NCBI GenBank assembly: GCA_032622095.1
Contig: CP136066.1
Span: forward strand, 201,584,978-201,648,977
Direction of reading: 5' to 3'
Length of the DNA: 64,000 nt
Origin: Siphonodentalium dalli
Taxonomy: Eukaryota > Mollusca > Scaphopoda > Gadilida > Siphonodentaliidae
Below the pieces are notes generated by a model. That model saw only the letters and a list, made by a program, of their open reading frames with translations. It was not told the DNA's origin and did no database searches. Positions 1 to 64,000 of the stretch are shown one piece after another (within the stretch, counting starts at the first letter, position 1; every line of letters begins with the position of its first letter). The position numbers and the translations under genes were made by a program.

Positions 1-240
1 ATGCTATATCTTCGCCCGTGCGACTTCCCCATGAAATTTTGTGAAAACCCTATGCCAATGCATTTTCTTAAATATGCGAGTCTCCCATTGGGAACCTCAC
101 ATGTATAAGAAAATACATTGGCCTAACAATATTTACCTTGACCTTGTAAGCCAGTGCAATCTCTTATATATGCGAGGCTCCATATGGGAGACTTTATTGC
201 TGCACCAGCTCATCTCCCATCATGAAGCTCAAACTTGTGT
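1..240 (+). repeat. Family A TTAA-type MITE, worn copy
   Basis: Two inverted-repeat modules built on CATTCTCTTATATATGCGAG and its reverse complement are separated by a spacer reading TTTACCTTGACCTTGTAAGC. This is the arrangement of the better copies at 11592-11858 and 56044-56290. The ends have decayed, so TTAA flanks are not visible here. Confidence 0.6.
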
Positions 241-309
241 TGTTCTGTTTATTTCTAGTGTTGTTGGGCAAATGTTGTATCTTGATGTAGTTTCTTGATA
301 TTCCATCAG

Positions 310-399
310 GTACCAGAGGCAGATGAACTTCGTGATGTTCTAAGCTTCTGCAAGAAATACGAATCCATGTTTCATCCAATTTCTATATTGAAGTCCAAG
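310..399 (+). CDS. Exon 1 (first visible) of the unrecognised host gene
   Basis: This exon has 30 codons in phase 0 at both ends. It follows TTCCATCAG and precedes GTAATA. It reads VPEADELRDVLSFCKKYESM then FHPISILKSK. The first and last codons are complete, so it joins cleanly to the phase-0 start of exon 2. The residues upstream lie in exons outside the window. The composition is helical and charged, with no motif that names a family. Confidence 0.72.
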
Positions 400-445
400 G
401 TAATAACTACTATTGTCTATATACAAGATGCAAGGACATGATATA

Positions 446-892
446 CAAGCCTGGCTATAGTGTGTCTCACATTTTCAGAATGAGGTCCCCAGAGGGTGAA
501 TTTAGTGACGCTATCCTGCACAGTGCAGGCTGGCATTACCAAATTCACCCTCTGGGAACCTCATTCAGCTCAGGCCTGAACTGCTATGGGAGACCTAGGT
601 TCAGATTGTAGTTCCCCAGTCAAAGTTTATGATGTTCACCCATTAAGTCACCTCGATTAAGCAATTTATCTTGGCAAATTAGGGGATATAGAAACTGAAC
701 TGAAAGGAAAAATTAACTAAAAACAATGTTAATTTGAGACTATAGATACTTCCCAGAAGATGAGGCCTAAGCAGAATGAGGTCCCCAGAGGGTGAATTTG
801 GTGATGCTAGCCCACTGTGCCAGTTAGCACCACTAAATTCACCCTCTGGGGACCTTATTCTGCAAATTACAGAATGACTATATGCAGGCTTG
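446..892. repeat. Family D hairpin MITE, long form
   Basis: The ends are CAAGCCTGGCTATAGTGTGTC and its complement. Each arm holds a smaller hairpin, AGAATGAGGTCCCCAGAGGG to CCCTCTGGGGACCTCATTC. A unique core of about 230 bp lies between the arms, with GGGGATATAGAAACTGAAC and CCCAGAAGATGAGGCC inside. The same core recurs in the copies at 21970, 23516 and 34208, which makes this a defined family. Confidence 0.8.
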
Positions 893-913
893 ATGATATT
901 TACTTGTTATTGC

Positions 914-1030
914 TGCTTCGTCTCACATCTTGTTGAAGAGGTCAGGTTGCTGGATCAAACGAGCTGCCACAGGTGTCGAGTTTGATCCAGCGATCTGACC
1001 TCTTCAACGAGACGTGATGTGAAGTAAAGC
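914..1030. repeat. Single hairpin repeat of about 115 bp
   Basis: GTTGAAGAGGTCAGGTTGCT and the arm GATCTGACCTCTTCAAC pair around a loop near GAGCTGCCACAGGTGTCGAG. It abuts the family D element. There is no second copy in the window, so the family is unknown. Confidence 0.65.
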
Positions 1031-1317
1031 CCAGATCAATTTACTGCAGCGATAACAGGTTTATTATATGACATGCTTTTTATTTAAAAAGCACAATTTA
1101 ATTCTGTCATTAATTATGAAACCACATTTAGGCCACTAGCTAGTAACAAAAATAGAGAAGGAACTGTTTTTGTATAGTAAATAGTCCGGCTTTTTATTGA
1201 CATTGCACTATGCGAGATAGAGAAGGGTGGTATGACATCTGATCAAACTATAGCTTATCCGATGGTCGGGAAATGATCACTTTACTATAGTGGTATTGGG
1301 GAAAGATAAACGATAGT

Positions 1318-1431
1318 CATATAATAAATAGAGGATATGAAATGAGTGTTTCTCTCATATGATATTTATGAAACAAGTTTCATAAATATCATATGAGAGA
1401 AACACGAATTACATATTCTATTTATCATATG
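1318..1431. repeat. Hairpin on GTCATATRATAAATAG, with a solo arm downstream
   Basis: Two arms of about 55 bp meet at GAAACAAGTTTC. A third partial arm lies at about 1628-1676 and a fourth fragment near 1912. The next 700 bp are AT-rich, with two inverted CCAAT motifs around 1795-1835 and no coding signal. Confidence 0.6.
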
Positions 1432-2383
1432 ACACCTATAAATTGATTATGATGTCCAAAACGCACACAAATCACTAAATAGCTATATGACATCGGCAGC
1501 AAAAGGTTAAATGTGACGTCACTTCATTGCACCGGAAGCCCAATTACACCTGGTGAACTAGCAGAAATAATATGCACGCGAAGATATAGTGCGCTATTCT
1601 GTTCTCAGTTTGAGACATTATATCGTATGTTTATTAGATAAATACGAATTACATATTCTATTTATCGTATAACAATGTCCAAAACTATATATTTCAAGAT
1701 TATAATTGCGAGAATTTCGGCATCGTGTTGATTGACGCGCACGAATTTGAGCTGCATTTAGTCAGAGATGCGGCTCGGCCCCCGGCTGCCATTCAGCCAA
1801 TCAGAACACACTTTTTGTCAACAAACCAATCAAATTATCGGAAGGTGATATGAATTAGTAATTGATATGAAATTGATTTATGACATACTTTCCAACGTAA
1901 ATAATGATTGAGTCATATGATAAATATATTTCTCAGTTTATCCATATTTGATTCGCACCTAAGTTCCTTACCTTAAATTTTTTTAGTATAGACTTTTATT
2001 TTCCTCAACTTCAGGGAAGTTCCAGAAATGTCAAAAGTTCCATTTGAAATTCCTTTCGGATCCAGATATTACATAATAAGTAGCCATGTAATTATTTCAC
2101 TTACAATGTATTGGGATTATGCAGCTTCTCTGTCCATCCATCCATCTGTCTTGCTGACATTCTGTGGACACAGCTTTCTAGTCAATTTTTCTTTAAGATT
2201 GTCTGTCTTTTCATGGCATCAATTCCAAAAATAACATAAAAATTTCTATGAAATACATTTTGGTGGCATGTAAACATTGTGGTTCCAATCTGGTGTAACT
2301 TACAAACATTTTTCGATATCCTCTCAAAACATTAGATATTCTCTATATATTTAAATATTTTCATTCACTATGATGCTGAACTA

Positions 2384-2596
2384 CAGTAATGCCCTAAATA
2401 ATCGACTCCTTAACCACAGCAGAATTATGTGCAATTTTTCAGGATTTTGTCGGAAATATGGCCTGTTGCCATTCATCGGAAAGCTCTCACTGAGAGATTT
2501 CCGATTAATGGCAACAAGCCATATTTCCGACTAAATCCTGAAAAAGTTACCCATAATTCTGCTGTGGTTAAGGATTCGATTATTAGGGCATTACGG
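2384..2596. mobile_element. Family E MITE, Tc1/mariner-like, copy 1
   Basis: This is a near-complete palindrome with TA on both sides and termini of CAGTAATGCCCTAAATAATC. Its arms of about 100 bp meet at GGAAAGCTCTC. TA targets and CAGT ends fit non-autonomous Tc1/mariner elements. Other copies are at 4938, 7459, 27721 and 30883. No transposase is present. Confidence 0.82.
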
Positions 2597-2631
2597 TAAG
2601 TCACCTTCGTGCTGACTTGGGATCTATCTTG

Positions 2632-3473
2632 TAGGGACCTGCGAATCGGGGATATTGTATCGAATCGAATCTCGATATCGAATCTCCTTCCTGATATCGA
2701 CATCGAATCGATTCTCGAATCGAATCAGCTAGTGATTGACATTGTTTACCGGTATTTATTTCAGTGTCTCATGACAAAAAACTGCAAAATTCACAGTAGT
2801 TGTCTTCACGGTGGGGGGGGGGGGGGGGGGGGGGGGGGGTCCCAGAAAACAGACACAAATTACAAGTTTTAAATGTTACTCACAAGATACAAAGGATCAA
2901 AAGTTGATGCAACGCGCTCGATTTCCCGGGAAACAGAAATTAAGAAATTTCTAGGAATTATGCTGGCAGTGTCACAGATAACTGGTCGCACATTTAAGAA
3001 CGTAATAGACCGATTGTTCAAGATTTATGTTCATTCCAATCTATGTTTTGTCACGCATAACGGTGGCTGACATTTAATTTTATTCATATAATCTGAATTG
3101 GATATCTAAAGTCCTAAACATAAGGTAATCAATTGCGATCACGTACTGTAGACAACTTATATTGTGTCGATGCAGATTACAAATATATGCGGCGATTAAT
3201 CACCGTCACGGGTTGCGACCGAAGCACATACTTTGCATAATGCACGTCTATTCTGAATGGCATACATTTAAAATTACCTACGTTGGCTAACTTGGCAACC
3301 TTGTGCTTCAATTTTTGTGATCTCAGGTCATTTGGCATGGCATCTAACGCAAAAAACGAGACTACACAAAAGTAACGCCGATTCGAAAATACCGAATCAG
3401 CCGACCGATTCGGTGTCGACCTCGAATCGGGTGCCCGACATCGAATCGAATCTCGAATATTCGCAGGTCCCTA
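2632..3473. mobile_element. hAT-type non-autonomous element, 842 bp
   Basis: The terminal inverted repeats are TAGGGACCTGCGAAT. The 8-bp flanks are CTATCTTG (2624-2631) and CTATCTGG (3474-3481), a 7/8 target-site duplication. The subterminal DNA is rich in TCGAATCGATTC words. It contains a 27-base G run (2813-2839). A 65-codon open frame at 2873-3070 shows EIKKFLGIML, faintly like piggyBac transposases, but it is too short to assign. Confidence 0.85.
2813..2839 (+). repeat. Poly(G) tract, 27 bases
   Basis: An uninterrupted G run lies inside the hAT element. Other runs in the window are at 14941-14956, 54141-54160 and 55149-55163. C runs are at 29083-29095 and 54673-54686. Several of these sit exactly at element ends. 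Confidence 0.95.
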
Positions 3474-3536
3474 CTATCTGGATAAATTAAGTGACATATC
3501 CTTCTGTTTTCCAATATTTCAGGAATTTACAACTTA

Positions 3537-3584
3537 CGATTTAACTCTTTGTCGATTTAACTCTTTGTCGATTTAACTCTTTGT
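3537..3584 (+). repeat. Triplicated 16-bp unit just before the exon 2 acceptor
   Basis: There are three exact tandem copies of a 16-bp unit (CGATTTAACTCTTTGT), followed by CGTTCCAG and exon 2. Each unit holds a TTTAAC branch-point-like core and a CTCTTT pyrimidine run, so the branch-point and polypyrimidine module appears three times. Confidence 0.85.
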
Positions 3585-3592
3585 CGTTCCAG

Positions 3593-3663
3593 GTGAAGAG
3601 ATTAACAGACAATCATGATTTGTTGTGTCGGTCACTAAAGTATACTCCAGACTTCAATCAGCG
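3593..3663 (+). CDS. Exon 2 of the unrecognised host gene
   Basis: This exon has 71 nt, 23 codons plus two bases (CG). It begins after TTCCAG and ends before GTATAT. It reads VKRLTDNHDLLCRSLKYTPD then FNQ, and the split Arg codon is completed by exon 3. The acceptor is preceded by three 16-bp tandem copies of a TTAACTCTTTGTC-bearing unit. The donor GTATAT is weaker than the other donors in this gene, so this boundary is the least certain of the seven. Confidence 0.68.
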
Positions 3664-3691
3664 GTATATTATCAATACATATTATCACTAG

Positions 3692-3928
3692 AGTCTGCAA
3701 ATAGTGTGTCTGTCATTTGCATAATGAGGTCCCCGAGAGTGTGAAATTTGTATTCTATCACACACAGTGGGATAGCATCACCAAGTTCACCCTTATTCTA
3801 CTTAGGTCTTATATTCTGGAAAGTATCTATAGTCTCAAATTAACATTGTTTTCTGTTGGATAGCATCTCTAAATTCACCCTCTGGGGACCTCATTCTGCA
3901 AATGACAGACACACTATTTGCAGACTTG
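3692..3928. repeat. Family D hairpin MITE, copy 2 (shortened)
   Basis: TCTGCAAATAGTGTGTCTGT at the left end pairs with its complement at the right. The inner hairpin arms are partly lost and only a short part of the core remains (GGAAAGTATCTATAGTCTC). It lies in intron 2, 30 bp after exon 2. Confidence 0.72.
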
Positions 3929-4014
3929 GATAGAACTACTGAACCATACAGTTTTACAGTCTGACTGTGCTCAAAATTGTTGGCTAAAAGGTTGGAAAGA
4001 CTAACAAGCCTTGA

Positions 4015-4257
4015 AATAGTGTGTCTGTCATTGCAGAATGAGATCCCCAGAGGGTGAATTTAGTGATGCTACCCCGCATAGCGGGCTAGCATCACCAAAT
4101 TCACCCTCTGGGGACCTCATTCTGTTTACACCTCAGCAGAATGAGGTTCTCAGAGGGTGAATTTGGTGATGCTAGCCCGCTATGTGGGGTAGCATCACTA
4201 AATTCACCCTCTGGGGACCTCATTCTGCAAATGGCAGACACCCTATTTCAAGGCTTG
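4015..4257. repeat. Family D MITE, compact double-hairpin form
   Basis: The ends are CAAGCCTTGAAATAGTGTG and its complement. Two inner hairpins around CCCGCATAGCGGGCTAGC lie head to tail, with only a TTTACACCTCA-type spacer in place of the 230-bp core. It is almost identical in plan to 26438-26691, so this short form is a real subfamily. Confidence 0.8.
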
Positions 4258-4651
4258 GGTTGCACAGTTCTTGGAATTTTTTTCAAAAAACCTAAAAAAA
4301 TAAACATTTCCACCGGCTTTTGAACAATCATCAAAGCACAGTACACATAAAAAGTCTATAACTATAAATATAGTTTATATAGTAACTATTGTGGTGGAAA
4401 TTGTAATTTGTTCACTTTTTAACACATATTTCCGCAACTGATAACTGTTGCTATTCGAAACATGATTTGTGATGCATCATGGCAACATTCTGCATTGCAT
4501 TGCAGAGAGAGAATCGTGATGCATTTAAATTACCATTCATCGTCGCAGCCCAACAATGTTTACTAATTTTTCACAATGCAAGATTTATGCTGTCACACAT
4601 AAATACAACCTTATGACTTTACAATTGATTTATCACTCTTCTCATATGAAG

Positions 4652-4786
4652 GAATGAAAACAAAGATGATAATGAATGGTATGGAAATGATAACAAATTT
4701 GCTGATTTTATGGCAAGAATACAAACTGTAAGACAAGCAATTCAGGACAGCAGGCCACAGGATCCATGGCTGACTGTAGATGAAAG
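4652..4786 (+). CDS. Exon 3 of the unrecognised host gene
   Basis: This exon has 135 nt with phase 2 at both ends. The acceptor context is TCTTCTCATATGAAG and the donor is GTAAGC. It encodes the end of a split Arg codon, then NENKDDNEWYGNDNKFADFM and ARIQTVRQAIQDSRPQDPWL, and finally TVDE with AG left over. The other two frames contain stops, so the frame is forced. The first part is an acidic, Asn-rich linker. The second part is helical. It sits between a family D MITE (4015-4257) and a family E MITE (4938-5162). Confidence 0.76.
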
Positions 4787-4937
4787 GTAAGCTCTATAAT
4801 ACCTGAATCGTCATGGTGACATAATATGGCTCTCTAAAAACTCTCTATATATCATGTCAGGAGAAGATTATAAGTATATGTAGTATATACCATACCTTAC
4901 AAACCTTTTACATGTCAATTCATTTCTTCCAAAGTTA

Positions 4938-5162
4938 CAGTAATGGCCTAAATAATCGACTCCTTAACCACAGCAGAATTATGGGTAACTTTTCAGGATT
5001 TAGTCGGAAATATGGTTTGTTGCCTTTCATCGGAAAGCTCTCACTGAAAGCTCTCAGTGAGAGCTTCCGATGAATGGCGACAAGCCATATTTCCGACTAT
5101 AACCTGAAAAATTACCCATAATTCTGCTGTGGTTAAGGAGTTGATTATTTAGGGCATTACTG
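4938..5162. mobile_element. Family E MITE, copy 2
   Basis: TA flanks and CAGTAATGGCC/CATTACTG ends are present. The arms are of the usual length, with a small extra duplication (AAGCTCTCACTGAAAGCTCT) at the centre. It lies in intron 3. Confidence 0.82.
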
Positions 5163-5182
5163 TATGGCCCCTAGAGTGTAAA

Positions 5183-5371
5183 CTATGTCGACTCGCATAT
5201 ATAAGAGAATGCATTGGCACAGGGCATAACTGTAACCATCACAATGTGGTCGATGAGCCGGTTCCAATGATATCCATATTTGTATGGTTTTATTGAGACA
5301 GACCCAAGATAATTTAGGCTGTTGCAGCTTTATTTGGCCGTTTTTGGCCGGTTTGTTGGGTAAAGGGTTAA
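5183..5371 (-). mobile_element. Family B TTAA MITE, half copy
   Basis: The right end, GTTTGTTGGGTAAAGGG followed by TTAA, is intact, as is one GTCGACTCGCATATATAAG hairpin arm. The other half of the element is missing. Its orientation matches the full copies at 24595 and 28053. Confidence 0.72.
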
Positions 5372-5427
5372 GCCACCTCAGAAAATGAATAAACCTCAGA
5401 GAACAGGAACATTTGTGGGGGATACTC

Positions 5428-5664
5428 CTGCTGAAGGATTCATTGTCGCCACATTTTGGTGTGTTGGGTACCCAGCTTTACGAAAAGGTGTTTTTGGTTA
5501 CCCAGCTTGACCTTTGCTTTTTATCGGCATCATAACACAAAGAAATGTGATAATTTCTATAGCATAAACCCACTAAGGTCAAGCTGGGTACCCAAAACAA
5601 CTTCTCTTAAAACTGGGTGGGTAACTAACGCACCAAAATGTGGCAACAATAACCCCTTCAGTGC
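5428..5664. repeat. Palindromic MITE with GCCACATTTTGGTG ends
   Basis: The left end, GCTGAAGGATTCATTGTCGC, pairs with the right end around AACCCCTTCAGTGC. The arms continue through GGGTACCCAGCTTGACC. This palindrome creates the 118-codon open frame at 5456-5812, which is therefore not a gene. No clear target duplication is seen. Confidence 0.7.
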
Positions 5665-5776
5665 ACTTGTGATTTTTCTCAACCCTTTCTGTACTAAATA
5701 CTTATTGACGAGTAGTTATCCCTTAGGAAATGTTCCGATAATAAGTTCAACAAATTGCCATATGTCGCAAAATTTT

Positions 5777-7310
5777 TTGAAAGACATATTATGTTTTTGT
5801 TCAGGTGCATGAAACTGATAAGTTAGTACTCAGGTGCTATGCCAACGGAGGGAATGTATCATTCTACTAACAGCACCGAAAATCTCAAGCAAATCGACCG
5901 TACCACTCCAAAGAAAAAATTGTCTGAACTACGCTGAATTGAAAAATATTTACTTCTCGAATCGGGATGCTTCTGTCAGCGATTAACTAATGAAAACGAT
6001 TTTGCCATCGGCAGTCACTGCATTTAATTAATATATACGAATGACGGTGTGTGTTGTCAATTTAGATATAATATCTGTAATAATAACTACTTTGAACAAG
6101 ATTATTCTCCGTTTTTTATTTGATCACCCTACCGGAGTGTTTCACATCACTTTAAGATTATTCTCCGTTTATATTTGATCACCCTACCGGAGTGTTTCAC
6201 ATCACTTTTAGATTATTCTCCGTTTATATTTGATCACCCTACCAGAGTGTTTCACATCACTTTAAGATTATTCTCCATTTATATTTGATCACCCTACCGG
6301 AGTGTTTCACATCACTTTAAGATTATTCTCCGTTTATATTTGATCACCCTACCAGAGTGTTTCACATCACTTTAAGATTATTCTCCGTTTATATTTGATC
6401 ACCCTACCGGAGTGTTTCACATCACTTTAAGATTATTCTCCGTTTATATTTGATCACCCTACCGGAGTGTTTCACATCACTTTAAGATTATTCTCCGTTT
6501 ATATTTGATCACCATAGCGGAGTGTTTCACATCACTTTAAGATTATTCTCAGTTTATATTTGATCACCCTACCAGAGTGTTTCACATCACTTTAAGATTA
6601 TTCTCCGTTTATATTTGATCACCCTACCGGAGTGTTTCATATCACTTTAAGATTATTCTCCGTTTATATTTGATCACCCTACCGGAGTGTTTCACATCAC
6701 TTTAAGATTATTCTCCGTTTATATTTGATCACCATAGCGGAGTGTTTCACATCACTTTAAGATTATTCTCCGTTTATATTTGATCACCATAGCGGAGTGT
6801 TTCACATCACTTTAAGATTATTCTCCGTTTATATTTGATCACCATAGCGGAGTGTTTCACATCACTTTAAGATTATTCTCCGTTTATATTTGATCACCAT
6901 AGCGGAGTGTTTCACATCACTTTAAGATTATTCTCCGTTTATATTTGATCACCATAGCGGAGTGTTTCACATCACTTTAAGATTATTCTCCGTTTATATT
7001 TGATCACCCTGCCGGAGTGTTTCACATCACTTTAAGATTATTCTCCGTTTTTATTTGATCACCCTGCCGGAGTGTTTCACATCACTTTAAGATTTTTCTC
7101 CATTTATATTTGATCACCCTGCCGGAGTATTTCACATCACTTTAAGATTATTCTCCGTTTTTATTTGATCACCCTGCCGGAGTGTTTCACATCACTTTAA
7201 GATTATTCTCCGTTTATATTTGATCACCATACCGGAGTGTTTCACATCACTTTAAGATTATTCTCCGTTTCTATTTGATCAACATACCGGAGTGTTTCAC
7301 ATCACTTTAA
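5777..7310 (+). mobile_element. Family I TTAA-type element with satellite-expanded end
   Basis: It starts with TTGAAAGACATATTATG, where the copy at 32452 has TTAAAGACATATTATG. It runs about 320 bp of family I body and ends with CACATCACTTTAA. The copies at 32452-32820 (plus) and 25647-25871 (minus) carry a single terminal unit. Here that unit is repeated 22 times, so the array arose from the end of a mobile element. Confidence 0.75.
6098..7308 (+). repeat. 55-bp satellite, 22 units
   Basis: The unit begins AAGATTATTCTCCG and ends GAGTGTTTCACATCACTTT. The length of 1,211 bp equals 22 units. Variants fall in blocks: CCCTACCGG first, CATAGCGG in the middle (6740-6960) and CCCTGCCGG later (7005-7190). 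This pattern fits stepwise local duplication. There are no in-frame products of note. Confidence 0.95.
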
Positions 7311-7458
7311 CTGTAAATATGTTTATTCCTTGCAGTCCTATCTCATCGTTGATATTAGTATTGTTTAAGTATGCAAAAATAATGGGAACTATTAAAGGAA
7401 AAGCGCCGGAAAGGCACAGACGGTTACCTCATAAGTTTGCGCGTTTCCAGGATAGATA

Positions 7459-7681
7459 CAGTAATGCTCTAATTAATCGACCTCTTAACCAAAGCAGAAT
7501 TATGGGTAACTTTTCAGGATTTAGTCGGAAATATGGCTTGTTGCCATTCATCGGAAAGCTCACGCTGAGAGCTTTCCGATGAATGGCAACAAGCCATATT
7601 TCCGACTAAATCCTGAAAAGTTCTGAAAAGTTACCCATAATTCTGCTGTGGTTAAGAGGTCGATTAATTAGAGCATTACTG
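7459..7681. mobile_element. Family E MITE, copy 3
   Basis: TA flanks, CAGTAATGCTC ends and near-perfect arms are present. A short duplicated stretch (CTGAAAAGTT, twice) lies in the right arm. The open frame reading GNFSGFSRKYGLLPFIGK across the arm recurs in every E copy and is not coding. Confidence 0.82.
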
Positions 7682-7738
7682 TAACTCTTGAAAAACATAC
7701 GAAGACAACACGTTTCTCTCCATTTAGTATAGAGAGGG

Positions 7739-8338
7739 TTAAAGGGGTACTGTACGCCATTTTCAATAAATTCCCGGTGATAACAACGATCTATTATCGA
7801 TACTATATAGAAATATAAGTAATTTGAGTCGAAGATGTATTCTGTAAACGCTCAGGTTAATAGGCTATCTTAAAATTTAATAATTTAAAAGTTAATAATT
7901 TAATATAAATTGATTTTATGGCTCCAGCCATAAAATGGCGTCTCTTAAAATTGGAATTTCCGTGTACAAAACGTAATCAAATTATAATTGAGGGATACTG
8001 GATTAATAAAACAATTGCACACACGATCGTTTGAAACATTATGCTTATACGGGGAGAAAACCCAAGCCACTCATTGACTAGTGACCATACACTAACTTAA
8101 ATGAGTATATGGGACTACTAAGCATATAATATAATGTTTATTTGATTCATTTGGTTGAAAACTGTACAAAAATTACTCGACAACGACAATTTGTATTTTT
8201 GCATTCCGGTAAATTTGCCATCCGTAACAATACTTCGTACTCAACAGACTTTCAAAAAATGGAAATGTTGTTACCTTATTCTCCGACTCGGGGATTATAG
8301 AAACCAACAACAACATCTTGGGTACAGTACCCCTTTAA
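7739..8338. mobile_element. Family J TTAA-type element, 600 bp
   Basis: The ends are TTAAAGGGGTACTGTAC and its complement, each including TTAA. The interior is AT-rich with no coding potential. It shares this first stretch with family K (31706, 36174), which has a different interior. It ends 42 bp before exon 4. Confidence 0.78.
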
Positions 8339-8379
8339 GAGATTGCTCTTGTTATATGTTAACTTATTATTTGTTGCAG

Positions 8380-8470
8380 GTTCTTTTTGGCGCTGCGCCC
8401 TTTTGGACCATCGAAGGAATGTATTCTCCATAGTCACATAGTAACATTATACAGATGTGGTTCAAACCAG
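8380..8470 (+). CDS. Exon 4 of the unrecognised host gene
   Basis: This exon has 91 nt: one base completes the split Arg codon from exon 3, then 30 codons follow, ending in phase 0. The acceptor is TTTGTTGCAG and the donor is GTTTGT. It reads FFLALRPFGPSKECILHSHI then VTLYRCGSNQ. Without it, exon 3 (phase 2) could not join exon 5 (phase 0), so the phase logic supports it directly. It lies 42 bp downstream of a 600-bp TTAA-bounded element (7739-8338), so that insertion stopped just short of the branch-point and acceptor region. Confidence 0.74.
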
Positions 8471-8482
8471 GTTTGTTCTTAG

Positions 8483-8890
8483 TAAATTATTCTTCATAGT
8501 CACATAAAAGGTTCAATCGTTTTGTTCGGATTTTCCATTCTTGAGTTATTCATCTTTGTTTATCTGGAAATGTTGGCTTTTTGGTCTGTCCGATGTCTGT
8601 TCATGTCATAACTTAAACCGTTGTGCTCGGATCTCAATGTAATTTGGTATGGATGTTCACTACTATGAGAACATTCAATGGAAGGTTCAATCGTTTTGTT
8701 CAGATTTTCCATTCTAGAGTAATTCATGTTTGTTTATATGAAAATGATGATTTTTGGGTCCTGTCTGAGTATATAAGTCATAGGTTATAGGTTATATGTC
8801 ATAGGTTATAGGTTATAGGTATACCCATACTATGCAGTGTGCCACAAGGGGGTATGCACCGGACGACAGTCCATCTCTTGTTATGTACCT
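8483..8890 (+). repeat. Repeat-rich intron 4: duplicated 60-bp module and ATAGGTTAT run
   Basis: A module beginning AAGGTTCAATCGTTTTGTTC occurs near 8508 and 8680. It is followed by a short run of CATAGGTTATAGGTTATA. A tail at about 8820-8875 reading CCCATACTATGCAGTGTG resembles the tail of the repeat at 47640-47700. It may be a degraded retroposon 3' end, but the class is unclear. Confidence 0.5.
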
Positions 8891-9060
8891 CAGGAAAACA
8901 ACTGGCATCTCTGTGGAATCCTAGGCTACTTTATGGATGAGACAAGACACAGATGATTCTAATAACAACACAAATAGTTTTATATGATATAAAAATAGAA
9001 AAAAAGATGTGTTTTATGGATTTAATGATATTTTATAATTTTAATTTTAATTTTTTGCAG

Positions 9061-9245
9061 GCGTATGAACAGTCACATGTTATGTCAAGAGAATCACAGA
9101 TCATTGGTTTACTGCAGAAAATCGTCACTGAGCTGTATGATGGGGCGTCCCATTATAATGTTGCTGCATGTATGCGACAACATCAGCTTGAAACTCATCA
9201 ACTGAGATCTCGCCAGAGAGAAAACACAAGAAGACTGATCGAAAG
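9061..9245 (+). CDS. Exon 5 of the unrecognised host gene
   Basis: This exon has 185 nt, 61 codons plus AG. It follows a long pyrimidine tract ending TTTTTTGCAG and precedes GTAATT. It reads AYEQSHVMSRESQIIGLLQK, IVTELYDGASHYNVAACMRQ and HQLETHQLRSRQRENTRRLI, then E. It is strongly helical, with an amphipathic first half and a basic, Gln-rich second half that could be a coiled coil. It is the longest internal exon and the best-supported one. No family is recognised. Confidence 0.8.
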
Positions 9246-9387
9246 GTAATTATTTAAACTTTAAGTCTTATATTGAATTAAATGATTTAATGATTTTTTT
9301 GCCCCATGATGAAAGTGTACAATCGAAGCGGTAATGTAACGCAATGTGTCATAATTGAGGGAAGCCTGTACACTTCCAGGAAATGGA

Positions 9388-9825
9388 GCTCCGTGGTCCA
9401 GTGGTTAGCGCGTTGGACTTGTCTTCTCTGTCAACACAGCGAGGCGAGTTCGCGGCTGGCTGGTGGTCTGTTATGAGTTTCCACACAGCAGTGGCTTGGC
9501 CGACTTGAGCGATGTGCAATTGTTGGATTGTACACTGTTTGAATCTCGCGCCAAGTTGTGACCCTTGAGCAAGGTCGCTCGTACTGTGTCTGCTTTGCAC
9601 CACCCATGCATTACAAGGGTACCTGATAATGAGCAGTGAAAGATCTTGTCAGTATGCTAGCCATATGGTATCCTCGCATACTCCCGGCTGTACCTCCCCC
9701 TGTCCCCGGGGAGCAGTAGATGGTTACTGAATGTTCAGGCTCATCAGGGTAATAATTGTAAAACTTTGAGCGCTTTGGGCCTCATGGGAAAGGCGCTTTA
9801 TAAATGCTATACATTATTATTAATG
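9388..9825 (+). mobile_element. tRNA-derived SINE, about 438 bp
   Basis: The head GTGGTCCAGTGGTTAGCGCG matches a tRNA A box and D arm, and GGCGAGTTCGCGGC serves as a B-box-like element about 50 bp later. A long body follows, and the tail is GGCGCTTTATAAATGCTATA then ATTATTATTAA, the A/T-rich 3' end shared by many marine invertebrate SINEs. It lies in intron 5. No clear flanking direct repeat was found. Confidence 0.78.
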
Positions 9826-9839
9826 ACAGTTTGATGAGA

Positions 9840-10861
9840 CTGCATTAGACTCAGTATGCAGGATTTCCATTAGTACGGCTCAGTGTCTGTAGGATGGCCT
9901 CAATCCCCTCGCTGATGATTTGTGAGTCATACATGTACCTAAATTAAATCGCATTCTATCGTAGAAAATCTGGCTGTAATGAGAGTTCCATGGTTAAATA
10001 GAATGCTGGTGAAAAGGCACATCAATTCATCACTATGTTACCGGTACAAGGTCAAGAAATTATAAAAGCACCAAAACTACAACGTAATGTTTGGTGTGAC
10101 ATCAGAGAGTGGCGTTCTACATATGAAAGTGTCATGGTAACACCATAGAATGCCGGACTGCTGAGTATTGCACTAATCAACAATAATATACCAAGCCAGA
10201 TACAAACGCTTAAACAACGACGCACATTTTCACATTTTAGCGCCAAAGCGGATACGCACAATACTCATTTATATTTCATAACACGTGGGTTAAAACTCGG
10301 CCATAATATCAGTCCTCACTTACATTAGCAACGGATTGTGACCTAGTTTCGGGTGGCTTTCCTTGGGTTTTCTTGTTGAATCACTTTCATGCAAAAGTAA
10401 TTAATTGTAACGTATCACAAATCTTACTGGACATTGCGTCAAAAATAACAATAAAGAAAAAAACTCTACAATATAATATTAAAATCTAATATTTTATTTA
10501 ATTGCAGACGGCTATACTTTTCTCAGTCACTATTTCTGCTGGGATGTCCAATAACTTCAGTATTACCAGTCTGTTTGGAATGCATACTAGTGCACAAGCT
10601 ACAAGTTGCGTTCATGTAGTTTGAATGATTTCACCACTATAAATAGTTTCTGCAGACAATCCCTGAACTACATGTATGATGTCACAGTGCACAAATGACA
10701 GAATGAGCAATTTTTCAGTCAAATATATTATAGAAAGTTTTATAAAAGTTTTGACTGGACAACATCACAGGTATTCAAAAGACACGTCAAATGAGGTCAC
10801 TAGGTGCTAAATAGTTAACCTTCATAATTGCACATTCATCTTGTTGATGTCTTAATTCCAG
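9840..10861. other. Rest of intron 5, no feature seen
   Basis: AT-rich DNA without a recognised repeat family or coding pattern other than the exon that follows. Confidence 0.5.
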
Positions 10862-10969
10862 CACACCTTTCTTCAGCAGTGCCATTAAGATGGTTGTCTT
10901 CTATACATCATGGATCATTTATCATATTGATGCAGCACATTTCCCATTCGCACCAGGTGTCATAGTCAA
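10862..10969 (+). CDS. Exon 6 of the unrecognised host gene
   Basis: This exon has 108 nt with phase 2 at both ends. The acceptor is CTTAATTCCAG and the donor is GTGAGTATG, a near-consensus site. It completes a Ser codon and reads TPFFSSAIKMVVFYTSWIIY then HIDAAHFPFAPGVIV, leaving AA to be completed downstream. It carries the most hydrophobic segment of the visible protein, probably a buried helix. The next compatible exon found is almost 18 kb away, so other exons may have been missed between them. Confidence 0.74.
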
Positions 10970-10979
10970 GTGAGTATGT

Positions 10980-11590
10980 TCAGAAAATTAATCATAATTT
11001 CTGTCCAAAATAGAATTACGCATAATAATGTCTGTATACCTGAATAGGTATTACTCATTGTTAATAATTTTATAATTATCCAAAAATATATTAAGGCCAG
11101 ACAAAATTTATTTTCTGTTTGTCAGATGCCGCCCCCTCATAAAGATATGGCCTTTTGGGTGCTTTTTAAAATAAAAATGATAAATCATCCTTCTGCTGGA
11201 AGCCGTATCCCGATTAGAGCAAGCAACAACAACAACAACATCACCAACAGTAGATAGAAGGAAAAAGAAAATGAAATAATAATCATGTCTAGATCATTTC
11301 CATCTCATATTTTACAGTCCTGTTAAATGTCATACCCTTTCATGACCCTTCCAAAATCTCTAAAGTGGGTTAAAGGGGAGGGCCTACTGCCCTTCCAAAT
11401 CCTCTCAGGTCCACCCCGAAATCCCCAATAATCAGCGGTTCATATTTTCTTGAAAAAATCATCCTGATGCTCAGCTTCAAAGCACGATGTCCACAATCTC
11501 TGGCCATAAATTTTGCTGGACACATTTCAACTTGTATTTAATATTTATCCGTGTTAAATCTTATAATATTAAAGTTTTCTTTTTGGTTTG
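10980..11590. other. Start of the last intron, little structure
   Basis: Only a short (CAA)n run near 11224 stands out. No exon compatible with phase 2 was found. Confidence 0.45.
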
Positions 11591-11591
11591 A

Positions 11592-11858
11592 CTAATCCTA
11601 TCATGACTGGAGCTTCCTGAAAATTTTACGAAAACCCTGTGCCAATGCATTCTCTTATATAATTATGTCAGTCTCCCACAGGGAGCCTCGCATATATAAG
11701 AGAATGCACTGGCCTAACGATATTACTTTGACCTTGTAAGCCAGTGCATTCTCTTATATATGCAAGGCTTCCTAAGGGAGACTTGCATATATAAGAGAAT
11801 GCACTGGCACAGAATCTTTAATGCTGCACCAGCACAGCTCCCGTCATTAAAGGATTCA
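11592..11858 (+). mobile_element. Family A TTAA-type MITE, copy 2
   Basis: The left end, CTAATCCTATCATGACTGG, and the right end, CCGTCATTAAAGGATTCA, are worn forms of TTAACCCTTTCATGACTGG. Both inner hairpins (CTCTTATATATGCAAGG type) and the GACCTTGTAAGCCAGTG spacer are intact. Confidence 0.75.
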
Positions 11859-12764
11859 AAGGGTTCATGGCAGGTTTCGCTCCAAAATACACCTAATAAT
11901 ATTTGCTTTGGAATTTTCCCCAGTATTGAAACAGGCTGAAAAATACCTGATCTACATGTACCTTTCTACGAGCATTGTATGTCCCAAATACAACTTCAAA
12001 CACAATGTACGGGCCCGAACAAAAACAGTTGTTACAGATCTCCATGTTGGTATGTTTCGTAGTGTTGAAACGATTAATCGACTAGTCGAAGTCGACGTGA
12101 TTATTAAATTAGTCGATCCCAAAATCTGCTAGTCGATTAGTCGAAAAAAAAGCACTACCTATGTGCTATCATGACAGCAGTGCCATTGCACGGCCATATT
12201 ATCACGTAATCTAAAAGCCTTATTGCATTGTTCCTTTAACAATGCCACTGCCATCAGTCATGCACGGGCGGTGAAATCCATGACCTGAACTGAACCCTAT
12301 GTATGCACGTGTAGGCGCGGTATCTTTTATTTTGATCATCACAGAAATGAAGTGTCGCTGCCGACTGAGCACTCTAGTTCGATGTGACGCAATTGACCAG
12401 TGATAACTTCTCACTGTGTAATACTAGAGTAATGATGGACCAAAATGGCTTGAATGATATACGAAACATAACTCGCGTAAACTGAATAGATTCTAATACC
12501 CATACCCCCTCCCCCGCGACGCGACATAGGGTGCCTACCCTTACCGAAATCATTAGCCATCTGTTAGCCATTCTTTAGCACTTGGAAGAGAAGGAATGAT
12601 GGCTTACTGATGGCTAGTAGTTTTCAGAGGATATGGATGGCTAATGCAAAATTTAGCCATCGAGGCTAGGTGATGGCTAGATGATGGCTTATTAGCCATC
12701 GCTTAGCCCTCCTATAGGCCGAAATATTTAAATGAGCTAAGCCATCGCTTAGCCCTCGATGGAT

Positions 12765-12920
12765 GGATGGCTAGTAGGCCGATGGCTAGTAACCCGATGG
12801 CTAGTAGGCTGATGGCTAGTAGGCGATGGCTAGTAAGCCGATGGCTAGTAGGCCGATGGCTAGTAAGCCGATGGCTAGTAGGCCGATGGCTAGTAGGCCG
12901 ATGGCTAGTAAGCCATCGGA
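12765..12920 (+). repeat. Tandem GATGGCTAGTAGGCC array
   Basis: About ten copies of a 14-15 bp unit (GATGGCTAGTAGGCC or GATGGCTAGTAAGCC) form the densest part of the left subterminal region of element 1. The open frame of MASRPMASNPMASR type is a product of this array. Confidence 0.85.
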
Positions 12921-13270
12921 TTGTTAGCCCTGGACATTTAGTGATGGCTATGTTATATAACTTGCTTCAGGAGGAATAACTCTTTGGCATCATCTATTTG
13001 AGAATGAATTATCTTTAAAATAATATGTTATATCATAAAAATAATTTTTTACCAAAATATTTAACAATGTCAATTATTTTTGTTATCTTTTGCCAAGTTT
13101 TCATCATAAATACAGTGGAAACGATTTGCAATTGTATCACTGGACACACGGACTGCATGGTATCTGGAATCATATGCATGCAACATCTTCACATTAGGCT
13201 GGGCCAGCCAAAGATTTCTGCAGATTTTTTGTCAAAATTCAAAAGAAAATAGTCTGGTCAAGATAGATCT

Positions 13271-13469
13271 TTAACCCTTCCTATATGAGAACTATATATG
13301 CTGGTGCAGCATTAAAGAACGTGGTTCCAGCTGAATTCTCTTATATATGCGAGTTTCCCATCTATAGGGATCAAGCCTTGTATATATAAGAGAATTTACT
13401 GGCTAGCTAGAGAATTGCATGGTACAGGATTTTCAAAAAATTTCAAGAAGCTCCCATCGGAATGGTTAA
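13271..13469. mobile_element. Family A TTAA-type MITE, copy 3, nested in element 1
   Basis: TTAACCCTTCC on the left and GGAATGGTTAA on the right surround one CTCTTATATATGCGAG hairpin. It sits inside element 1, which sits inside the hAT element, giving a three-level nest. Confidence 0.65.
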
Positions 13470-14940
13470 ATATGAATATGTTTTTTTCAAGATGTTTAAT
13501 GTGTCATATAATGCCCAATAAATTAGAAAATATAGTGCTGAGGATTGTACTTACCAATTTCCAGATTAATTTGTATATACATGCATGTATCTTAGTGGCA
13601 GCAGGATATTTTCTCAGAATCTCAGGCAGAATGTTTGATAAACATGCGGATTTCTGAGAGTTATTTCACAACTTTTAAAATTAGCAGGCTCAGCTATCTT
13701 GAAGCCATTACAGTTCTAGTCCAATGAATCTTAACTAAAGAAATCACAAGTTTATAAGACTGCTAAGAACATAAGTGTAAAAAAACTGGAACAAAAAACT
13801 TGAGCAGTGAATACAGACTAGCAGTTACAATTCAAATGTTGTTGAGTACAATATCCCATGATGCATTTATGCAGCCTCTATCTGGTTGGACCAACATATG
13901 GCAGCCATATGTCAGGTCTATGGCAGTCTCAGGACAGAAGGTCTTCTAACCATTAATATGACTTTGGTGAAGGCTAATAACATTCGAATGTTAAATATTC
14001 TCCAGTCTGATGGTTATCGATTAAATTCTTAACCACCAGTAATGATGGCTAGTGAATATAATTCCATGTTGTTAGCCATCGACTAACCATCACCTTAGCC
14101 ATCACCAGAAATTCTTCCTGATTGGATGGCTACCTTAGCCATCACACCCCTTCTTATTCTTCATGAGTGCTAATATAACTATAGTGATGGTTTATCTTAG
14201 CCATCATTGGTCTCTGATGGCTAAGCAAGGGCTTAGGGATGGCTTAATAAGCCATTCTGTTCGGTAAGGGTATTCAGAGAGACAATAGAACACACCCGAC
14301 ATCTCGTTAGCAAGACTTGCGAATGAGACTTGCCTATTTACTGGTTACCAGTGTCAATTTTGTTTAAATAAAATGTTTTTATTACCTGCATTCCCCAAAC
14401 CGTGAGATTATATAGAGGTTGCAGGAGAGCCGGGTTTAAGACATCAAATTGGGAGACTCACGGGCAAACGGGAGATTATATAGTTCACATTCTTTCCGTT
14501 TGAACGTTCTGAAATGAAGAGTTGGATTCTCAAAACTGCGATGCCACATGGCCCATTTCATTAGTCATATGGGCATAGAAACGGGAACTCTTAGAAGGGG
14601 TCCGACTAGTCGACTAGTAGTCGATTACATCTGGCGACTAGTCGATTCCTTAAAATCGCTAATCGTTTCAACACTAATGTTTCGAGATACCTCTTACAAA
14701 TTATGTCCACATAATTTTAGGATTGAATGAACCATGTCCTTTTAAATTGTATGCACTTGGGTTATACAACAGACATTTATGTCAAAATTATAGTCATTGT
14801 TTGTGTGCAACAATGTTTTTTCGCTAATTAGGTGGTATAATTAACCTGTACATCTGCTGGGGAGATTTTTGTCATAAAAATCTGTCTGCTGGGTAATTGT
14901 GTGAGCTAAGTAAGAATCAAAATAAAAACCTGCCTGTCCA

Positions 14941-15317
14941 GGGGGGGGGGGGGGGGTCGGAAACAATTTGCAGGCACGTATGCTGATTTTATTCCTTTCG
15001 ACCCTTGTTGGGACCCACCCACCCCCGCTTCCAAATTTTTTTCCGTTTTCGGCAGTTTTTTCACCTGACCATTTTTGGACACCCACCCCCCCTTTGAACA
15101 CTAAAACAGAGATTTGCGGGGGGAAATTCACTGTAAACAGCTGTAAATGAATTTCTGTGCATACTATTTGTAATGGATGTTCACATTGACATGTAAATAG
15201 GAACAGTTTTAAACCAAATTCATTGCAAAAACAGTCAAAAAGACTTGCAGGAAAAAAAAAATTTAATTGCAGAAAAAATTGTTTGTTGGTCCCATCGATC
15301 ACCCACTCACCCACCCA
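14941..15317 (+). mobile_element. Family U poly(G)-ended repeat, copy 1
   Basis: It starts with 16 G, then TCGGAAACAATTTGCAGGCA and CGTATG. It matches the reverse complement of 54141-54686 through GTTTTCGGCAGTTTTTTC and TGAATTTCTGTGCATACTAT. The right end is lost after CACCCACTCACCCACCC. The 161-codon minus frame at 14841-15326 is produced by this repeat. Confidence 0.7.
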
Positions 15318-15806
15318 GATAATCAACTTTGTGTGGCCTAATTACCAAGTACAACAATCCATTTTAAAACCATTAATTAACAATTAAATTAATTAAAACC
15401 ATTAGGGGCAATCAGCGTATTCAATTACCCATCTAAACCTTCTTAACAAAGAACATATTGAACTCTATTTTTGGTAATAACAATTATAACTCAGGCACTG
15501 ATTCCGATTCATTTTACGATTACTCAGATTAATCATTTGATAAGTGCCCGAGACCACCCCCTGATGTATATTGAAACAATTATTTCCACCTCCTACCACC
15601 CACCTTGTATCTATTTTAATGGATACTTAACATTCCTCAGAATTACCTCAGCTAGCTGACCCTAATGGAAATAAATGGGCCTCGTCCTGCTTATTATGTT
15701 GTCCCCGATAACATTCAGTCACATGACAGTGCACCCAATCTGATTTTCTATATTCTGCGCTCTTAATTTTACACAGCTTTAAATGATATTATGACATACA
15801 TTATAC
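15318..15806. other. Spacer without recognised feature
   Basis: AT-rich sequence with (TTAA)-rich words near 15370. No coding pattern and no match to families elsewhere in the window. Confidence 0.5.
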
Positions 15807-17086
15807 CCCTTACCAAAACCGAACGCCATTATTTAGCGTTTGCTTAGCGATTACCCTTAGCGTTTTCTTAGCGTTTCCTTAGCGTTCAAATGCATAAAAT
15901 AAACGCTAAGATGAATGGGGCAAACAAATGTTAAGCTTAGCGTTCAAATGCTATCTTAACGTTTGGTTAGCGTTTGGTTAGCGTGTATATAGGGTGAAAT
16001 ATTTATGAGCTTAGCGTTCGAACGCTAAGCTTAGCGTTTGAACGCTTACCTCATTTGCATATTGTTGGTATGTTGGCAAATATACTGTTGCAATTCCTTA
16101 GCGTTTCCTTATTCCTTAGCGTTTCCTTAGCGTTTCCTAAGCGTTTTCTTAGCGTTTCCTTAGCGTTCAAATATAATCATTTAAACGCTAATATTAACCC
16201 TCAAGTTACTGAATGGTACAGTCTTCTGGTTATGACTTAAAAGGCTGCTTAGAAATGCCTCTCCGTTTGCTCACACATATTTAGAATATGCATTTTTTTA
16301 AATGTTACAGTACCTTACATTCTTTTCCTAAAGATTCACTAACTCATTCACTGATTGTTGACTCTCCCAAAATATTCCTTCCTCATGGTGGAATTATGAA
16401 CTGTAGGCTACTCCAATTTCAGAATCAATAGAATTTATTCAAATATAATCAAATGATCTTAGCCTGATTTTCCTCTCATCTTCATATGCTATAATTACTG
16501 GGTGAAGGACAGTGTGAAATTCATCAAAACCTGGTGGTGACGTGCTATAAAAGATTGAGTGAAACATATATAGCAGGGTTTTGAAGTTTTTTAACTCTGT
16601 CTTTCACTCGGTCACAATAACATGTGAAGGCCAGAGGAAATTCAGGCTATAACAAAACAGTAATTAATATATAACATTCTATCCTGATCGAGTTCTTTTC
16701 TTTACTTTAGTGATTCATTTCTGAAAACAATAAAAGAAAAAATTAAGATTTCCAAGAATCATTGATGAAATTTCCTTCAATTTAACACAATTAAGCAACT
16801 TTACTCTGCATGCTTTCTTTGTTTTATGCAAAATGGTCCCCCACAGTTGTATTTGACAAACTAATTTTCAAGGACATCCCTTGCGATCAGGCACAATCAC
16901 CTGCAGGTCTTCTGATGGAGTTACTTTACACAAAATTATTTGTCTAGCTGTGCGGTCATAAACTTGGCATTAATATATACTTACACGATGTACCAAACAA
17001 TGTTGCACATTCTTATGACGCATGAAAAGGTATGATATCATACATGCTGGACAGTATGACATCCATATGAGACAAGAATAACTTAC

Positions 17087-17225
17087 CCTTCATTAGACTT
17101 GAAATTATCATACGAAATCTTCATCCGACTTCTGTCATTTGTACACTTTGAGCATATTTTAGCATTAACGTCAGTCTCCTTCATGATGTCCCACATCTCT
17201 TTTTTGGAGACCGAAATTATGAATT
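17087..17225 (-). CDS. Minus-strand exon in element 2, Cys-bearing protein (downstream exon)
   Basis: Read on the minus strand, the acceptor is CAATTTTCAG and the donor is GTAAGTTATTC. The 139 nt carry two bases, 45 codons and two bases: FIISVSKKEMWDIMKETDVN, AKICSKCTNDRSRMKISYDN and FKSNE. It holds a CSKC pair that could bind zinc. The first two bases complete the Glu codon left by the exon at 18650-18771, so the phases agree. The onward join is unclear; a 27-nt exon at about 16986 and an early stop are both possible. The family is not recognised. Confidence 0.62.
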
Positions 17226-18008
17226 CTGAAAATTGAAGAATTAATATAATGATAACTATTTAAAGGCTTCGTACATGTATCACCTGATTATTGATCAATT
17301 TCATGATTGGCTTATTTATTACAACTGTAATGCATAGCATGACATATTTCCTGATTTGCAGTTTGGAAAGGGTGCAGTGCTGAAAGTTTGAATGGATGTT
17401 AATTAATGGATGAAATAGTTTGTATGTGGATATCCTTCTTCCCATGCTGGTATATTATAGTAGTACCAAAGGACATTACAATCCAATAATTGGTACTGAA
17501 GCTACATTCATACAATGCAGAATATCTGTACAGGGTTACAGGCTGCATGAGCATAGTGTTTCCAAAGTCAAACATAGGGCATATGTTCTTCTTATTAGGT
17601 GCACTACAGCCAACTTATAGAATATATGTGTTTTATGTGTATTGTCAAACCATGAAATATTATCTGCTGAGAAAATTTATAACTCATCAATTCTGCTGTT
17701 AAGTTAATTTTTTTGGTAATACCCAAAATTTAATATGGAGTTCATATATTCATTATAAGTAGAAATCCCATACAACAAAGCATATAAATGACAGATAAAT
17801 GTTTAGCACAATGGACATTCTATATTGAGGGGACCTGGTAAATTAACCTATTAATTGTACTGTATTTAAAGTATGAAGCTTAATTACCCTTCTAATATTG
17901 CTATCTTTACTAAATTTGACAGAGATAATTGTTTTGACTCCTTGCACTGGTACATTTCAAGTAGATTTCCTTACTGTATATAGTCATGCAGTTTCTTCTC
18001 AAATTTTC

Positions 18009-18046
18009 TGTGACTGTTTCTTTGAAAAAGAAATTGTGATCTCTGA
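18009..18046 (-). pseudogene. Decayed paralogue of the 17087-17225 exon start
   Basis: On the minus strand, TTTCAATTTCAG is followed by codons for EITISFSKKQSQKI and then a stop. This parallels EFIISVSKKEMWDI of the intact exon. It is an old internal duplication of the acceptor and the first part of the exon. Confidence 0.4.
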
Positions 18047-18649
18047 AATTGAAATAGAATAAGTCATAGTTAAAGCTATGCTGGTGTTATTCAAGCCATA
18101 TTTTTATTTTAAAAATTGTAGGTAGAAATTTAATTAGCACTTCAAAGTTAATTCGCATGCATGGGCATCATGCATATATATATACACCCATAGTAAGTTT
18201 CATTTAAATATTGCAATATATCAGGGGTGGCATCAGTATTTCCCCAATGCAGGGGCTACTTTATAATACAATTGACCCCTCCCCTGATTCCACCCCTACA
18301 ATATATTAATATGTAGATTAAACCCTGGATATGTGAGTCATTTGTTTTTATTCAAATTGGTTTATCCTTATGAGATTGATATATTAAATCCCATTTATAC
18401 AGGGTTGTGCATGGTTTAAAGGGAATCCAAAAATCTGTGAGAGAGTAGTTGAATTGTGGAGGGCCTAGCTAGCTTGTATGGTTCGATCCCTGTAGCTAAG
18501 ATTTAATATTGCCTTTGTGTGTGACTGCATGAAAGATGATCATGCCAATATTAATTGTTCTGTACATTCTCTCTATATAAAATATCATATTTTGAAGTTT
18601 CATGAGGCTATAAGCAACATAAATTAATTTGAATTATGAAAGTACTTAC

Positions 18650-18771
18650 CAGATACACAAATAATGGTTTCCCGGCCATTCAGGTGCTGTTGATTCTGTG
18701 AGACTTCATAAATTAATCCATCAAAAACACAGAAAAATGATCTCTTTTCACATTGCTTTTTAGAACAAAAT
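18650..18771 (-). CDS. Minus-strand exon in element 2 (upstream exon)
   Basis: Read on the minus strand, the acceptor is TTTATACTCAG and the donor is GTAAGTACTTTC. The 122 nt carry one base, 40 codons and one base: FCSKKQCEKRSFFCVFDGLI then YEVSQNQQHLNGRETIICVS. Three Cys residues (FC, QC, FC) suggest a metal-binding fold. It must be preceded by an exon ending in phase 2, which I could not find. A TE gene or a captured host gene are both possible. Confidence 0.6.
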
Positions 18772-19607
18772 CTGAGTATAAAGCTGCATAAACATGTACA
18801 TCATTCATCAGTGAGAGACAAACTGGCCAAAAACAAAGAGTCAACACTGGGCCACACATCTGTTACATAGTTTAAGAAGTATCAAATTCCAAGCTTATGG
18901 GCCAGTTCTCCCAACTTAACAACTTTAAATTGCCCCCAGGGGATTGTCATGCAGACTCAATGATTGCATAAGGCAGTGATTTAATTTTATGTATAGGCAT
19001 TATCTGGTTCTTAGAATATTTTAGGGGATGCAGAGATCTGGATTGAACTAGCAAGTTCAGTGAGACAAATTCATTACTTGAATTAGTTAAGCAAATATTC
19101 TCGCACTTTAATTTAGAATTGGGGTAGTTTCAATTCATATTAATTATACAATTTTAAATGTATCTAAAATAGCCACATTTTCTGTCCCTATTCAGAGAGA
19201 ATAATTAAAGAAAAATATTTTCAAGTGATAGAAACTCATATTGACTGGTCTGTCTGACTTTAAATATAATTATTATTTTATATAAAAAAAAAAAATAATA
19301 ATTAATAATGTTCATAAAATCACTTCTTTTGATAATGTATAAAGCACAGATGAGCCAATATTTCTTACAACAATAGATTTTCCCCCCACTTTTCCTTGTT
19401 GAACATGGACTTAATTAGTTTAATTACAAGAGATTCTCTGCTTGCACTGGCTTGCATGAAAGAAACAAAATTCTCTGTATTCTGTGCACTATACATTAAA
19501 TATTAGTGTTTGAAAAAAATCCCATAAACATATTACACTTATTTAGTGATTTTTTTTAAAGAAAGGGTATACAGTGGTACATGTATGGTACGTACAATGT
19601 ACATGTA

Positions 19608-20128
19608 AAACCTGCCAGACATGTCAAATATTTATCTCTTGTTCAGTTAAATGTGTGGAGTTTTCAAAGTATTTCCAAGACAACAAAATGTACTCAATAT
19701 ATGTATTGTAAAAAAAATATTTTTTGAATTCTACATCATTGTTCAGTTTAACTAATTCTGGCCATTCGCATAGGTAGATTAAATTGTCAAAAACATTAGT
19801 CACATATATAGGAGATATGAAAACAAAAAGAAACAAATTACCAGGTACTTGTTGTTGGAAGATATTAGACAGTAGTACATGTACAGGTACAGGTACATAT
19901 GTCATACCTGCCAGAATTGTCAAATATTATCGCTTGTTCAGTTAAATGTACATGTCTGGAGTATTCAAATTATTTCCAAGGCAAACTACCAGTACATGAA
20001 CCTATTAAAAATGTATTTAAAAAAATATTTTCATAATTCTACATCATTTTCTAGTGTAAAGAATTCTGGTCATTCTCGTATGTAGATTGTCAAAAACAAG
20101 TCACATATATAGGAGATATGAAGTTTTG
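19608..20128. repeat. Two direct repeats of about 220 bp inside element 2
   Basis: Copies at about 19612-19826 and 19903-20124 share TTGTTCAGTTAAATG, ATTCTACATCATT and CACATATATAGGAGATATGA. Small gaps separate them. The 99-codon minus frame at 19624-19923 spans the first copy and is not convincing as a gene. Confidence 0.75.
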
Positions 20129-20814
20129 ATAAATTTTTCCATAAAATTTACCTGAACTCGACTTAGTTTATTTCTGAATTTTATTTTTATTTCTCAAATG
20201 CACGGTCATGCAAGAAACACTAAGAACCATTTACTAGCGTTTATGAAAGGCTGAAAATCGCTAAGGAATACAATTTACAAAGAAACGTTCAGACCTATCA
20301 ATGCTTATAATAACAGAGAAGAGATGTTAGCGTTTTTCTTAGCGTTTAACTTTCAAAACGCTAAGGAATAAGAAAATCGCAAATATATTAACGTTTTTCT
20401 TAGCGTTTAACTTTCTAAACGCTAAGGAATAAAAAAAATCGCTAAGGATCATCGATGCTTAACGTTCAAACGCTAACAGAAGCGTTTTCTTAGCGTTCGA
20501 ACGCTAAGAAATGTCTTCTCATAACGTTCAAACGCTAACAAATTGCCCCAAACGCTAAGGAAACGCTAAGAAAACGCTTAATAAGCGATTATGTTCGGTA
20601 AGGGACATCACATTACATATAAACCAATTTTACTGATGTTATACACACAATTTATACAAGTTGTACTATTTTTCTGTAACATTGCACTGTCAACATGTAC
20701 ATGTATATGAATGTTATCAAAATAAAATCTAATCTAATTGCTTGGAATGTTTTACAACAGTATCTTTATTTGAAGATACAATACAGGTTTGTGTATTACA
20801 TGTTTGACGTTTAA

Positions 20815-20912
20815 TAAATAGTATGATATTATTCATCAAACCTCAATCCTTAAAGTGGCACATTGTCTTCATGTCTCAAAATAAACCTACTAATTGCTTG
20901 ATATCGTTTTTG
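20815..20912 (+). repeat. Family L repeat with an unoccupied TTAA site
   Basis: ACCTCAATCCTTAAAGTGGC continues into ACTAATTGCTTGATATCG. The same sequence at 22390 is split at TTAA by a family B element, so this copy is the empty-site form. Confidence 0.8.
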
Positions 20913-21029
20913 TTTTTATTTTTTATTTTTTATTGAGAATGAAGTATATCAATGGAGGAAGAGACAAAATACATTCACGCATTCACGCTCTCAATCAAAG
21001 ACATGGAAGAGTTTCACTCTTCCATGCTC

Positions 21030-21405
21030 TGGCCTACTTTCTTACCTGTGACATGTAATTAGAAAATATGTAAAGGCACACAATGTGTTCGGACAACTTT
21101 ACAAACACCGTTTAACTTAAAATCAAGATGAATCAGCGACACTATACTACCTTGACATATTTTTTACCCGAAATGGACTTTCTTTAGCTACAACAATGGT
21201 GATAAAAAATATAAATAAAGAATTTCGTACTTTCTTACCTGTGACATATGTAATTAGAAAATATTTATAGGCACATAATGTGTTCGGACAATTTTAACGA
21301 ACACCGTTCAACTTAAAAGCAAGACGAATCAGCGATACTAGGTACTACCTTGACACATTTTTGCCCGAAAATGGACTTTCTACAACCATGGTGATAAAAA
21401 ACAAT
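21030..21405 (+). repeat. Tandem duplication of about 190 bp
   Basis: Two copies (about 21030-21215 and 21227-21405) begin TACTTTCTTACCTGTGACAT and share GTTCGGACAA and GAAATGGACTTTCT-type blocks. They differ at many sites. A short hairpin, GGAAGAGTTTCACTCTTCC, lies just before them. Confidence 0.8.
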
Positions 21406-21447
21406 AGATTATTTTTTTGTCTTCAGTATAACTTTAAATTTCCCTTA

Positions 21448-21837
21448 TTAACCCTTTACCCAACAAACCGGCCAAATAAAGCTTCAACAGCCTAAAATAT
21501 CTTCGGTCTGTCTCAATAGAACCATACAAATATGGATATCATTGGAACCGGCTCCTTGACCACATTGTGATAGTTACAGTTATGCCCTGTGCCAATGCAT
21601 TCTCTTATATATGCGAGTCGACCATAGGTCGCCTCGCATATATAAGAGAATGCATTGGCCTAAAAAAAATCTTTTTTTAACACTTTTTACCATTTTTTCT
21701 TACAATCTTTAATAATTTTATAATTTTTAATGTGTTAAGCCAATGCATTCTCTTATATATGCGAGGCGACCTATGGTTGACTCGCATATATAAGAGAATG
21801 CATTGGCACAGGGCCGTTCTGTTGGGTAAAGGGTTAA
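21448..21837 (+). mobile_element. Family B TTAA MITE, copy 2
   Basis: TTAA lies at both ends, with termini CCCTTTACCCAACAAACCGG and GTTCTGTTGGGTAAAGGG. Two hairpins, GCGAGTCGACCATAGGTCGC and its mirror, stand inside. TTAA targets with CCC starts are typical of piggyBac-like elements. There is no transposase, so it is non-autonomous. Confidence 0.85.
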
Positions 21838-21969
21838 ACAGCTAAAGTGGTCGATGGTGTGTAATGGTTTGCAGATTCAATGTTCCAAACACTATGTGCA
21901 GCTTTAATATTGCTTGATATTCTAACGATGCATTGGTGAATATAGGTTGATCAGTAGATGAATTACTCA

Positions 21970-22380
21970 CAAGCTTGGAGAATGAGGTCCCCAGAAGGTG
22001 AAATTATTGATGCTACCCAGAACAGCAGGCTAGCATCACCAAATTAACCATCTGGGGACCTCATTCTGCTTAGGCCTCATCTTCTGGGAAGTATCTATTG
22101 TCTCAAATTAACATTGTTTCAGTTACTTTTTCCCTTTAGTTTAGTTTCTATATCCCCTAATTTGCAGAGGATAAATGCATAATCGAGGTGACTAATGTGT
22201 AAACATCACCAACTTCAACTGGGGAACTTCAATCTGATCCTAGGTCTCCCATAGTAGTTGAGGTCTAAGAGTAAGGAGGTTCCGGGAGGGGGAATTTGGT
22301 CGCTGTGTGAAATAGCATCACTAAATTCACCCTCTGATGACCTCGTTCTGCAATGTCAGACACACTATATCCATGCTAGC
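21970..22380. repeat. Family D MITE, copy 4 (long form)
   Basis: Both AGAATGAGGTCCCCAGA arms and the CCCCTAATTTGCAGAGGATA core are present. The left outer end is shortened to CAAGCTTGG, while the right end, CACTATATCCATGC, is worn. Confidence 0.75.
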
Positions 22381-22404
22381 ATACTATTCACCAAACCTCA
22401 ATCC

Positions 22405-22805
22405 TTAACCCTTTACCCAACAAACCGGCCAAAACCGGCCAAATAAAGCTTCAACAGCCTAAAATATCTTCGGTCTGTCTCAATAGAACCATACAAATAT
22501 GGATATCATTGGAACCGGCTCCTTGACCACATTGTGATAGTTACAGTTATACCCTGTGCCAATACATTCTCTTATATATGCGAGTCGACCATAGGTCGCC
22601 TCACATATATAAGAGAATGCATTGGCCTAAAAAGAATCTTTTTTTTAACACTTTTTACCATTTTTTCTTACATTCTTTAACAATTTTATAATTTTTAATG
22701 TGTTAAGCCAATGCATTCTCTTATATATGCGAGGCGACCTATGGTCGACTCACATATATAAGAGAATGCATTGGCACAGGGCCCTTCTGTTGGGTAAAGG
22801 GTTAA
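22405..22805 (+). mobile_element. Family B TTAA MITE, copy 3, inserted in family L
   Basis: It has intact ends and TTAA on both sides. The outer flanks (ACCTCAATCC on the left, AGAGGTACATTGCC on the right) join seamlessly in the empty copy at 20843-20865. This shows insertion at a single TTAA that was duplicated. Confidence 0.9.
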
Positions 22806-23013
22806 AGAGGTACATTGCCTCATGACTCAAATTAGACCTAGTAATTGCTTGATATTGTGATGATGCATAGGTTGATCAGTAGATGAATAACTCATGTACA
22901 AACTACATATATACCAGAATGACGTAATGAAGTCACTAGGAAATAACCCCATGTACAGGTATATGAAGTGCACAAAAATAACATTGTTTTAAACTAATTC
23001 TAATAACTAGAAC

Positions 23014-23409
23014 TTAAAGGTACTCAATCCGATAAAACTCCTCTCAATTACTATTTCCTTGGCTTCGGGGGACAAAAATATTTGATTCGAGTCGAGGAAG
23101 CCACCCATCAAAGCTCAGATTTATTAGATATCGATTTTAGAAATCTATTATTTTTCATTATCGGGAATACTTTCTGTCCCAGAAGTTTTCCGAAAAAGCC
23201 GACCGACATACTCTCGATACTAAATTCCATTGAACAAAATGTTGCTATACAACACATTTTGGGCAATTATATACGATAGTTCATGTAGTCGTTGGCATTA
23301 TTTTTGGATAATTAATCGATTCTGATAACTAAAGTGACCTTTGATAAAAAAAAATTGTTGTTGGAATCTGTTGAGATGGGGACCATCTGATCGGATTGAG
23401 TACCTTTAA
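23014..23409. mobile_element. Family M TTAA-type element, copy 1
   Basis: The ends are TTAAAGGTACTCAATCCGAT and its complement, ATCGGATTGAGTACCTTTAA. The interior has GATTCGAGTCGAGGAAGCC and no coding signal. Related copies are at 46847-47323, about 35985-36177 and 63272-63655. Confidence 0.82.
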
Positions 23410-23515
23410 GTAAACCAAAAATAAAGTGTGGGATAGGTTCTATAACCAGAACGGTAATTACCATTTCCTCTTTCGCACTTCGGTTCAGACTCTAAAGTCC
23501 ACACGCGATTTGTGA

Positions 23516-23935
23516 AAGCCTGGAAATAGTGTGTCTGACATTTGCAGAATGGGGTACCCAGAAGGTGAATTTAGTGACACATAGTGGGCTAGCGTCACAA
23601 AATTCACCATTTGGGGATCTCATTCTGTTTAGGCCTCAATTGCTATGGGAGATCTAGGATCAGATTAAAGTTCCCCAGTTGAAGTTGGTGATGTTCACCC
23701 ATTAGTTACCTCAATTGTGCATTTTATTTTCTGCAAATTAGGGGATATAGAATCTGAACAGATCTGAGAAAAAGTAACTAAAAACAATGATAATTTGAGA
23801 CTATAGATACTTCCCAGAAGATGAGGTCCCCAGAGGGTGAATTTGGCAATGCTAGCCTACTGTGTGGGTAACATCACTAAATTAACCCTCTGTGGACCTC
23901 ATTCTGCAAATGTCAGACACACTATTTGCCGGACT
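23516..23935. repeat. Family D MITE, copy 5 (long form)
   Basis: AAGCCTGGAAATAGTGTGTC at the left end pairs with CACACTATTTGCCGGACT at the right. It has the same arms and core as the copy at 446. Confidence 0.78.
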
Positions 23936-23939
23936 GTGT

Positions 23940-24594
23940 GCCTGCATCACTCATGATGTCTGTATCGACACTATAATTTAAATCTGACATTTTTTAAATC
24001 AATAATTTTATTCTAACTAATTTTATCCATGCCACAGGCTGGAATTAGCACTCGGAATGACACCCAGCTACATGTAGCTATTAATAGAAATATAATACAT
24101 CATTGAGCATTAAATATATATGAAATGTTGCCACCATTATGCATACACACATGTAATAACGGTATATTAAAGATTAATTTGATGATGCTGTCTCTTTCAC
24201 TTTGATCACGATGATTTGTAGTGTACGTGCACTCAGCTCCTTGATTGATTGGATCAAATAAACATGTTGAGGTAAAATCAAAGGATGTGTCACTTATTGT
24301 TCACACCTCTATCAGAGTAAATCCAATTGGATGGGTAGTAATGACTTGGTGTTTTTGTAGGATGCTTTGATAATGCGGAAGAGTGATGTATGTTCACCTG
24401 CATCACATTGTGGTGTTTTTATAAACATTACTGTGATTAATAAGCATTGGTGTAACTAAATTAACTTGTGAACTCATCATATCACTATTTTGTTCACAAA
24501 TTAATCCCAAAATATACAACCTTATTCAAATTGATCTCAAATGTATAGATCTGACTGTCACTGTTTCTGGTTATTATCCTGTGATTATATCTTC
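23940..24594. other. Spacer without recognised feature
   Basis: AT-rich unique sequence. Neither repeats nor exons could be supported. Confidence 0.45.
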
Positions 24595-24994
24595 TTAACC
24601 CTTTACCCAACAGAACGGCCCTGTGCCAATGCATTCTCTTATATATGCGAGTCGACCATAGGTCGCCTCGCATATATAAGAGAATGCATTGGCTTAACAC
24701 ATTAAAAATTATAAAATTGTTAAAGAATGTAAGACAAAATGGTTAAAAGTGTTAAAAAAAGATTGTTTTTAGGCCAATGCATTCTCTTATATATGCGAGG
24801 CGACCTATGGTCGACTCGCATATATAAGAGAATGCATTGGCACAGGGCATAACTGTAACTATCACAATGTGGTCAAGGAGCCGGTTCCAATGATATCCAT
24901 ATTTGTATGGTTCTATTGAGACAGACCGAAGATATTTTAGGCTGTTGAAGCTTTATTTGGCCGGTTTTGGCCGGTTTGTTGGGTAAAGGGTTAA
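24595..24994 (-). mobile_element. Family B TTAA MITE, copy 4 (inverted)
   Basis: TTAA at both ends, with GTTCTGTTGGGTAAAGGG at the left end in reverse. Both GTCGACC hairpins and the TTTTAACACT-type AT core are intact. Confidence 0.87.
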
Positions 24995-25230
24995 TAACAT
25001 AAATAAGACACATTAATATTATCTTCATTCAATGCAAAAATATGGTATTGGTATAAAACATGATGGTAGGTTGGCACCTGAAGGCTAACTGAATTTTTGC
25101 ATGAGGGGGTCCTCGTGAGTAAGCCCTGCAGTAACCACTTTTTGAGCAAAAACGTGCACGAGCCCCCCGGGCTTACTGACGGGTGTATACAGTATTATTA
25201 TATATCCTTTGATGCTGTGGTGGATCATTG

Positions 25231-25350
25231 TTAACACTTTCATGACGGGAGATGCGCTGGTGCATTAATGATCCTGTGCCAGTGCATTTTCTTATATATG
25301 CGAGTCTCCCATAGGGAGCCTCACATAAATAAGATAATGCACTGGCTTAC
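25231..25350 (+). mobile_element. Family A half element
   Basis: TTAACACTTTCATGACGGGA leads into one hairpin and stops after CACTGGCTTA. The copy at 56344-56466 stops at the same point, so this half form is probably a subfamily and not a chance deletion. Confidence 0.65.
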
Positions 25351-25646
25351 AACGTGCTTCGGGGTTTGCGTCCATCCATACATGTTGTCCGGATGATAAC
25401 TTTAGCAATATTAAACAGAATTTCTTGATATTTGGTACATGGTTCAAATTTGAGAATCATCAGATCAATATCTGAAAATTTCCCTCCAATGCATAGGAAT
25501 CCTTCTTCATGTTGATTATATTTCTTCTGTTTGTTGTCTGCACTTTTATTACCTGAACATCCCTTCAAACGAATAATAGCTAGTTGACCATTTCAATGTA
25601 TACTTGTATAATAACTGATGAAAGAATCCATTCAGTATTGAAAGCG

Positions 25647-25871
25647 TTAAAGTGATGTGAAACACTGCGGTAGGGTGATAAAATCTGAGAATAATCGTGC
25701 TCAATCGTATTAAATCCATATTGATGCCACACACGCTCATTTTTATATATTAATTAAATGCAGTTACTCTCGATGGCAAAATTTGTTTCATTTGTTTATC
25801 GCCAATAGTTGCGTCCCGAATCGAGAAGTAAATATTTACAATTGAATGTAGTTCAGACAATGATTTCCTAG
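25647..25871 (-). mobile_element. Family I copy with a single terminal unit (minus)
   Basis: It starts TTAAAGTGATGTGAAACACT, one unit only, and continues through the family I body. It is interrupted at CTAG (25868) by the next element. Confidence 0.7.
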
Positions 25872-26431
25872 TCCAAGTCTTGTCGTACTAAAACCAGCTA
25901 AGATATTGGGATGGAGATGCTGGTATTTAGTCCGAGATTGCGCCCATAGCTTTCTTATGACACGAGTTACGCCCAGGATCTATGGCGGGAATCTGTGGTG
26001 TATTTTACTCGATTTACCTAACAAATCAATACATGATGCTATATACATCGGAAAGAGAGACATCTTATGGTCATAATGGTGTATAATAATCTAACTTTAA
26101 TGTTAAATTACACATAGAATATTCCGGTTGATTGCCACAAACATTGCTTTTTTTCTGTTTGTTTACGTTTTAACTGAAAGCCGACGTGGTCCGAAGAACT
26201 CCGGCATAGCCGGAGTTTGTTCTGGGTATACTAGTTTCCGTTTCTATATATAGCGCGGGGTTTTCCGAACAAAATGGCGAAAACCGATCGCCCCAAAGTC
26301 AAATTTCCTATGTGCTTTGAGAACAATTCCCGCACTAAAAACTTAATGACATAATGGAGGATCAGAACAGTAGTTTTGTTGACGATTTTCATCCCAATAT
26401 CTTAGCTGGTTTTAGTATGAGAAGACTTGGA
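25872..26431. mobile_element. 560-bp inverted-repeat element with CTAG flanks
   Basis: The termini are TCCAAGTCTTGTCGTACTAA and its complement, with about 43-bp arms running to ATATTGGGATG. CTAG stands on both sides (25868-25871 and 26432-26435). The interior has a TATATATAG box near 26244 followed by GCGCGGGGTTTTCCG. No coding frame was seen. It is inserted in a family I copy. Confidence 0.75.
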
Positions 26432-26437
26432 CTAGCC

Positions 26438-26691
26438 CAAGCCTTGAAATAGTGTGTCTGTCATTTGCAGAATGAGGTCCCCAGAGGGGGAATTTAGTGA
26501 TGCTACCCCGCATAGCGGGCTAGCATCACCAAATTCACCCTCTGGGGACCTCATTCTGCTTACACCTCAGCAGAATGATGTTCCCAGAGGGTGAATTTGG
26601 TGATGCTAGCCCGCTATGCGGGGTAGCATCACTAAATTCACCCTCTCGGGACCTCATTCTGCAAATGACAGACACCCTATTTCAAGGCTTG
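26438..26691. repeat. Family D MITE, compact double-hairpin form, copy 6
   Basis: It has perfect CAAGCCTTGAAATAGTGTG ends. Both CCCGCATAGCGGGCTAGC hairpins are intact. It lies two bases beyond the CTAG of the neighbouring element. Confidence 0.85.
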
Positions 26692-26753
26692 TAAGCCAAT
26701 TGTGTCCACAAATTATTAAATATTAAAATATACTGTTATATGATTATAAGAAA

Positions 26754-26873
26754 TGACTTGCAGATCGATTGGGGTCGTTGGTTTTGACCGGCAGAATAAT
26801 TAAACAAAGTTCGGGACTCACACACTTTGTTTAATTTCTCAAAATCCAACAACCCAAATCGATCTGCAAGTCA
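26754..26873. repeat. Hairpin of about 120 bp
   Basis: TGACTTGCAGATCGATTGGG pairs with CCCAAATCGATCTGCAAGTC and its last base. The loop lies at GTTCGGGACTCACAC. No other copy is seen. Confidence 0.75.
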
Positions 26874-26937
26874 GTTCTCAATGCTATTTTTTAATAAACC
26901 TGCGTTTAATTATGTGGGTCAGTGATCAGTTCTAATT

Positions 26938-27668
26938 AAAATTAGAGCCTCGAACAAGCTCCGCAATACAGAGTCTAAAGAAAATATCTGGGATTTCCAT
27001 TACCACATACAAGCATTATGTCAGTGTCAGCCAGTCATAACATTTATCAGTAAAGCAATGCAGCCAATCAGGCGATTGTAAGAATTCATATACAGCAGTC
27101 GATTTGTCACATAGCTAAAAATAGTGAAATACATTTTCTGTCACATTGATAATTCACTGCATATAGCCTGGGAGCTATAAATTATTACTCACATGATTGA
27201 ACACCAATGATATTGCGGCTAAGCATTTATCAGCTTGAAGCAGTCATGGCTAATTATTGAGCATGATATTGAACCTTTGTTAACGAATACGGAAAGGATA
27301 TCAACATATTGCTAATTGCGATTTGGATTGTATCCAAATAAAAACTATTTCACACAGTGTTCACAAAATTAGAAATTACGATAACTAATTAAACACTAAA
27401 AGTGCCTATGAAGAGTCCAGAATTTAATAATAATACCTAACAAGGAGAATAGAAATATGTATTTCCAAGAAATTCAACAATTTACACCAGCTTGAAGCGG
27501 CGGATAAAAACAAAACCGACAGGAGATATCTGCCATTCATAAAACTGTTTGTGCGCTGTGATGTCATACTGCATGCAATAGTTATTTATAGCAGTGGTAC
27601 ACAGTTAAATCCTTTAGACTCTGTAATACGGAGCATGTTTGAGAGTCTAATTTTTTTAATTAGAACTG
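26938..27668. mobile_element. Inverted-repeat element of about 730 bp, unclassified
   Basis: The ends are CAGTTCTAATTAAAATTAG and its complement, followed inside by CTCCGCAATACAGAGTCTAA. Arms are about 50 bp. The interior is AT-rich and non-coding. No target duplication was settled. Confidence 0.68.
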
Positions 27669-27720
27669 GTCGGTGATATGTCCTGATGTTTTTATTCATA
27701 TGTTTTTATACAGAAATGCT

Positions 27721-27934
27721 CTAAGTAATCGACTTCTTAACCACAGCAGAATTATGGGTAACTTTTCAGGATTTAGTCGGAAATATGGCTTGTTGCCATT
27801 CATCGGAAAGCTCTCCCCGAGAGCTTTCCGAGAGCTTTCCGATGAATGGCAACAAGCCATATTTCCGACTAAATCCTGAAAAGTTACCCATAATTCTGCT
27901 GTGGTTATGGAGTTGATTAATTAGGGCATTACTG
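27721..27934. mobile_element. Family E MITE, copy 4
   Basis: TA flanks and CAGAAATGCTCTAAGTAATC and CATTACTG ends are present. There is an extra CCGAGAGCTTTCCGAGAGCT at the centre. The two mirror-image short frames at 27673 and 27766 arise from the palindrome. Confidence 0.8.
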
Positions 27935-28052
27935 TACGCCGGTTTAAAAAAACGGGACATATTATGTTATTGGTCCATTGCCTTTTGGTTTCCATTTTCC
28001 AGTTGATTTTAGAGTCTCAACTGAATGGAATTAAATTTGGTATATGGATTTA

Positions 28053-28455
28053 TTAACCCTTTACTCAACAGAACAGAACGGCCCTCGCATATATAAGAGA
28101 ATGCATTGGCTTAACACATATTGAAAATGATAAAATTGTCAAAGAATGTAGAAAAATATTAAAAAATTGTTAAAAAATGTACGAAAAAATTATAAAATTG
28201 TTAAAGAATGTAAGAAAAAATGGTAAGTTAAAAAAGATTTTTTTTAGGCCAATGCATTCTCTTATATATGCGAGGCGACCTATGGTCGACTCACATATAT
28301 AAGAGAACGCATTGGCACAGGGCATAACTGTAACCATCACAATGTGGTCAATGATATCCATATTTGTATGGTGTTATTGAGACAGACCTAAGATATTTTA
28401 GGCTGTTGAAGCTTTATTTGGGCGTTTTTGGCCGGTTTGTTGGGTAAAGGGTTAA
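28053..28455 (-). mobile_element. Family B TTAA MITE, copy 5 (one hairpin lost)
   Basis: TTAA and the CCC ends are present at both sides. The first hairpin is reduced to CCTCGCATATATAAG, and the AT core has a tandem AAAATTGTTAAAGAATGTA. It lies 406 bp upstream of the terminal host exon. Confidence 0.83.
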
Positions 28456-28860
28456 CCCAAAATACAGGTTATGTTTGAAATTTGGGTTCCGCCTGCCAAT
28501 TTTCACCAGAGTTATGGTCCTTTGTTGGAATTACTACATGCATAGTTTGCCATGCCCTGGCAATACTCTTGTTACCTATGATAACTTATCATTAGTTCAA
28601 TCGTCCATAATAATACATTTCACTGAAAACATTGATTTTCATCTAGCACCACGAAGGTTCATACATGACTTCTGGGACTAAATTTGGCAAACATCAGAAT
28701 CTGACAATTCCAGTTTGATCCGAAGATGTAATGCCAAATATATAGGAGATGGACATTATTTTAACTTAATGTATCCTATTTTTTTCTCTGTATAATTGAA
28801 ACCATAAATTCAGACTGGATTTGTTTCAAATAAATTATATATATATGTATATCTTTGTAG

Positions 28861-28987
28861 ACAACTTAAGATGATGCTCAAGTACAGCGAAAACCTGCGG
28901 ACGTTCACTAGCAAAGACAAAAACAAATGGACAGAAAGCTTAGAATTATGTCAGAAGATTGTTTATGATTGCTCAAATATTTTCTGA
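28861..28987 (+). CDS. Terminal exon of the unrecognised host gene, with TGA stop
   Basis: It begins after ATATCTTTGTAG. Taken in phase 2, as exon 6 requires, it completes a Lys codon and reads QLKMMLKYSENLRTFTSKDK, NKWTESLELCQKIVYDCSNI and F, then TGA. It is basic, helical and Cys-bearing, and it has the same compositional style as exons 1-6. The link to exon 6 rests on phase and style across a 17.9-kb intron. It is the least directly proven join. Confidence 0.6.
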
Positions 28988-29190
28988 TCATTTCATATCA
29001 ATTTTGTTTGCCGTTTCCATAGTTCATCAACACTTATCAAAACCATTGAAAACAAATGAGTCATCAAATTGCAGTACAATGTCCCCCCCCCCCCCTTGTG
29101 GTCCCGGGGTAAGCATGATCGCGTATCTTTATAGTCCGACTTTAGACATGTTCCAGCTAGATGTAAAGAATATAACTATAAAGTTATTAT

Positions 29191-29341
29191 ACAATGTTGT
29201 TTACAGTACGTGTTTTTTATGTACTCGTCCAGGTTGTTGTGAAAAGTTATATTGGACAAGACATCCAGCGTCGAGTCCAATATGACTTTTCACCACAACC
29301 TGGACAAGTACAAGAAAAACACATACTGTACACAATATTGT
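29191..29341. repeat. Long hairpin in the probable 3' UTR
   Basis: ACAATGTTGTTTACAGTACG pairs with GTACACAATATTG and onward. The arms of about 65 bp include TCCAGGTTGTTGTGAAAAG and meet at CATCCAGCGTCGAG. A smaller hairpin with the same AAAGTCATATTGGA word follows at about 29618-29688. It lies between the TGA and the AATAAA. Confidence 0.78.
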
Positions 29342-29386
29342 ATAATGACATTTTTATTATCCATCTGTATGTTTATCCAAATTTTG

Positions 29387-29396
29387 GGAATAAAAC
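29387..29396 (+). terminator. Candidate polyadenylation signal of the host gene
   Basis: An AATAAA lies in GGGAATAAAACTTGTG about 400 bp after the stop codon, with T/GT-rich sequence downstream. A second AATAAA lies near 29498. If used, the 3' UTR would contain a 13-base C run at 29083-29095 and a long hairpin at 29191-29341. Confidence 0.35.
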
Positions 29397-29749
29397 TTGT
29401 GTGGTTATTTTTGGTATATGTCAGCACTTGATTCTCTATAAAAGCCTGTATTTGATCATCAGAAAGCATGATTTGTAACAGTAAACCCGGAAGTGAAAAT
29501 AAAACTCAATGCGGAAGTGAGACATCTGCTAACTGCAGCAGAGTATTGCACGCACATTACAATTTCACTGATTCATTTGACATTAGAGTTACTTTGTGAC
29601 ATCATGGAGTCCCGATAAAAAGTCATATTGGAATCGATTGAGTCCAATATGACTTTCGGGAGTCCAATATGACTTTTTCCCAGATTATCATGTGACGGCT
29701 ATTTCCAAATCAGAAATAGCGTTAGTTAAGGGATGGATAATAATATACA

Positions 29750-29973
29750 ATACACCTTTTCACTGAGTCGCAGCCATATTGGGTCCATCCAGCCCTGTTC
29801 CATATTATAGTGCTACAGGTCAAAGTTCTGGAGTAGCATTCCATAAATGGAATTCATGAATATTCAAAAGCTCCATATATGGAATGCTACTGCAGAACTT
29901 TGACCTGTAGCACTAAAAAAACACAACAGGGCTGGATGGATCCAATATGGCCCGACTCAGTGACAAGGCGTAT
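29750..29973. repeat. Family R hairpin MITE, copy 1
   Basis: The ends are ATACACCTTTTCACTGAGTC and its complement. The arms run through GCAGCCATATTGGGTCC and AGTTCTGGAGTAGCATTCCA to a centre near GAATTCATGAATATTC. The second copy is at 33981. Confidence 0.78.
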
Positions 29974-30049
29974 AGTCACTGCTTGAAGTAAATGAGCAGG
30001 AATAAATGAATGCAGCAGCCTCCTCTTATGTCATGTTATGAAAGTGACA

Positions 30050-30854
30050 TTAACCCTTTAGTGACTGGAACTGCGCTGGTGCAGCATTAAAGATCCTGTG
30101 CCCGTACATTCTCTTGTATATGCGAGTCTCCCGTAGGGAGCCTCACATATATAAGAGAAGGCTTAAAAGGTCGAAGTAAATATTATTAGGCCCATGTATT
30201 CTCTTATATATGCGAGGCTCAATATATAAGAGAATATGGATATATGAGGTTCGGCACAGCGGCAATGTTATATATTTTATGCCTCCGAAACATGGCGAGC
30301 ATTGCTCTTAGAACATGCTTGGGACTATACAACACACCAGGCGCCTATTTTGAGCGGCAAATTTGAATTTTGAGACAATGCAAATTTTTTTAATTGGGTG
30401 GGATACGAACCCCGGCCCGACGGCGAGCGCGCCTTGCGACTCAAAGTCCGACGTCAATACCACACGGCCACCGAAGCAACCCCAATAAAGGAAGCTCGAA
30501 TGGCCGCTGTATTCCGACGTCGCACTTAGGACACTATATTCACATTTTTAAGGTCTCTTTATATATATGGATATATGAGGTTCGGCACAGCGGCAATGTT
30601 ATATATTTTATGCCTCCGAAACATGGCGAGCATTGCTCTTAGAACATGCTTGGGACTATACAACACACCAGGCGCCTATTTTGAGCGGCAAATTTGAATT
30701 TTGAGACAATGCAAATTTTTGAAATTGGGTGGGATACGAACCCCGGCCCGACGGCGAGCGCGCCTTGCGACTCAAAGTCCGACGTCAATACCACACATAC
30801 ATTGGCACAGGGTTTTTGCAAAATTGCAGGAAGCTCCAGTCATGGAAGGGTTAA
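30050..30854 (+). mobile_element. Family A TTAA-type MITE, copy 5, split by a SINE-like insertion
   Basis: TTAACCCTTTAGTGACTGG on the left and CCAGTCATGGAAGGG with TTAA on the right are present. The second inner hairpin is broken between AAGAGAAT and ATTGGCAC by about 560 bp of foreign DNA. It gives a clear order of insertion. Confidence 0.8.
30236..30798 (-). mobile_element. tRNA-like SINE in a 331-bp tandem, minus strand
   Basis: On the minus strand GGTGGCCGTGTGGTATTGAC resembles a tRNA A-box region, and GGGGTTCGTATCCCACCC is a good B box and T arm. The body then runs to GAACCTCATATATCC. The unit repeats with a period of 331 bp; the second copy is cut at about 226 bp, before its A box. Upstream DNA is included in the period, so it arose by local duplication, not two insertions. 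Confidence 0.65.
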
Positions 30855-30882
30855 ACCCCAATTAACTAACTAAATGGTAGTA

Positions 30883-31095
30883 CAGTAATGCCCTAAATAA
30901 TCGACTCCTTAACCACAGCAGAATTATGGATAATTTTTCAGGATTTAGTCGGAAATATGGCTTGTTGCCATTCAACTGAAAGCTCTCAGTGAGAGCTTTC
31001 CGATGAATTGCAACAAGCCATATTTCCGACTAAACCCTGAAAAATTACCCATAATTCTGCTGTGGTTAAGGAGTCGATTATTTAAGGCATTACTG
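30883..31095. mobile_element. Family E MITE, copy 5
   Basis: TA flanks with CAGTAATGCCCTAAATAATC ends. The two arms differ at very few positions. Confidence 0.85.
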
Positions 31096-31099
31096 TACA

Positions 31100-31705
31100 A
31101 TGTACCATGAAAACAATGCTGGAGTATCTATCTTGCTTGTAACTGAAGCATGCAATAACTGATCATCCTATGATCAAGGCTTTTAATCATTTTAGTACTG
31201 ATAATGATTTTAAATTGTTGTTTTTATGATACAATAAAAAATGTACACCCATCCAACACCTAATATGTTTTTATAAATGATACCCGTAGTCCTACATCTA
31301 GTCGGATCGTCGGGACATGACGAATTACTAGGTTTGACCTAAACTCTGAAAGTTACGAAAATAACCTAGTAGTTTATCTCTTTTGTTAGGTGATCAAAAA
31401 TAGCTCGATGAGTACATATATACGTACTGCGTGTGTCTCATAAAGTAATAAAATTCCTTTTCTAAATTAAAAGAGCGTTGTGTGTAAGCATTTTATTTAT
31501 ATGGTAAAATAGGAGCGTTTGTGCATGTGATTTGGGTGCAAACAATCTTGTTGAAATATATATGTCTCACTGTCTGCCTATGTTGCTCATTTTGGGAATT
31601 GTATCAATTTAATTTAGAGAATATGCACCAAAATAAAATGGTCTAACCTGCATTGTCTGCCCAATGAGCAATGTGTCCAATGATTTGATTACACTATGTG
31701 AACAG
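31100..31705. other. Spacer without recognised feature
   Basis: AT-rich, with no repeat or exon supported. Confidence 0.45.
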
Positions 31706-32042
31706 TTAAATGGGTACTGTTCACTAAATCTGGCCATTTATGGGACCATCTCATTTTATACTCAACAGAATATATGCAACAAATGAATTAATTTGATCCA
31801 TGGATTAGTGCACAAAACGCTTGTGTGCTCTACGAAGATGGTAATTATAATGAAAATGAATTTAAGACTCAAGTCATAAACTTACTTTTATTATAAATAC
31901 CACGTTTTTTTGCATCGTTCACATGAGTGTATTTTGCACTTATCAATGGCTTAAATTAATTCTTTTGTTGCATATATTCTGTTGAGTATAAAAGGAGATG
32001 GTCCCATAAATGGCTGTATTTAGTGTACAGTACCCCTATAAG
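31706..32042. mobile_element. Family K TTAA-type MITE, copy 1
   Basis: TTAAATGGGTACTGTTCACT on the left and TTTAGTGTACAGTACCCC on the right are followed by arms holding GACCATCTC and ACTCAACAGAATATATGCAA. There is a unique centre of about 130 bp. The copy at 36174 lacks that centre. Confidence 0.78.
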
Positions 32043-32451
32043 GATAGTCTATCTGTTCCCAACAAGCGTTATATAGACTCCAGGGTATAACACATGCATA
32101 TGAATCAAGGACATACTGAAAAACTTCTATGAATTAATATTTATTTAATATTTAGAACTTCCAGTGATAATCGTGGGACATTTTTCAGGGCTACTTTTAG
32201 AACAGAAATCTGTGCAAAATTTTCGGAACATACCAAGAGAACAATCTTATTGTTATTATGCTTTTATACAGCTTTATAGACAAACTGGGGTACAATGTGA
32301 AGAATGCATAATGTATTAGTGGCCCTTCAAGTCATTTTAAATCATTATTAGTCATCTGGGGTAAACAGGACCTGTTGCATGACTCTCTGAGTAAAGTCAC
32401 ATCTATCTTTTAAGTTGATAATAAATGCTCTTCATTGATAATTAAAGACAT

Positions 32452-32820
32452 ATTATGGACTTGTTCGAGTTCGTGAAACTGATAAGCTTGTATTCAGACA
32501 TTATGCCAACCTAAAGAATGTAGCATTCTACTAACTGTAACATCACCGAAAATTTCCAATAAATCGACCATCCTCTCAATAGAAAACATTGTCAAAACTA
32601 TGCTCAATTGTAAATATTTACATCTGGATTCGAGACGCAACAATCGGCGACAAACAAACACAAATGATTTCGCCATCCAGAGTCAGTGCATTTAATTAAT
32701 ATATCAGAATGATGGTGTGTGTTGGCAATTTGGATAAATAGTCGTAAAAAGAACAACTTTGAGCAAGATTATTCTCCATTTCTATTGGATCACCCAACCG
32801 GAGTGTTTCACATCACTTAA
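32452..32820 (+). mobile_element. Family I TTAA-type element, basic 369-bp form
   Basis: It begins TTAAAGACATATTATGGAC and ends GGAGTGTTTCACATCACTTAA. It has one terminal unit and so represents the ancestor-like form of the satellite-bearing copy at 5777. Confidence 0.75.
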
Positions 32821-32824
32821 ATAG

Positions 32825-33747
32825 TGCCTCTTTAAGTAATTTGAGGTCAAATATCCCATGACAATCCCTGCATCATTTTAATTTTGTGCACCAATTTCCC
32901 CAAATATCGTCTGGGCTGATAATAAATGCTATTTATTGATCATATAATTTATTAGTCCCCTCTCCAAACCAAACACCCTTCGTACCAGTCCTTCTGTTTG
33001 GTTTATAGAGGTGTTCGGTTTATAGAAAATCGCACTAAACATTTATTGAGGAAATTTTCATAACTGTGTAAACTCTTAATTCTAGATTATAACCTATAAC
33101 GAAGCCCATCGATGCCTTTAATGTTATTAAAAGAATTCTAGAAATTAATGGATGTATGGGTAATTTTATGGTTAAAATATTACAATTTTCCAAGCTATGT
33201 ATAGATTCTATCCTCCAATGCCTTTTGAATTTGTATAACCAACAGAAACCTATCTATATTTCTAATTGTGGATAAATTGGAGAATGAGATTTGAACTCTG
33301 AGAACACAATTAATTTATTTATTTGGGCAGAGGGATATTGTTTCGATAAATACATGAAATAATGATATACAGACTTTATTTATTCTGAAAACACTTACAG
33401 AAGTCGTATAAATTTATTGGCTATTTTCAATTTTCGACTCCAAAATGAGACACTTGTATTTTTACCATGTCAGGAATCGGCAGGGATGTAATTTTTTTCA
33501 TGATTCTTCCTGATTTCAGGATTTTATATACATTTTGGAAAAGTTTCAGGATTTAAAAAAAAAAAATTACGGTCTACGTTTTTCTCATTTCAAAAACGCT
33601 CCATGCGAGAAAAGATTGGATTTTCAGATATGTGGTAATAGCCAAAAAAACACATCTTAGATACTATCCCAGTAAGATATACAATGTTAAATTTTCAGGA
33701 GTCCAGGTGAGGAGTCACCAAGCTTTTGATATTGGGTTTCAGGATTT
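32825..33747. other. Spacer without recognised feature
   Basis: AT-rich DNA with a short A run near 33558. No family match or coding signal was found. Confidence 0.45.
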
Positions 33748-33895
33748 TTAACCCTTTGAGTGCCAGGGGCCGATCTCATCGGCCCTAAACCTACAAAATA
33801 AGTCTGTTAAAGAATATAAGAATAAATTATTAAAATTGCATTGGCACGTGTATATGGGTTGATACAAAAATCGGAGCTGGCACTCAAAGGGTTAA
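33748..33895. mobile_element. Family C TTAA MITE, 148 bp
   Basis: TTAACCCTTTGAGTGCCAG on the left pairs with CTGGCACTCAAAGGGTTAA on the right. It is the smallest member of the TTAACCCTTT group. The interior keeps GCATTGGCAC and GTTAAAGAATATAAGAA, words also seen in families A and B. Confidence 0.82.
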
Positions 33896-33980
33896 CAATA
33901 TGATACTTACATCCCTAGGAGTAGACTAACATGGAACGCTCGCATTTCATGCTGAAGTCCCTTTTCTGTCTGATACTAAA

Positions 33981-34185
33981 TAAGCCTGGTCACGGAGTCG
34001 CAGCCATATTGGATCCATCTGTTTTAGTGCTTCAGGTCGAAGTTCTGGAGTAGCATTCCATATAAGGAATACATGAATATTCAAAAGCTCCATATATGGA
34101 TGCTACTCGAGAACTGTATCACTAAAACAACGGAACGGGACTGGGTGGATCAAATATGACAGCGACTCAGTGACAATGGTTATAG
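33981..34185. repeat. Family R hairpin MITE, copy 2
   Basis: GGTCACGGAGTCGCAGCC pairs with GCGACTCAGTGACAATGG. The arms are more diverged than in the first copy. Confidence 0.72.
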
Positions 34186-34207
34186 CTTCAGAAATTTAGT
34201 GTTTCAC

Positions 34208-34575
34208 CAAGCCTGCAAATATATATATAGTGTGTCTGTCATTTGCAGAATGGGGTCCCCAGAGGGTGAATTTAGTGATGCTAGCATCACCAAATTCACC
34301 ATCTGGGGACCTCGTTCTATTTAGACCTCATCTTCTGGGAAGTATCTTTAATCTCTAATTAACATTGTTTTCAGTTAATTACTGTTTCCCTTCTGTTCAG
34401 TTTTTATATCCCCTAATTTGCAGAAGATAAAATGCATAATCGAGGTGACTAATGGATGAACGGTCCCTGAGCAGAATGAGGCTCACAGATGGTGAATTTG
34501 GTGACGTTGGCCCGCCTTGCGTGATAGCGTCACTAAACTCACCCCTGGGTACCTCATTCACTCTATTTGCAGGCT
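34208..34575. repeat. Family D MITE, copy 7 (long form, one inner arm short)
   Basis: CAAGCCTGCAAATATATATA and GCAGGCT mark the ends. The core with CCCCTAATTTGCAGAAGATA is present. Confidence 0.75.
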
Positions 34576-34783
34576 AGTATTTCACATAATGTATTGGGGA
34601 CATGACAATCTACGGAATTGGGTGGAATGCGGAACAGAACGAACAATTTGCTGAACAGAATTCGAAATTGCGTGGGACGGCCGATATCTCGAGAAATATT
34701 GCACGAAGTGGACTCATTTTGGTTTCTAACGAAAGGCCGATATTTGCCCCAGACCAATATATTAACCTCGCCGGGTGCAGGAC

Positions 34784-35250
34784 AAGTGATACTACTCTCG
34801 GAAAAAAGTCAAGTGATACTCTAATCTCGAGTCAACTGATACCTTCCTGAGACAAATGATACCTTTTATTTTTTAATTGCAATTATAATTTCTCTTGTCA
34901 AATGTTTATAGAACTGGACTCAAAATTGACTCAGAATTGGGTATCACTTGTCTCGGGTATCACTGGACTCGGAATTAGGTATCACTTGTCTGGGGTATCG
35001 CTGAACTCGGAATAAGGTATCACCTAATTGTCTCGGGTATCACTGAACTCGGAATTAGGTATCACTTGTCTCGGGTATCACTGAACTCGGAATTAGGTAT
35101 CACTTGTCTCGGGTATCACTGAACTCGGAATTAGGTATCACTTGTCTCGGGTATCAATGAACTCGGAATTAGGTATCACTTGTCTCGGGTATCACTGAAC
35201 TCGGAATTAGATATCACTGAACTCGGAATTAGGTATCACTTGCCTAGTTG
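34784..35250. repeat. 38-bp minisatellite with inverted flanking motifs
   Basis: About eight units of 38 bp (GGTATCACTTGTCTCGGGTA then TCACTGAACTCGGAATTA) run from 34939 to 35245. Three or four inverted single motifs (GACAAGTGATAC type) lie at 34784-34864. The array could fold back on them. Confidence 0.85.
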
Positions 35251-35629
35251 AAGAAGTTTCATTATTCGGTCGACGACTGACCTACTCTAAAATTGTCCAA
35301 ATCTATTCTGCGGAACAGCTGTATAATTCTATTTTTACAGCGATAAAGCTATGCCCACAAGCAAACGTGGTATTAAAATGAAGTTTAGCATTTATTGCAC
35401 AACATAAAAGCAAACTTAACTGTGGACCAACTATGGATTATTTATGGTTTGAAATTCAAACTTTGAATACAAATATATTACTACAATTACACAACAAACT
35501 TTTTGGATATTGATTCATTATTGAAGAGTTATTTAAACCAAGTTACATTTTAGTATCGAAACCCAAGAGTCATTCTCACAGTCAAATATTATCAGATTAG
35601 ATTTATCTCTCTTTGGTATAACCGTATAA

Positions 35630-35850
35630 CATAACAGCTTGTACGTTCTGACCAATAAATTTGGACAAAACGTACCTATAATGATAAAGATACGTTTTAT
35701 CCAAAGTCAATGGTATGTTTTGTCCAATGGTAATGGTACCTTTTGTCCAATTTGGTTCGTTTTGGCTAAGTACATTCTTGCTTATGTACGTTTTATCCAC
35801 CCCCACCCCGTAGATAGGTATATATGTATGTATGTATGTATCCGCACGTC
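35630..35850. repeat. TTTTGTCCAA repeat cluster, small hairpin and GTAT run
   Basis: TTGGACAAAACGTAC pairs with ATACGTTTTATCCAA. Further direct ATGTTTTGTCCAATGGTA words follow, and then a short (GTAT)n at about 35820-35842. There are no genes. Confidence 0.7.
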
Positions 35851-35984
35851 AACTATCACAGCATATCGTATTCTTGTTGATGGCGATACTTTTCATCGTC
35901 TTTTCATTCTAAATTAGTATTTGATCGTACATCGAACAGTGATCTCTCCTAACGGCGTCCGCACATGTCTGGACTGTTTCTGGA

Positions 35985-36177
35985 AGAATTAGTCAGCGGA
36001 ATGTTTGCAAGGCCGCCAAATATTCCAGGTGGTGAAATATAACAGAATTCAATAATAAAAATATGATAACTCCGAGCTTTGACGGGTGGGTTCCTCGACT
36101 CAATTCAGATATGTTTTACACAGGAAGCCGAAGAAATAATAATTCAGGGGGTGTTAAATCGGATTAGGTATAATTAA
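35985..36177. mobile_element. Family M fragment abutting family K
   Basis: GAGCTTTGACGGGTGGGTTC and CTCGACTCAATTCAGATAT match family M. It ends in ATCGGATTAGGTATAATTAA, and this TTAA is shared with the next element. Confidence 0.6.
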
Positions 36178-36361
36178 AGGGGTACTTTACACTAAATCTG
36201 ACCATTTATGGGACCACCTCCTTTTATACTCAACAGAATATATGCAACAAATGAATGAATTTGAGCCATTGATTTGTCGCATATATTCTGTATAGTATAA
36301 ACGGAGATGGTCCAATAAATGACCGGATTTAGTGTACAGTTGAGTGTACAGTCCCCATTAA
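36174..36361. mobile_element. Family K TTAA-type MITE, copy 2, 188 bp
   Basis: TTAAAGGGGTACTTTACACT and its complement surround near-complete arms. It is the short form without the unique centre. Confidence 0.78.
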
Positions 36362-36629
36362 TGCATTATTTTGCATGAGAAAAAAAGTTTACCTCAAAAT
36401 AGAAAAAAAATTGAGGAGAGGACATAAAATAGTATATTTATATTGGCCTTATCTCTCTCAACCACAACCTAACGTTTTTGCTCTAGTTCCCCATTTGGCA
36501 AAGGATGACGTGTTTTCGTCAAACTGGGTCGCGTAAATGTCACTAAGGGAACATAGTATTGTGTCGAGTATAATGACAGTTTATGGATGTAAGTAGTCAC
36601 AGGGAGTCGATGTAGATTGTAAATCCATT

Positions 36630-39600
36630 ATTTCGGCCAATTTGGCCGGTTACTTCATGTGACTTTTTCATCTGACGTGTGTGTCGGATAATTGATCTGG
36701 AGGATTTATGTAAATGTTAGCCCAAACTACATTTCCAAGTAACGATGGTTTTGTTGTTTATTTTGAGGAATAATACCGCGTCAGATGAATTCAGCCCAAA
36801 TATGTTAACAGTTGTCGTGTCAAACATTCGGCAGTAGGTTAGCGTTATTTAGTATTTGTGGATGTCCTTTAACATGGGGAAAATAGACTAACTGCGCTTG
36901 AACGAGCATGTGAATTTGTCGTTTTTAAAGTACAGCAACTTGATAATCAATAACAGAGGCATTCTCTGTCAAATAAGGTCGCTCTATTTACGGTATTAAT
37001 TGCGGAACTTTCTAAAGTAAACTACGCGTAAACGGATACATACGGTAAATTCTAGAATGTGCCGGAATCGGCCTAATCGCCCCAGGGCCAACTCGCCCAG
37101 TCGACGTGTGTCAATTCGGTACCTACTATAACATGTACCCGAGTCCGATACGGAATAAAAGATGTATACGGGTGTTATATAGCGTTTGGTCCGTTGTTTC
37201 TCAATGAATATTATTGAAATTTGGTGTATATGTCCGGGCTGGGACATGGAATACAACAACGTTTGAATTGTTTTTAAATTTACAAATTTGTTGATTTTAT
37301 TCAATTTGTTTTCGTTCTGAAAACACACTATAAAGTGTATATAATATAATAACGAACACGAGACATACATAATTTATAAACTGTTAACAAAAGATATCAA
37401 ATTCAATACATGACAAAGATGACTCAGTGGAGTTTATAAAGTGAACATAAAAACATTGAGGTAAGAATCTTTTTAAGGAATGCAACTTTATTTAATGATA
37501 ATAAACACATAAATTAAAATAACAAACATGAGACATACATGATTTATAAACTGTTAACAAAAGATATCAAACTCAATACATGACAAAGATGACTCAGTGA
37601 AGTTTATAAAGTGAACATAAAAATATTAAGGTAAGAATCTTTTTAAGCATTACTAAACCGTTTAGCACAGACCACAGTCCACTTCACTTATCCGATCATC
37701 ACCAAACTTCATATTTATCTTGATATTGATCTATCAGATGAGAGCTATCAAATATTTTTTTAATTTCATAGGAAAAAATGGTCGCCAGCGGCCATATTGC
37801 ATTTACGTTATATTTTATCGCGTCATGTCGATATCTAGTATTACTTAGAAATTTCACCTTTCCAGATTCATAATTGCTCCATTGACTGTAACAGATGAAA
37901 TTATTCCCCTCTTCGGATAGAGTGTCACTGAAACTTTATTTTGTCAGACTGTCTGTATAATCACTGATTATATATGGCAATAATCTGTAATAAGATGTAG
38001 CACTATTTTATTTTATATTTACATGCAGTGCTGTTTTTATACATCAATTCTAATCCCCCTAGATCATCATGTGATCGATCATACATCGCGCGAGGACCTG
38101 GTTGAATTAAGGGGGTTTTATGGATCACTTCTGTCCTCAAGCTAGATTATACTTATGACATTTAATGGCATGTTTCTAACGTGGAGGGTTAGATATGCTT
38201 GAGAAACCACCACTCTTTAATTCACACCAAGTTCTCAGCTGTCATGTTCGGATATTAGAACCCATAGCCATGATATATGGTTTATTTTGTGTATACTAGT
38301 AATATAGTTATTTCCAGTACCTTTATATACCAGTACTGTGTATAACAATGCATATAAATTAATCCATGTATACATGTATATTGATTCAACGGATTCAGTG
38401 GTTTTGTCCATCAGTCTATCAAATTTGCGGGGAAAACATGGCCACAAGCAGTACACCCTGCTAAATTTCGAATTTGAATCAATTGGCGCACCCTGCAGCC
38501 AGCTTTTATTGGAGAACTTTTTCTTATGTGGATATTTTGGGTCACCGCTAGATGTGAGCCATATTTTGTTCTCAAACTGTCCTTGTGAAGACATCACTGC
38601 CAGCGGTGATCTTCAATTTTACTATTTTTATGGCTAAATAATTTGGTTGATCCTACAGACGAGACCCCTTGTCCGATCGTCATCAGATTCCACAATTATC
38701 TTCTGGATAACCAGGGTGAGAGTAATCTAATTTTCCCGAATTTCGTTAAAAAACATTACCACAGGCAGAAATTTGGTATCTTACTCTTTGATCCTCTTTT
38801 GCATGACTGAATTGTTTAGCAACTGTACAGACATATCCCTCATCTGGTTTTTATATACATGTATATCTCTTCATGCGGATAGCCAGTATTACGTAGGTAC
38901 TTCAACTTTCTGCATTCCTGTCATCATTTGAAATATAAAAATTTACCTGATACATGCACCCTTCAAAATTTGTTTCGTATCTATTTTAATGACCCGTATG
39001 GTAATATTGATACAGATATATTTGTCAAACATTTCTTTGTACAATATACAGGTATTTAGTTTGTAACTAAATCTAGAAATATATAATAGTAGCTCGTGGA
39101 CCCCACTTCGTCCGGGATGTTCCCCTCTGATTTTCGGAGAAATGCGCGATTTAACCTTGAATTGACTATTTTAAAGGTGAAGGTCATGTCGGGGTCACGA
39201 TTTGACCCGTCCAAAACACTCCCCGGACAAAAGTCACGACAAAAGTACCCGTCGAAATCCGCCCGGCTTTATACCCGATTTGACCTTGAATTGACAATTT
39301 TGAATGTCAAGATCAGGTCAGGGTCATGATTTGACCCACCCGAAACACTCCTGGGACAAAAGTAACAGTAGGTATCAAATTTCGTTGAAATACTTCCGTT
39401 TTACCAGATTTGACCTTGAATTGATCTTTTTGAATGTCAAAGTCAGGTCGGGATCAAGATTTGACCCGTCCAAAATACTCCCTGGAAATAATTTCCCCTA
39501 GGTATCAAATTTCGTCAAATCTGTCCGGCAGTTTTCCCGGCCATAGCTAACAGACACACAGACAGACAAATGTCCAAAATATATATTAAACTAGCTGATG

Positions 39601-40031
39601 TACTCGACTTCGTTCGGGCTAGTTAGGGATTTTTTTTGTGATCGCCTCCATCTGGACAGTACCCAGTATATACAGCGTCTGGCCAAACTATTGTTCAATT
39701 GGTCCAGAAACATGCCTATATCAGCACGTTCGAGAACATGGTCCCACGTGAAATTGGACCCGTCCATATTGCTCCCGGGATCGAAGTAGTCCTACACACA
39801 AATTTTTAGTCGGATCGGTCAAGGTCCAGAAACATGCCTATGAGCGAGGTCAAGTTGACACGTTAAATACCAAATTCGAGCAGTGTTAGAGTCTATAGCA
39901 CATACACACATGCATTCACGCATACACACATACATACAGACAGGTGTTTCAAAATGTATAATCGATAGCTACAACAATTCTATGGTAGATAGTTCACGGC
40001 CGACCTGATGCATGCATCTTAGTTTTCTTGT
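36630..40031 (+). repeat. Tandem duplication, copy 1 (3.4 kb)
   Basis: It matches 40063-43467 from ATTTCGGCCAATTTGGCCGG to CATCTTAGTTTTCTTGT, with about 15 substitutions and one 3-bp gap. It contains two internal direct repeats of about 170 bp (near 37350 and 37525) and CCAGCGGCCATATTGC-type words. Towards the end are three repeats of about 130 bp around ATTTGACCTTGAATTGA and an ACAGACAGAC tail. The last part recalls retroposon-associated repeats of invertebrates. No open frame is persuasive; the 124-, 120- and 99-codon frames appear in both copies only because the DNA is duplicated. Confidence 0.92.
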
Positions 40032-40062
40032 CCTATTTAGGTGATGAGAATAAACTATTGTA

Positions 40063-43000
40063 ATTTCGGCCAATTTGGCCGGTTACTTCATGTGACTTTT
40101 TCATCTGACGTGTGTGTCGGATAATTGATCTGGAGGATTTATGTAAATGTTAGCCCAAACTACATTTCCAAGTAACGATGGTTTTGTTGTTTATTTTGAG
40201 GAATAATACCGCGTCAGATGAATTCAGCCCAAATATGTTAACAGTTGTCGTGTCAAACATTCGGCAGTAGGTTAGCGTTATTTAGTATTTGTGGATGTCC
40301 TTTAACATGGGGAAAATAGACTAACTGCGCTTGAACGAGCATGTGAATTTGTCGTTTTTAAAGTACAGCAACTTGATAATCAATAACAGAGGCATTCTCT
40401 GTCAAATAAGGTCGCTCTATTTACGGTATTAATTGCGGAACTTTCTAAAGTAAACTACGCGTAAACGGATACATACGGTAAATTCTAGAATGTGCCGGAA
40501 TCGATCTAATCGCCCCAGGGCCAACTCGCCCAGTCGACATGTGTCAATTCGGTACCTACTATAACATGTACCCGAGTCCGATACGGAATAAAAGATGTAT
40601 ACGGGTGTTATATAGCGTTTGGTCCGTTGTTTCTCAATGAATATTATTGAAATTTGGTGTATATGTCCGGGCTGGGACATGGAATACAACAACGTTTGAA
40701 TTGTTTTTAAATTTACAAATTTGTTGATTTTATTCAATTTGTTTTCGTTCTGAAAACACACTATAAAGTGTATATAATATAATAACGAACACCAGACATA
40801 CATAATTTATAAACTGTTAACAAAAGATATCAAATTCAATACATGACAAAGATGACTCAGTGGAGTTTATAAAGTGAACATAAAAACATTGAGGTAAGAA
40901 TCTTTTTAAGGAATGCAACTTTATTTAATGATAATAAACACATAAATTAAAATAACAAACATGAGCCATATATGATTTATAAACTGTTAACAAAAGATAT
41001 CAAACTCAATACATGACAAAGATGACTCAGTGAAGTTTATAAAGTGAACATACAAATATTAAGGTAAGAATCTTTTCAAGCATTACTAAACCGTTTAGCA
41101 CAGACCACAGTCCACTTCACTCATCCGATCATCACCAAACTTCATATTTATCTTGATATTGATCTATCAGATGAGAGCTATCAAATATTTTTTTAATTTC
41201 ATAGGAAAAAATGGTCGCCAGCGGCCATATTGCATTTACGTTATATTTTATCGCGTCATGTCGATATCTAGTATTACTTAGAAATTTCACCTTTCCAGAT
41301 TCATAATTGCTCCATTGACTGTAACAGATGAAATTATTCCCCTCTTCGGATAGAGTGTCACTGAAACTTTATTTTGTCAGACTGTCTGTATAATCACTGA
41401 TTATATATGGCAATAATCTGTAATAAGATGTAGCACTATTTTATTTTATATTTACATGCAGTGCTGTTTTTATACATCAATTCTAATCCCCCTAGATCAT
41501 CATGTGATCGATCATACATCGCGCGAGGACCTGGTTGAATTAAGGGGGTTTTATGGATCACTTCTGTCCTCAAGCTAGATTATACTTATGACATTTAATG
41601 GCATGTTTCTAACGTGGAGGGTTAGATATGCTTGAGAAACCACCACTCTTTAATTCACACCAAGTTCTCAGCTGTCATGTTCGGATATTAGAACCCATAG
41701 CCATGATATATGGTTTATTTTGTGTATACTAGTAATATAGTTATTTTCAGTACGTTTATATACCAGTACTGTGTATAACAATGCATATAAATTAATCCAT
41801 GTATACATGTATATTGATTCAACGGATTCAGTGGTTTTGTCCATCAGTCTATCAAATTTGCGGGGAAAACATGGCCACAAGCAGTACACCCTGCTAAATT
41901 TCGAATTTGAATCAATTGGCGCACCCTGCAGCCAGCTTTTATTGGAGAACTTTTTCTTATGTGGATATTTTGGGTCACCGCTAGATGTGAGCCATATTTT
42001 GTTCTCAAACTGTCCTTGTGAAGACATCACTGCCAGCGGTGATCTTCAATTTTACTATTTTTATGGCTAAATAATTTGGTTGATCCTACAGACGAGACCC
42101 CTTGTCCGATCGTCATCAGATTCCACAATTATCTTCTGGATAACCAGGGTGAGAGTAATCTAATTTTCCCGAATTTCGTTAAAAAACATTACCACAGGCA
42201 GCAATTTGGTATCTTACTCTTTGATCCTCTTTTGCATGACTGAATTGTTTAGCAACTGTACAGACATATCCCTCATCTGGTTTTTATATACATGTATATC
42301 TCTTCATGCGGATAGCCAGTATTACGTAGGTACTTCAACTTTCTGCATTCCTGTCATCATTTGAAATATAAAAATTTACCTGATACATGCACCCTTCAAA
42401 ATTTGTTTCGTCGTATCTATTTTAATGACCCGTATGGTAATATTGATACAGATATATTTGTCAAACATTTCTTTGTACAATATACAGGTATTTAGTTTGT
42501 AACTAAATCTAGAAATATATAATAGTAGCTCGTGGACCCCACTTCGTCCGGGATGTTCCCCTCTGATTTTCGGAGAAATGCGCGATTTAACCTTGAATTG
42601 ACTATTTTAAAGGTGAAGGTCATGTCGGGGTCACGATTTGACCCGTCCAAAACACTCCCCGGACAAAAGTCACGACAAAAGTACCCGTCGAAATCCGCCC
42701 GGCTTTATACCCGATTTGACCTTGAATTGACAATTTTGAATGTCAAGATCAGGTCAGGGTCATGATTTGACCCACCCGAAACACTCCTGGGACAAAAGTA
42801 ACAGTAGGTATCAAATTTCGTTGAAATACTTCCGTTTTACCAGATTTGACCTTGAATTGATCTTTTTGAATGTCAAAGTCAGGTCGGGATCAAGATTTGA
42901 CCCGTCCAAAATACTCCCTGGAAATAATTTCCCCTAGGTATCAAATTTCGTCAAATCTGTCCGGCAGTTTTCCCGGCCATAGCTAACAGACAAACAGACA

Positions 43001-43467
43001 GACAAATGTCCAAAATATATATTAAACTAGCTGATGTACTCGACTTCGTTCGGGCTAGTTAGGGATTTTTTTTGTGATCGCCTCCATCTGGACAGTACCC
43101 AGTATATACAGCGTCTGGCCAAACTATTGTTCAATTGGTCCAGAAACATGCCTATATCAGCACGTTCGAGAACATGGTCCCACGTGAAATTGGACCCGTC
43201 CATATTGCTCCCGGGATCGAAGTAGTCCTACACACAAATGTTTAGTCGGATCGGTCAAGGTCCAGAAACATGCCTATGAGCGAGGTCAAGTTGACACGTT
43301 AAATACCAAATTCGAGCAGTGTTAGAGTCTATAACACATACACACATGCATTCACGCATACACACATACATACAGACAGGTGTTTCAAAATGTATAATCG
43401 ATAGCTACAACAATTCTATGGTAGATAGTTCACGGCCGACCTGATGCATGCATCTTAGTTTTCTTGT
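40063..43467 (+). repeat. Tandem duplication, copy 2 (3.4 kb)
   Basis: The offset from copy 1 is 3433 bp, rising to 3436 after a TCG gain near 42410. A 31-bp spacer (40032-40062) lies between the copies and has no counterpart at either outer edge. TGTAGATT occurs just left of copy 1 (36611-36618) and directly after copy 2 (43468-43475), which could be a target duplication of the whole dimer. Confidence 0.92.
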
Positions 43468-43521
43468 TGTAGATTCGTGGTGACGTGTACCATATATCAC
43501 GCAGCAGAGCGGAATCACAAT

Positions 43522-43966
43522 CAAGCCGCAGTCCGATTATAGTGTGTCTGTCATTTGCAGAATGAGGTCCCTAGAGAGTGAATTTAGTGACGCTATCTCG
43601 CATAGCGGGCTAGCATCACTAAATTCACCCTCTTGGGACCTCATTCTGCTTAGGTCTCATGTTCTCTGGAAAGTTTTTTTATTATCAAATATCTGCAGAA
43701 ACTTCTTCACATAGATTCTATTTCTTTTTTAGTTTAGTTTTGCATAATCTAGGTTCCCAATGGATGAACATCACAATATTCACCATTTGGTAACTTAAAT
43801 CGTAGTCTGTGTCTTCCATAGCAGATGAGGCTTTGCAGAATGTGGTCCCCAGAGGGTGAATTTGGTGATGCTATCCCGCTATGCCTGGATATAGCGGGAT
43901 AGAGTAACTAAACTCACCCTCTTGGGACCTCATTCTGCAAATGACAGGCACACTAAACTCAGGCTT
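43522..43966. repeat. Family D MITE, copy 8 (long form)
   Basis: CAAGCC and AGGCTT ends and both AGAATG(A/T)GGTCCC arms are present. The core is more diverged than in the other copies. Confidence 0.75.
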
Positions 43967-43969
43967 CAC

Positions 43970-44541
43970 AAAGATGTCAGTAAGAGCCGAACACGGTGAC
44001 ATTACATTTTGTTCATTTAGTGGACGTTCCGTCGGATTTGATACGAGATCATTAAGAATTTCCTGAGTGAATTTTCAGCTTACCACGCAAAATAACAAGA
44101 TGTTTAACCCATCCCTTGGCGATAATAAATAGATATGATCGGAATCATAACATAGAGTTTTTATGTTGACTAAAAGAGCATACTGAACATTATGTACTAA
44201 AGAATTACATTTATAGACAAATGTATATAATAACATAACTTCTCAAATTATTTGAATTTATGGGTCCTATAGTGCCAATTTTGCACTAGTAAGTGTCACA
44301 TTAACATTGGAATACCACAGGACCACTAACCTGAGATATTAACTGAACACAGTCCATACCCTGGTGGTCAGTATCGATCTCAAGAAAAATATTTAGACAA
44401 TACAAATTTTTAAGTGTTCTGTATATACTATATATATACACAGCCACGATATGTTGAGGATGCTGACCCATATGACCACTTAACTTGAAACAGATTACCA
44501 CAGTTAAAATACAAGACTTATTCTGAGGTACCAGTATCTGT
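43970..44541. other. Spacer without recognised feature
   Basis: AT-rich sequence; no repeat family and no exon supported. Confidence 0.45.
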
Positions 44542-44562
44542 GCAGTGGAGAGGGACATGTCT

Positions 44563-44736
44563 CTATTCCGAATGTTCGCTATTCCGAAGGTTCACTATTC
44601 CGAATGTTCTCTATTCCGAATATTCGCTATTCCGAAGGTTCACTATTCCGAAGGTTCGCTATTCCGAAGGTTCACTATTCCGAAGGTTCACTATTCCGAA
44701 GGTTCGCTATTCCGAAGGTTCGCTATTCCGAAGGTT
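44563..44736 (+). repeat. Left array: 11 copies of a 16-bp word
   Basis: The unit is CTATTCCGAAGGTTCA with G/A and G/T variants. The overlapping short frames of FRRFTIPKVRYSEG type come from this array. Confidence 0.93.
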
Positions 44737-45140
44737 GTTATTTTAAAGGTTAATTCTATATTCTAAAGTACTGAAAGAGTTCTCTATCACGAAGACTCTT
44801 TTTATTAAGGAAATAACTTAAAACATTAAAACAATAAACGTGATTTTTTTTCGCGGGTTTCCTTGATATTTAATGTCATTGCGTATGACGTTATTTATAA
44901 ATACATATTCCGGCCACGCAGCCCAAACAATTGCTATGTTTCCATACGATTTAATGTCATTGCGTATGACGTTTATCTCAATAATCTTAGAGGCAAGAAT
45001 TGGCCAGCTAAAGGCGGATTATAACAGTGGGGCTATAATGCTTAATGAATACTGGAGCGCCATAACATACTGCGTAGCAGAATATCGCTGAATAGACTGT
45101 ATGAGATGATCCTAACTGCAATTGTGACTTTCATTGACTT

Positions 45141-46137
45141 TAAAGGCCCAATTAATTTTCGAGTCACCGATTATTTGTGTTTATAGTGCCTTTATGTACG
45201 GTTTTAATAACAATTTATGCCATAAAATATGATTAAAATACTATAATTCATCACCATTTGAAACGTCTGTGTCTCAGAAGATGCCCATAGAGAAATAGAA
45301 AACAGCTGAAATCATAGGAAGATTCCCCCGTTATGGCGCCCAGAATGCAACATAATTCAAACTAAAAATGTATTTTCAATGGAAGGGGTATAACTCTATC
45401 TTTAAAATATAGAGTTATTCCCCTCCATTGAAAATAATACACTTTGCGCAACAAAACCAGATGAAACTTACGCACAAAACACATAAGTAACTCACAAAAA
45501 ACAACATGTTCACATAAGGATTAACTGTCATGTGGACTGTTTTATGGAGATGTAACGGTGAGGTAAGTGGACATAACTTGTGTAAAACCCGAAGGGTTTT
45601 ACATACAAGTTATGACCACTTACCTCACCGTTACATCTCCATAAAAATAGTCCACATGACAGTTAATCCTTATATTTATATACATTTAGCGAAGAAGCCA
45701 CTTTTGTAAATATATTTAAATCGAAAAGTGTATCGTGACAAGATCAGCCCAAAATACCCAATAGCACCCTTGCCAAAAGTTAATAGGAACAATTTCTCTT
45801 CATATTGAAACCCGATGATGTATTAAGTCAATCCTGCGCGAGTCCAAATGCTCCCAAAACATTACGCCTTCGTCTTTCCAAACCTAATGACGTATCGATG
45901 GTGTCATTAGCTTGGTGTTATGAGGCGTTGCGCATTCACCGAGAAATAACTGCAACTAGCCACGTGGGCGCCGACCAATCAGAATTCTGGATTTAGTGAT
46001 GACAACACTTAGTGTGTAAATATAGTTGATTACACCGGTTAAGTTGACAATACAATGTTAGAGAGCTTCCTATTTCAAATGGTATATAATATGGCATATA
46101 TTTTATATGTGATCTGGGGGTTCGAAAATTAAGTCAT
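45141..46137. repeat. Possible nested repeat W
   Basis: TAAAGGCCCAATTAATTTTC on the left resembles the inverse of GTTCGAAAATTAAGTCATC on the right. A further copy starts at 63809 (AAGGCCCGCTTAATTTTCG). The right terminus is incomplete, so the boundaries are uncertain. Confidence 0.4.
45363..45675. repeat. Two successive hairpins
   Basis: The first (45363-45453) pairs TTTTCAATGGAAGGGGTATA with TATTCCCCTCCATTGAAAA. The second (45513-45675) has arms of about 75 bp, from AAGGATTAACTGTCATGTGG to the centre AAAACCCGAAGGGTTTT. The second is almost perfect. Confidence 0.85.
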
Positions 46138-46354
46138 CGTGTTTTCATCTTTCCATAATAAACGATAAACTGATACTATCTTCTTGTTATTAATAATCGA
46201 TATCTGGGACAATTTGGGAATTAGAATTGGGTGTATAAATGTGCTACATGTATATGTTAATACTAGCGTAATAGTATTTTTCATTCCTCGTGTGGTTTTT
46301 GTGGGAAGGGTGCAATTTTTTTTTCATTTCTGGTTAAATACGCCCAGAATAGAA

Positions 46355-46501
46355 AACCTTCGGAATAGCGAACCTTCGGAATAGCGAACCTTCGGAATTG
46401 CGAACCTTCGGAATAATGAACCTTCGAAATAGAGAACCTTCGGAATAATGAACATTCGGAATAGCGAACCTTCGGAATAATGAACCTTCGGAATAGAGAA
46501 C
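46355..46501 (-). repeat. Right array: 9 inverted copies of the same 16-bp word
   Basis: AACCTTCGGAATAGCG units are the reverse complement of the left array. They lie 1.6 kb away and directly inside the right end. Confidence 0.93.
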
Positions 46502-46846
46502 CCTACCCGCAGTGGAGGCTGTCAGACTAGTTAATTATCTTGGCAGTAACTTAACATTCAAATTTGTGTAAACAAGCTAGGTTTCAAATGATGCCTGCAT
46601 AAAGATACAGATAATTCATATTGGCTAATTATATTTAAGTTTGATACTGATAGCATGTGTTTACAGGGTGGGTGGGGAATTAAGAGTTAATATCTGAATA
46701 CCTAGGCCCATTCATACCATGTCAGATTAATCTTCCCGAGAAGATGATTAAATGAGTCTCAATAAATTCATTGAAGAATTTTTTTTTTTAATTTAATTTT
46801 TTTTTTTTATTAATAATAACAAAAATATATCAATATTTTTTTGCTG

Positions 46847-47323
46847 TTAAAGGTACTCAACCCGTAAAGAGGGTCCCCATCTCAACAGATTCCAACAACA
46901 ACAATCCGATCAGAGGGTCCTATATTACTATTTCTTTGGCTTTGGGGGTAAAAAATATTTGATTCGAGTCGAGGAACCCATCAAACAAAGCTCAGAGTTA
47001 TTAGATATTGATTTTTCAAATTTGTTATGTTCTCGAGATCTGTACTAATAACTGCCGTAATCTGCTCTGGATGTGTACTCCAAATCTATTCAAACAGACA
47101 AGGATGAATAACTCTAAAATCAAGTGGTAATTTTAACGCAATTTTTACTGAGTTCTGGGCCAGATAGTATTCCCGATAATGAAAAATAATAGATTTCTAA
47201 AATCGATATCTAACAAATCTGAGCTTTGATGGGTGACTTCCTCGACTCGAATCAAATATTTTTGACCCCCGAAGCCATTGAAATAGTAATTGAGAGGAGT
47301 TTTATCGGGTTGAGTACCTTTAA
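46847..47323. mobile_element. Family M TTAA-type element, copy 2
   Basis: TTAAAGGTACTCAACCCG on the left and GGTTGAGTACCTTTAA on the right. The interior matches family M in part, including GATTCGAGTCGAGGAACCC. Confidence 0.78.
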
Positions 47324-47334
47324 ATTGAGCAAGG

Positions 47335-47700
47335 AGCTGAATATATATATTTTTTTTAAATTGGATCAAACTCATATTCAAACTCGATCTGTATTTTCGG
47401 TTGAGAAACTCACATACCAAATTTGGTTCCGATTAGATAATTTTTTTTTTATCGTAGCATGCGTGAATTCTAAGTCGAAAAAAGCCATAACTCCATAAAA
47501 AAAAACTCGGATGAAACCCATATTCGAACTCTATCTGTATTTTGGTCTGAAAACTCATATACAAAATTTGGTTCCGATCGGATAGAAAATGTTTGAGTTA
47601 TCGCACCATGCGTAAATTGTCTATACAACGGACAGACGGACGCCGAGTGGTCAATCCGGACGTCGACACTATGTGTACCATACTATGGTATGGGCACACA
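47335..47700 (+). repeat. Two repeats of about 140 bp with a possible retroposon tail
   Basis: TTTGGTTCCGATYRGATA, then ATCG and CATGCGTGAATT, occurs twice, followed by ACGGACAGACGGACGCCGAG and TATGGTATGGGCACAC. This type of tail is common in repeats of marine invertebrates. I cannot name the class. Confidence 0.5.
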
Positions 47701-48007
47701 TAACAACGGAATATATATACTCATGTAGTGGTCGCGGTGTAAATATAGAAGTCCTAGCTATGACTTCTCTGCCTGATCTCTTGGTCATAGTCGTTATACA
47801 GACGCTTTGTGTGATCACCCAAGTTATTATCGCCACCGGTGTATACTGTTTTGCAAACATTAGAAACCTGCGGACCTGTGGGGACTTTATAAATAGATAA
47901 TTGTTTTTTTCGGTTATTTTGGGACGCGTTAAAGTTGAACTGCGACTCCGAGTCCGGTAAAAGCTGTAGTTGAAATGTCCAAGTTCGTGAAAGTTCTATT
48001 GACTATA
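47701..48007. other. Spacer without recognised feature
   Basis: Two overlapping short frames on opposite strands are present, without exon borders or similarity. Nothing else is seen. Confidence 0.4.
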
Positions 48008-48120
48008 TATGAATGTATGTGTGTATGCATGAAAGTATGTATGTTGGTATGTGTGTGTTTATGCATATATGTATGTATGTATGTACGTGTGTATGTATGT
48101 ATGTCTGTATGCACGTACGG
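48008..48120 (+). repeat. Imperfect (GTAT)n microsatellite
   Basis: GTATGTATGTATGTACGTGT and similar words run for about 110 bp, with TGCA interruptions. The small open frames here are low-complexity. Confidence 0.85.
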
Positions 48121-48795
48121 CCTGTTGTATGCATGACCAACAGTCTGCTTACCGACCTCTATTGCTGCTTGAGCATGGCTGCATGCCTCGTCCAGTGTGT
48201 GGCTGGCTTATCCGTCTACCGCACACATTAATGTTTGTTTACTTACATACTCCATTTTTTTTTGTATTCGTTCATTTGTTCATTGCAATTGTGTAAACAT
48301 TTAAAATAAATTGTAACAGCTCTTCGTTAACGGAGGAAATAAAGGATATATATATATATGGCGATGATTTGAGAAGCTTTATTGTTTTAGGATATTGTAG
48401 AAAGGCTAATCTGGTCGTGTCAAATTGAGCTATAGCGATGGGATATCTCGCAGGACAACACATTTCGGGTTTTCGTGGGGTGTGTATTCGCTGGATGTCT
48501 TAAAGTTGCAGTATGTAACTATTATGACCGCGTTAATTGCGTTCGGTGTTTATGTATGAACAATGGCTGGGCCATGCACACTTGAAGACTTTATGGCGGG
48601 AACCCAATTTTTTATCCGCATTTAGAAGCTTTCTGGTTTGGTGAATGAAAAACCTGCAGTAATAAGCCATAGTTTTTTTGTAATAATTTGAAGGATTAGT
48701 TGTTTTAACGGAGCCAATATATTTTATATTATAATTTATATTTATGGCTAATAATATGATCTTGGTGGCGTTACCATTTCTGATTATGGTTTTCT
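48121..48795. other. Spacer without recognised feature
   Basis: AT-rich. There is a (TA)n run near 48347. No coding pattern supported. Confidence 0.45.
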
Positions 48796-48864
48796 TGTAA
48801 GCAATGTCGAGCTCGGTTAGTCCTTGGATGGGTGACCGGCTTATGGGATTCCGGGTGCTGCCAA
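48796..48864 (+). pseudogene. 5S rRNA-like fragment (3' half)
   Basis: AAGCAATGTCGAGCTCGGTT then AGTCCTTGGATGGGTGACCG follow metazoan 5S rRNA (AAGCAACGTCGGGCCCGGTT, AGTACTTGGATGGGTGACCG), with a few changes and an insertion near CTTATGGGATTCCGGGTGCT. The 5' half is absent. It could be a 5S pseudogene or the promoter part of a 5S-derived SINE; the box C region is present. Confidence 0.8.
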
Positions 48865-49107
48865 CTTTGGGCGCGACTCCCGCACACTTCTCTCTTTCTC
48901 TCTGGTTATGATACTTGTACTCGCAATTACCATCAATATTATAGTGCAGGCTGAGCGAAAATAAACTAAGAAATCCATCGATCAGTTTTACGTTAAAAAC
49001 GAGTGCAAATGAACATTATATAGAACGTTTCTTTGTGCGACGGAATCATGGACGCGTTTAAACTTCGTCTTTTGAAAGTCGATATTTTGTTCTGGCCATC
49101 AATACCG

Positions 49108-52100
49108 TAGTGTAGGTAGTTAGCGTTTTGATCAATACAAGTCGGATAAAAGCGCCATTTTTTAATATCTTGTTGAACAGAATTTCTAGTCTAGGAATTT
49201 TCTCAAGAACCAACTTTTTGACCGACGTAGAGCCGAAAATTCAAGATGGCGTCCAAGATGGCTGCCAGTTTGACGGTGGTACACCTAATAGTTTTGCTTC
49301 TCAATTGTATATGTTAAGCATAACGAATTCCACCCTATTATCTAAGAATGGTGGTTATCGAATAACAGCCCCCACTTTTAGTTGAAAAATGGCCACAATT
49401 ATTCAAGATGGATGCCAAAATGGCGGCCAAAACATGGAAATGTTTGTTTTTTTTCCTTATTTTTGTTAAAATACTTTGCAATTTTCGAGATAATATAAGA
49501 GAAGATATCAACAATGTGTTGATTATTCGATGGAATAACCTCTGTGAAAGAGTCATATACACTAAAGGCGAAGTAGTATTGTTTGGTCTGGTAGAAATGT
49601 GAGGTAGAATATGTGCTATGTAAAATGAGCAAAATTATTCTCAGACAGGGTTTCATTCTGTAAATGCTCAGAAACGAACCATGAATGGCTCCGATGTCTT
49701 CAATTATATTTGCGACACTACTATATGGTTGGATCGATTGAATAAAAATTTTAATATCGAGATCTTTAGCAGATGATTAACCACGAAATTAGGAAACACC
49801 AAATGACAAAACCCATAATCGTCAAACTCAATTTGGTTCTCAAAAGAGGAACACATGGAAGGTATTCTGCAACACATCTTCATCATCCGGCCTCGTATAC
49901 AAATTACAAATACTTTGAAATTTAAAACTGCACTTTGTTTTAATAAACTGAATTGAACAATTCACTTCTCACAACCACATCTGCACAACTTCGTACATGG
50001 GAGTTTGCTTCTTGAACATTTTCACCTGGAACAAACCGATTTGCAAACACATTTAATCAACTCTGTGCACTCTCTAGCTGCTTCTGGGTTGTCATTCATA
50101 CAGTAACAAAAGAACCGTCATTCAATTTCCATCCAAAGAATTCAGGTGCTGTAAACTTTGCATCTACTGTGGGGCTTACAGTCCAGAAACTCCAGATACC
50201 AGCCTGATATATATAGCACGATTTTCACTTGAAACATCAAGAACCACACACGGATTCCTCGTAATTGGCATCAAGCATTATGCGAGCTAAGCTTTCCAAT
50301 CATCCCAAAATTGCGCTTACCCTTACCAAGGAAAAAGGAAGTTGAGTCGCATCCTGATATTGGATGGAATATTGGAAGTACAGTTAATTTTGTTCAGCCC
50401 ATTGAATTGCACATATCAACTATGTTGTAGATAACATGGGATTTATACTTCTCGAAAGACAAACAGTTTCAAATATTTGCATGGAAGAAGCATAGCATGC
50501 AGCTGTCCCAACATTATCACGATAATATGTGTCAGAAGTATGAACAATAATCGATGAATTATCGGTTTGTGGCATATGAAATATATGTTCTTCTCACACA
50601 AAATCCAGCGGTTCCCCCATATAAAAGGAGGGGAGCTAATAAATGCGACTTCCTAAGCTGCATGATGGTCCCATCCGATTCAAACTACATATACACTGCA
50701 GAGCCAAATCAAAAGGTCGAGTGTAAGGTGTTCGACGGGGGTGCTCTGATACACTTACTGACACCTGAAGTCGGGCTTGCCTTCTCAATGTATATCAGCA
50801 CAACGTTTATTCCATATATATGTTATGATGCAGCTCGCAGATTGTAGAAGAATTGACTTGGTTTGGACAGGGAAATAGAGGGTATTATCAAAACAGGAAC
50901 GTGAGAGAAACGTGGTTGCGGCACTCGATGTAAGGTTGGGGCTTACCACAAAAATTCCACCGAATTGGAATGACTTTCTAAGAAACACCACCAACAGGCA
51001 ATAATTTTTTGCATGTGTCAATGAATGTCTCGTTAAATTGGAAACCCTAACATGGAAAACCATCTTCGTAACAGAGGATGATAACACGGTCCTAATGTGG
51101 AACCTATTCTCTTTGGATGTACATATGAAGAAAATGACAGTAGATTGGTCGGACATATATCTCATATGCTACAAACTCCTTATTCATCGATTAATGTTCG
51201 TACTGTTGACAAGGATATTATCGTGACTCTGTTGTGACATCTGCATGCTATGCTACTCCAATGCAAAGAATTGAAAATGTGTCTTTCGGAAAGTCTAAAT
51301 CCCATGTTATCCGCAACATAGTTGATATGTACAATTCAATTGGGCTCAGAAAATTCAACTGTGCTTCCAATATTCCATCATATCCATGCGATATCAGGAT
51401 GCGACTCAACTTCCGTTTTCTTTGGTAAGGATAAGCGCACATTTTGGGATGCTTGAAAAGCTTACCCAGAGCTAACAGAATGCTTGATATTAATTACGAG
51501 GAATCCTTTTGTGGTACTTGATCCTTTTGTGGTACTTGATGTTCCATCACCACCATTTGAGTGTATTTAACAGTTCGTCATGATTGTTTATGACAAATCT
51601 GCGAACCTGATCTCAGTTAATGAAGATAGACATGAAATGTTCAGCAAAGGCCGCGCACATGAACAGTTACCACCAAAGAAATCGTGCTACTAGTATATAT
51701 CAGGTTGGTATTTGGACTTACATAGTAAGATAGATGCAAAGTTTCCAGCATCTGACTCACTGGGGGAAAACAGTTTCACAAGAATCGATTCTATCGCCTT
51801 TCCGGTTCTGTCTCTATCGAACTAAGTCCCGACTCTTTCGCGATTTTAAACAAATAGTTTCCAAGTTTTGACCGCCATTTATACACGTAATGTCAAAACA
51901 GAACTATTTTCTAAACAAATATCCATATATTAGGTCTTTGCTCATGCTTATTGATGATCATAATGCGAAATCAGCTATTTTTGTGCACACTTAGAGGCAT
52001 GATGCGTTTTTGTGCATTTCCTATTTAAATTAAGCAGCAATTTGATAAGTTTATCGGCCTCAACACTTTTAGTTGGGGTGGAACATGTATCACTGTATGA

Positions 52101-53798
52101 TAGAACACCAGGACACTATAATAACCACATTTTCGACAATAAAACCTGACAAGTTCCAGCCCAATTTAAATGTGATAAAATCTGAGCATCAAACTGCTGC
52201 TAAATTATCGTGGGAAATACCCACAAATGCACATCTCTAAATGTGCACCACACGCAGCAGATTTTGCACACATAAAGACCTAATCTGTCGATGTTATTGG
52301 AGAATACTTTCTGTATTGACATTCAGTGTATAAACAGCCTATCAAAACTTCGAATATTTTTTAACAAACCGCGGAAGAGTCGGAACTTAATTTGATGGAG
52401 ACGGAGCCGGAAGTGTGATAGAATTGATTCTGGTGAAACAGTTTCCCCCCAATGTGACTCCTTCTGGTGGATATTTATTAATGATTCTTTTGTTCCTGCG
52501 TGGATGACAACCACATAACTTAGTGGCTAGAGTGTGCACCGAATTGATTAAATGTGTTTGCAAATCGGTTTGTACCAGGTGCAAATGTTCAAAAAACAAA
52601 CTGCCATGTACGTAGTTGTGCAGATGTGGTTGTGAGTAGTGAATTGTTTAATTCAATTTAATAAAACAAAGTGTATTTTCATATTTACTGATCCCATCTT
52701 CACACCACATGGCCCCCTGGAGTATATCCCAGCAACAATATATCACACAAAATTATACATATGCATATATATGCAATACATTGCACTAATGTATATATTA
52801 TTGATTATGGGCTATTCGCATGATTGTTTCATGTTCTGTTGCTGGAATAATTGAGGACACTATATGATACAAGGAAATAATATTATTTCTTATTCCGAAC
52901 TCAAATATACTTTCGAGTATACGGTTCAATAATGTTGTGTATAATTGGACATAAAACACTGAATTTAAGTATTGGTAATTTGAATACGATGATGAAGATC
53001 TGTTGCAGAATACCTTCCATATGTTATTGTTTTTTGAGAACCAAATTGAGTTTGATGAATATGGAGTCTGTCGTTTAGTGTTTCCTATATTCGTGGTAAA
53101 TCTACTACTAAATTAATGTTTTATTTCTCGACATACAAAGTTGTATTCAATTGTTCTAACCATATAGTAGTGTCGCAAATATAATTGATGACATCAGTGT
53201 CATTCACGGTTGGTTATTAAGCATTTACAGAATGAAAAACGGTCTGAGAATAATTTCATTCATTTTATATAGCACATATTCTACCTCACATTTCTACCAG
53301 AACGAACAATACTACTTCACCTTCAATGTGCACAACTCGTCCATTATAAGTTCGAATAATGAACACATAGTTGATATCGCCTCTTATATTATCTCGAAAA
53401 TTGTAAAGTATTTTTTTTTAAAATAAGGAAAAAACAAAATTTCTCATGTTTCGGCCGCCTTTTTGGCATCCATCTTGAATAATTGTGACCATTTCTCAAC
53501 TAAATGTCGCGGTTTTTTATTCTATAAACACCATTATTAGATAATGTGGGGGAATTCGTTATGTTTGCCATGTCAAACCAAGAAGCAAATCTATTAGGTA
53601 TGCCACCGTCAAACCGGCGGCCATCTTGGACGGCATCTTGAATTTTCGGCTCTACGTTGGTCAAAAAGTTGGTTCTTGAGAAAATTCCTAGATTAGAGAT
53701 GCTGTTCTACAAGATACAAAAAAATGGCGCTTTTATCCGACTTGTATCGATCCAAGCATTTTTTTTGTCGCTAACTACCTACACTAGTGCACCTATAC
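49108..53798. mobile_element. Very large imperfect inverted repeat (4.7 kb)
   Basis: The outer ends, TAGTGTAGGTAGTTAGCG, and the sequences inside (CAAGTCGGATAAAAGCGCC, AACCAACTTTTTGACC, CAAGATGG words) are mirrored. The left arm runs 49108 to about 50110 and resumes at about 51740-52060; the right arm is continuous from about 52190 to 53798. The extra 1.6 kb in the left arm is itself partly palindromic and carries decayed coding sequence. Arm divergence suggests an old event. No target duplication was settled and the superfamily is unknown. Confidence 0.8.
50215..51690. pseudogene. Decayed coding remnants within the large inverted repeat
   Basis: On the plus strand, phrases such as KIPPNWNDFLRN, FFGKDKRTFWDA, YPELTEC and IVYDKSAN resemble a high-copy protein family that, as I recall, is common in cnidarian, mollusc and echinoderm genomes and linked to transposons. 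A second, inverted copy of part of it lies at about 50215-50560. It is plainly broken, with several interruptions, and looks old. The family assignment rests on recall of motif style only. Confidence 0.5.
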
Positions 53799-53833
53799 TA
53801 ATGAGATCACGGGTACGATCTAATTATTTTTTA

Positions 53834-54748
53834 GATCATGCCATGAAACTCTACTTTGTCTAACGCCCGTAGAGATCAGATTCCACCAGTACAAAACCTT
53901 GGAACTTTCTGAAGTTTTGACAGGGAACCTTATGAAGTATCTCTTGGGTAATTAATTCAATGTTTATTGCGATATCGACTCAGAAAAGTCATAGAAAAGC
54001 ATGCAATTTAGAGTTGAGAGCTTCACATTCAGTGAAGTACATTATTAAGGAACAGATAATAACTATAAGAAATATATTCCCCGCGTTATTTTTTCAATTT
54101 TATAAGGTTCCTTGTCAAAAGGTTTTGTATAGTATAGGCAGGGGGGGGGGGGGGGGGGGGTGAAACAAAAATTTCCGGCACGTATGCCGGGGTGGGTGGG
54201 TGGTCAAAGCCACCAACAAGCAATTTTTCTGCAACTAATTTCCTGCTTGTTTTTTTAGTGTTTTGGCAATAAGTTGGGCTTCAAAACCACTTTGAATGAG
54301 AGAAATAATGTAATTCTAACTGTAAACTGACTGAAGGCAAATCGTGTTGTATTTTGTTGCAAATTTTGAAATCCAAGATGGCCGCTGGCAGCCATGTTTT
54401 TTTGGCCGAATGACCTCAAAATGAAACATTCCTATTTACATGTCCATGTTAACATCCATGATAAATAGTATGCACAGAAATTCATATACATCTGTTTACA
54501 GTGAATTTTCCTCCGCAAATATCTGTTTTAGTGTTAAAGGGGGGGGGTGGGTGTCAAAAAATGGTCGGAAAAAACTGCCGAAAACGGAAAAAAAATTGGC
54601 GGTGGGGGTGGGTGGGTACAAAAAATGATCGAAAGGGAAAAAATGCCATACGTGCCTGAAATTTTTTTCCGACCCCCCCCCCCCCCGGTATAGGTGGAAA
54701 ATGATATCTACGGGCGTTAGACAGAGGAGAGATTCATGGCATGATTTA
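53834..54748. mobile_element. Inverted-repeat element T, split by family U
   Basis: GATCATGCCATGAA and TCTAACGCCCGTAGAGATCA on the left are mirrored on the right as GGGCGTTAGACAGAGG and CATGGCATGAT. A related copy lies at about 57402-57787. The poly(G)-ended element sits between the arms. Confidence 0.65.
54141..54686 (-). mobile_element. Family U poly(G)/poly(C)-ended element, copy 2
   Basis: It begins with 20 G followed by TGAAACAAAAATTTCCGGCA and ends CCTGAAATTTTTTTCCGAC then 14 C. Thus both termini are homopolymer tracts followed by an inverted AAATTTCMGGCACGTATG. GTATAGG occurs on both sides, a probable 7-bp target duplication. The 99-codon minus frame here arises from Pro/Thr-rich low-complexity DNA. 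Confidence 0.72.
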
Positions 54749-54749
54749 A

Positions 54750-56043
54750 CTATTTTTCTGAAATAGAAAACGTACATGCAGATCATAGCCCCCAAATGTT
54801 TAGGGGGCTGAGACCTTTTGCCCTATATAACACAGTTTATTTTGTAGAATATACCTTTCATATTCACAGAAGTATAACAAAATAGATTCAAATTAACCTT
54901 AAATAAATATATTTCGGGCAGAATTGTGAAAAATACTCTAATTTTCCGCAATTTCCCCCTGAAATAGCATTAAATTTGCCCGAATTTGACCAAAAAATAT
55001 CTCCAATTTATCCAGAAATTGCACGAATTCAAAACGTTTTGAGGGGCTGCAGCCCCACGTACCAGCCCCCTGTCCGTACGGCTATGATGCAGACGGTAGT
55101 TTTATGACGTCAACTCGGGCAGGGCATCTTTAAATTTAATGCTTGTGAGGGGGGGGGGGGGGGTCCTTGAGTTCTTGCCTGAGAATTTTCTTTTAAATCC
55201 AATGATCGGAGAGTGAATCTGGAGCATTAAAAAGCCTTAAAGTATATTGTGCTATTCAGGTTGGTAGATTGTCATATTTTAGATAGCAAACTCTTAACCC
55301 TATACACAATGCACATATGACCTCACTTTTACCTCACAAGTGGACACACCTCCCATTCAAACATCTCATTCTGATTTATCATCTGTATTGCCTTCCAGAG
55401 CACAACAATAACAAAATAGAGAACGAATCAAGTGTACCAATATATTTTACAACCAACATAAAAGTACTAACAATAGATAATATATTGGCACTTGTCAATC
55501 ATTCCAAAATTAATAAAGTAGTGACATTCTTCAAATACAAATTTTCTCACAGATAAGAAGCAATCTCATGTTGGATCATCTCTGGAAGGCGCTACACATT
55601 ATATCTCCCATAACTTCTCACCATGTAAATAAGTTTGTACCGTCATCTTGATCACATGTGTGTTACAATATTGTATTAGGAGAGGGGCTTCATAAGTTGC
55701 AAAAACTTGTGCCCCAATCCCTTTTGTATATTTTGCAAATAAAATATGTTTCAAGTCAAGTCACATATGATGATATGACCAACGTTATTACCTCGAGCCC
55801 TAATTTCTTGCAGCGTCATTTTTACACACAAAAAACACCATTTGATTTGCAATGTAATTGACGGAATTTGTAAGTCATCGTGCAATTTTGAGAAGTGGTG
55901 ATCAGGGGTATACTATCAATTCACAAGATCCAAACATCATTTCTGTAACATAGTTACTATATATTATTATTCTTTTCATTATTTCATAATATTATACTCA
56001 AGTTGTATCAGCAAGTTGTTCATTTTCCAGAATCGTGGCGGTT
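54750..56043. other. Mostly unique spacer, possible retroposon tail
   Basis: It holds a 15-base G run (55149-55163). Near 55665-55760 lies a GGCTTCATAAGTTGCAAAAA and TTGTATATTTTGCAAATAAA stretch that resembles the 3' tail of a LINE. The 79-codon frame at 55317-55556 has no recognised motif. Confidence 0.35.
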
Positions 56044-56290
56044 TTAACCCTTCCATGACTGGATCTTCCTGAAATTTTGCGAAAACCCTGTGCCAATGCA
56101 TTCTCTCATATATGGGAGTTTCCCATAGGGAGCCTCGCACGCAAGAGAATACATTGACCTAACAATATTTACATTGACCTTGAAAGCCAGTGCATTCACT
56201 TATATATGTGAGGCTCCCTACGGGAGACTCGCATATACAAGAGAACGTACTGGCACATGATCTTTAATGCTGCACCAGCGCAGTTCCAGC
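56044..56290 (+). mobile_element. Family A TTAA-type MITE, copy 6
   Basis: TTAACCCTTCCATGACTGG begins it, and both hairpins with the GACCTTGAAAGCCAGTG spacer are present. The right end is worn at GCGCAGTTCCAGC. Confidence 0.75.
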
Positions 56291-56343
56291 TTCCTATGTG
56301 AGACTCGCATATATAAGAGAATGCACTAGTACAATATATAAAT

Positions 56344-56466
56344 TTAACACTTTCATGACTGGAGCAGCACTTGTGCAACTTAAATATCCTGTGCCAGTGC
56401 ATTCTCTTATATATGCGAATCTCCCAAAAGGGAGCCTCACATACATAAGATAATGCACTGGCTTAT
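56344..56466 (+). mobile_element. Family A half element, copy 7
   Basis: TTAACACTTTCATGACTGG begins it; one hairpin follows and it stops after CACTGGCTTA, as in 25231-25350. Confidence 0.68.
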
Positions 56467-56477
56467 AATGTCCTGAT

Positions 56478-56712
56478 GACTTCTAGATGGGACCCATCGA
56501 TTGTTTTCCGAAATTCGTTGAAAAACATGGCTGCCAGCGGCCATCTTGGATTTTACTCTTTGCGTGACTATAGGCCTTCGGCACAATCCAATCGTCACCA
56601 AACTTCATATGGATGGGAGCCATCGATTATTTCCGAAATTCGTTATAAAACATGGCTGCCAGCAGCCATCTTGGATTTTAAATTTGAATTCATCGGCACA
56701 CACTGCAGCCCG
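56478..56712 (+). repeat. Two repeats of about 110 bp with CCATCTTGG words
   Basis: GATGGGA(C/G)CCATCGATT and CATGGCTGCCAGCRGCCATC occur twice in tandem. Similar words appear in the 3.4-kb duplication and the large inverted repeat, so they mark a widespread repeat. Confidence 0.7.
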
Positions 56713-57008
56713 CATTAAGGTCCAATAAATGTTATTGGTGAAATATTTGTAATGAAATTATTTCAACTACACAATAAAATGCCTTTATTGTAACTTTTTA
56801 ACTTTCCTTCTTTATCATTATATTCATTGCGCAGCAAAAAAATTAACAATTCCCAATTTGAGCTACAGTATCATTGACATTTTCGTTGTTTTTATGCAAC
56901 GAAGTAACATGTCTCGATTCATGCAACTGATTAATATTGCCCTATTCTGAACAGCTGCACTGGCTTCGATGAATCACGTATCAAGGATTAGCCATGGAAC
57001 AATTGATC

Positions 57009-57148
57009 GACAAGTATACCACAGAACGAAAGACAAGTATACCACAGAACGAAAGACAAGTATACCACAGAACGAAAGACAAGTATACCACAGAACGAAA
57101 GACAAGTATACCACAGAACGAAAGACAAGTATACCACAGAACGAAAGC
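57009..57148 (+). repeat. 23-bp minisatellite, six units
   Basis: Units of 23 bp carry GACAAGTATACCACAGAACG. There are six near-identical copies. The open frame with repeated YTTERKT is a by-product. Confidence 0.95.
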
Positions 57149-57786
57149 TAATCATGTAGTATTTAATTAGCGTTAGCCAAAAATCTAATCATAGGGTTGT
57201 GAATTGCCTCCGGTCTCCTTTATTTGGTTTAATCCCAAGTCAGCCAGAACTTCCTGGAATTTGTTTACATCCATAACCCACACAACCATGCCAATATCAA
57301 GGTTATTAGTGGAATTATATGAACTGGTCAAGGCGCCAGACGATTAAGTTGTCCAATCGAGTTTATTGCACTGTTGTTAACGACCTCAGACTGGCAACGG
57401 TGTATAGATCATGCCATCATTGCCATGAATATCTACTCTGGCTGACGCCTGTATAGAGATCATATTCCACAATACAAAACCCCAGGAACTTTTTGATGTT
57501 CTGACCCGTTCTGACAGGGACTTTAAAACATTGAACAAACAAGGCAGGGAATATATTTTTTGTTAATACTTGTTTGCTCAATAAATCTACTTCACATTAG
57601 ATGGTGGTCCCAGCTCGAGATTGCATGCTTTATTTGTAGCTTTTGTGAGCCGATATCTCAATAAACATTGAATTAATTACCCGGGAGAAATTCCATAATT
57701 GTAAGCGACGCAAACAAAATCGATCATTTCCATGTCACAACATTAATAAGTTCCCATGTTTTGTACTGGTGGAATATGATCTCTAT

Positions 57787-60700
57787 ACACTTTAAATCGT
57801 GTTGGGTAAAATTTTACCCAACAAAATGGAGCATATAGCACCACACGAACATATAGCACCACACGAATGTATAGCACCACACGAACATATAGCACCACAC
57901 GAACATATAGCACCACACGAACATATAGCACCACACGGACATATAGCACCACACGAACATACAGCACCACACGAACGTATAGCACCACACGAAAGTATAG
58001 CACCACACGAACGTATAGCACAACACGAACATATAGCACCACACGAACATATAGCACCACACAAACGTATAGCACCACGCGAACATATAGCACCACACGA
58101 ACGTATAGCACCACACGAACATACAGCACCACACGAACGTATAGCACCACACGAACATACAGCAACACACGAACGTATAGCACCACACGAAAGTATAGCA
58201 CCACACGAACGTATAGCACAACACGAACATATAGCACCACACGAACATATAGCACCACACGAACGTATAGCACCACGCGAACATATAGCACCACACGAGC
58301 ATATAGCACCACACGGACATATAGCACCACGCGAACGTATAGCACCACACGAACATATAGCACCACACGGACATATAGCACCACACGAACGTATAGCACC
58401 ACACGAACATATAGCACCACACGAACATATAGCACCACACGAACATATAGCACCACACGAACGTATAGCACCACACGAACATATAGTACCACACGAACAT
58501 ATAGTACCACACGAACATATAGCACCACATGAACATATAGCACCACAAGAACATAACACGAACATATAGCACCACACGAACATATAGCACCACACGAACA
58601 TATAGCACCACACGAACATATAGCACCACACGAACGTATAGCACCACACGAACATATAGTACCACACGAACATATAGCACCACACGAACATATAGCACCA
58701 CACGAACGTATAGCACCACACGAACATATAGCACCACACGAACATATAGTACCACACGAACATATAGCACCACACGAACTTATAGCACCACACGAACATA
58801 TATTACCACACGAACATATAGTACCACACGGACATATAGTACCACACGAACATATAGCACCACACGAACATATAGCACCACACGAACATATAGCACCACA
58901 TGAACATATAGCACCACACGAACATAACACGAACATATAGCACCACACGAACATATAGCACCACACGAACATATAGCACCACGCGAACATAACACGGACA
59001 TATAGCACCACACGAACATATAGCACCACACGAACATATAGCACCACGCGAACATATAGCACCACACGAACGTATAGCACCACACGAACATAACACGGAC
59101 ATATAGCACCACACGAACATATAGCACCACACGAACATATAGCACCACGCGAACATATAGCACCACGCGAACATAACACGGACATATAGCACCACACGAA
59201 CATATAGCACCACACGAACATATAGCACCACGCGAACATAACACGGACATATAGCACCACACGAACATATAGCACCACACGAACATATAGTACCACGCGA
59301 ACATATAGCACCACACGAACATATAGCACCACACGAACATATAGCACCACACGAACATATAGCACCACGCGAACATAACACGGACATATAGCACCACACG
59401 AACATATAGCACCACACGAACATATAGTACCACGCGAACATATAGCACCACACGAACATAACACGGACATATAGCACCACACGAACATATAGCACCACAC
59501 GAACATATAGCACCACGCGAACATATAGCACCACACGAACGTATAGCACCACGCGAACATATAGCACCACACGAAAGTATAGCACCACACGGACATATAG
59601 CACCACACGAACATACAGCACCACACGGACATATAGCACCACACGAACGTATAGCACCACACGGACAAATAGCACCACACGAACGTATAGCACCACACGA
59701 ACATATAGCACCACACGAACATATAGTACCACACGAACATATAGTACCACACGAACATATAGCACCACATGAACATATAGTACCACACGAACATATAGCA
59801 CCACATGAACATATAGTACCACACGAACATATAGCACCACATGAACTTATAGCACCACACGAACATATAGTACCACATGAACATATAGTACCACACGAAC
59901 ATATAGCACCACATGAACATATAGCACCACGTGAACTTATAGCACCACATGAACTTATAGCACCACACGAACATATAGTACCACATGAACATATAGTACC
60001 ACACGAACATATAGCACCACATGAACATATAGCACCACACGAACGTATAGCACCACACTAACATATAGCACCACACGAACATATAGTACCACACGAACAT
60101 ATAGTACCACACGAACGTATAGCACCACAAGAACGTATAGCACCACACGAACGTATAGCACCACACGAACATATAGCACCACACGAACATATAGCACCAC
60201 ACGAACATATAGCACCACACGAACATAGAGCACCACACGAACATATAGCACCACACGAACGTATAGCACCACGCGAACATATAGCACCACACGAACATAT
60301 AGTACCACACGAACATATAGTACCACACGAATGTATAGCACCACACGAGCATATAGCACCACACGGACATATAGCACCACACGAATATATAGTACCACAC
60401 GAACATATAGCACCACACGAACATAACACGAACATATAGCACCACACGAACATATAGCACCACACGAACATATAGCACCACACGAACATAACACGAACAT
60501 ATAGCACCACATGAACATATAGCACCACACGAACATATAGCACCACACGAACATATAGCACCACACGAACGTATAGCACCACGCGAACATATAGCACCAC
60601 ACGAACATATAGTACCACACGAACATATAGTACCACACGGACATATAGTACCACACGAACATATAGCACCACACTAACATATAGTACCACACGAACATAT

Positions 60701-63271
60701 AGCACCACACGAACATATAGTACCACACGAACATATAGCACCACATGAACATATAGCACCACACGAACGTATAGCACCACACGAACATATAGCACCACAC
60801 GAACATATAGCACCACACGAACGTATAGCACCACGCGAACATATAGCACCACACGAACATATAGTACCACACGAACATATAGCACCACATGAACATATAG
60901 CACCACACGAACATATAGCACCACACGAACATATAGTACCACAAGAACGTATAGCACCACACGAACATATAGCACCACACGAACATATAGCACCACACGA
61001 ACATATAGCACCACACGAACGTATAGCACCACACGAACATATAGTACCACACGAACATATAGTACCACACGGACATATAGTACCACACGAACATATAGCA
61101 CCACACGAACATATAGTACCACACGAACATATAGCACCACACGAGCCTATAGCACCACACGAACGTATAGCACCACACGAGCATATAGCACCACACGAAC
61201 GTATAGCACCACACGAACATATAGCACCACACGAACATATAGTACCACACGAACATATAGTACCACACGAACATATAGCACCACATGAACATATATCACC
61301 ACACGAACATATAGCACCACACGAACGTATAGCACCACGCGAACATATAGCACCACACGAACATATAGCACCACACGAACATATAGCACCACACGAACAT
61401 ATAGCACCACACGAACGTATAGCACCACACGAACATATATTACCACACGAACATATAGTACCACACGGACATATAGTACCACACGAACATATAGCACCAC
61501 ACGAACATATAGCACCACACGAACATATAGCACCACACGAACGTATAGCACCACATGGACATATAGCACCACACGAACATATAGCACCACACGAACATAT
61601 AGCACCACACGAACATATAGTACCACACGAACATATAGTACCACACGAACATATATTACCACACGAACATATAGTACCACACGGACATATAGTACCACAC
61701 GAACATATAGCACCACACGAACATATAGCACCACACGAACATAACATGAACATATAGCACCACATGAACATATAGCACCACACGAACATATAGCACCACA
61801 CGAACATATAGCACCACACGAACGTATAGCACCACGCGAACATATAGCACCACACGAACATATAGTACCACACGAACATATATCACCACATGAACATATA
61901 GCACCACACGAACGTATAGCACCACACGAACATATAGCACCACACGAACATATAGCACCACACGAACGTATAGCACCACGCGAACATATAGCACCACACG
62001 AACATATAGTACCACACGAACATATAGCACCACATGAACATATAGCACCACACGAACGTATAGCACCACACGAACATATAGCACCACACGAACATATAGC
62101 ACCACACGAACGTATAGCACCACGCGAACATATAGCACCACACGAACATATAGTACCACACGAACATATAGCACCACATGAACATATAGCACCACACGAA
62201 CATATAGCACCACACGAACATATAGTACCACACGAACGTATAGCACCACACGAACATATAGCACCACACGAACATATAGCACCACACGAACATATAGCAC
62301 CACACGAACGTATAGCACCACACGAACATATAGTACCACACGAACATATGGTACCACACGGACATATAGTACCACACGAACATATAGCACCACACGAACA
62401 TATAGTACCACACGAACATATAGCACCACACGAGCATATAGCACCACACGAACGTATAGCACCACACGAGCATATAGCACCACACGAACGTATAGCACCA
62501 CACGAACATATAGCACCACACGAACATATAGTACCACGCGAACATATAGTACCACACGAACATATAGCACCACACGAACATATAGCACCACACGAACATA
62601 TAGCACCACACGAACGTATAGCACCACACGAGCATATAGCACCACACGAACATATAGCACCACGCGAACATATAGCACCACACGAACATATAGTACCACA
62701 CGAACGTATAGCACCACACGAACATATAGCACCACACGAACATATAGCACCACTCGAACATATAGCACCACACGAACATATAGCACCACGCGAACATATA
62801 GCACCACATGAACATATAGCACCACACGAACATATAGCACCACACGAACGTATAGCACCACACGAACGTATAGCACCACACGAACATATAGCACCACGCG
62901 AACATATAGCACCACACGAACGTATAGCACCACACGAACATATAGCACCACACGAACGTATAGCACCACACGGACATATAGCACCACACGAACATATAGC
63001 ACCACACGAACATATAGCACCACATGAACGTTTTACCCATTGTTGGGCAATGTATTTACTCAACGCAGGGTGAAGATTTACCAAATATTAATTTGCGGGT
63101 ACAAAAAAATCACCCAACGCATGCAGAAGAAAAATTAATATTGGGTAAATTGTTACCCTGTATTGAGTAAATACATTGCCCAGCTTTGGGTAAAATTTAC
63201 CCAACGTTCGCGTGGTGCTATATGTACCATTGTGTTGGGTAAAAATTTACCCAACGCGATTTAGAGTGTAT
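57787..63271. mobile_element. Element V: CACTYTAAATCG-ended transposon holding an 18-bp array
   Basis: The ends are CACTTTAAATCGTGTTGGG and, in reverse, CACTCTAAATCGCGTTGGG, with TA on both sides. Each end contains a self-palindromic stretch around GTTGGGTAAA/TTTACCCAAC. Inside both ends lies the CATATAGCACCAC word; at the left it is expanded to about 5.2 kb. The right inner part (63031-63195) is a large hairpin of GGGCAATGTATTTACTCAA type. CACT ends and a 2-bp TA duplication leave the superfamily open. Confidence 0.78.
57832..63029 (+). repeat. 18-bp satellite array, about 290 units
   Basis: The unit is ATAGCACCACACGAACAT, with a few recurrent variants (AACGT, GGACAT, CACGCG, CACATG, ATAGTA). 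Eleven short units of 11 bp lack TAGCACC (near 58555, 58926, 58991, 59092, 59175, 59240, 59377, 59460, 60425, 60490 and 61743). A 144-bp higher-order repeat (8 units) is clear at about 61890-62180. The unit has no stop in all three minus frames and two plus frames, which explains open frames up to 912 codons. Confidence 0.97.
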
Positions 63272-63655
63272 GGTCCCCATATCATCAAATTCCAACAACA
63301 ACAACATTTTTGGAGATGCCGCTTCAGTTATCAGAATCGATCAACTGCCCAAAAATAATGCTCAAATATGGTATAAAATTGCCCAAAGCGTGTTATTTAT
63401 CAACATTTTGTTCAACGAAATTGTCAAATATATAAAACCCAAAGCCACCTGATTTTGGAGTTATCCATCTTCATACGCAATTGGGTCCCAGACCGTCGGC
63501 TCGTCGACATTTTGCCAGGCCGCCAAAAAAGTACCGGTGGTGAAAAATAATAGATTTCAAAATCTGATCACTCTGAGCTTTGATGGTGGGTTCTCGACTC
63601 GAATTAAATAATTTTACCCCCCAAGCCAAATAAATAGCAATTTAGGAGCTGAGCT
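63272..63655. mobile_element. Family M fragment, copy 4
   Basis: GGTCCCCATATCATCAAATT and GGGTTCTCGACTCGAATTAA match family M, but its TTAA ends are lost. It abuts the right end of element V. Confidence 0.6.
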
Positions 63656-63685
63656 GTTAAGAAAGGAATAACAAAAGAAGCGTGC

Positions 63686-63692
<7 letters not shown>

Positions 63693-63770
<78 letters not shown>
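63693..63770 (+). repeat. (AG)39 microsatellite
   Basis: An uninterrupted dinucleotide run of 78 bp. Confidence 0.97.
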
Positions 63771-63774
<4 letters not shown>

Positions 63775-63805
63775 AAGGACTAACCGGGATCAATGTTGCT
63801 TGAAG

Positions 63806-64000
63806 GCCCGCTTAATTTTCGAACACCCAGATCACATTATATAAAATTTATTACACGCTTGTTCCCAGAAGTGCAGTGATATTGCTGTTCCATATTTACA
63901 AATACGTATGGAACGTAAGTTCCATACGCATCTCGACGTAAAATGACGTACATGACGTTCGCCTCAACCATGAAACCGGAACTATAAAATAACACGCCCT
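63806..64000 (+). repeat. Repeat W, partial, runs off the window
   Basis: AAGGCCCGCTTAATTTTCGA and CCAGATCACAT match the ends of the 45141-46137 repeat in reverse. A short hairpin, ATACGTATGGAACGTAAGTT with TCCATACG, follows. Confidence 0.5.

Follow-up and report, generated by a model that had tools for sequence, protein, structure and literature searches.

One question left by a study of soybean transposons (PMC2613891) is how a protein that binds DNA changes in concert with dozens of binding sites. The same question is raised by a 64,000-bp stretch of the Siphonodentalium dalli genome, hereafter called the window, in which two transposons, E1 and E2, have the same tips and each fills both of its subterminal regions with a word of its own. 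A sequence-only reading of the window had described this pattern; here we ask how far the two elements are related, how cleanly their words are separated, and what kind of change the separation suggests.

Results

Two elements with the same tips

E1 occupies 12538..14270 (1,733 bp) and E2 occupies 15807..20604 (4,798 bp), as had been read from the sequence; elements, flanks and word arrays are given without strand. All four tips begin with CCCTTACC, which confirms the shared termini. On both strands of the window CCCTTACC occurs five times, four of them at the ends of E1 and E2 and the fifth at 50320, inside a long inverted repeat of a different kind. The tip reads CCCTTACCGAA at three of the four ends, including both ends of E1, and CCCTTACCAAAACCGAA at the left end of E2. 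The flanks match over 2 bp, TA/TA for E1 (12536..12537 and 14271..14272) and AC/AC for E2 (15805..15806 and 20605..20606), with no longer match at the lengths of 3-9 tested; a 2-bp match on both elements would arise by chance about once in 256 at equal base frequencies, which is not negligible. When the flanks of E1 or E2 were joined and searched against the window, they matched only their own sequence and no empty site was found. A third copy was not found either: when the window was scanned for tips, allowing at most two mismatches, 19 places came up, of which none besides the four ends was followed by words within the 49 bases shown, and several were TTAAC-flanked ends of another repeat. 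E1 is nested in a hAT-like element (12060..14676, without strand) that has inverted ends TAGTGTTGAAACGATTA and is flanked by 8-bp direct repeats ATGTTTCG at 12052 and 14677.

The right-end modules of E1 (14220..14270) and E2 (20554..20604), both on the minus strand, share 41 of 51 bases (BLAST within the window, E 3.5e-7). This is the only BLAST match of E1 to E2, so that the interiors are unrelated at BLAST sensitivity. In the 40 columns beyond the right tip, 30 match, compared with 25 at the best position elsewhere in E2 on either strand. Both elements also contain an inner block on the plus strand, TATAGG..GAAATATTTA..TGAGC in E1 (12713..12737; promoter-like by eye only) and TATAGG..GAAATATTTATGAGC in E2 (15988..16010), whose GAAAT starts 184 bp and 190 bp from the respective left ends; the E2 version is 2 bp shorter (GAAATATTTATGAGCT). 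The block thus lies at the same relative place, as the sequence-only reading had said. That reading had also staked its case on a relationship extending past the ends, and the right-end match and the common inner block bear this out: judged by their sequences, E1 and E2 are related beyond their tips.

Private words and their replacement in register

The words lie in arrays beside the tips. In E1 the left array (12553..12932) holds the word in both orientations and includes a 15-bp tandem array of 10 copies (12766-12914), and the right array spans 14044..14256. In E2 the left array (15833..16191) contains runs with an 11-bp period, and the right array spans 20234..20590. Per strand, steps of 11 bp between words number 3 and 4 in E1 and 7 and 2 in E2. 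The two words are private to their elements, as claimed earlier. Counted on both strands, AGCCAT occurs 33 times in E1 and once in E2, at an interior position (18094), while AGCGTT is absent from E1 and occurs 32 times in E2; the longer forms TAGCCATC (24 in E1, 0 in E2) and TTAGCGTT (0 in E1, 27 in E2) are separated completely. Minor variants are TTAGCCCTC and TTAGCACTT in E1 and TTAGCGATT in E2. Neither element has the other's word at its ends.

To judge these counts against chance, each 450-bp end was resampled 1000 times with a first-order Markov model. The word is present in 17 copies at the left and 7 at the right end of E1, and in 16 and 11 copies at those of E2, and in no resample did the word itself exceed two copies. 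A looser control took the commonest 8-mer of any kind, for which the observed value was reached in 0, 0, 0 and 2 of 1000 resamples (E1 left, E1 right, E2 left, E2 right); a separate run gave maxima of 12 and 18 at the ends of E2, so this looser control is not clean at the E2 right end. Once 8-mers built from only one or two different bases were excluded, none of the 1000 resamples reached the observed value at any of the four ends. Within each element the tails are uniform: pairwise agreement over the four tail positions is 0.55-0.78 among 43 sites in E1 and 0.47-0.72 among 45 sites in E2, well above the 0.26-0.36 and 0.25-0.41 of the next seven positions, and the tail therefore behaves as a part of the word.

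The words are replaced in register. At the seven word sites that pair unambiguously, from the right end and the inner block, base 6, the one following T[TA]AGC, is always C in the E1 copy and G in that of E2 (7/7). The tails at these sites differ at 18 of 28 positions and the cores at 2 of 35, the core comparison being circular, as sites are recognised by their core. Non-word columns, taken from the right end and the inner block only, in blocks that were chosen for being conserved, differ at 7 of 40 (Fisher p 1.2e-4 against the tails). When three manually paired left-tip sites are added, the tails differ at 24 of 40 positions, and base 6 is G at 10/10 sites in E2 and C at 9/10 in E1. Automatic alignment shifts the word pairing at the E2 left tip by one step relative to the manual one, and then the tails differ at 22 of 36 positions and base 6 at 9/9 sites. 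The whole comparison is one of two elements. The sequence-only reading had held that both words keep TTAGC and change the rest; the consistent switch at base 6 and the absence of the other's word from the ends agree with it, and the description of the E1 word has to be amended to [TC][TA]AGCCATC, as the CTAGC form is common on the left side of E1; the E2 word is TTAGCGTT.

Coding content and classification

A Pfam search with all six stop-masked frames of both elements, accepting E values up to 1, detected no domain, Transposase_21 included. The lack of Transposase_21 is expected if the elements are non-autonomous. Ten single fragments and a joined two-exon guess gave no Pfam match reaching the curated cut-off; below it were Borrelia_REV (0.15) and DUF6709 (0.17) for an E1 fragment and Zn_ribbon_IFT122 (0.14) for the joined guess. 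There was no PDB match for a putative exon of 62 residues, Rfam gave none at gathering scores, and Pfam gave none above cut-off for nine window ORFs outside E1 and E2 or for the three forward frames of 8001-11000. A viral-contig match to the right-end module (L001) falls in a stretch of phage type that looks coding and contains neither word, and was put down to chance, and the inner-block pattern had 0 matches in viral contigs. Among prokaryote genomes the inner block had two matches, both cyanobacterial (L002 and L003), which are coincidences of a ribosome site plus ATG, again without either 8-9-base word.

Several transposon types were considered for E1 and E2. The tips begin with CCCTTACC and not with CACTA, which sets them apart from the plant CACTA (En/Spm) definition. 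They have the CCC tip and the 2-bp duplication (TA/TA, AC/AC) of the animal TRC type, together with the subterminal short direct and inverted repeats of the CACTA superfamily. The flanks match over 2 bp only, whereas VANDAL elements, which are Mutator-like (MULE), make a longer duplication of the 9-bp type; nor is there the 8-bp duplication of hAT. Tc1/mariner elements insert at TA, and E2 is flanked by AC/AC. ISL2EU elements combine a 2-bp duplication with YqaJ/transposase genes; the 2-bp flanks fit, and no coding domain was found. From these sequence features we call E1 and E2 CACTA/TRC-like and do not file them as CACTA members.

Discussion

We consider it likely, with a probability of roughly 60%, that E1 and E2, both non-autonomous, represent two sub-lineages within a single CACTA/TRC-like family and that their words are docking sites of a TnpA-like protein whose specificity has changed. 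The two elements would then belong to one family of cut-and-paste DNA transposons with ends resembling those of animal CACTA/TRC elements (CCC start, 2-bp duplication and subterminal word arrays). A shared or closely related transposase, presumably of the CACTA type, would cut the tips of both lineages, while a TnpA-like accessory DNA-binding protein, provided by an autonomous relative, would dock on the words at both ends, often at sites 11 bp or about one helical turn apart. When the lineages split, the specificity of the binder may have moved from T[TA]AGCC(ATC) to T[TA]AGCG(TTT), or in the reverse direction, or each form may derive from a third state. Selection at individual sites and local tandem duplication may then have brought the sites at both ends along. 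It had been proposed from the sequence that so wholesale a switch means co-evolution of protein and word. The switch is real and a changed binder is its best explanation; the binder itself was not found, and co-evolution is what we infer from the switch. More tentatively, sister lineages within one genome may have become mutually unreadable through a docking word rewritten in place, site by site and at both ends, with tips, spacing and inner block fixed and with the C to G switch and the tail changes tracking the changed binder. If so, each lineage would be separated from the other's machinery.

The uniform tails could also be passengers. One unchanged protein might read only T[TA]AGC in both elements, with the tails made alike by tandem duplication and by copying from one end to the other; the core and the 11-bp spacing are indeed common to E1 and E2, the 15-bp and 11-bp arrays show that duplication happens, and the left and right arrays of E2 share a 30-bp exact inverted match. 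However, the tails stay uniform where the array spacers vary, and the switch is present at both ends at sites where the context is conserved and not part of an array. As 25 of 300 spacer permutations reached it, a 30-bp match is nothing unusual, and this leaves a spread of the word by copying between the ends of E2 unsupported. We regard passenger tails as an unlikely explanation. Less probable again is that the words are not docking sites of a transposase but are read by a VANC-like anti-silencing factor that the element encodes, or that they were replaced to evade small-RNA silencing. VANC words do lie in tandem repeats and vary from one VANDAL to a related one, with related proteins reading them, and escape from RNAi is discussed there as speculation (PMC5735166); the E2 word also contains a CpG, which is absent from the E1 core word. 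On the other hand, VANC sites occur in introns and intergenic regions too, while the words of E1 and E2 are concentrated in both subterminal regions beside the tips, as in CACTA elements. That the elements are unrelated, their tips and words alike by chance or convergence, seems very improbable: the lengths differ, as does the GC content (0.38 in E1, 0.33 in E2), and BLAST finds no similarity of the interiors, but these stand against the matches at and beyond the right tip (41/51, 30/40) and the placing of the inner block (184 and 190 bp).

Related elements with different words have close parallels in plants, and the earlier statement that no such case had been described within one family was mistaken. 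In plant CACTA elements the subterminal repeats are bound by TNPA (PMC2613891). The subterminal motifs of soybean Tgm1 and the Tgmt* group differ at six positions within one species, and the authors propose two subfamilies in which repeats and tnpA-like binders may co-evolve (PMC2613891). As in E1 and E2, the tips are conserved, the repeats have common and changed positions, and two types are present in one species; unlike them, the soybean elements are from a plant and have CACTA tips, a 3-bp duplication, a motif of about 17 bp and a known transposase. Both ends of the Chenopodium CACTA element Jozin carry one uniform 12-bp word, which across four species takes the forms TATTTGTAACTA, TATTTGTAACGG or TATTTGCGTCAC and keeps TATTTG (PMC8978399). 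Here too a part of the word is kept within one family while the rest is changed uniformly at both ends, but the Jozin words differ between species and not within one genome, and the elements are autonomous, with Transposase_21 and CACTA tips. The word-like tail of the Jozin tip changes as well (PMC8978399). In Arabidopsis, related VANC proteins act on different words, that of VANC21 established by ChIP-seq and EMSA and that of VANC6 deduced from methylation loss and backed by in-vitro binding to a motif-dense region (PMC5735166). VANDAL elements thus resemble E1 and E2 as related elements with different short repeated words, which are read by related proteins and spread by tandem duplication; the VANC words differ in serving anti-silencing, not being shown as docking sites for cleavage, and in lying also in introns and intergenic parts.

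The ends of E1 and E2 resemble those of animal elements. Within the CACTA superfamily, animal TRC elements have tips beginning with CCC, as suggested from three species, and make 2-bp duplications (PMC1636069), and Hydra Spongebob has the same two features (PMC4298943). E1 and E2 share both with SmTRC1, with the Tribolium and Aedes TRC elements and with Spongebob, and differ from the TRC elements of PMC1636069, which have Transposase_21. The excerpted parts of PMC1636069 and PMC4298943 contain no element-private word switch for animal TRC or Spongebob elements, and no animal case was noticed among the literature matches listed, a weak absence with subscription papers outside the scope. As they stand, E1 and E2 are one more pair, unusually clean. 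If binder and words were recovered for several lineages of one genome, they would provide a natural series on the joint change of protein and site and would take the pattern beyond plants, to elements whose ends are of the animal type. The pattern of E1 and E2 is of a kind already reported for plant transposons, found here in elements with animal CACTA-like ends.

Common ends and private subterminal words

The neighbouring transposons E1 (12538-14270; 1,733 bp) and E2 (15807-20604; 4,798 bp) carry the tips CCCTTACC on both sides and lie 1.5 kb apart. Each is bounded by identical 2-bp flanks (TA/TA around E1, AC/AC around E2), and a longer flank match (3-9 bp) was absent at both. E1 is nested within a hAT-like element (12060-14676; inverted ends TAGTGTTGAAACGATTA, 8-bp repeats ATGTTTCG) and is therefore a separate, later insertion. 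A 100-bp stretch of the E1 interior (13300-13404) recurs at 74-80% identity near 11.7, 21.7, 24.7, 25.3, 30.1 and 56.3 kb of the window and is probably a small nested repeat; E2 contains a direct duplication (19568-19821 and 19866-20122, 76%). CCCTTACC within a long inverted repeat at ~50225-51500 was judged coincidental, and that repeat lies outside the E1/E2 family.

As the sequence-only reading had noted, the same tips go with element-private words. Each word is a core followed by a four-base tail: AGCCAT occurs 33 times in E1 (both strands) and once in E2, in the interior at 18094, and AGCGTT occurs 32 times in E2 (both strands) and never in E1. The 450-bp ends hold 17 (E1 left), 7 (E1 right), 16 (E2 left) and 11 (E2 right) word copies, versus two at most throughout 1000 Markov resamples per end. 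When the commonest 8-mer of any kind was counted instead, a looser control, the observed value was reached in 0, 0, 0 and 2 of 1000 resamples, both exceptions belonging to the E2 right end, and in 0/1000 at all four ends once low-complexity 8-mers were left out; another run of this control gave maxima of 12 and 18 for the E2 ends.

We surveyed the tails in both 450-bp ends at every [TC][TA]AGC site (E1, 43; E2, 45; some being opposite-strand overlap readings). Agreement between sites was 0.55-0.78 (E1) and 0.47-0.72 (E2) at the four tail positions and 0.26-0.36 and 0.25-0.41, respectively, at the seven positions after the tail; the tail behaves like part of the word. Same-strand words follow each other in 11-bp steps 3 and 4 times in E1 and 7 and 2 times in E2, and E1 also has a 15-bp array of 10 copies. 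End-to-end copying in E2, suggested by a 30-bp exact inverted match between arrays, was not supported: 25 of 300 spacer permutations reached the same match.

In-register replacement of the word

Kinship of the two elements beyond an 8-bp end was borne out by their right ends and by an inner block common to both. The right-end modules, the last 51 bp of each, are identical at 41/51 bases, the sole BLAST match between E1 and E2; outside the 11-bp tip, identity holds at 30/40 columns, compared with 25 at the closest competing position on either E2 strand. In the inner block of the left subterminal region (TATAGG..GAAATATTTA..TGAGC), the GAAAT lies 184 bp from the left end in E1 and 190 bp in E2, and words flank the block at the same places in both. 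The interiors showed no relation at BLAST sensitivity.

These blocks offer seven unambiguous word-site pairs, of which the right-end module contributes four and the surroundings of the inner block three, in a comparison that rests on two elements in one window. At all seven, E1 has C and E2 has G at base 6, the first base of the tail. Differences affect 18 of 28 tail positions versus 7 of 40 non-word columns of the same blocks (Fisher p 1.2e-4, sites within one element being not independent). They affect 2 of 35 core positions, a circular figure since the core defines the sites; the blocks themselves had been picked for conservation. With three left-tip sites, paired manually by order, tails differ at 24/40 positions and base 6 is G at 10/10 sites in E2 and C at 9/10 in E1; automatic alignment shifts two left-tip pairs by one step, and its pairing gives 22/36 for tails, with base 6 differing at 9/9. 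Base 6 is the sole difference (CATT vs GATT) at the pairs 12564/15844 and 14248/20582.

Other repeats in the window

A separate element of the same design (~44551-46508) carries arrays of the 16-bp CTATTCCGAAGGTTCG at its two ends in inverted orientation; a 9-bp direct repeat, GCAGTGGAG, flanks it at 44542 and 46509, making it MULE-like by duplication length. At ~34780-35243, inverted GGTATCAC words bracket a short stretch, and the right side also carries a 38-bp tandem array. An 18-bp minisatellite of ~293 copies (57832-63029) is open in several frames, and repeated ORFs and repeat arrays mark a duplicated unit near 36.7-39.5 kb and 40.1-43 kb, ~3.43 kb apart.

Placement and comparison with known systems

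Pfam, including Transposase_21, gave no match in six masked frames of E1 or E2 at E up to 1, and both therefore look non-autonomous. The E2 minus strand holds exon-like stretches with splice-like borders (17086-17220 and 18650-18770), one with a C-x2-C pattern; they gave no Pfam match above cut-off and could be a captured gene or a gene of the element. The animal CACTA relatives, TRC, are described as combining CCC tips and 2-bp duplications (PMC1636069, PMC4298943): a 2-bp repeat surrounds 7 of 14 SmTRC1 copies, Tribolium and Aedes elements also start with CCC (PMC1636069), and Hydra Spongebob was assigned to the group by these two features (PMC4298943). The tips and flanks of E1 and E2 fit TRC; the tips lack the plant hallmark CACTA, and Transposase_21 gave no match. 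We therefore use the label CACTA/TRC-like and stop short of assigning membership. Pattern scans of viral contigs and prokaryote genomes found no relative.

In CACTA elements, the subterminal repeats are reported to be recognised by TNPA, an accessory binder, and the transposase to be conserved together with the tips (PMC2613891). By analogy, common tips with different words would most likely mark two sub-lineages in which the cutting end was kept and the accessory binder changed. The sequence-only reading knew of no described case within one family, a view that the literature overturns: words are switched among related transposons in soybean Tgm1 and Tgmt*, whose authors posed co-evolution as a question to test (PMC2613891), in Chenopodium Jozin (PMC8978399) and in Arabidopsis VANDAL/VANC (PMC5735166). 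An animal case was absent, if weakly so, among the literature matches listed. The switch between E1 and E2 is known before in kind; new are its setting, in two neighbouring lineages with animal-type ends, and the comparison of paired sites base by base.
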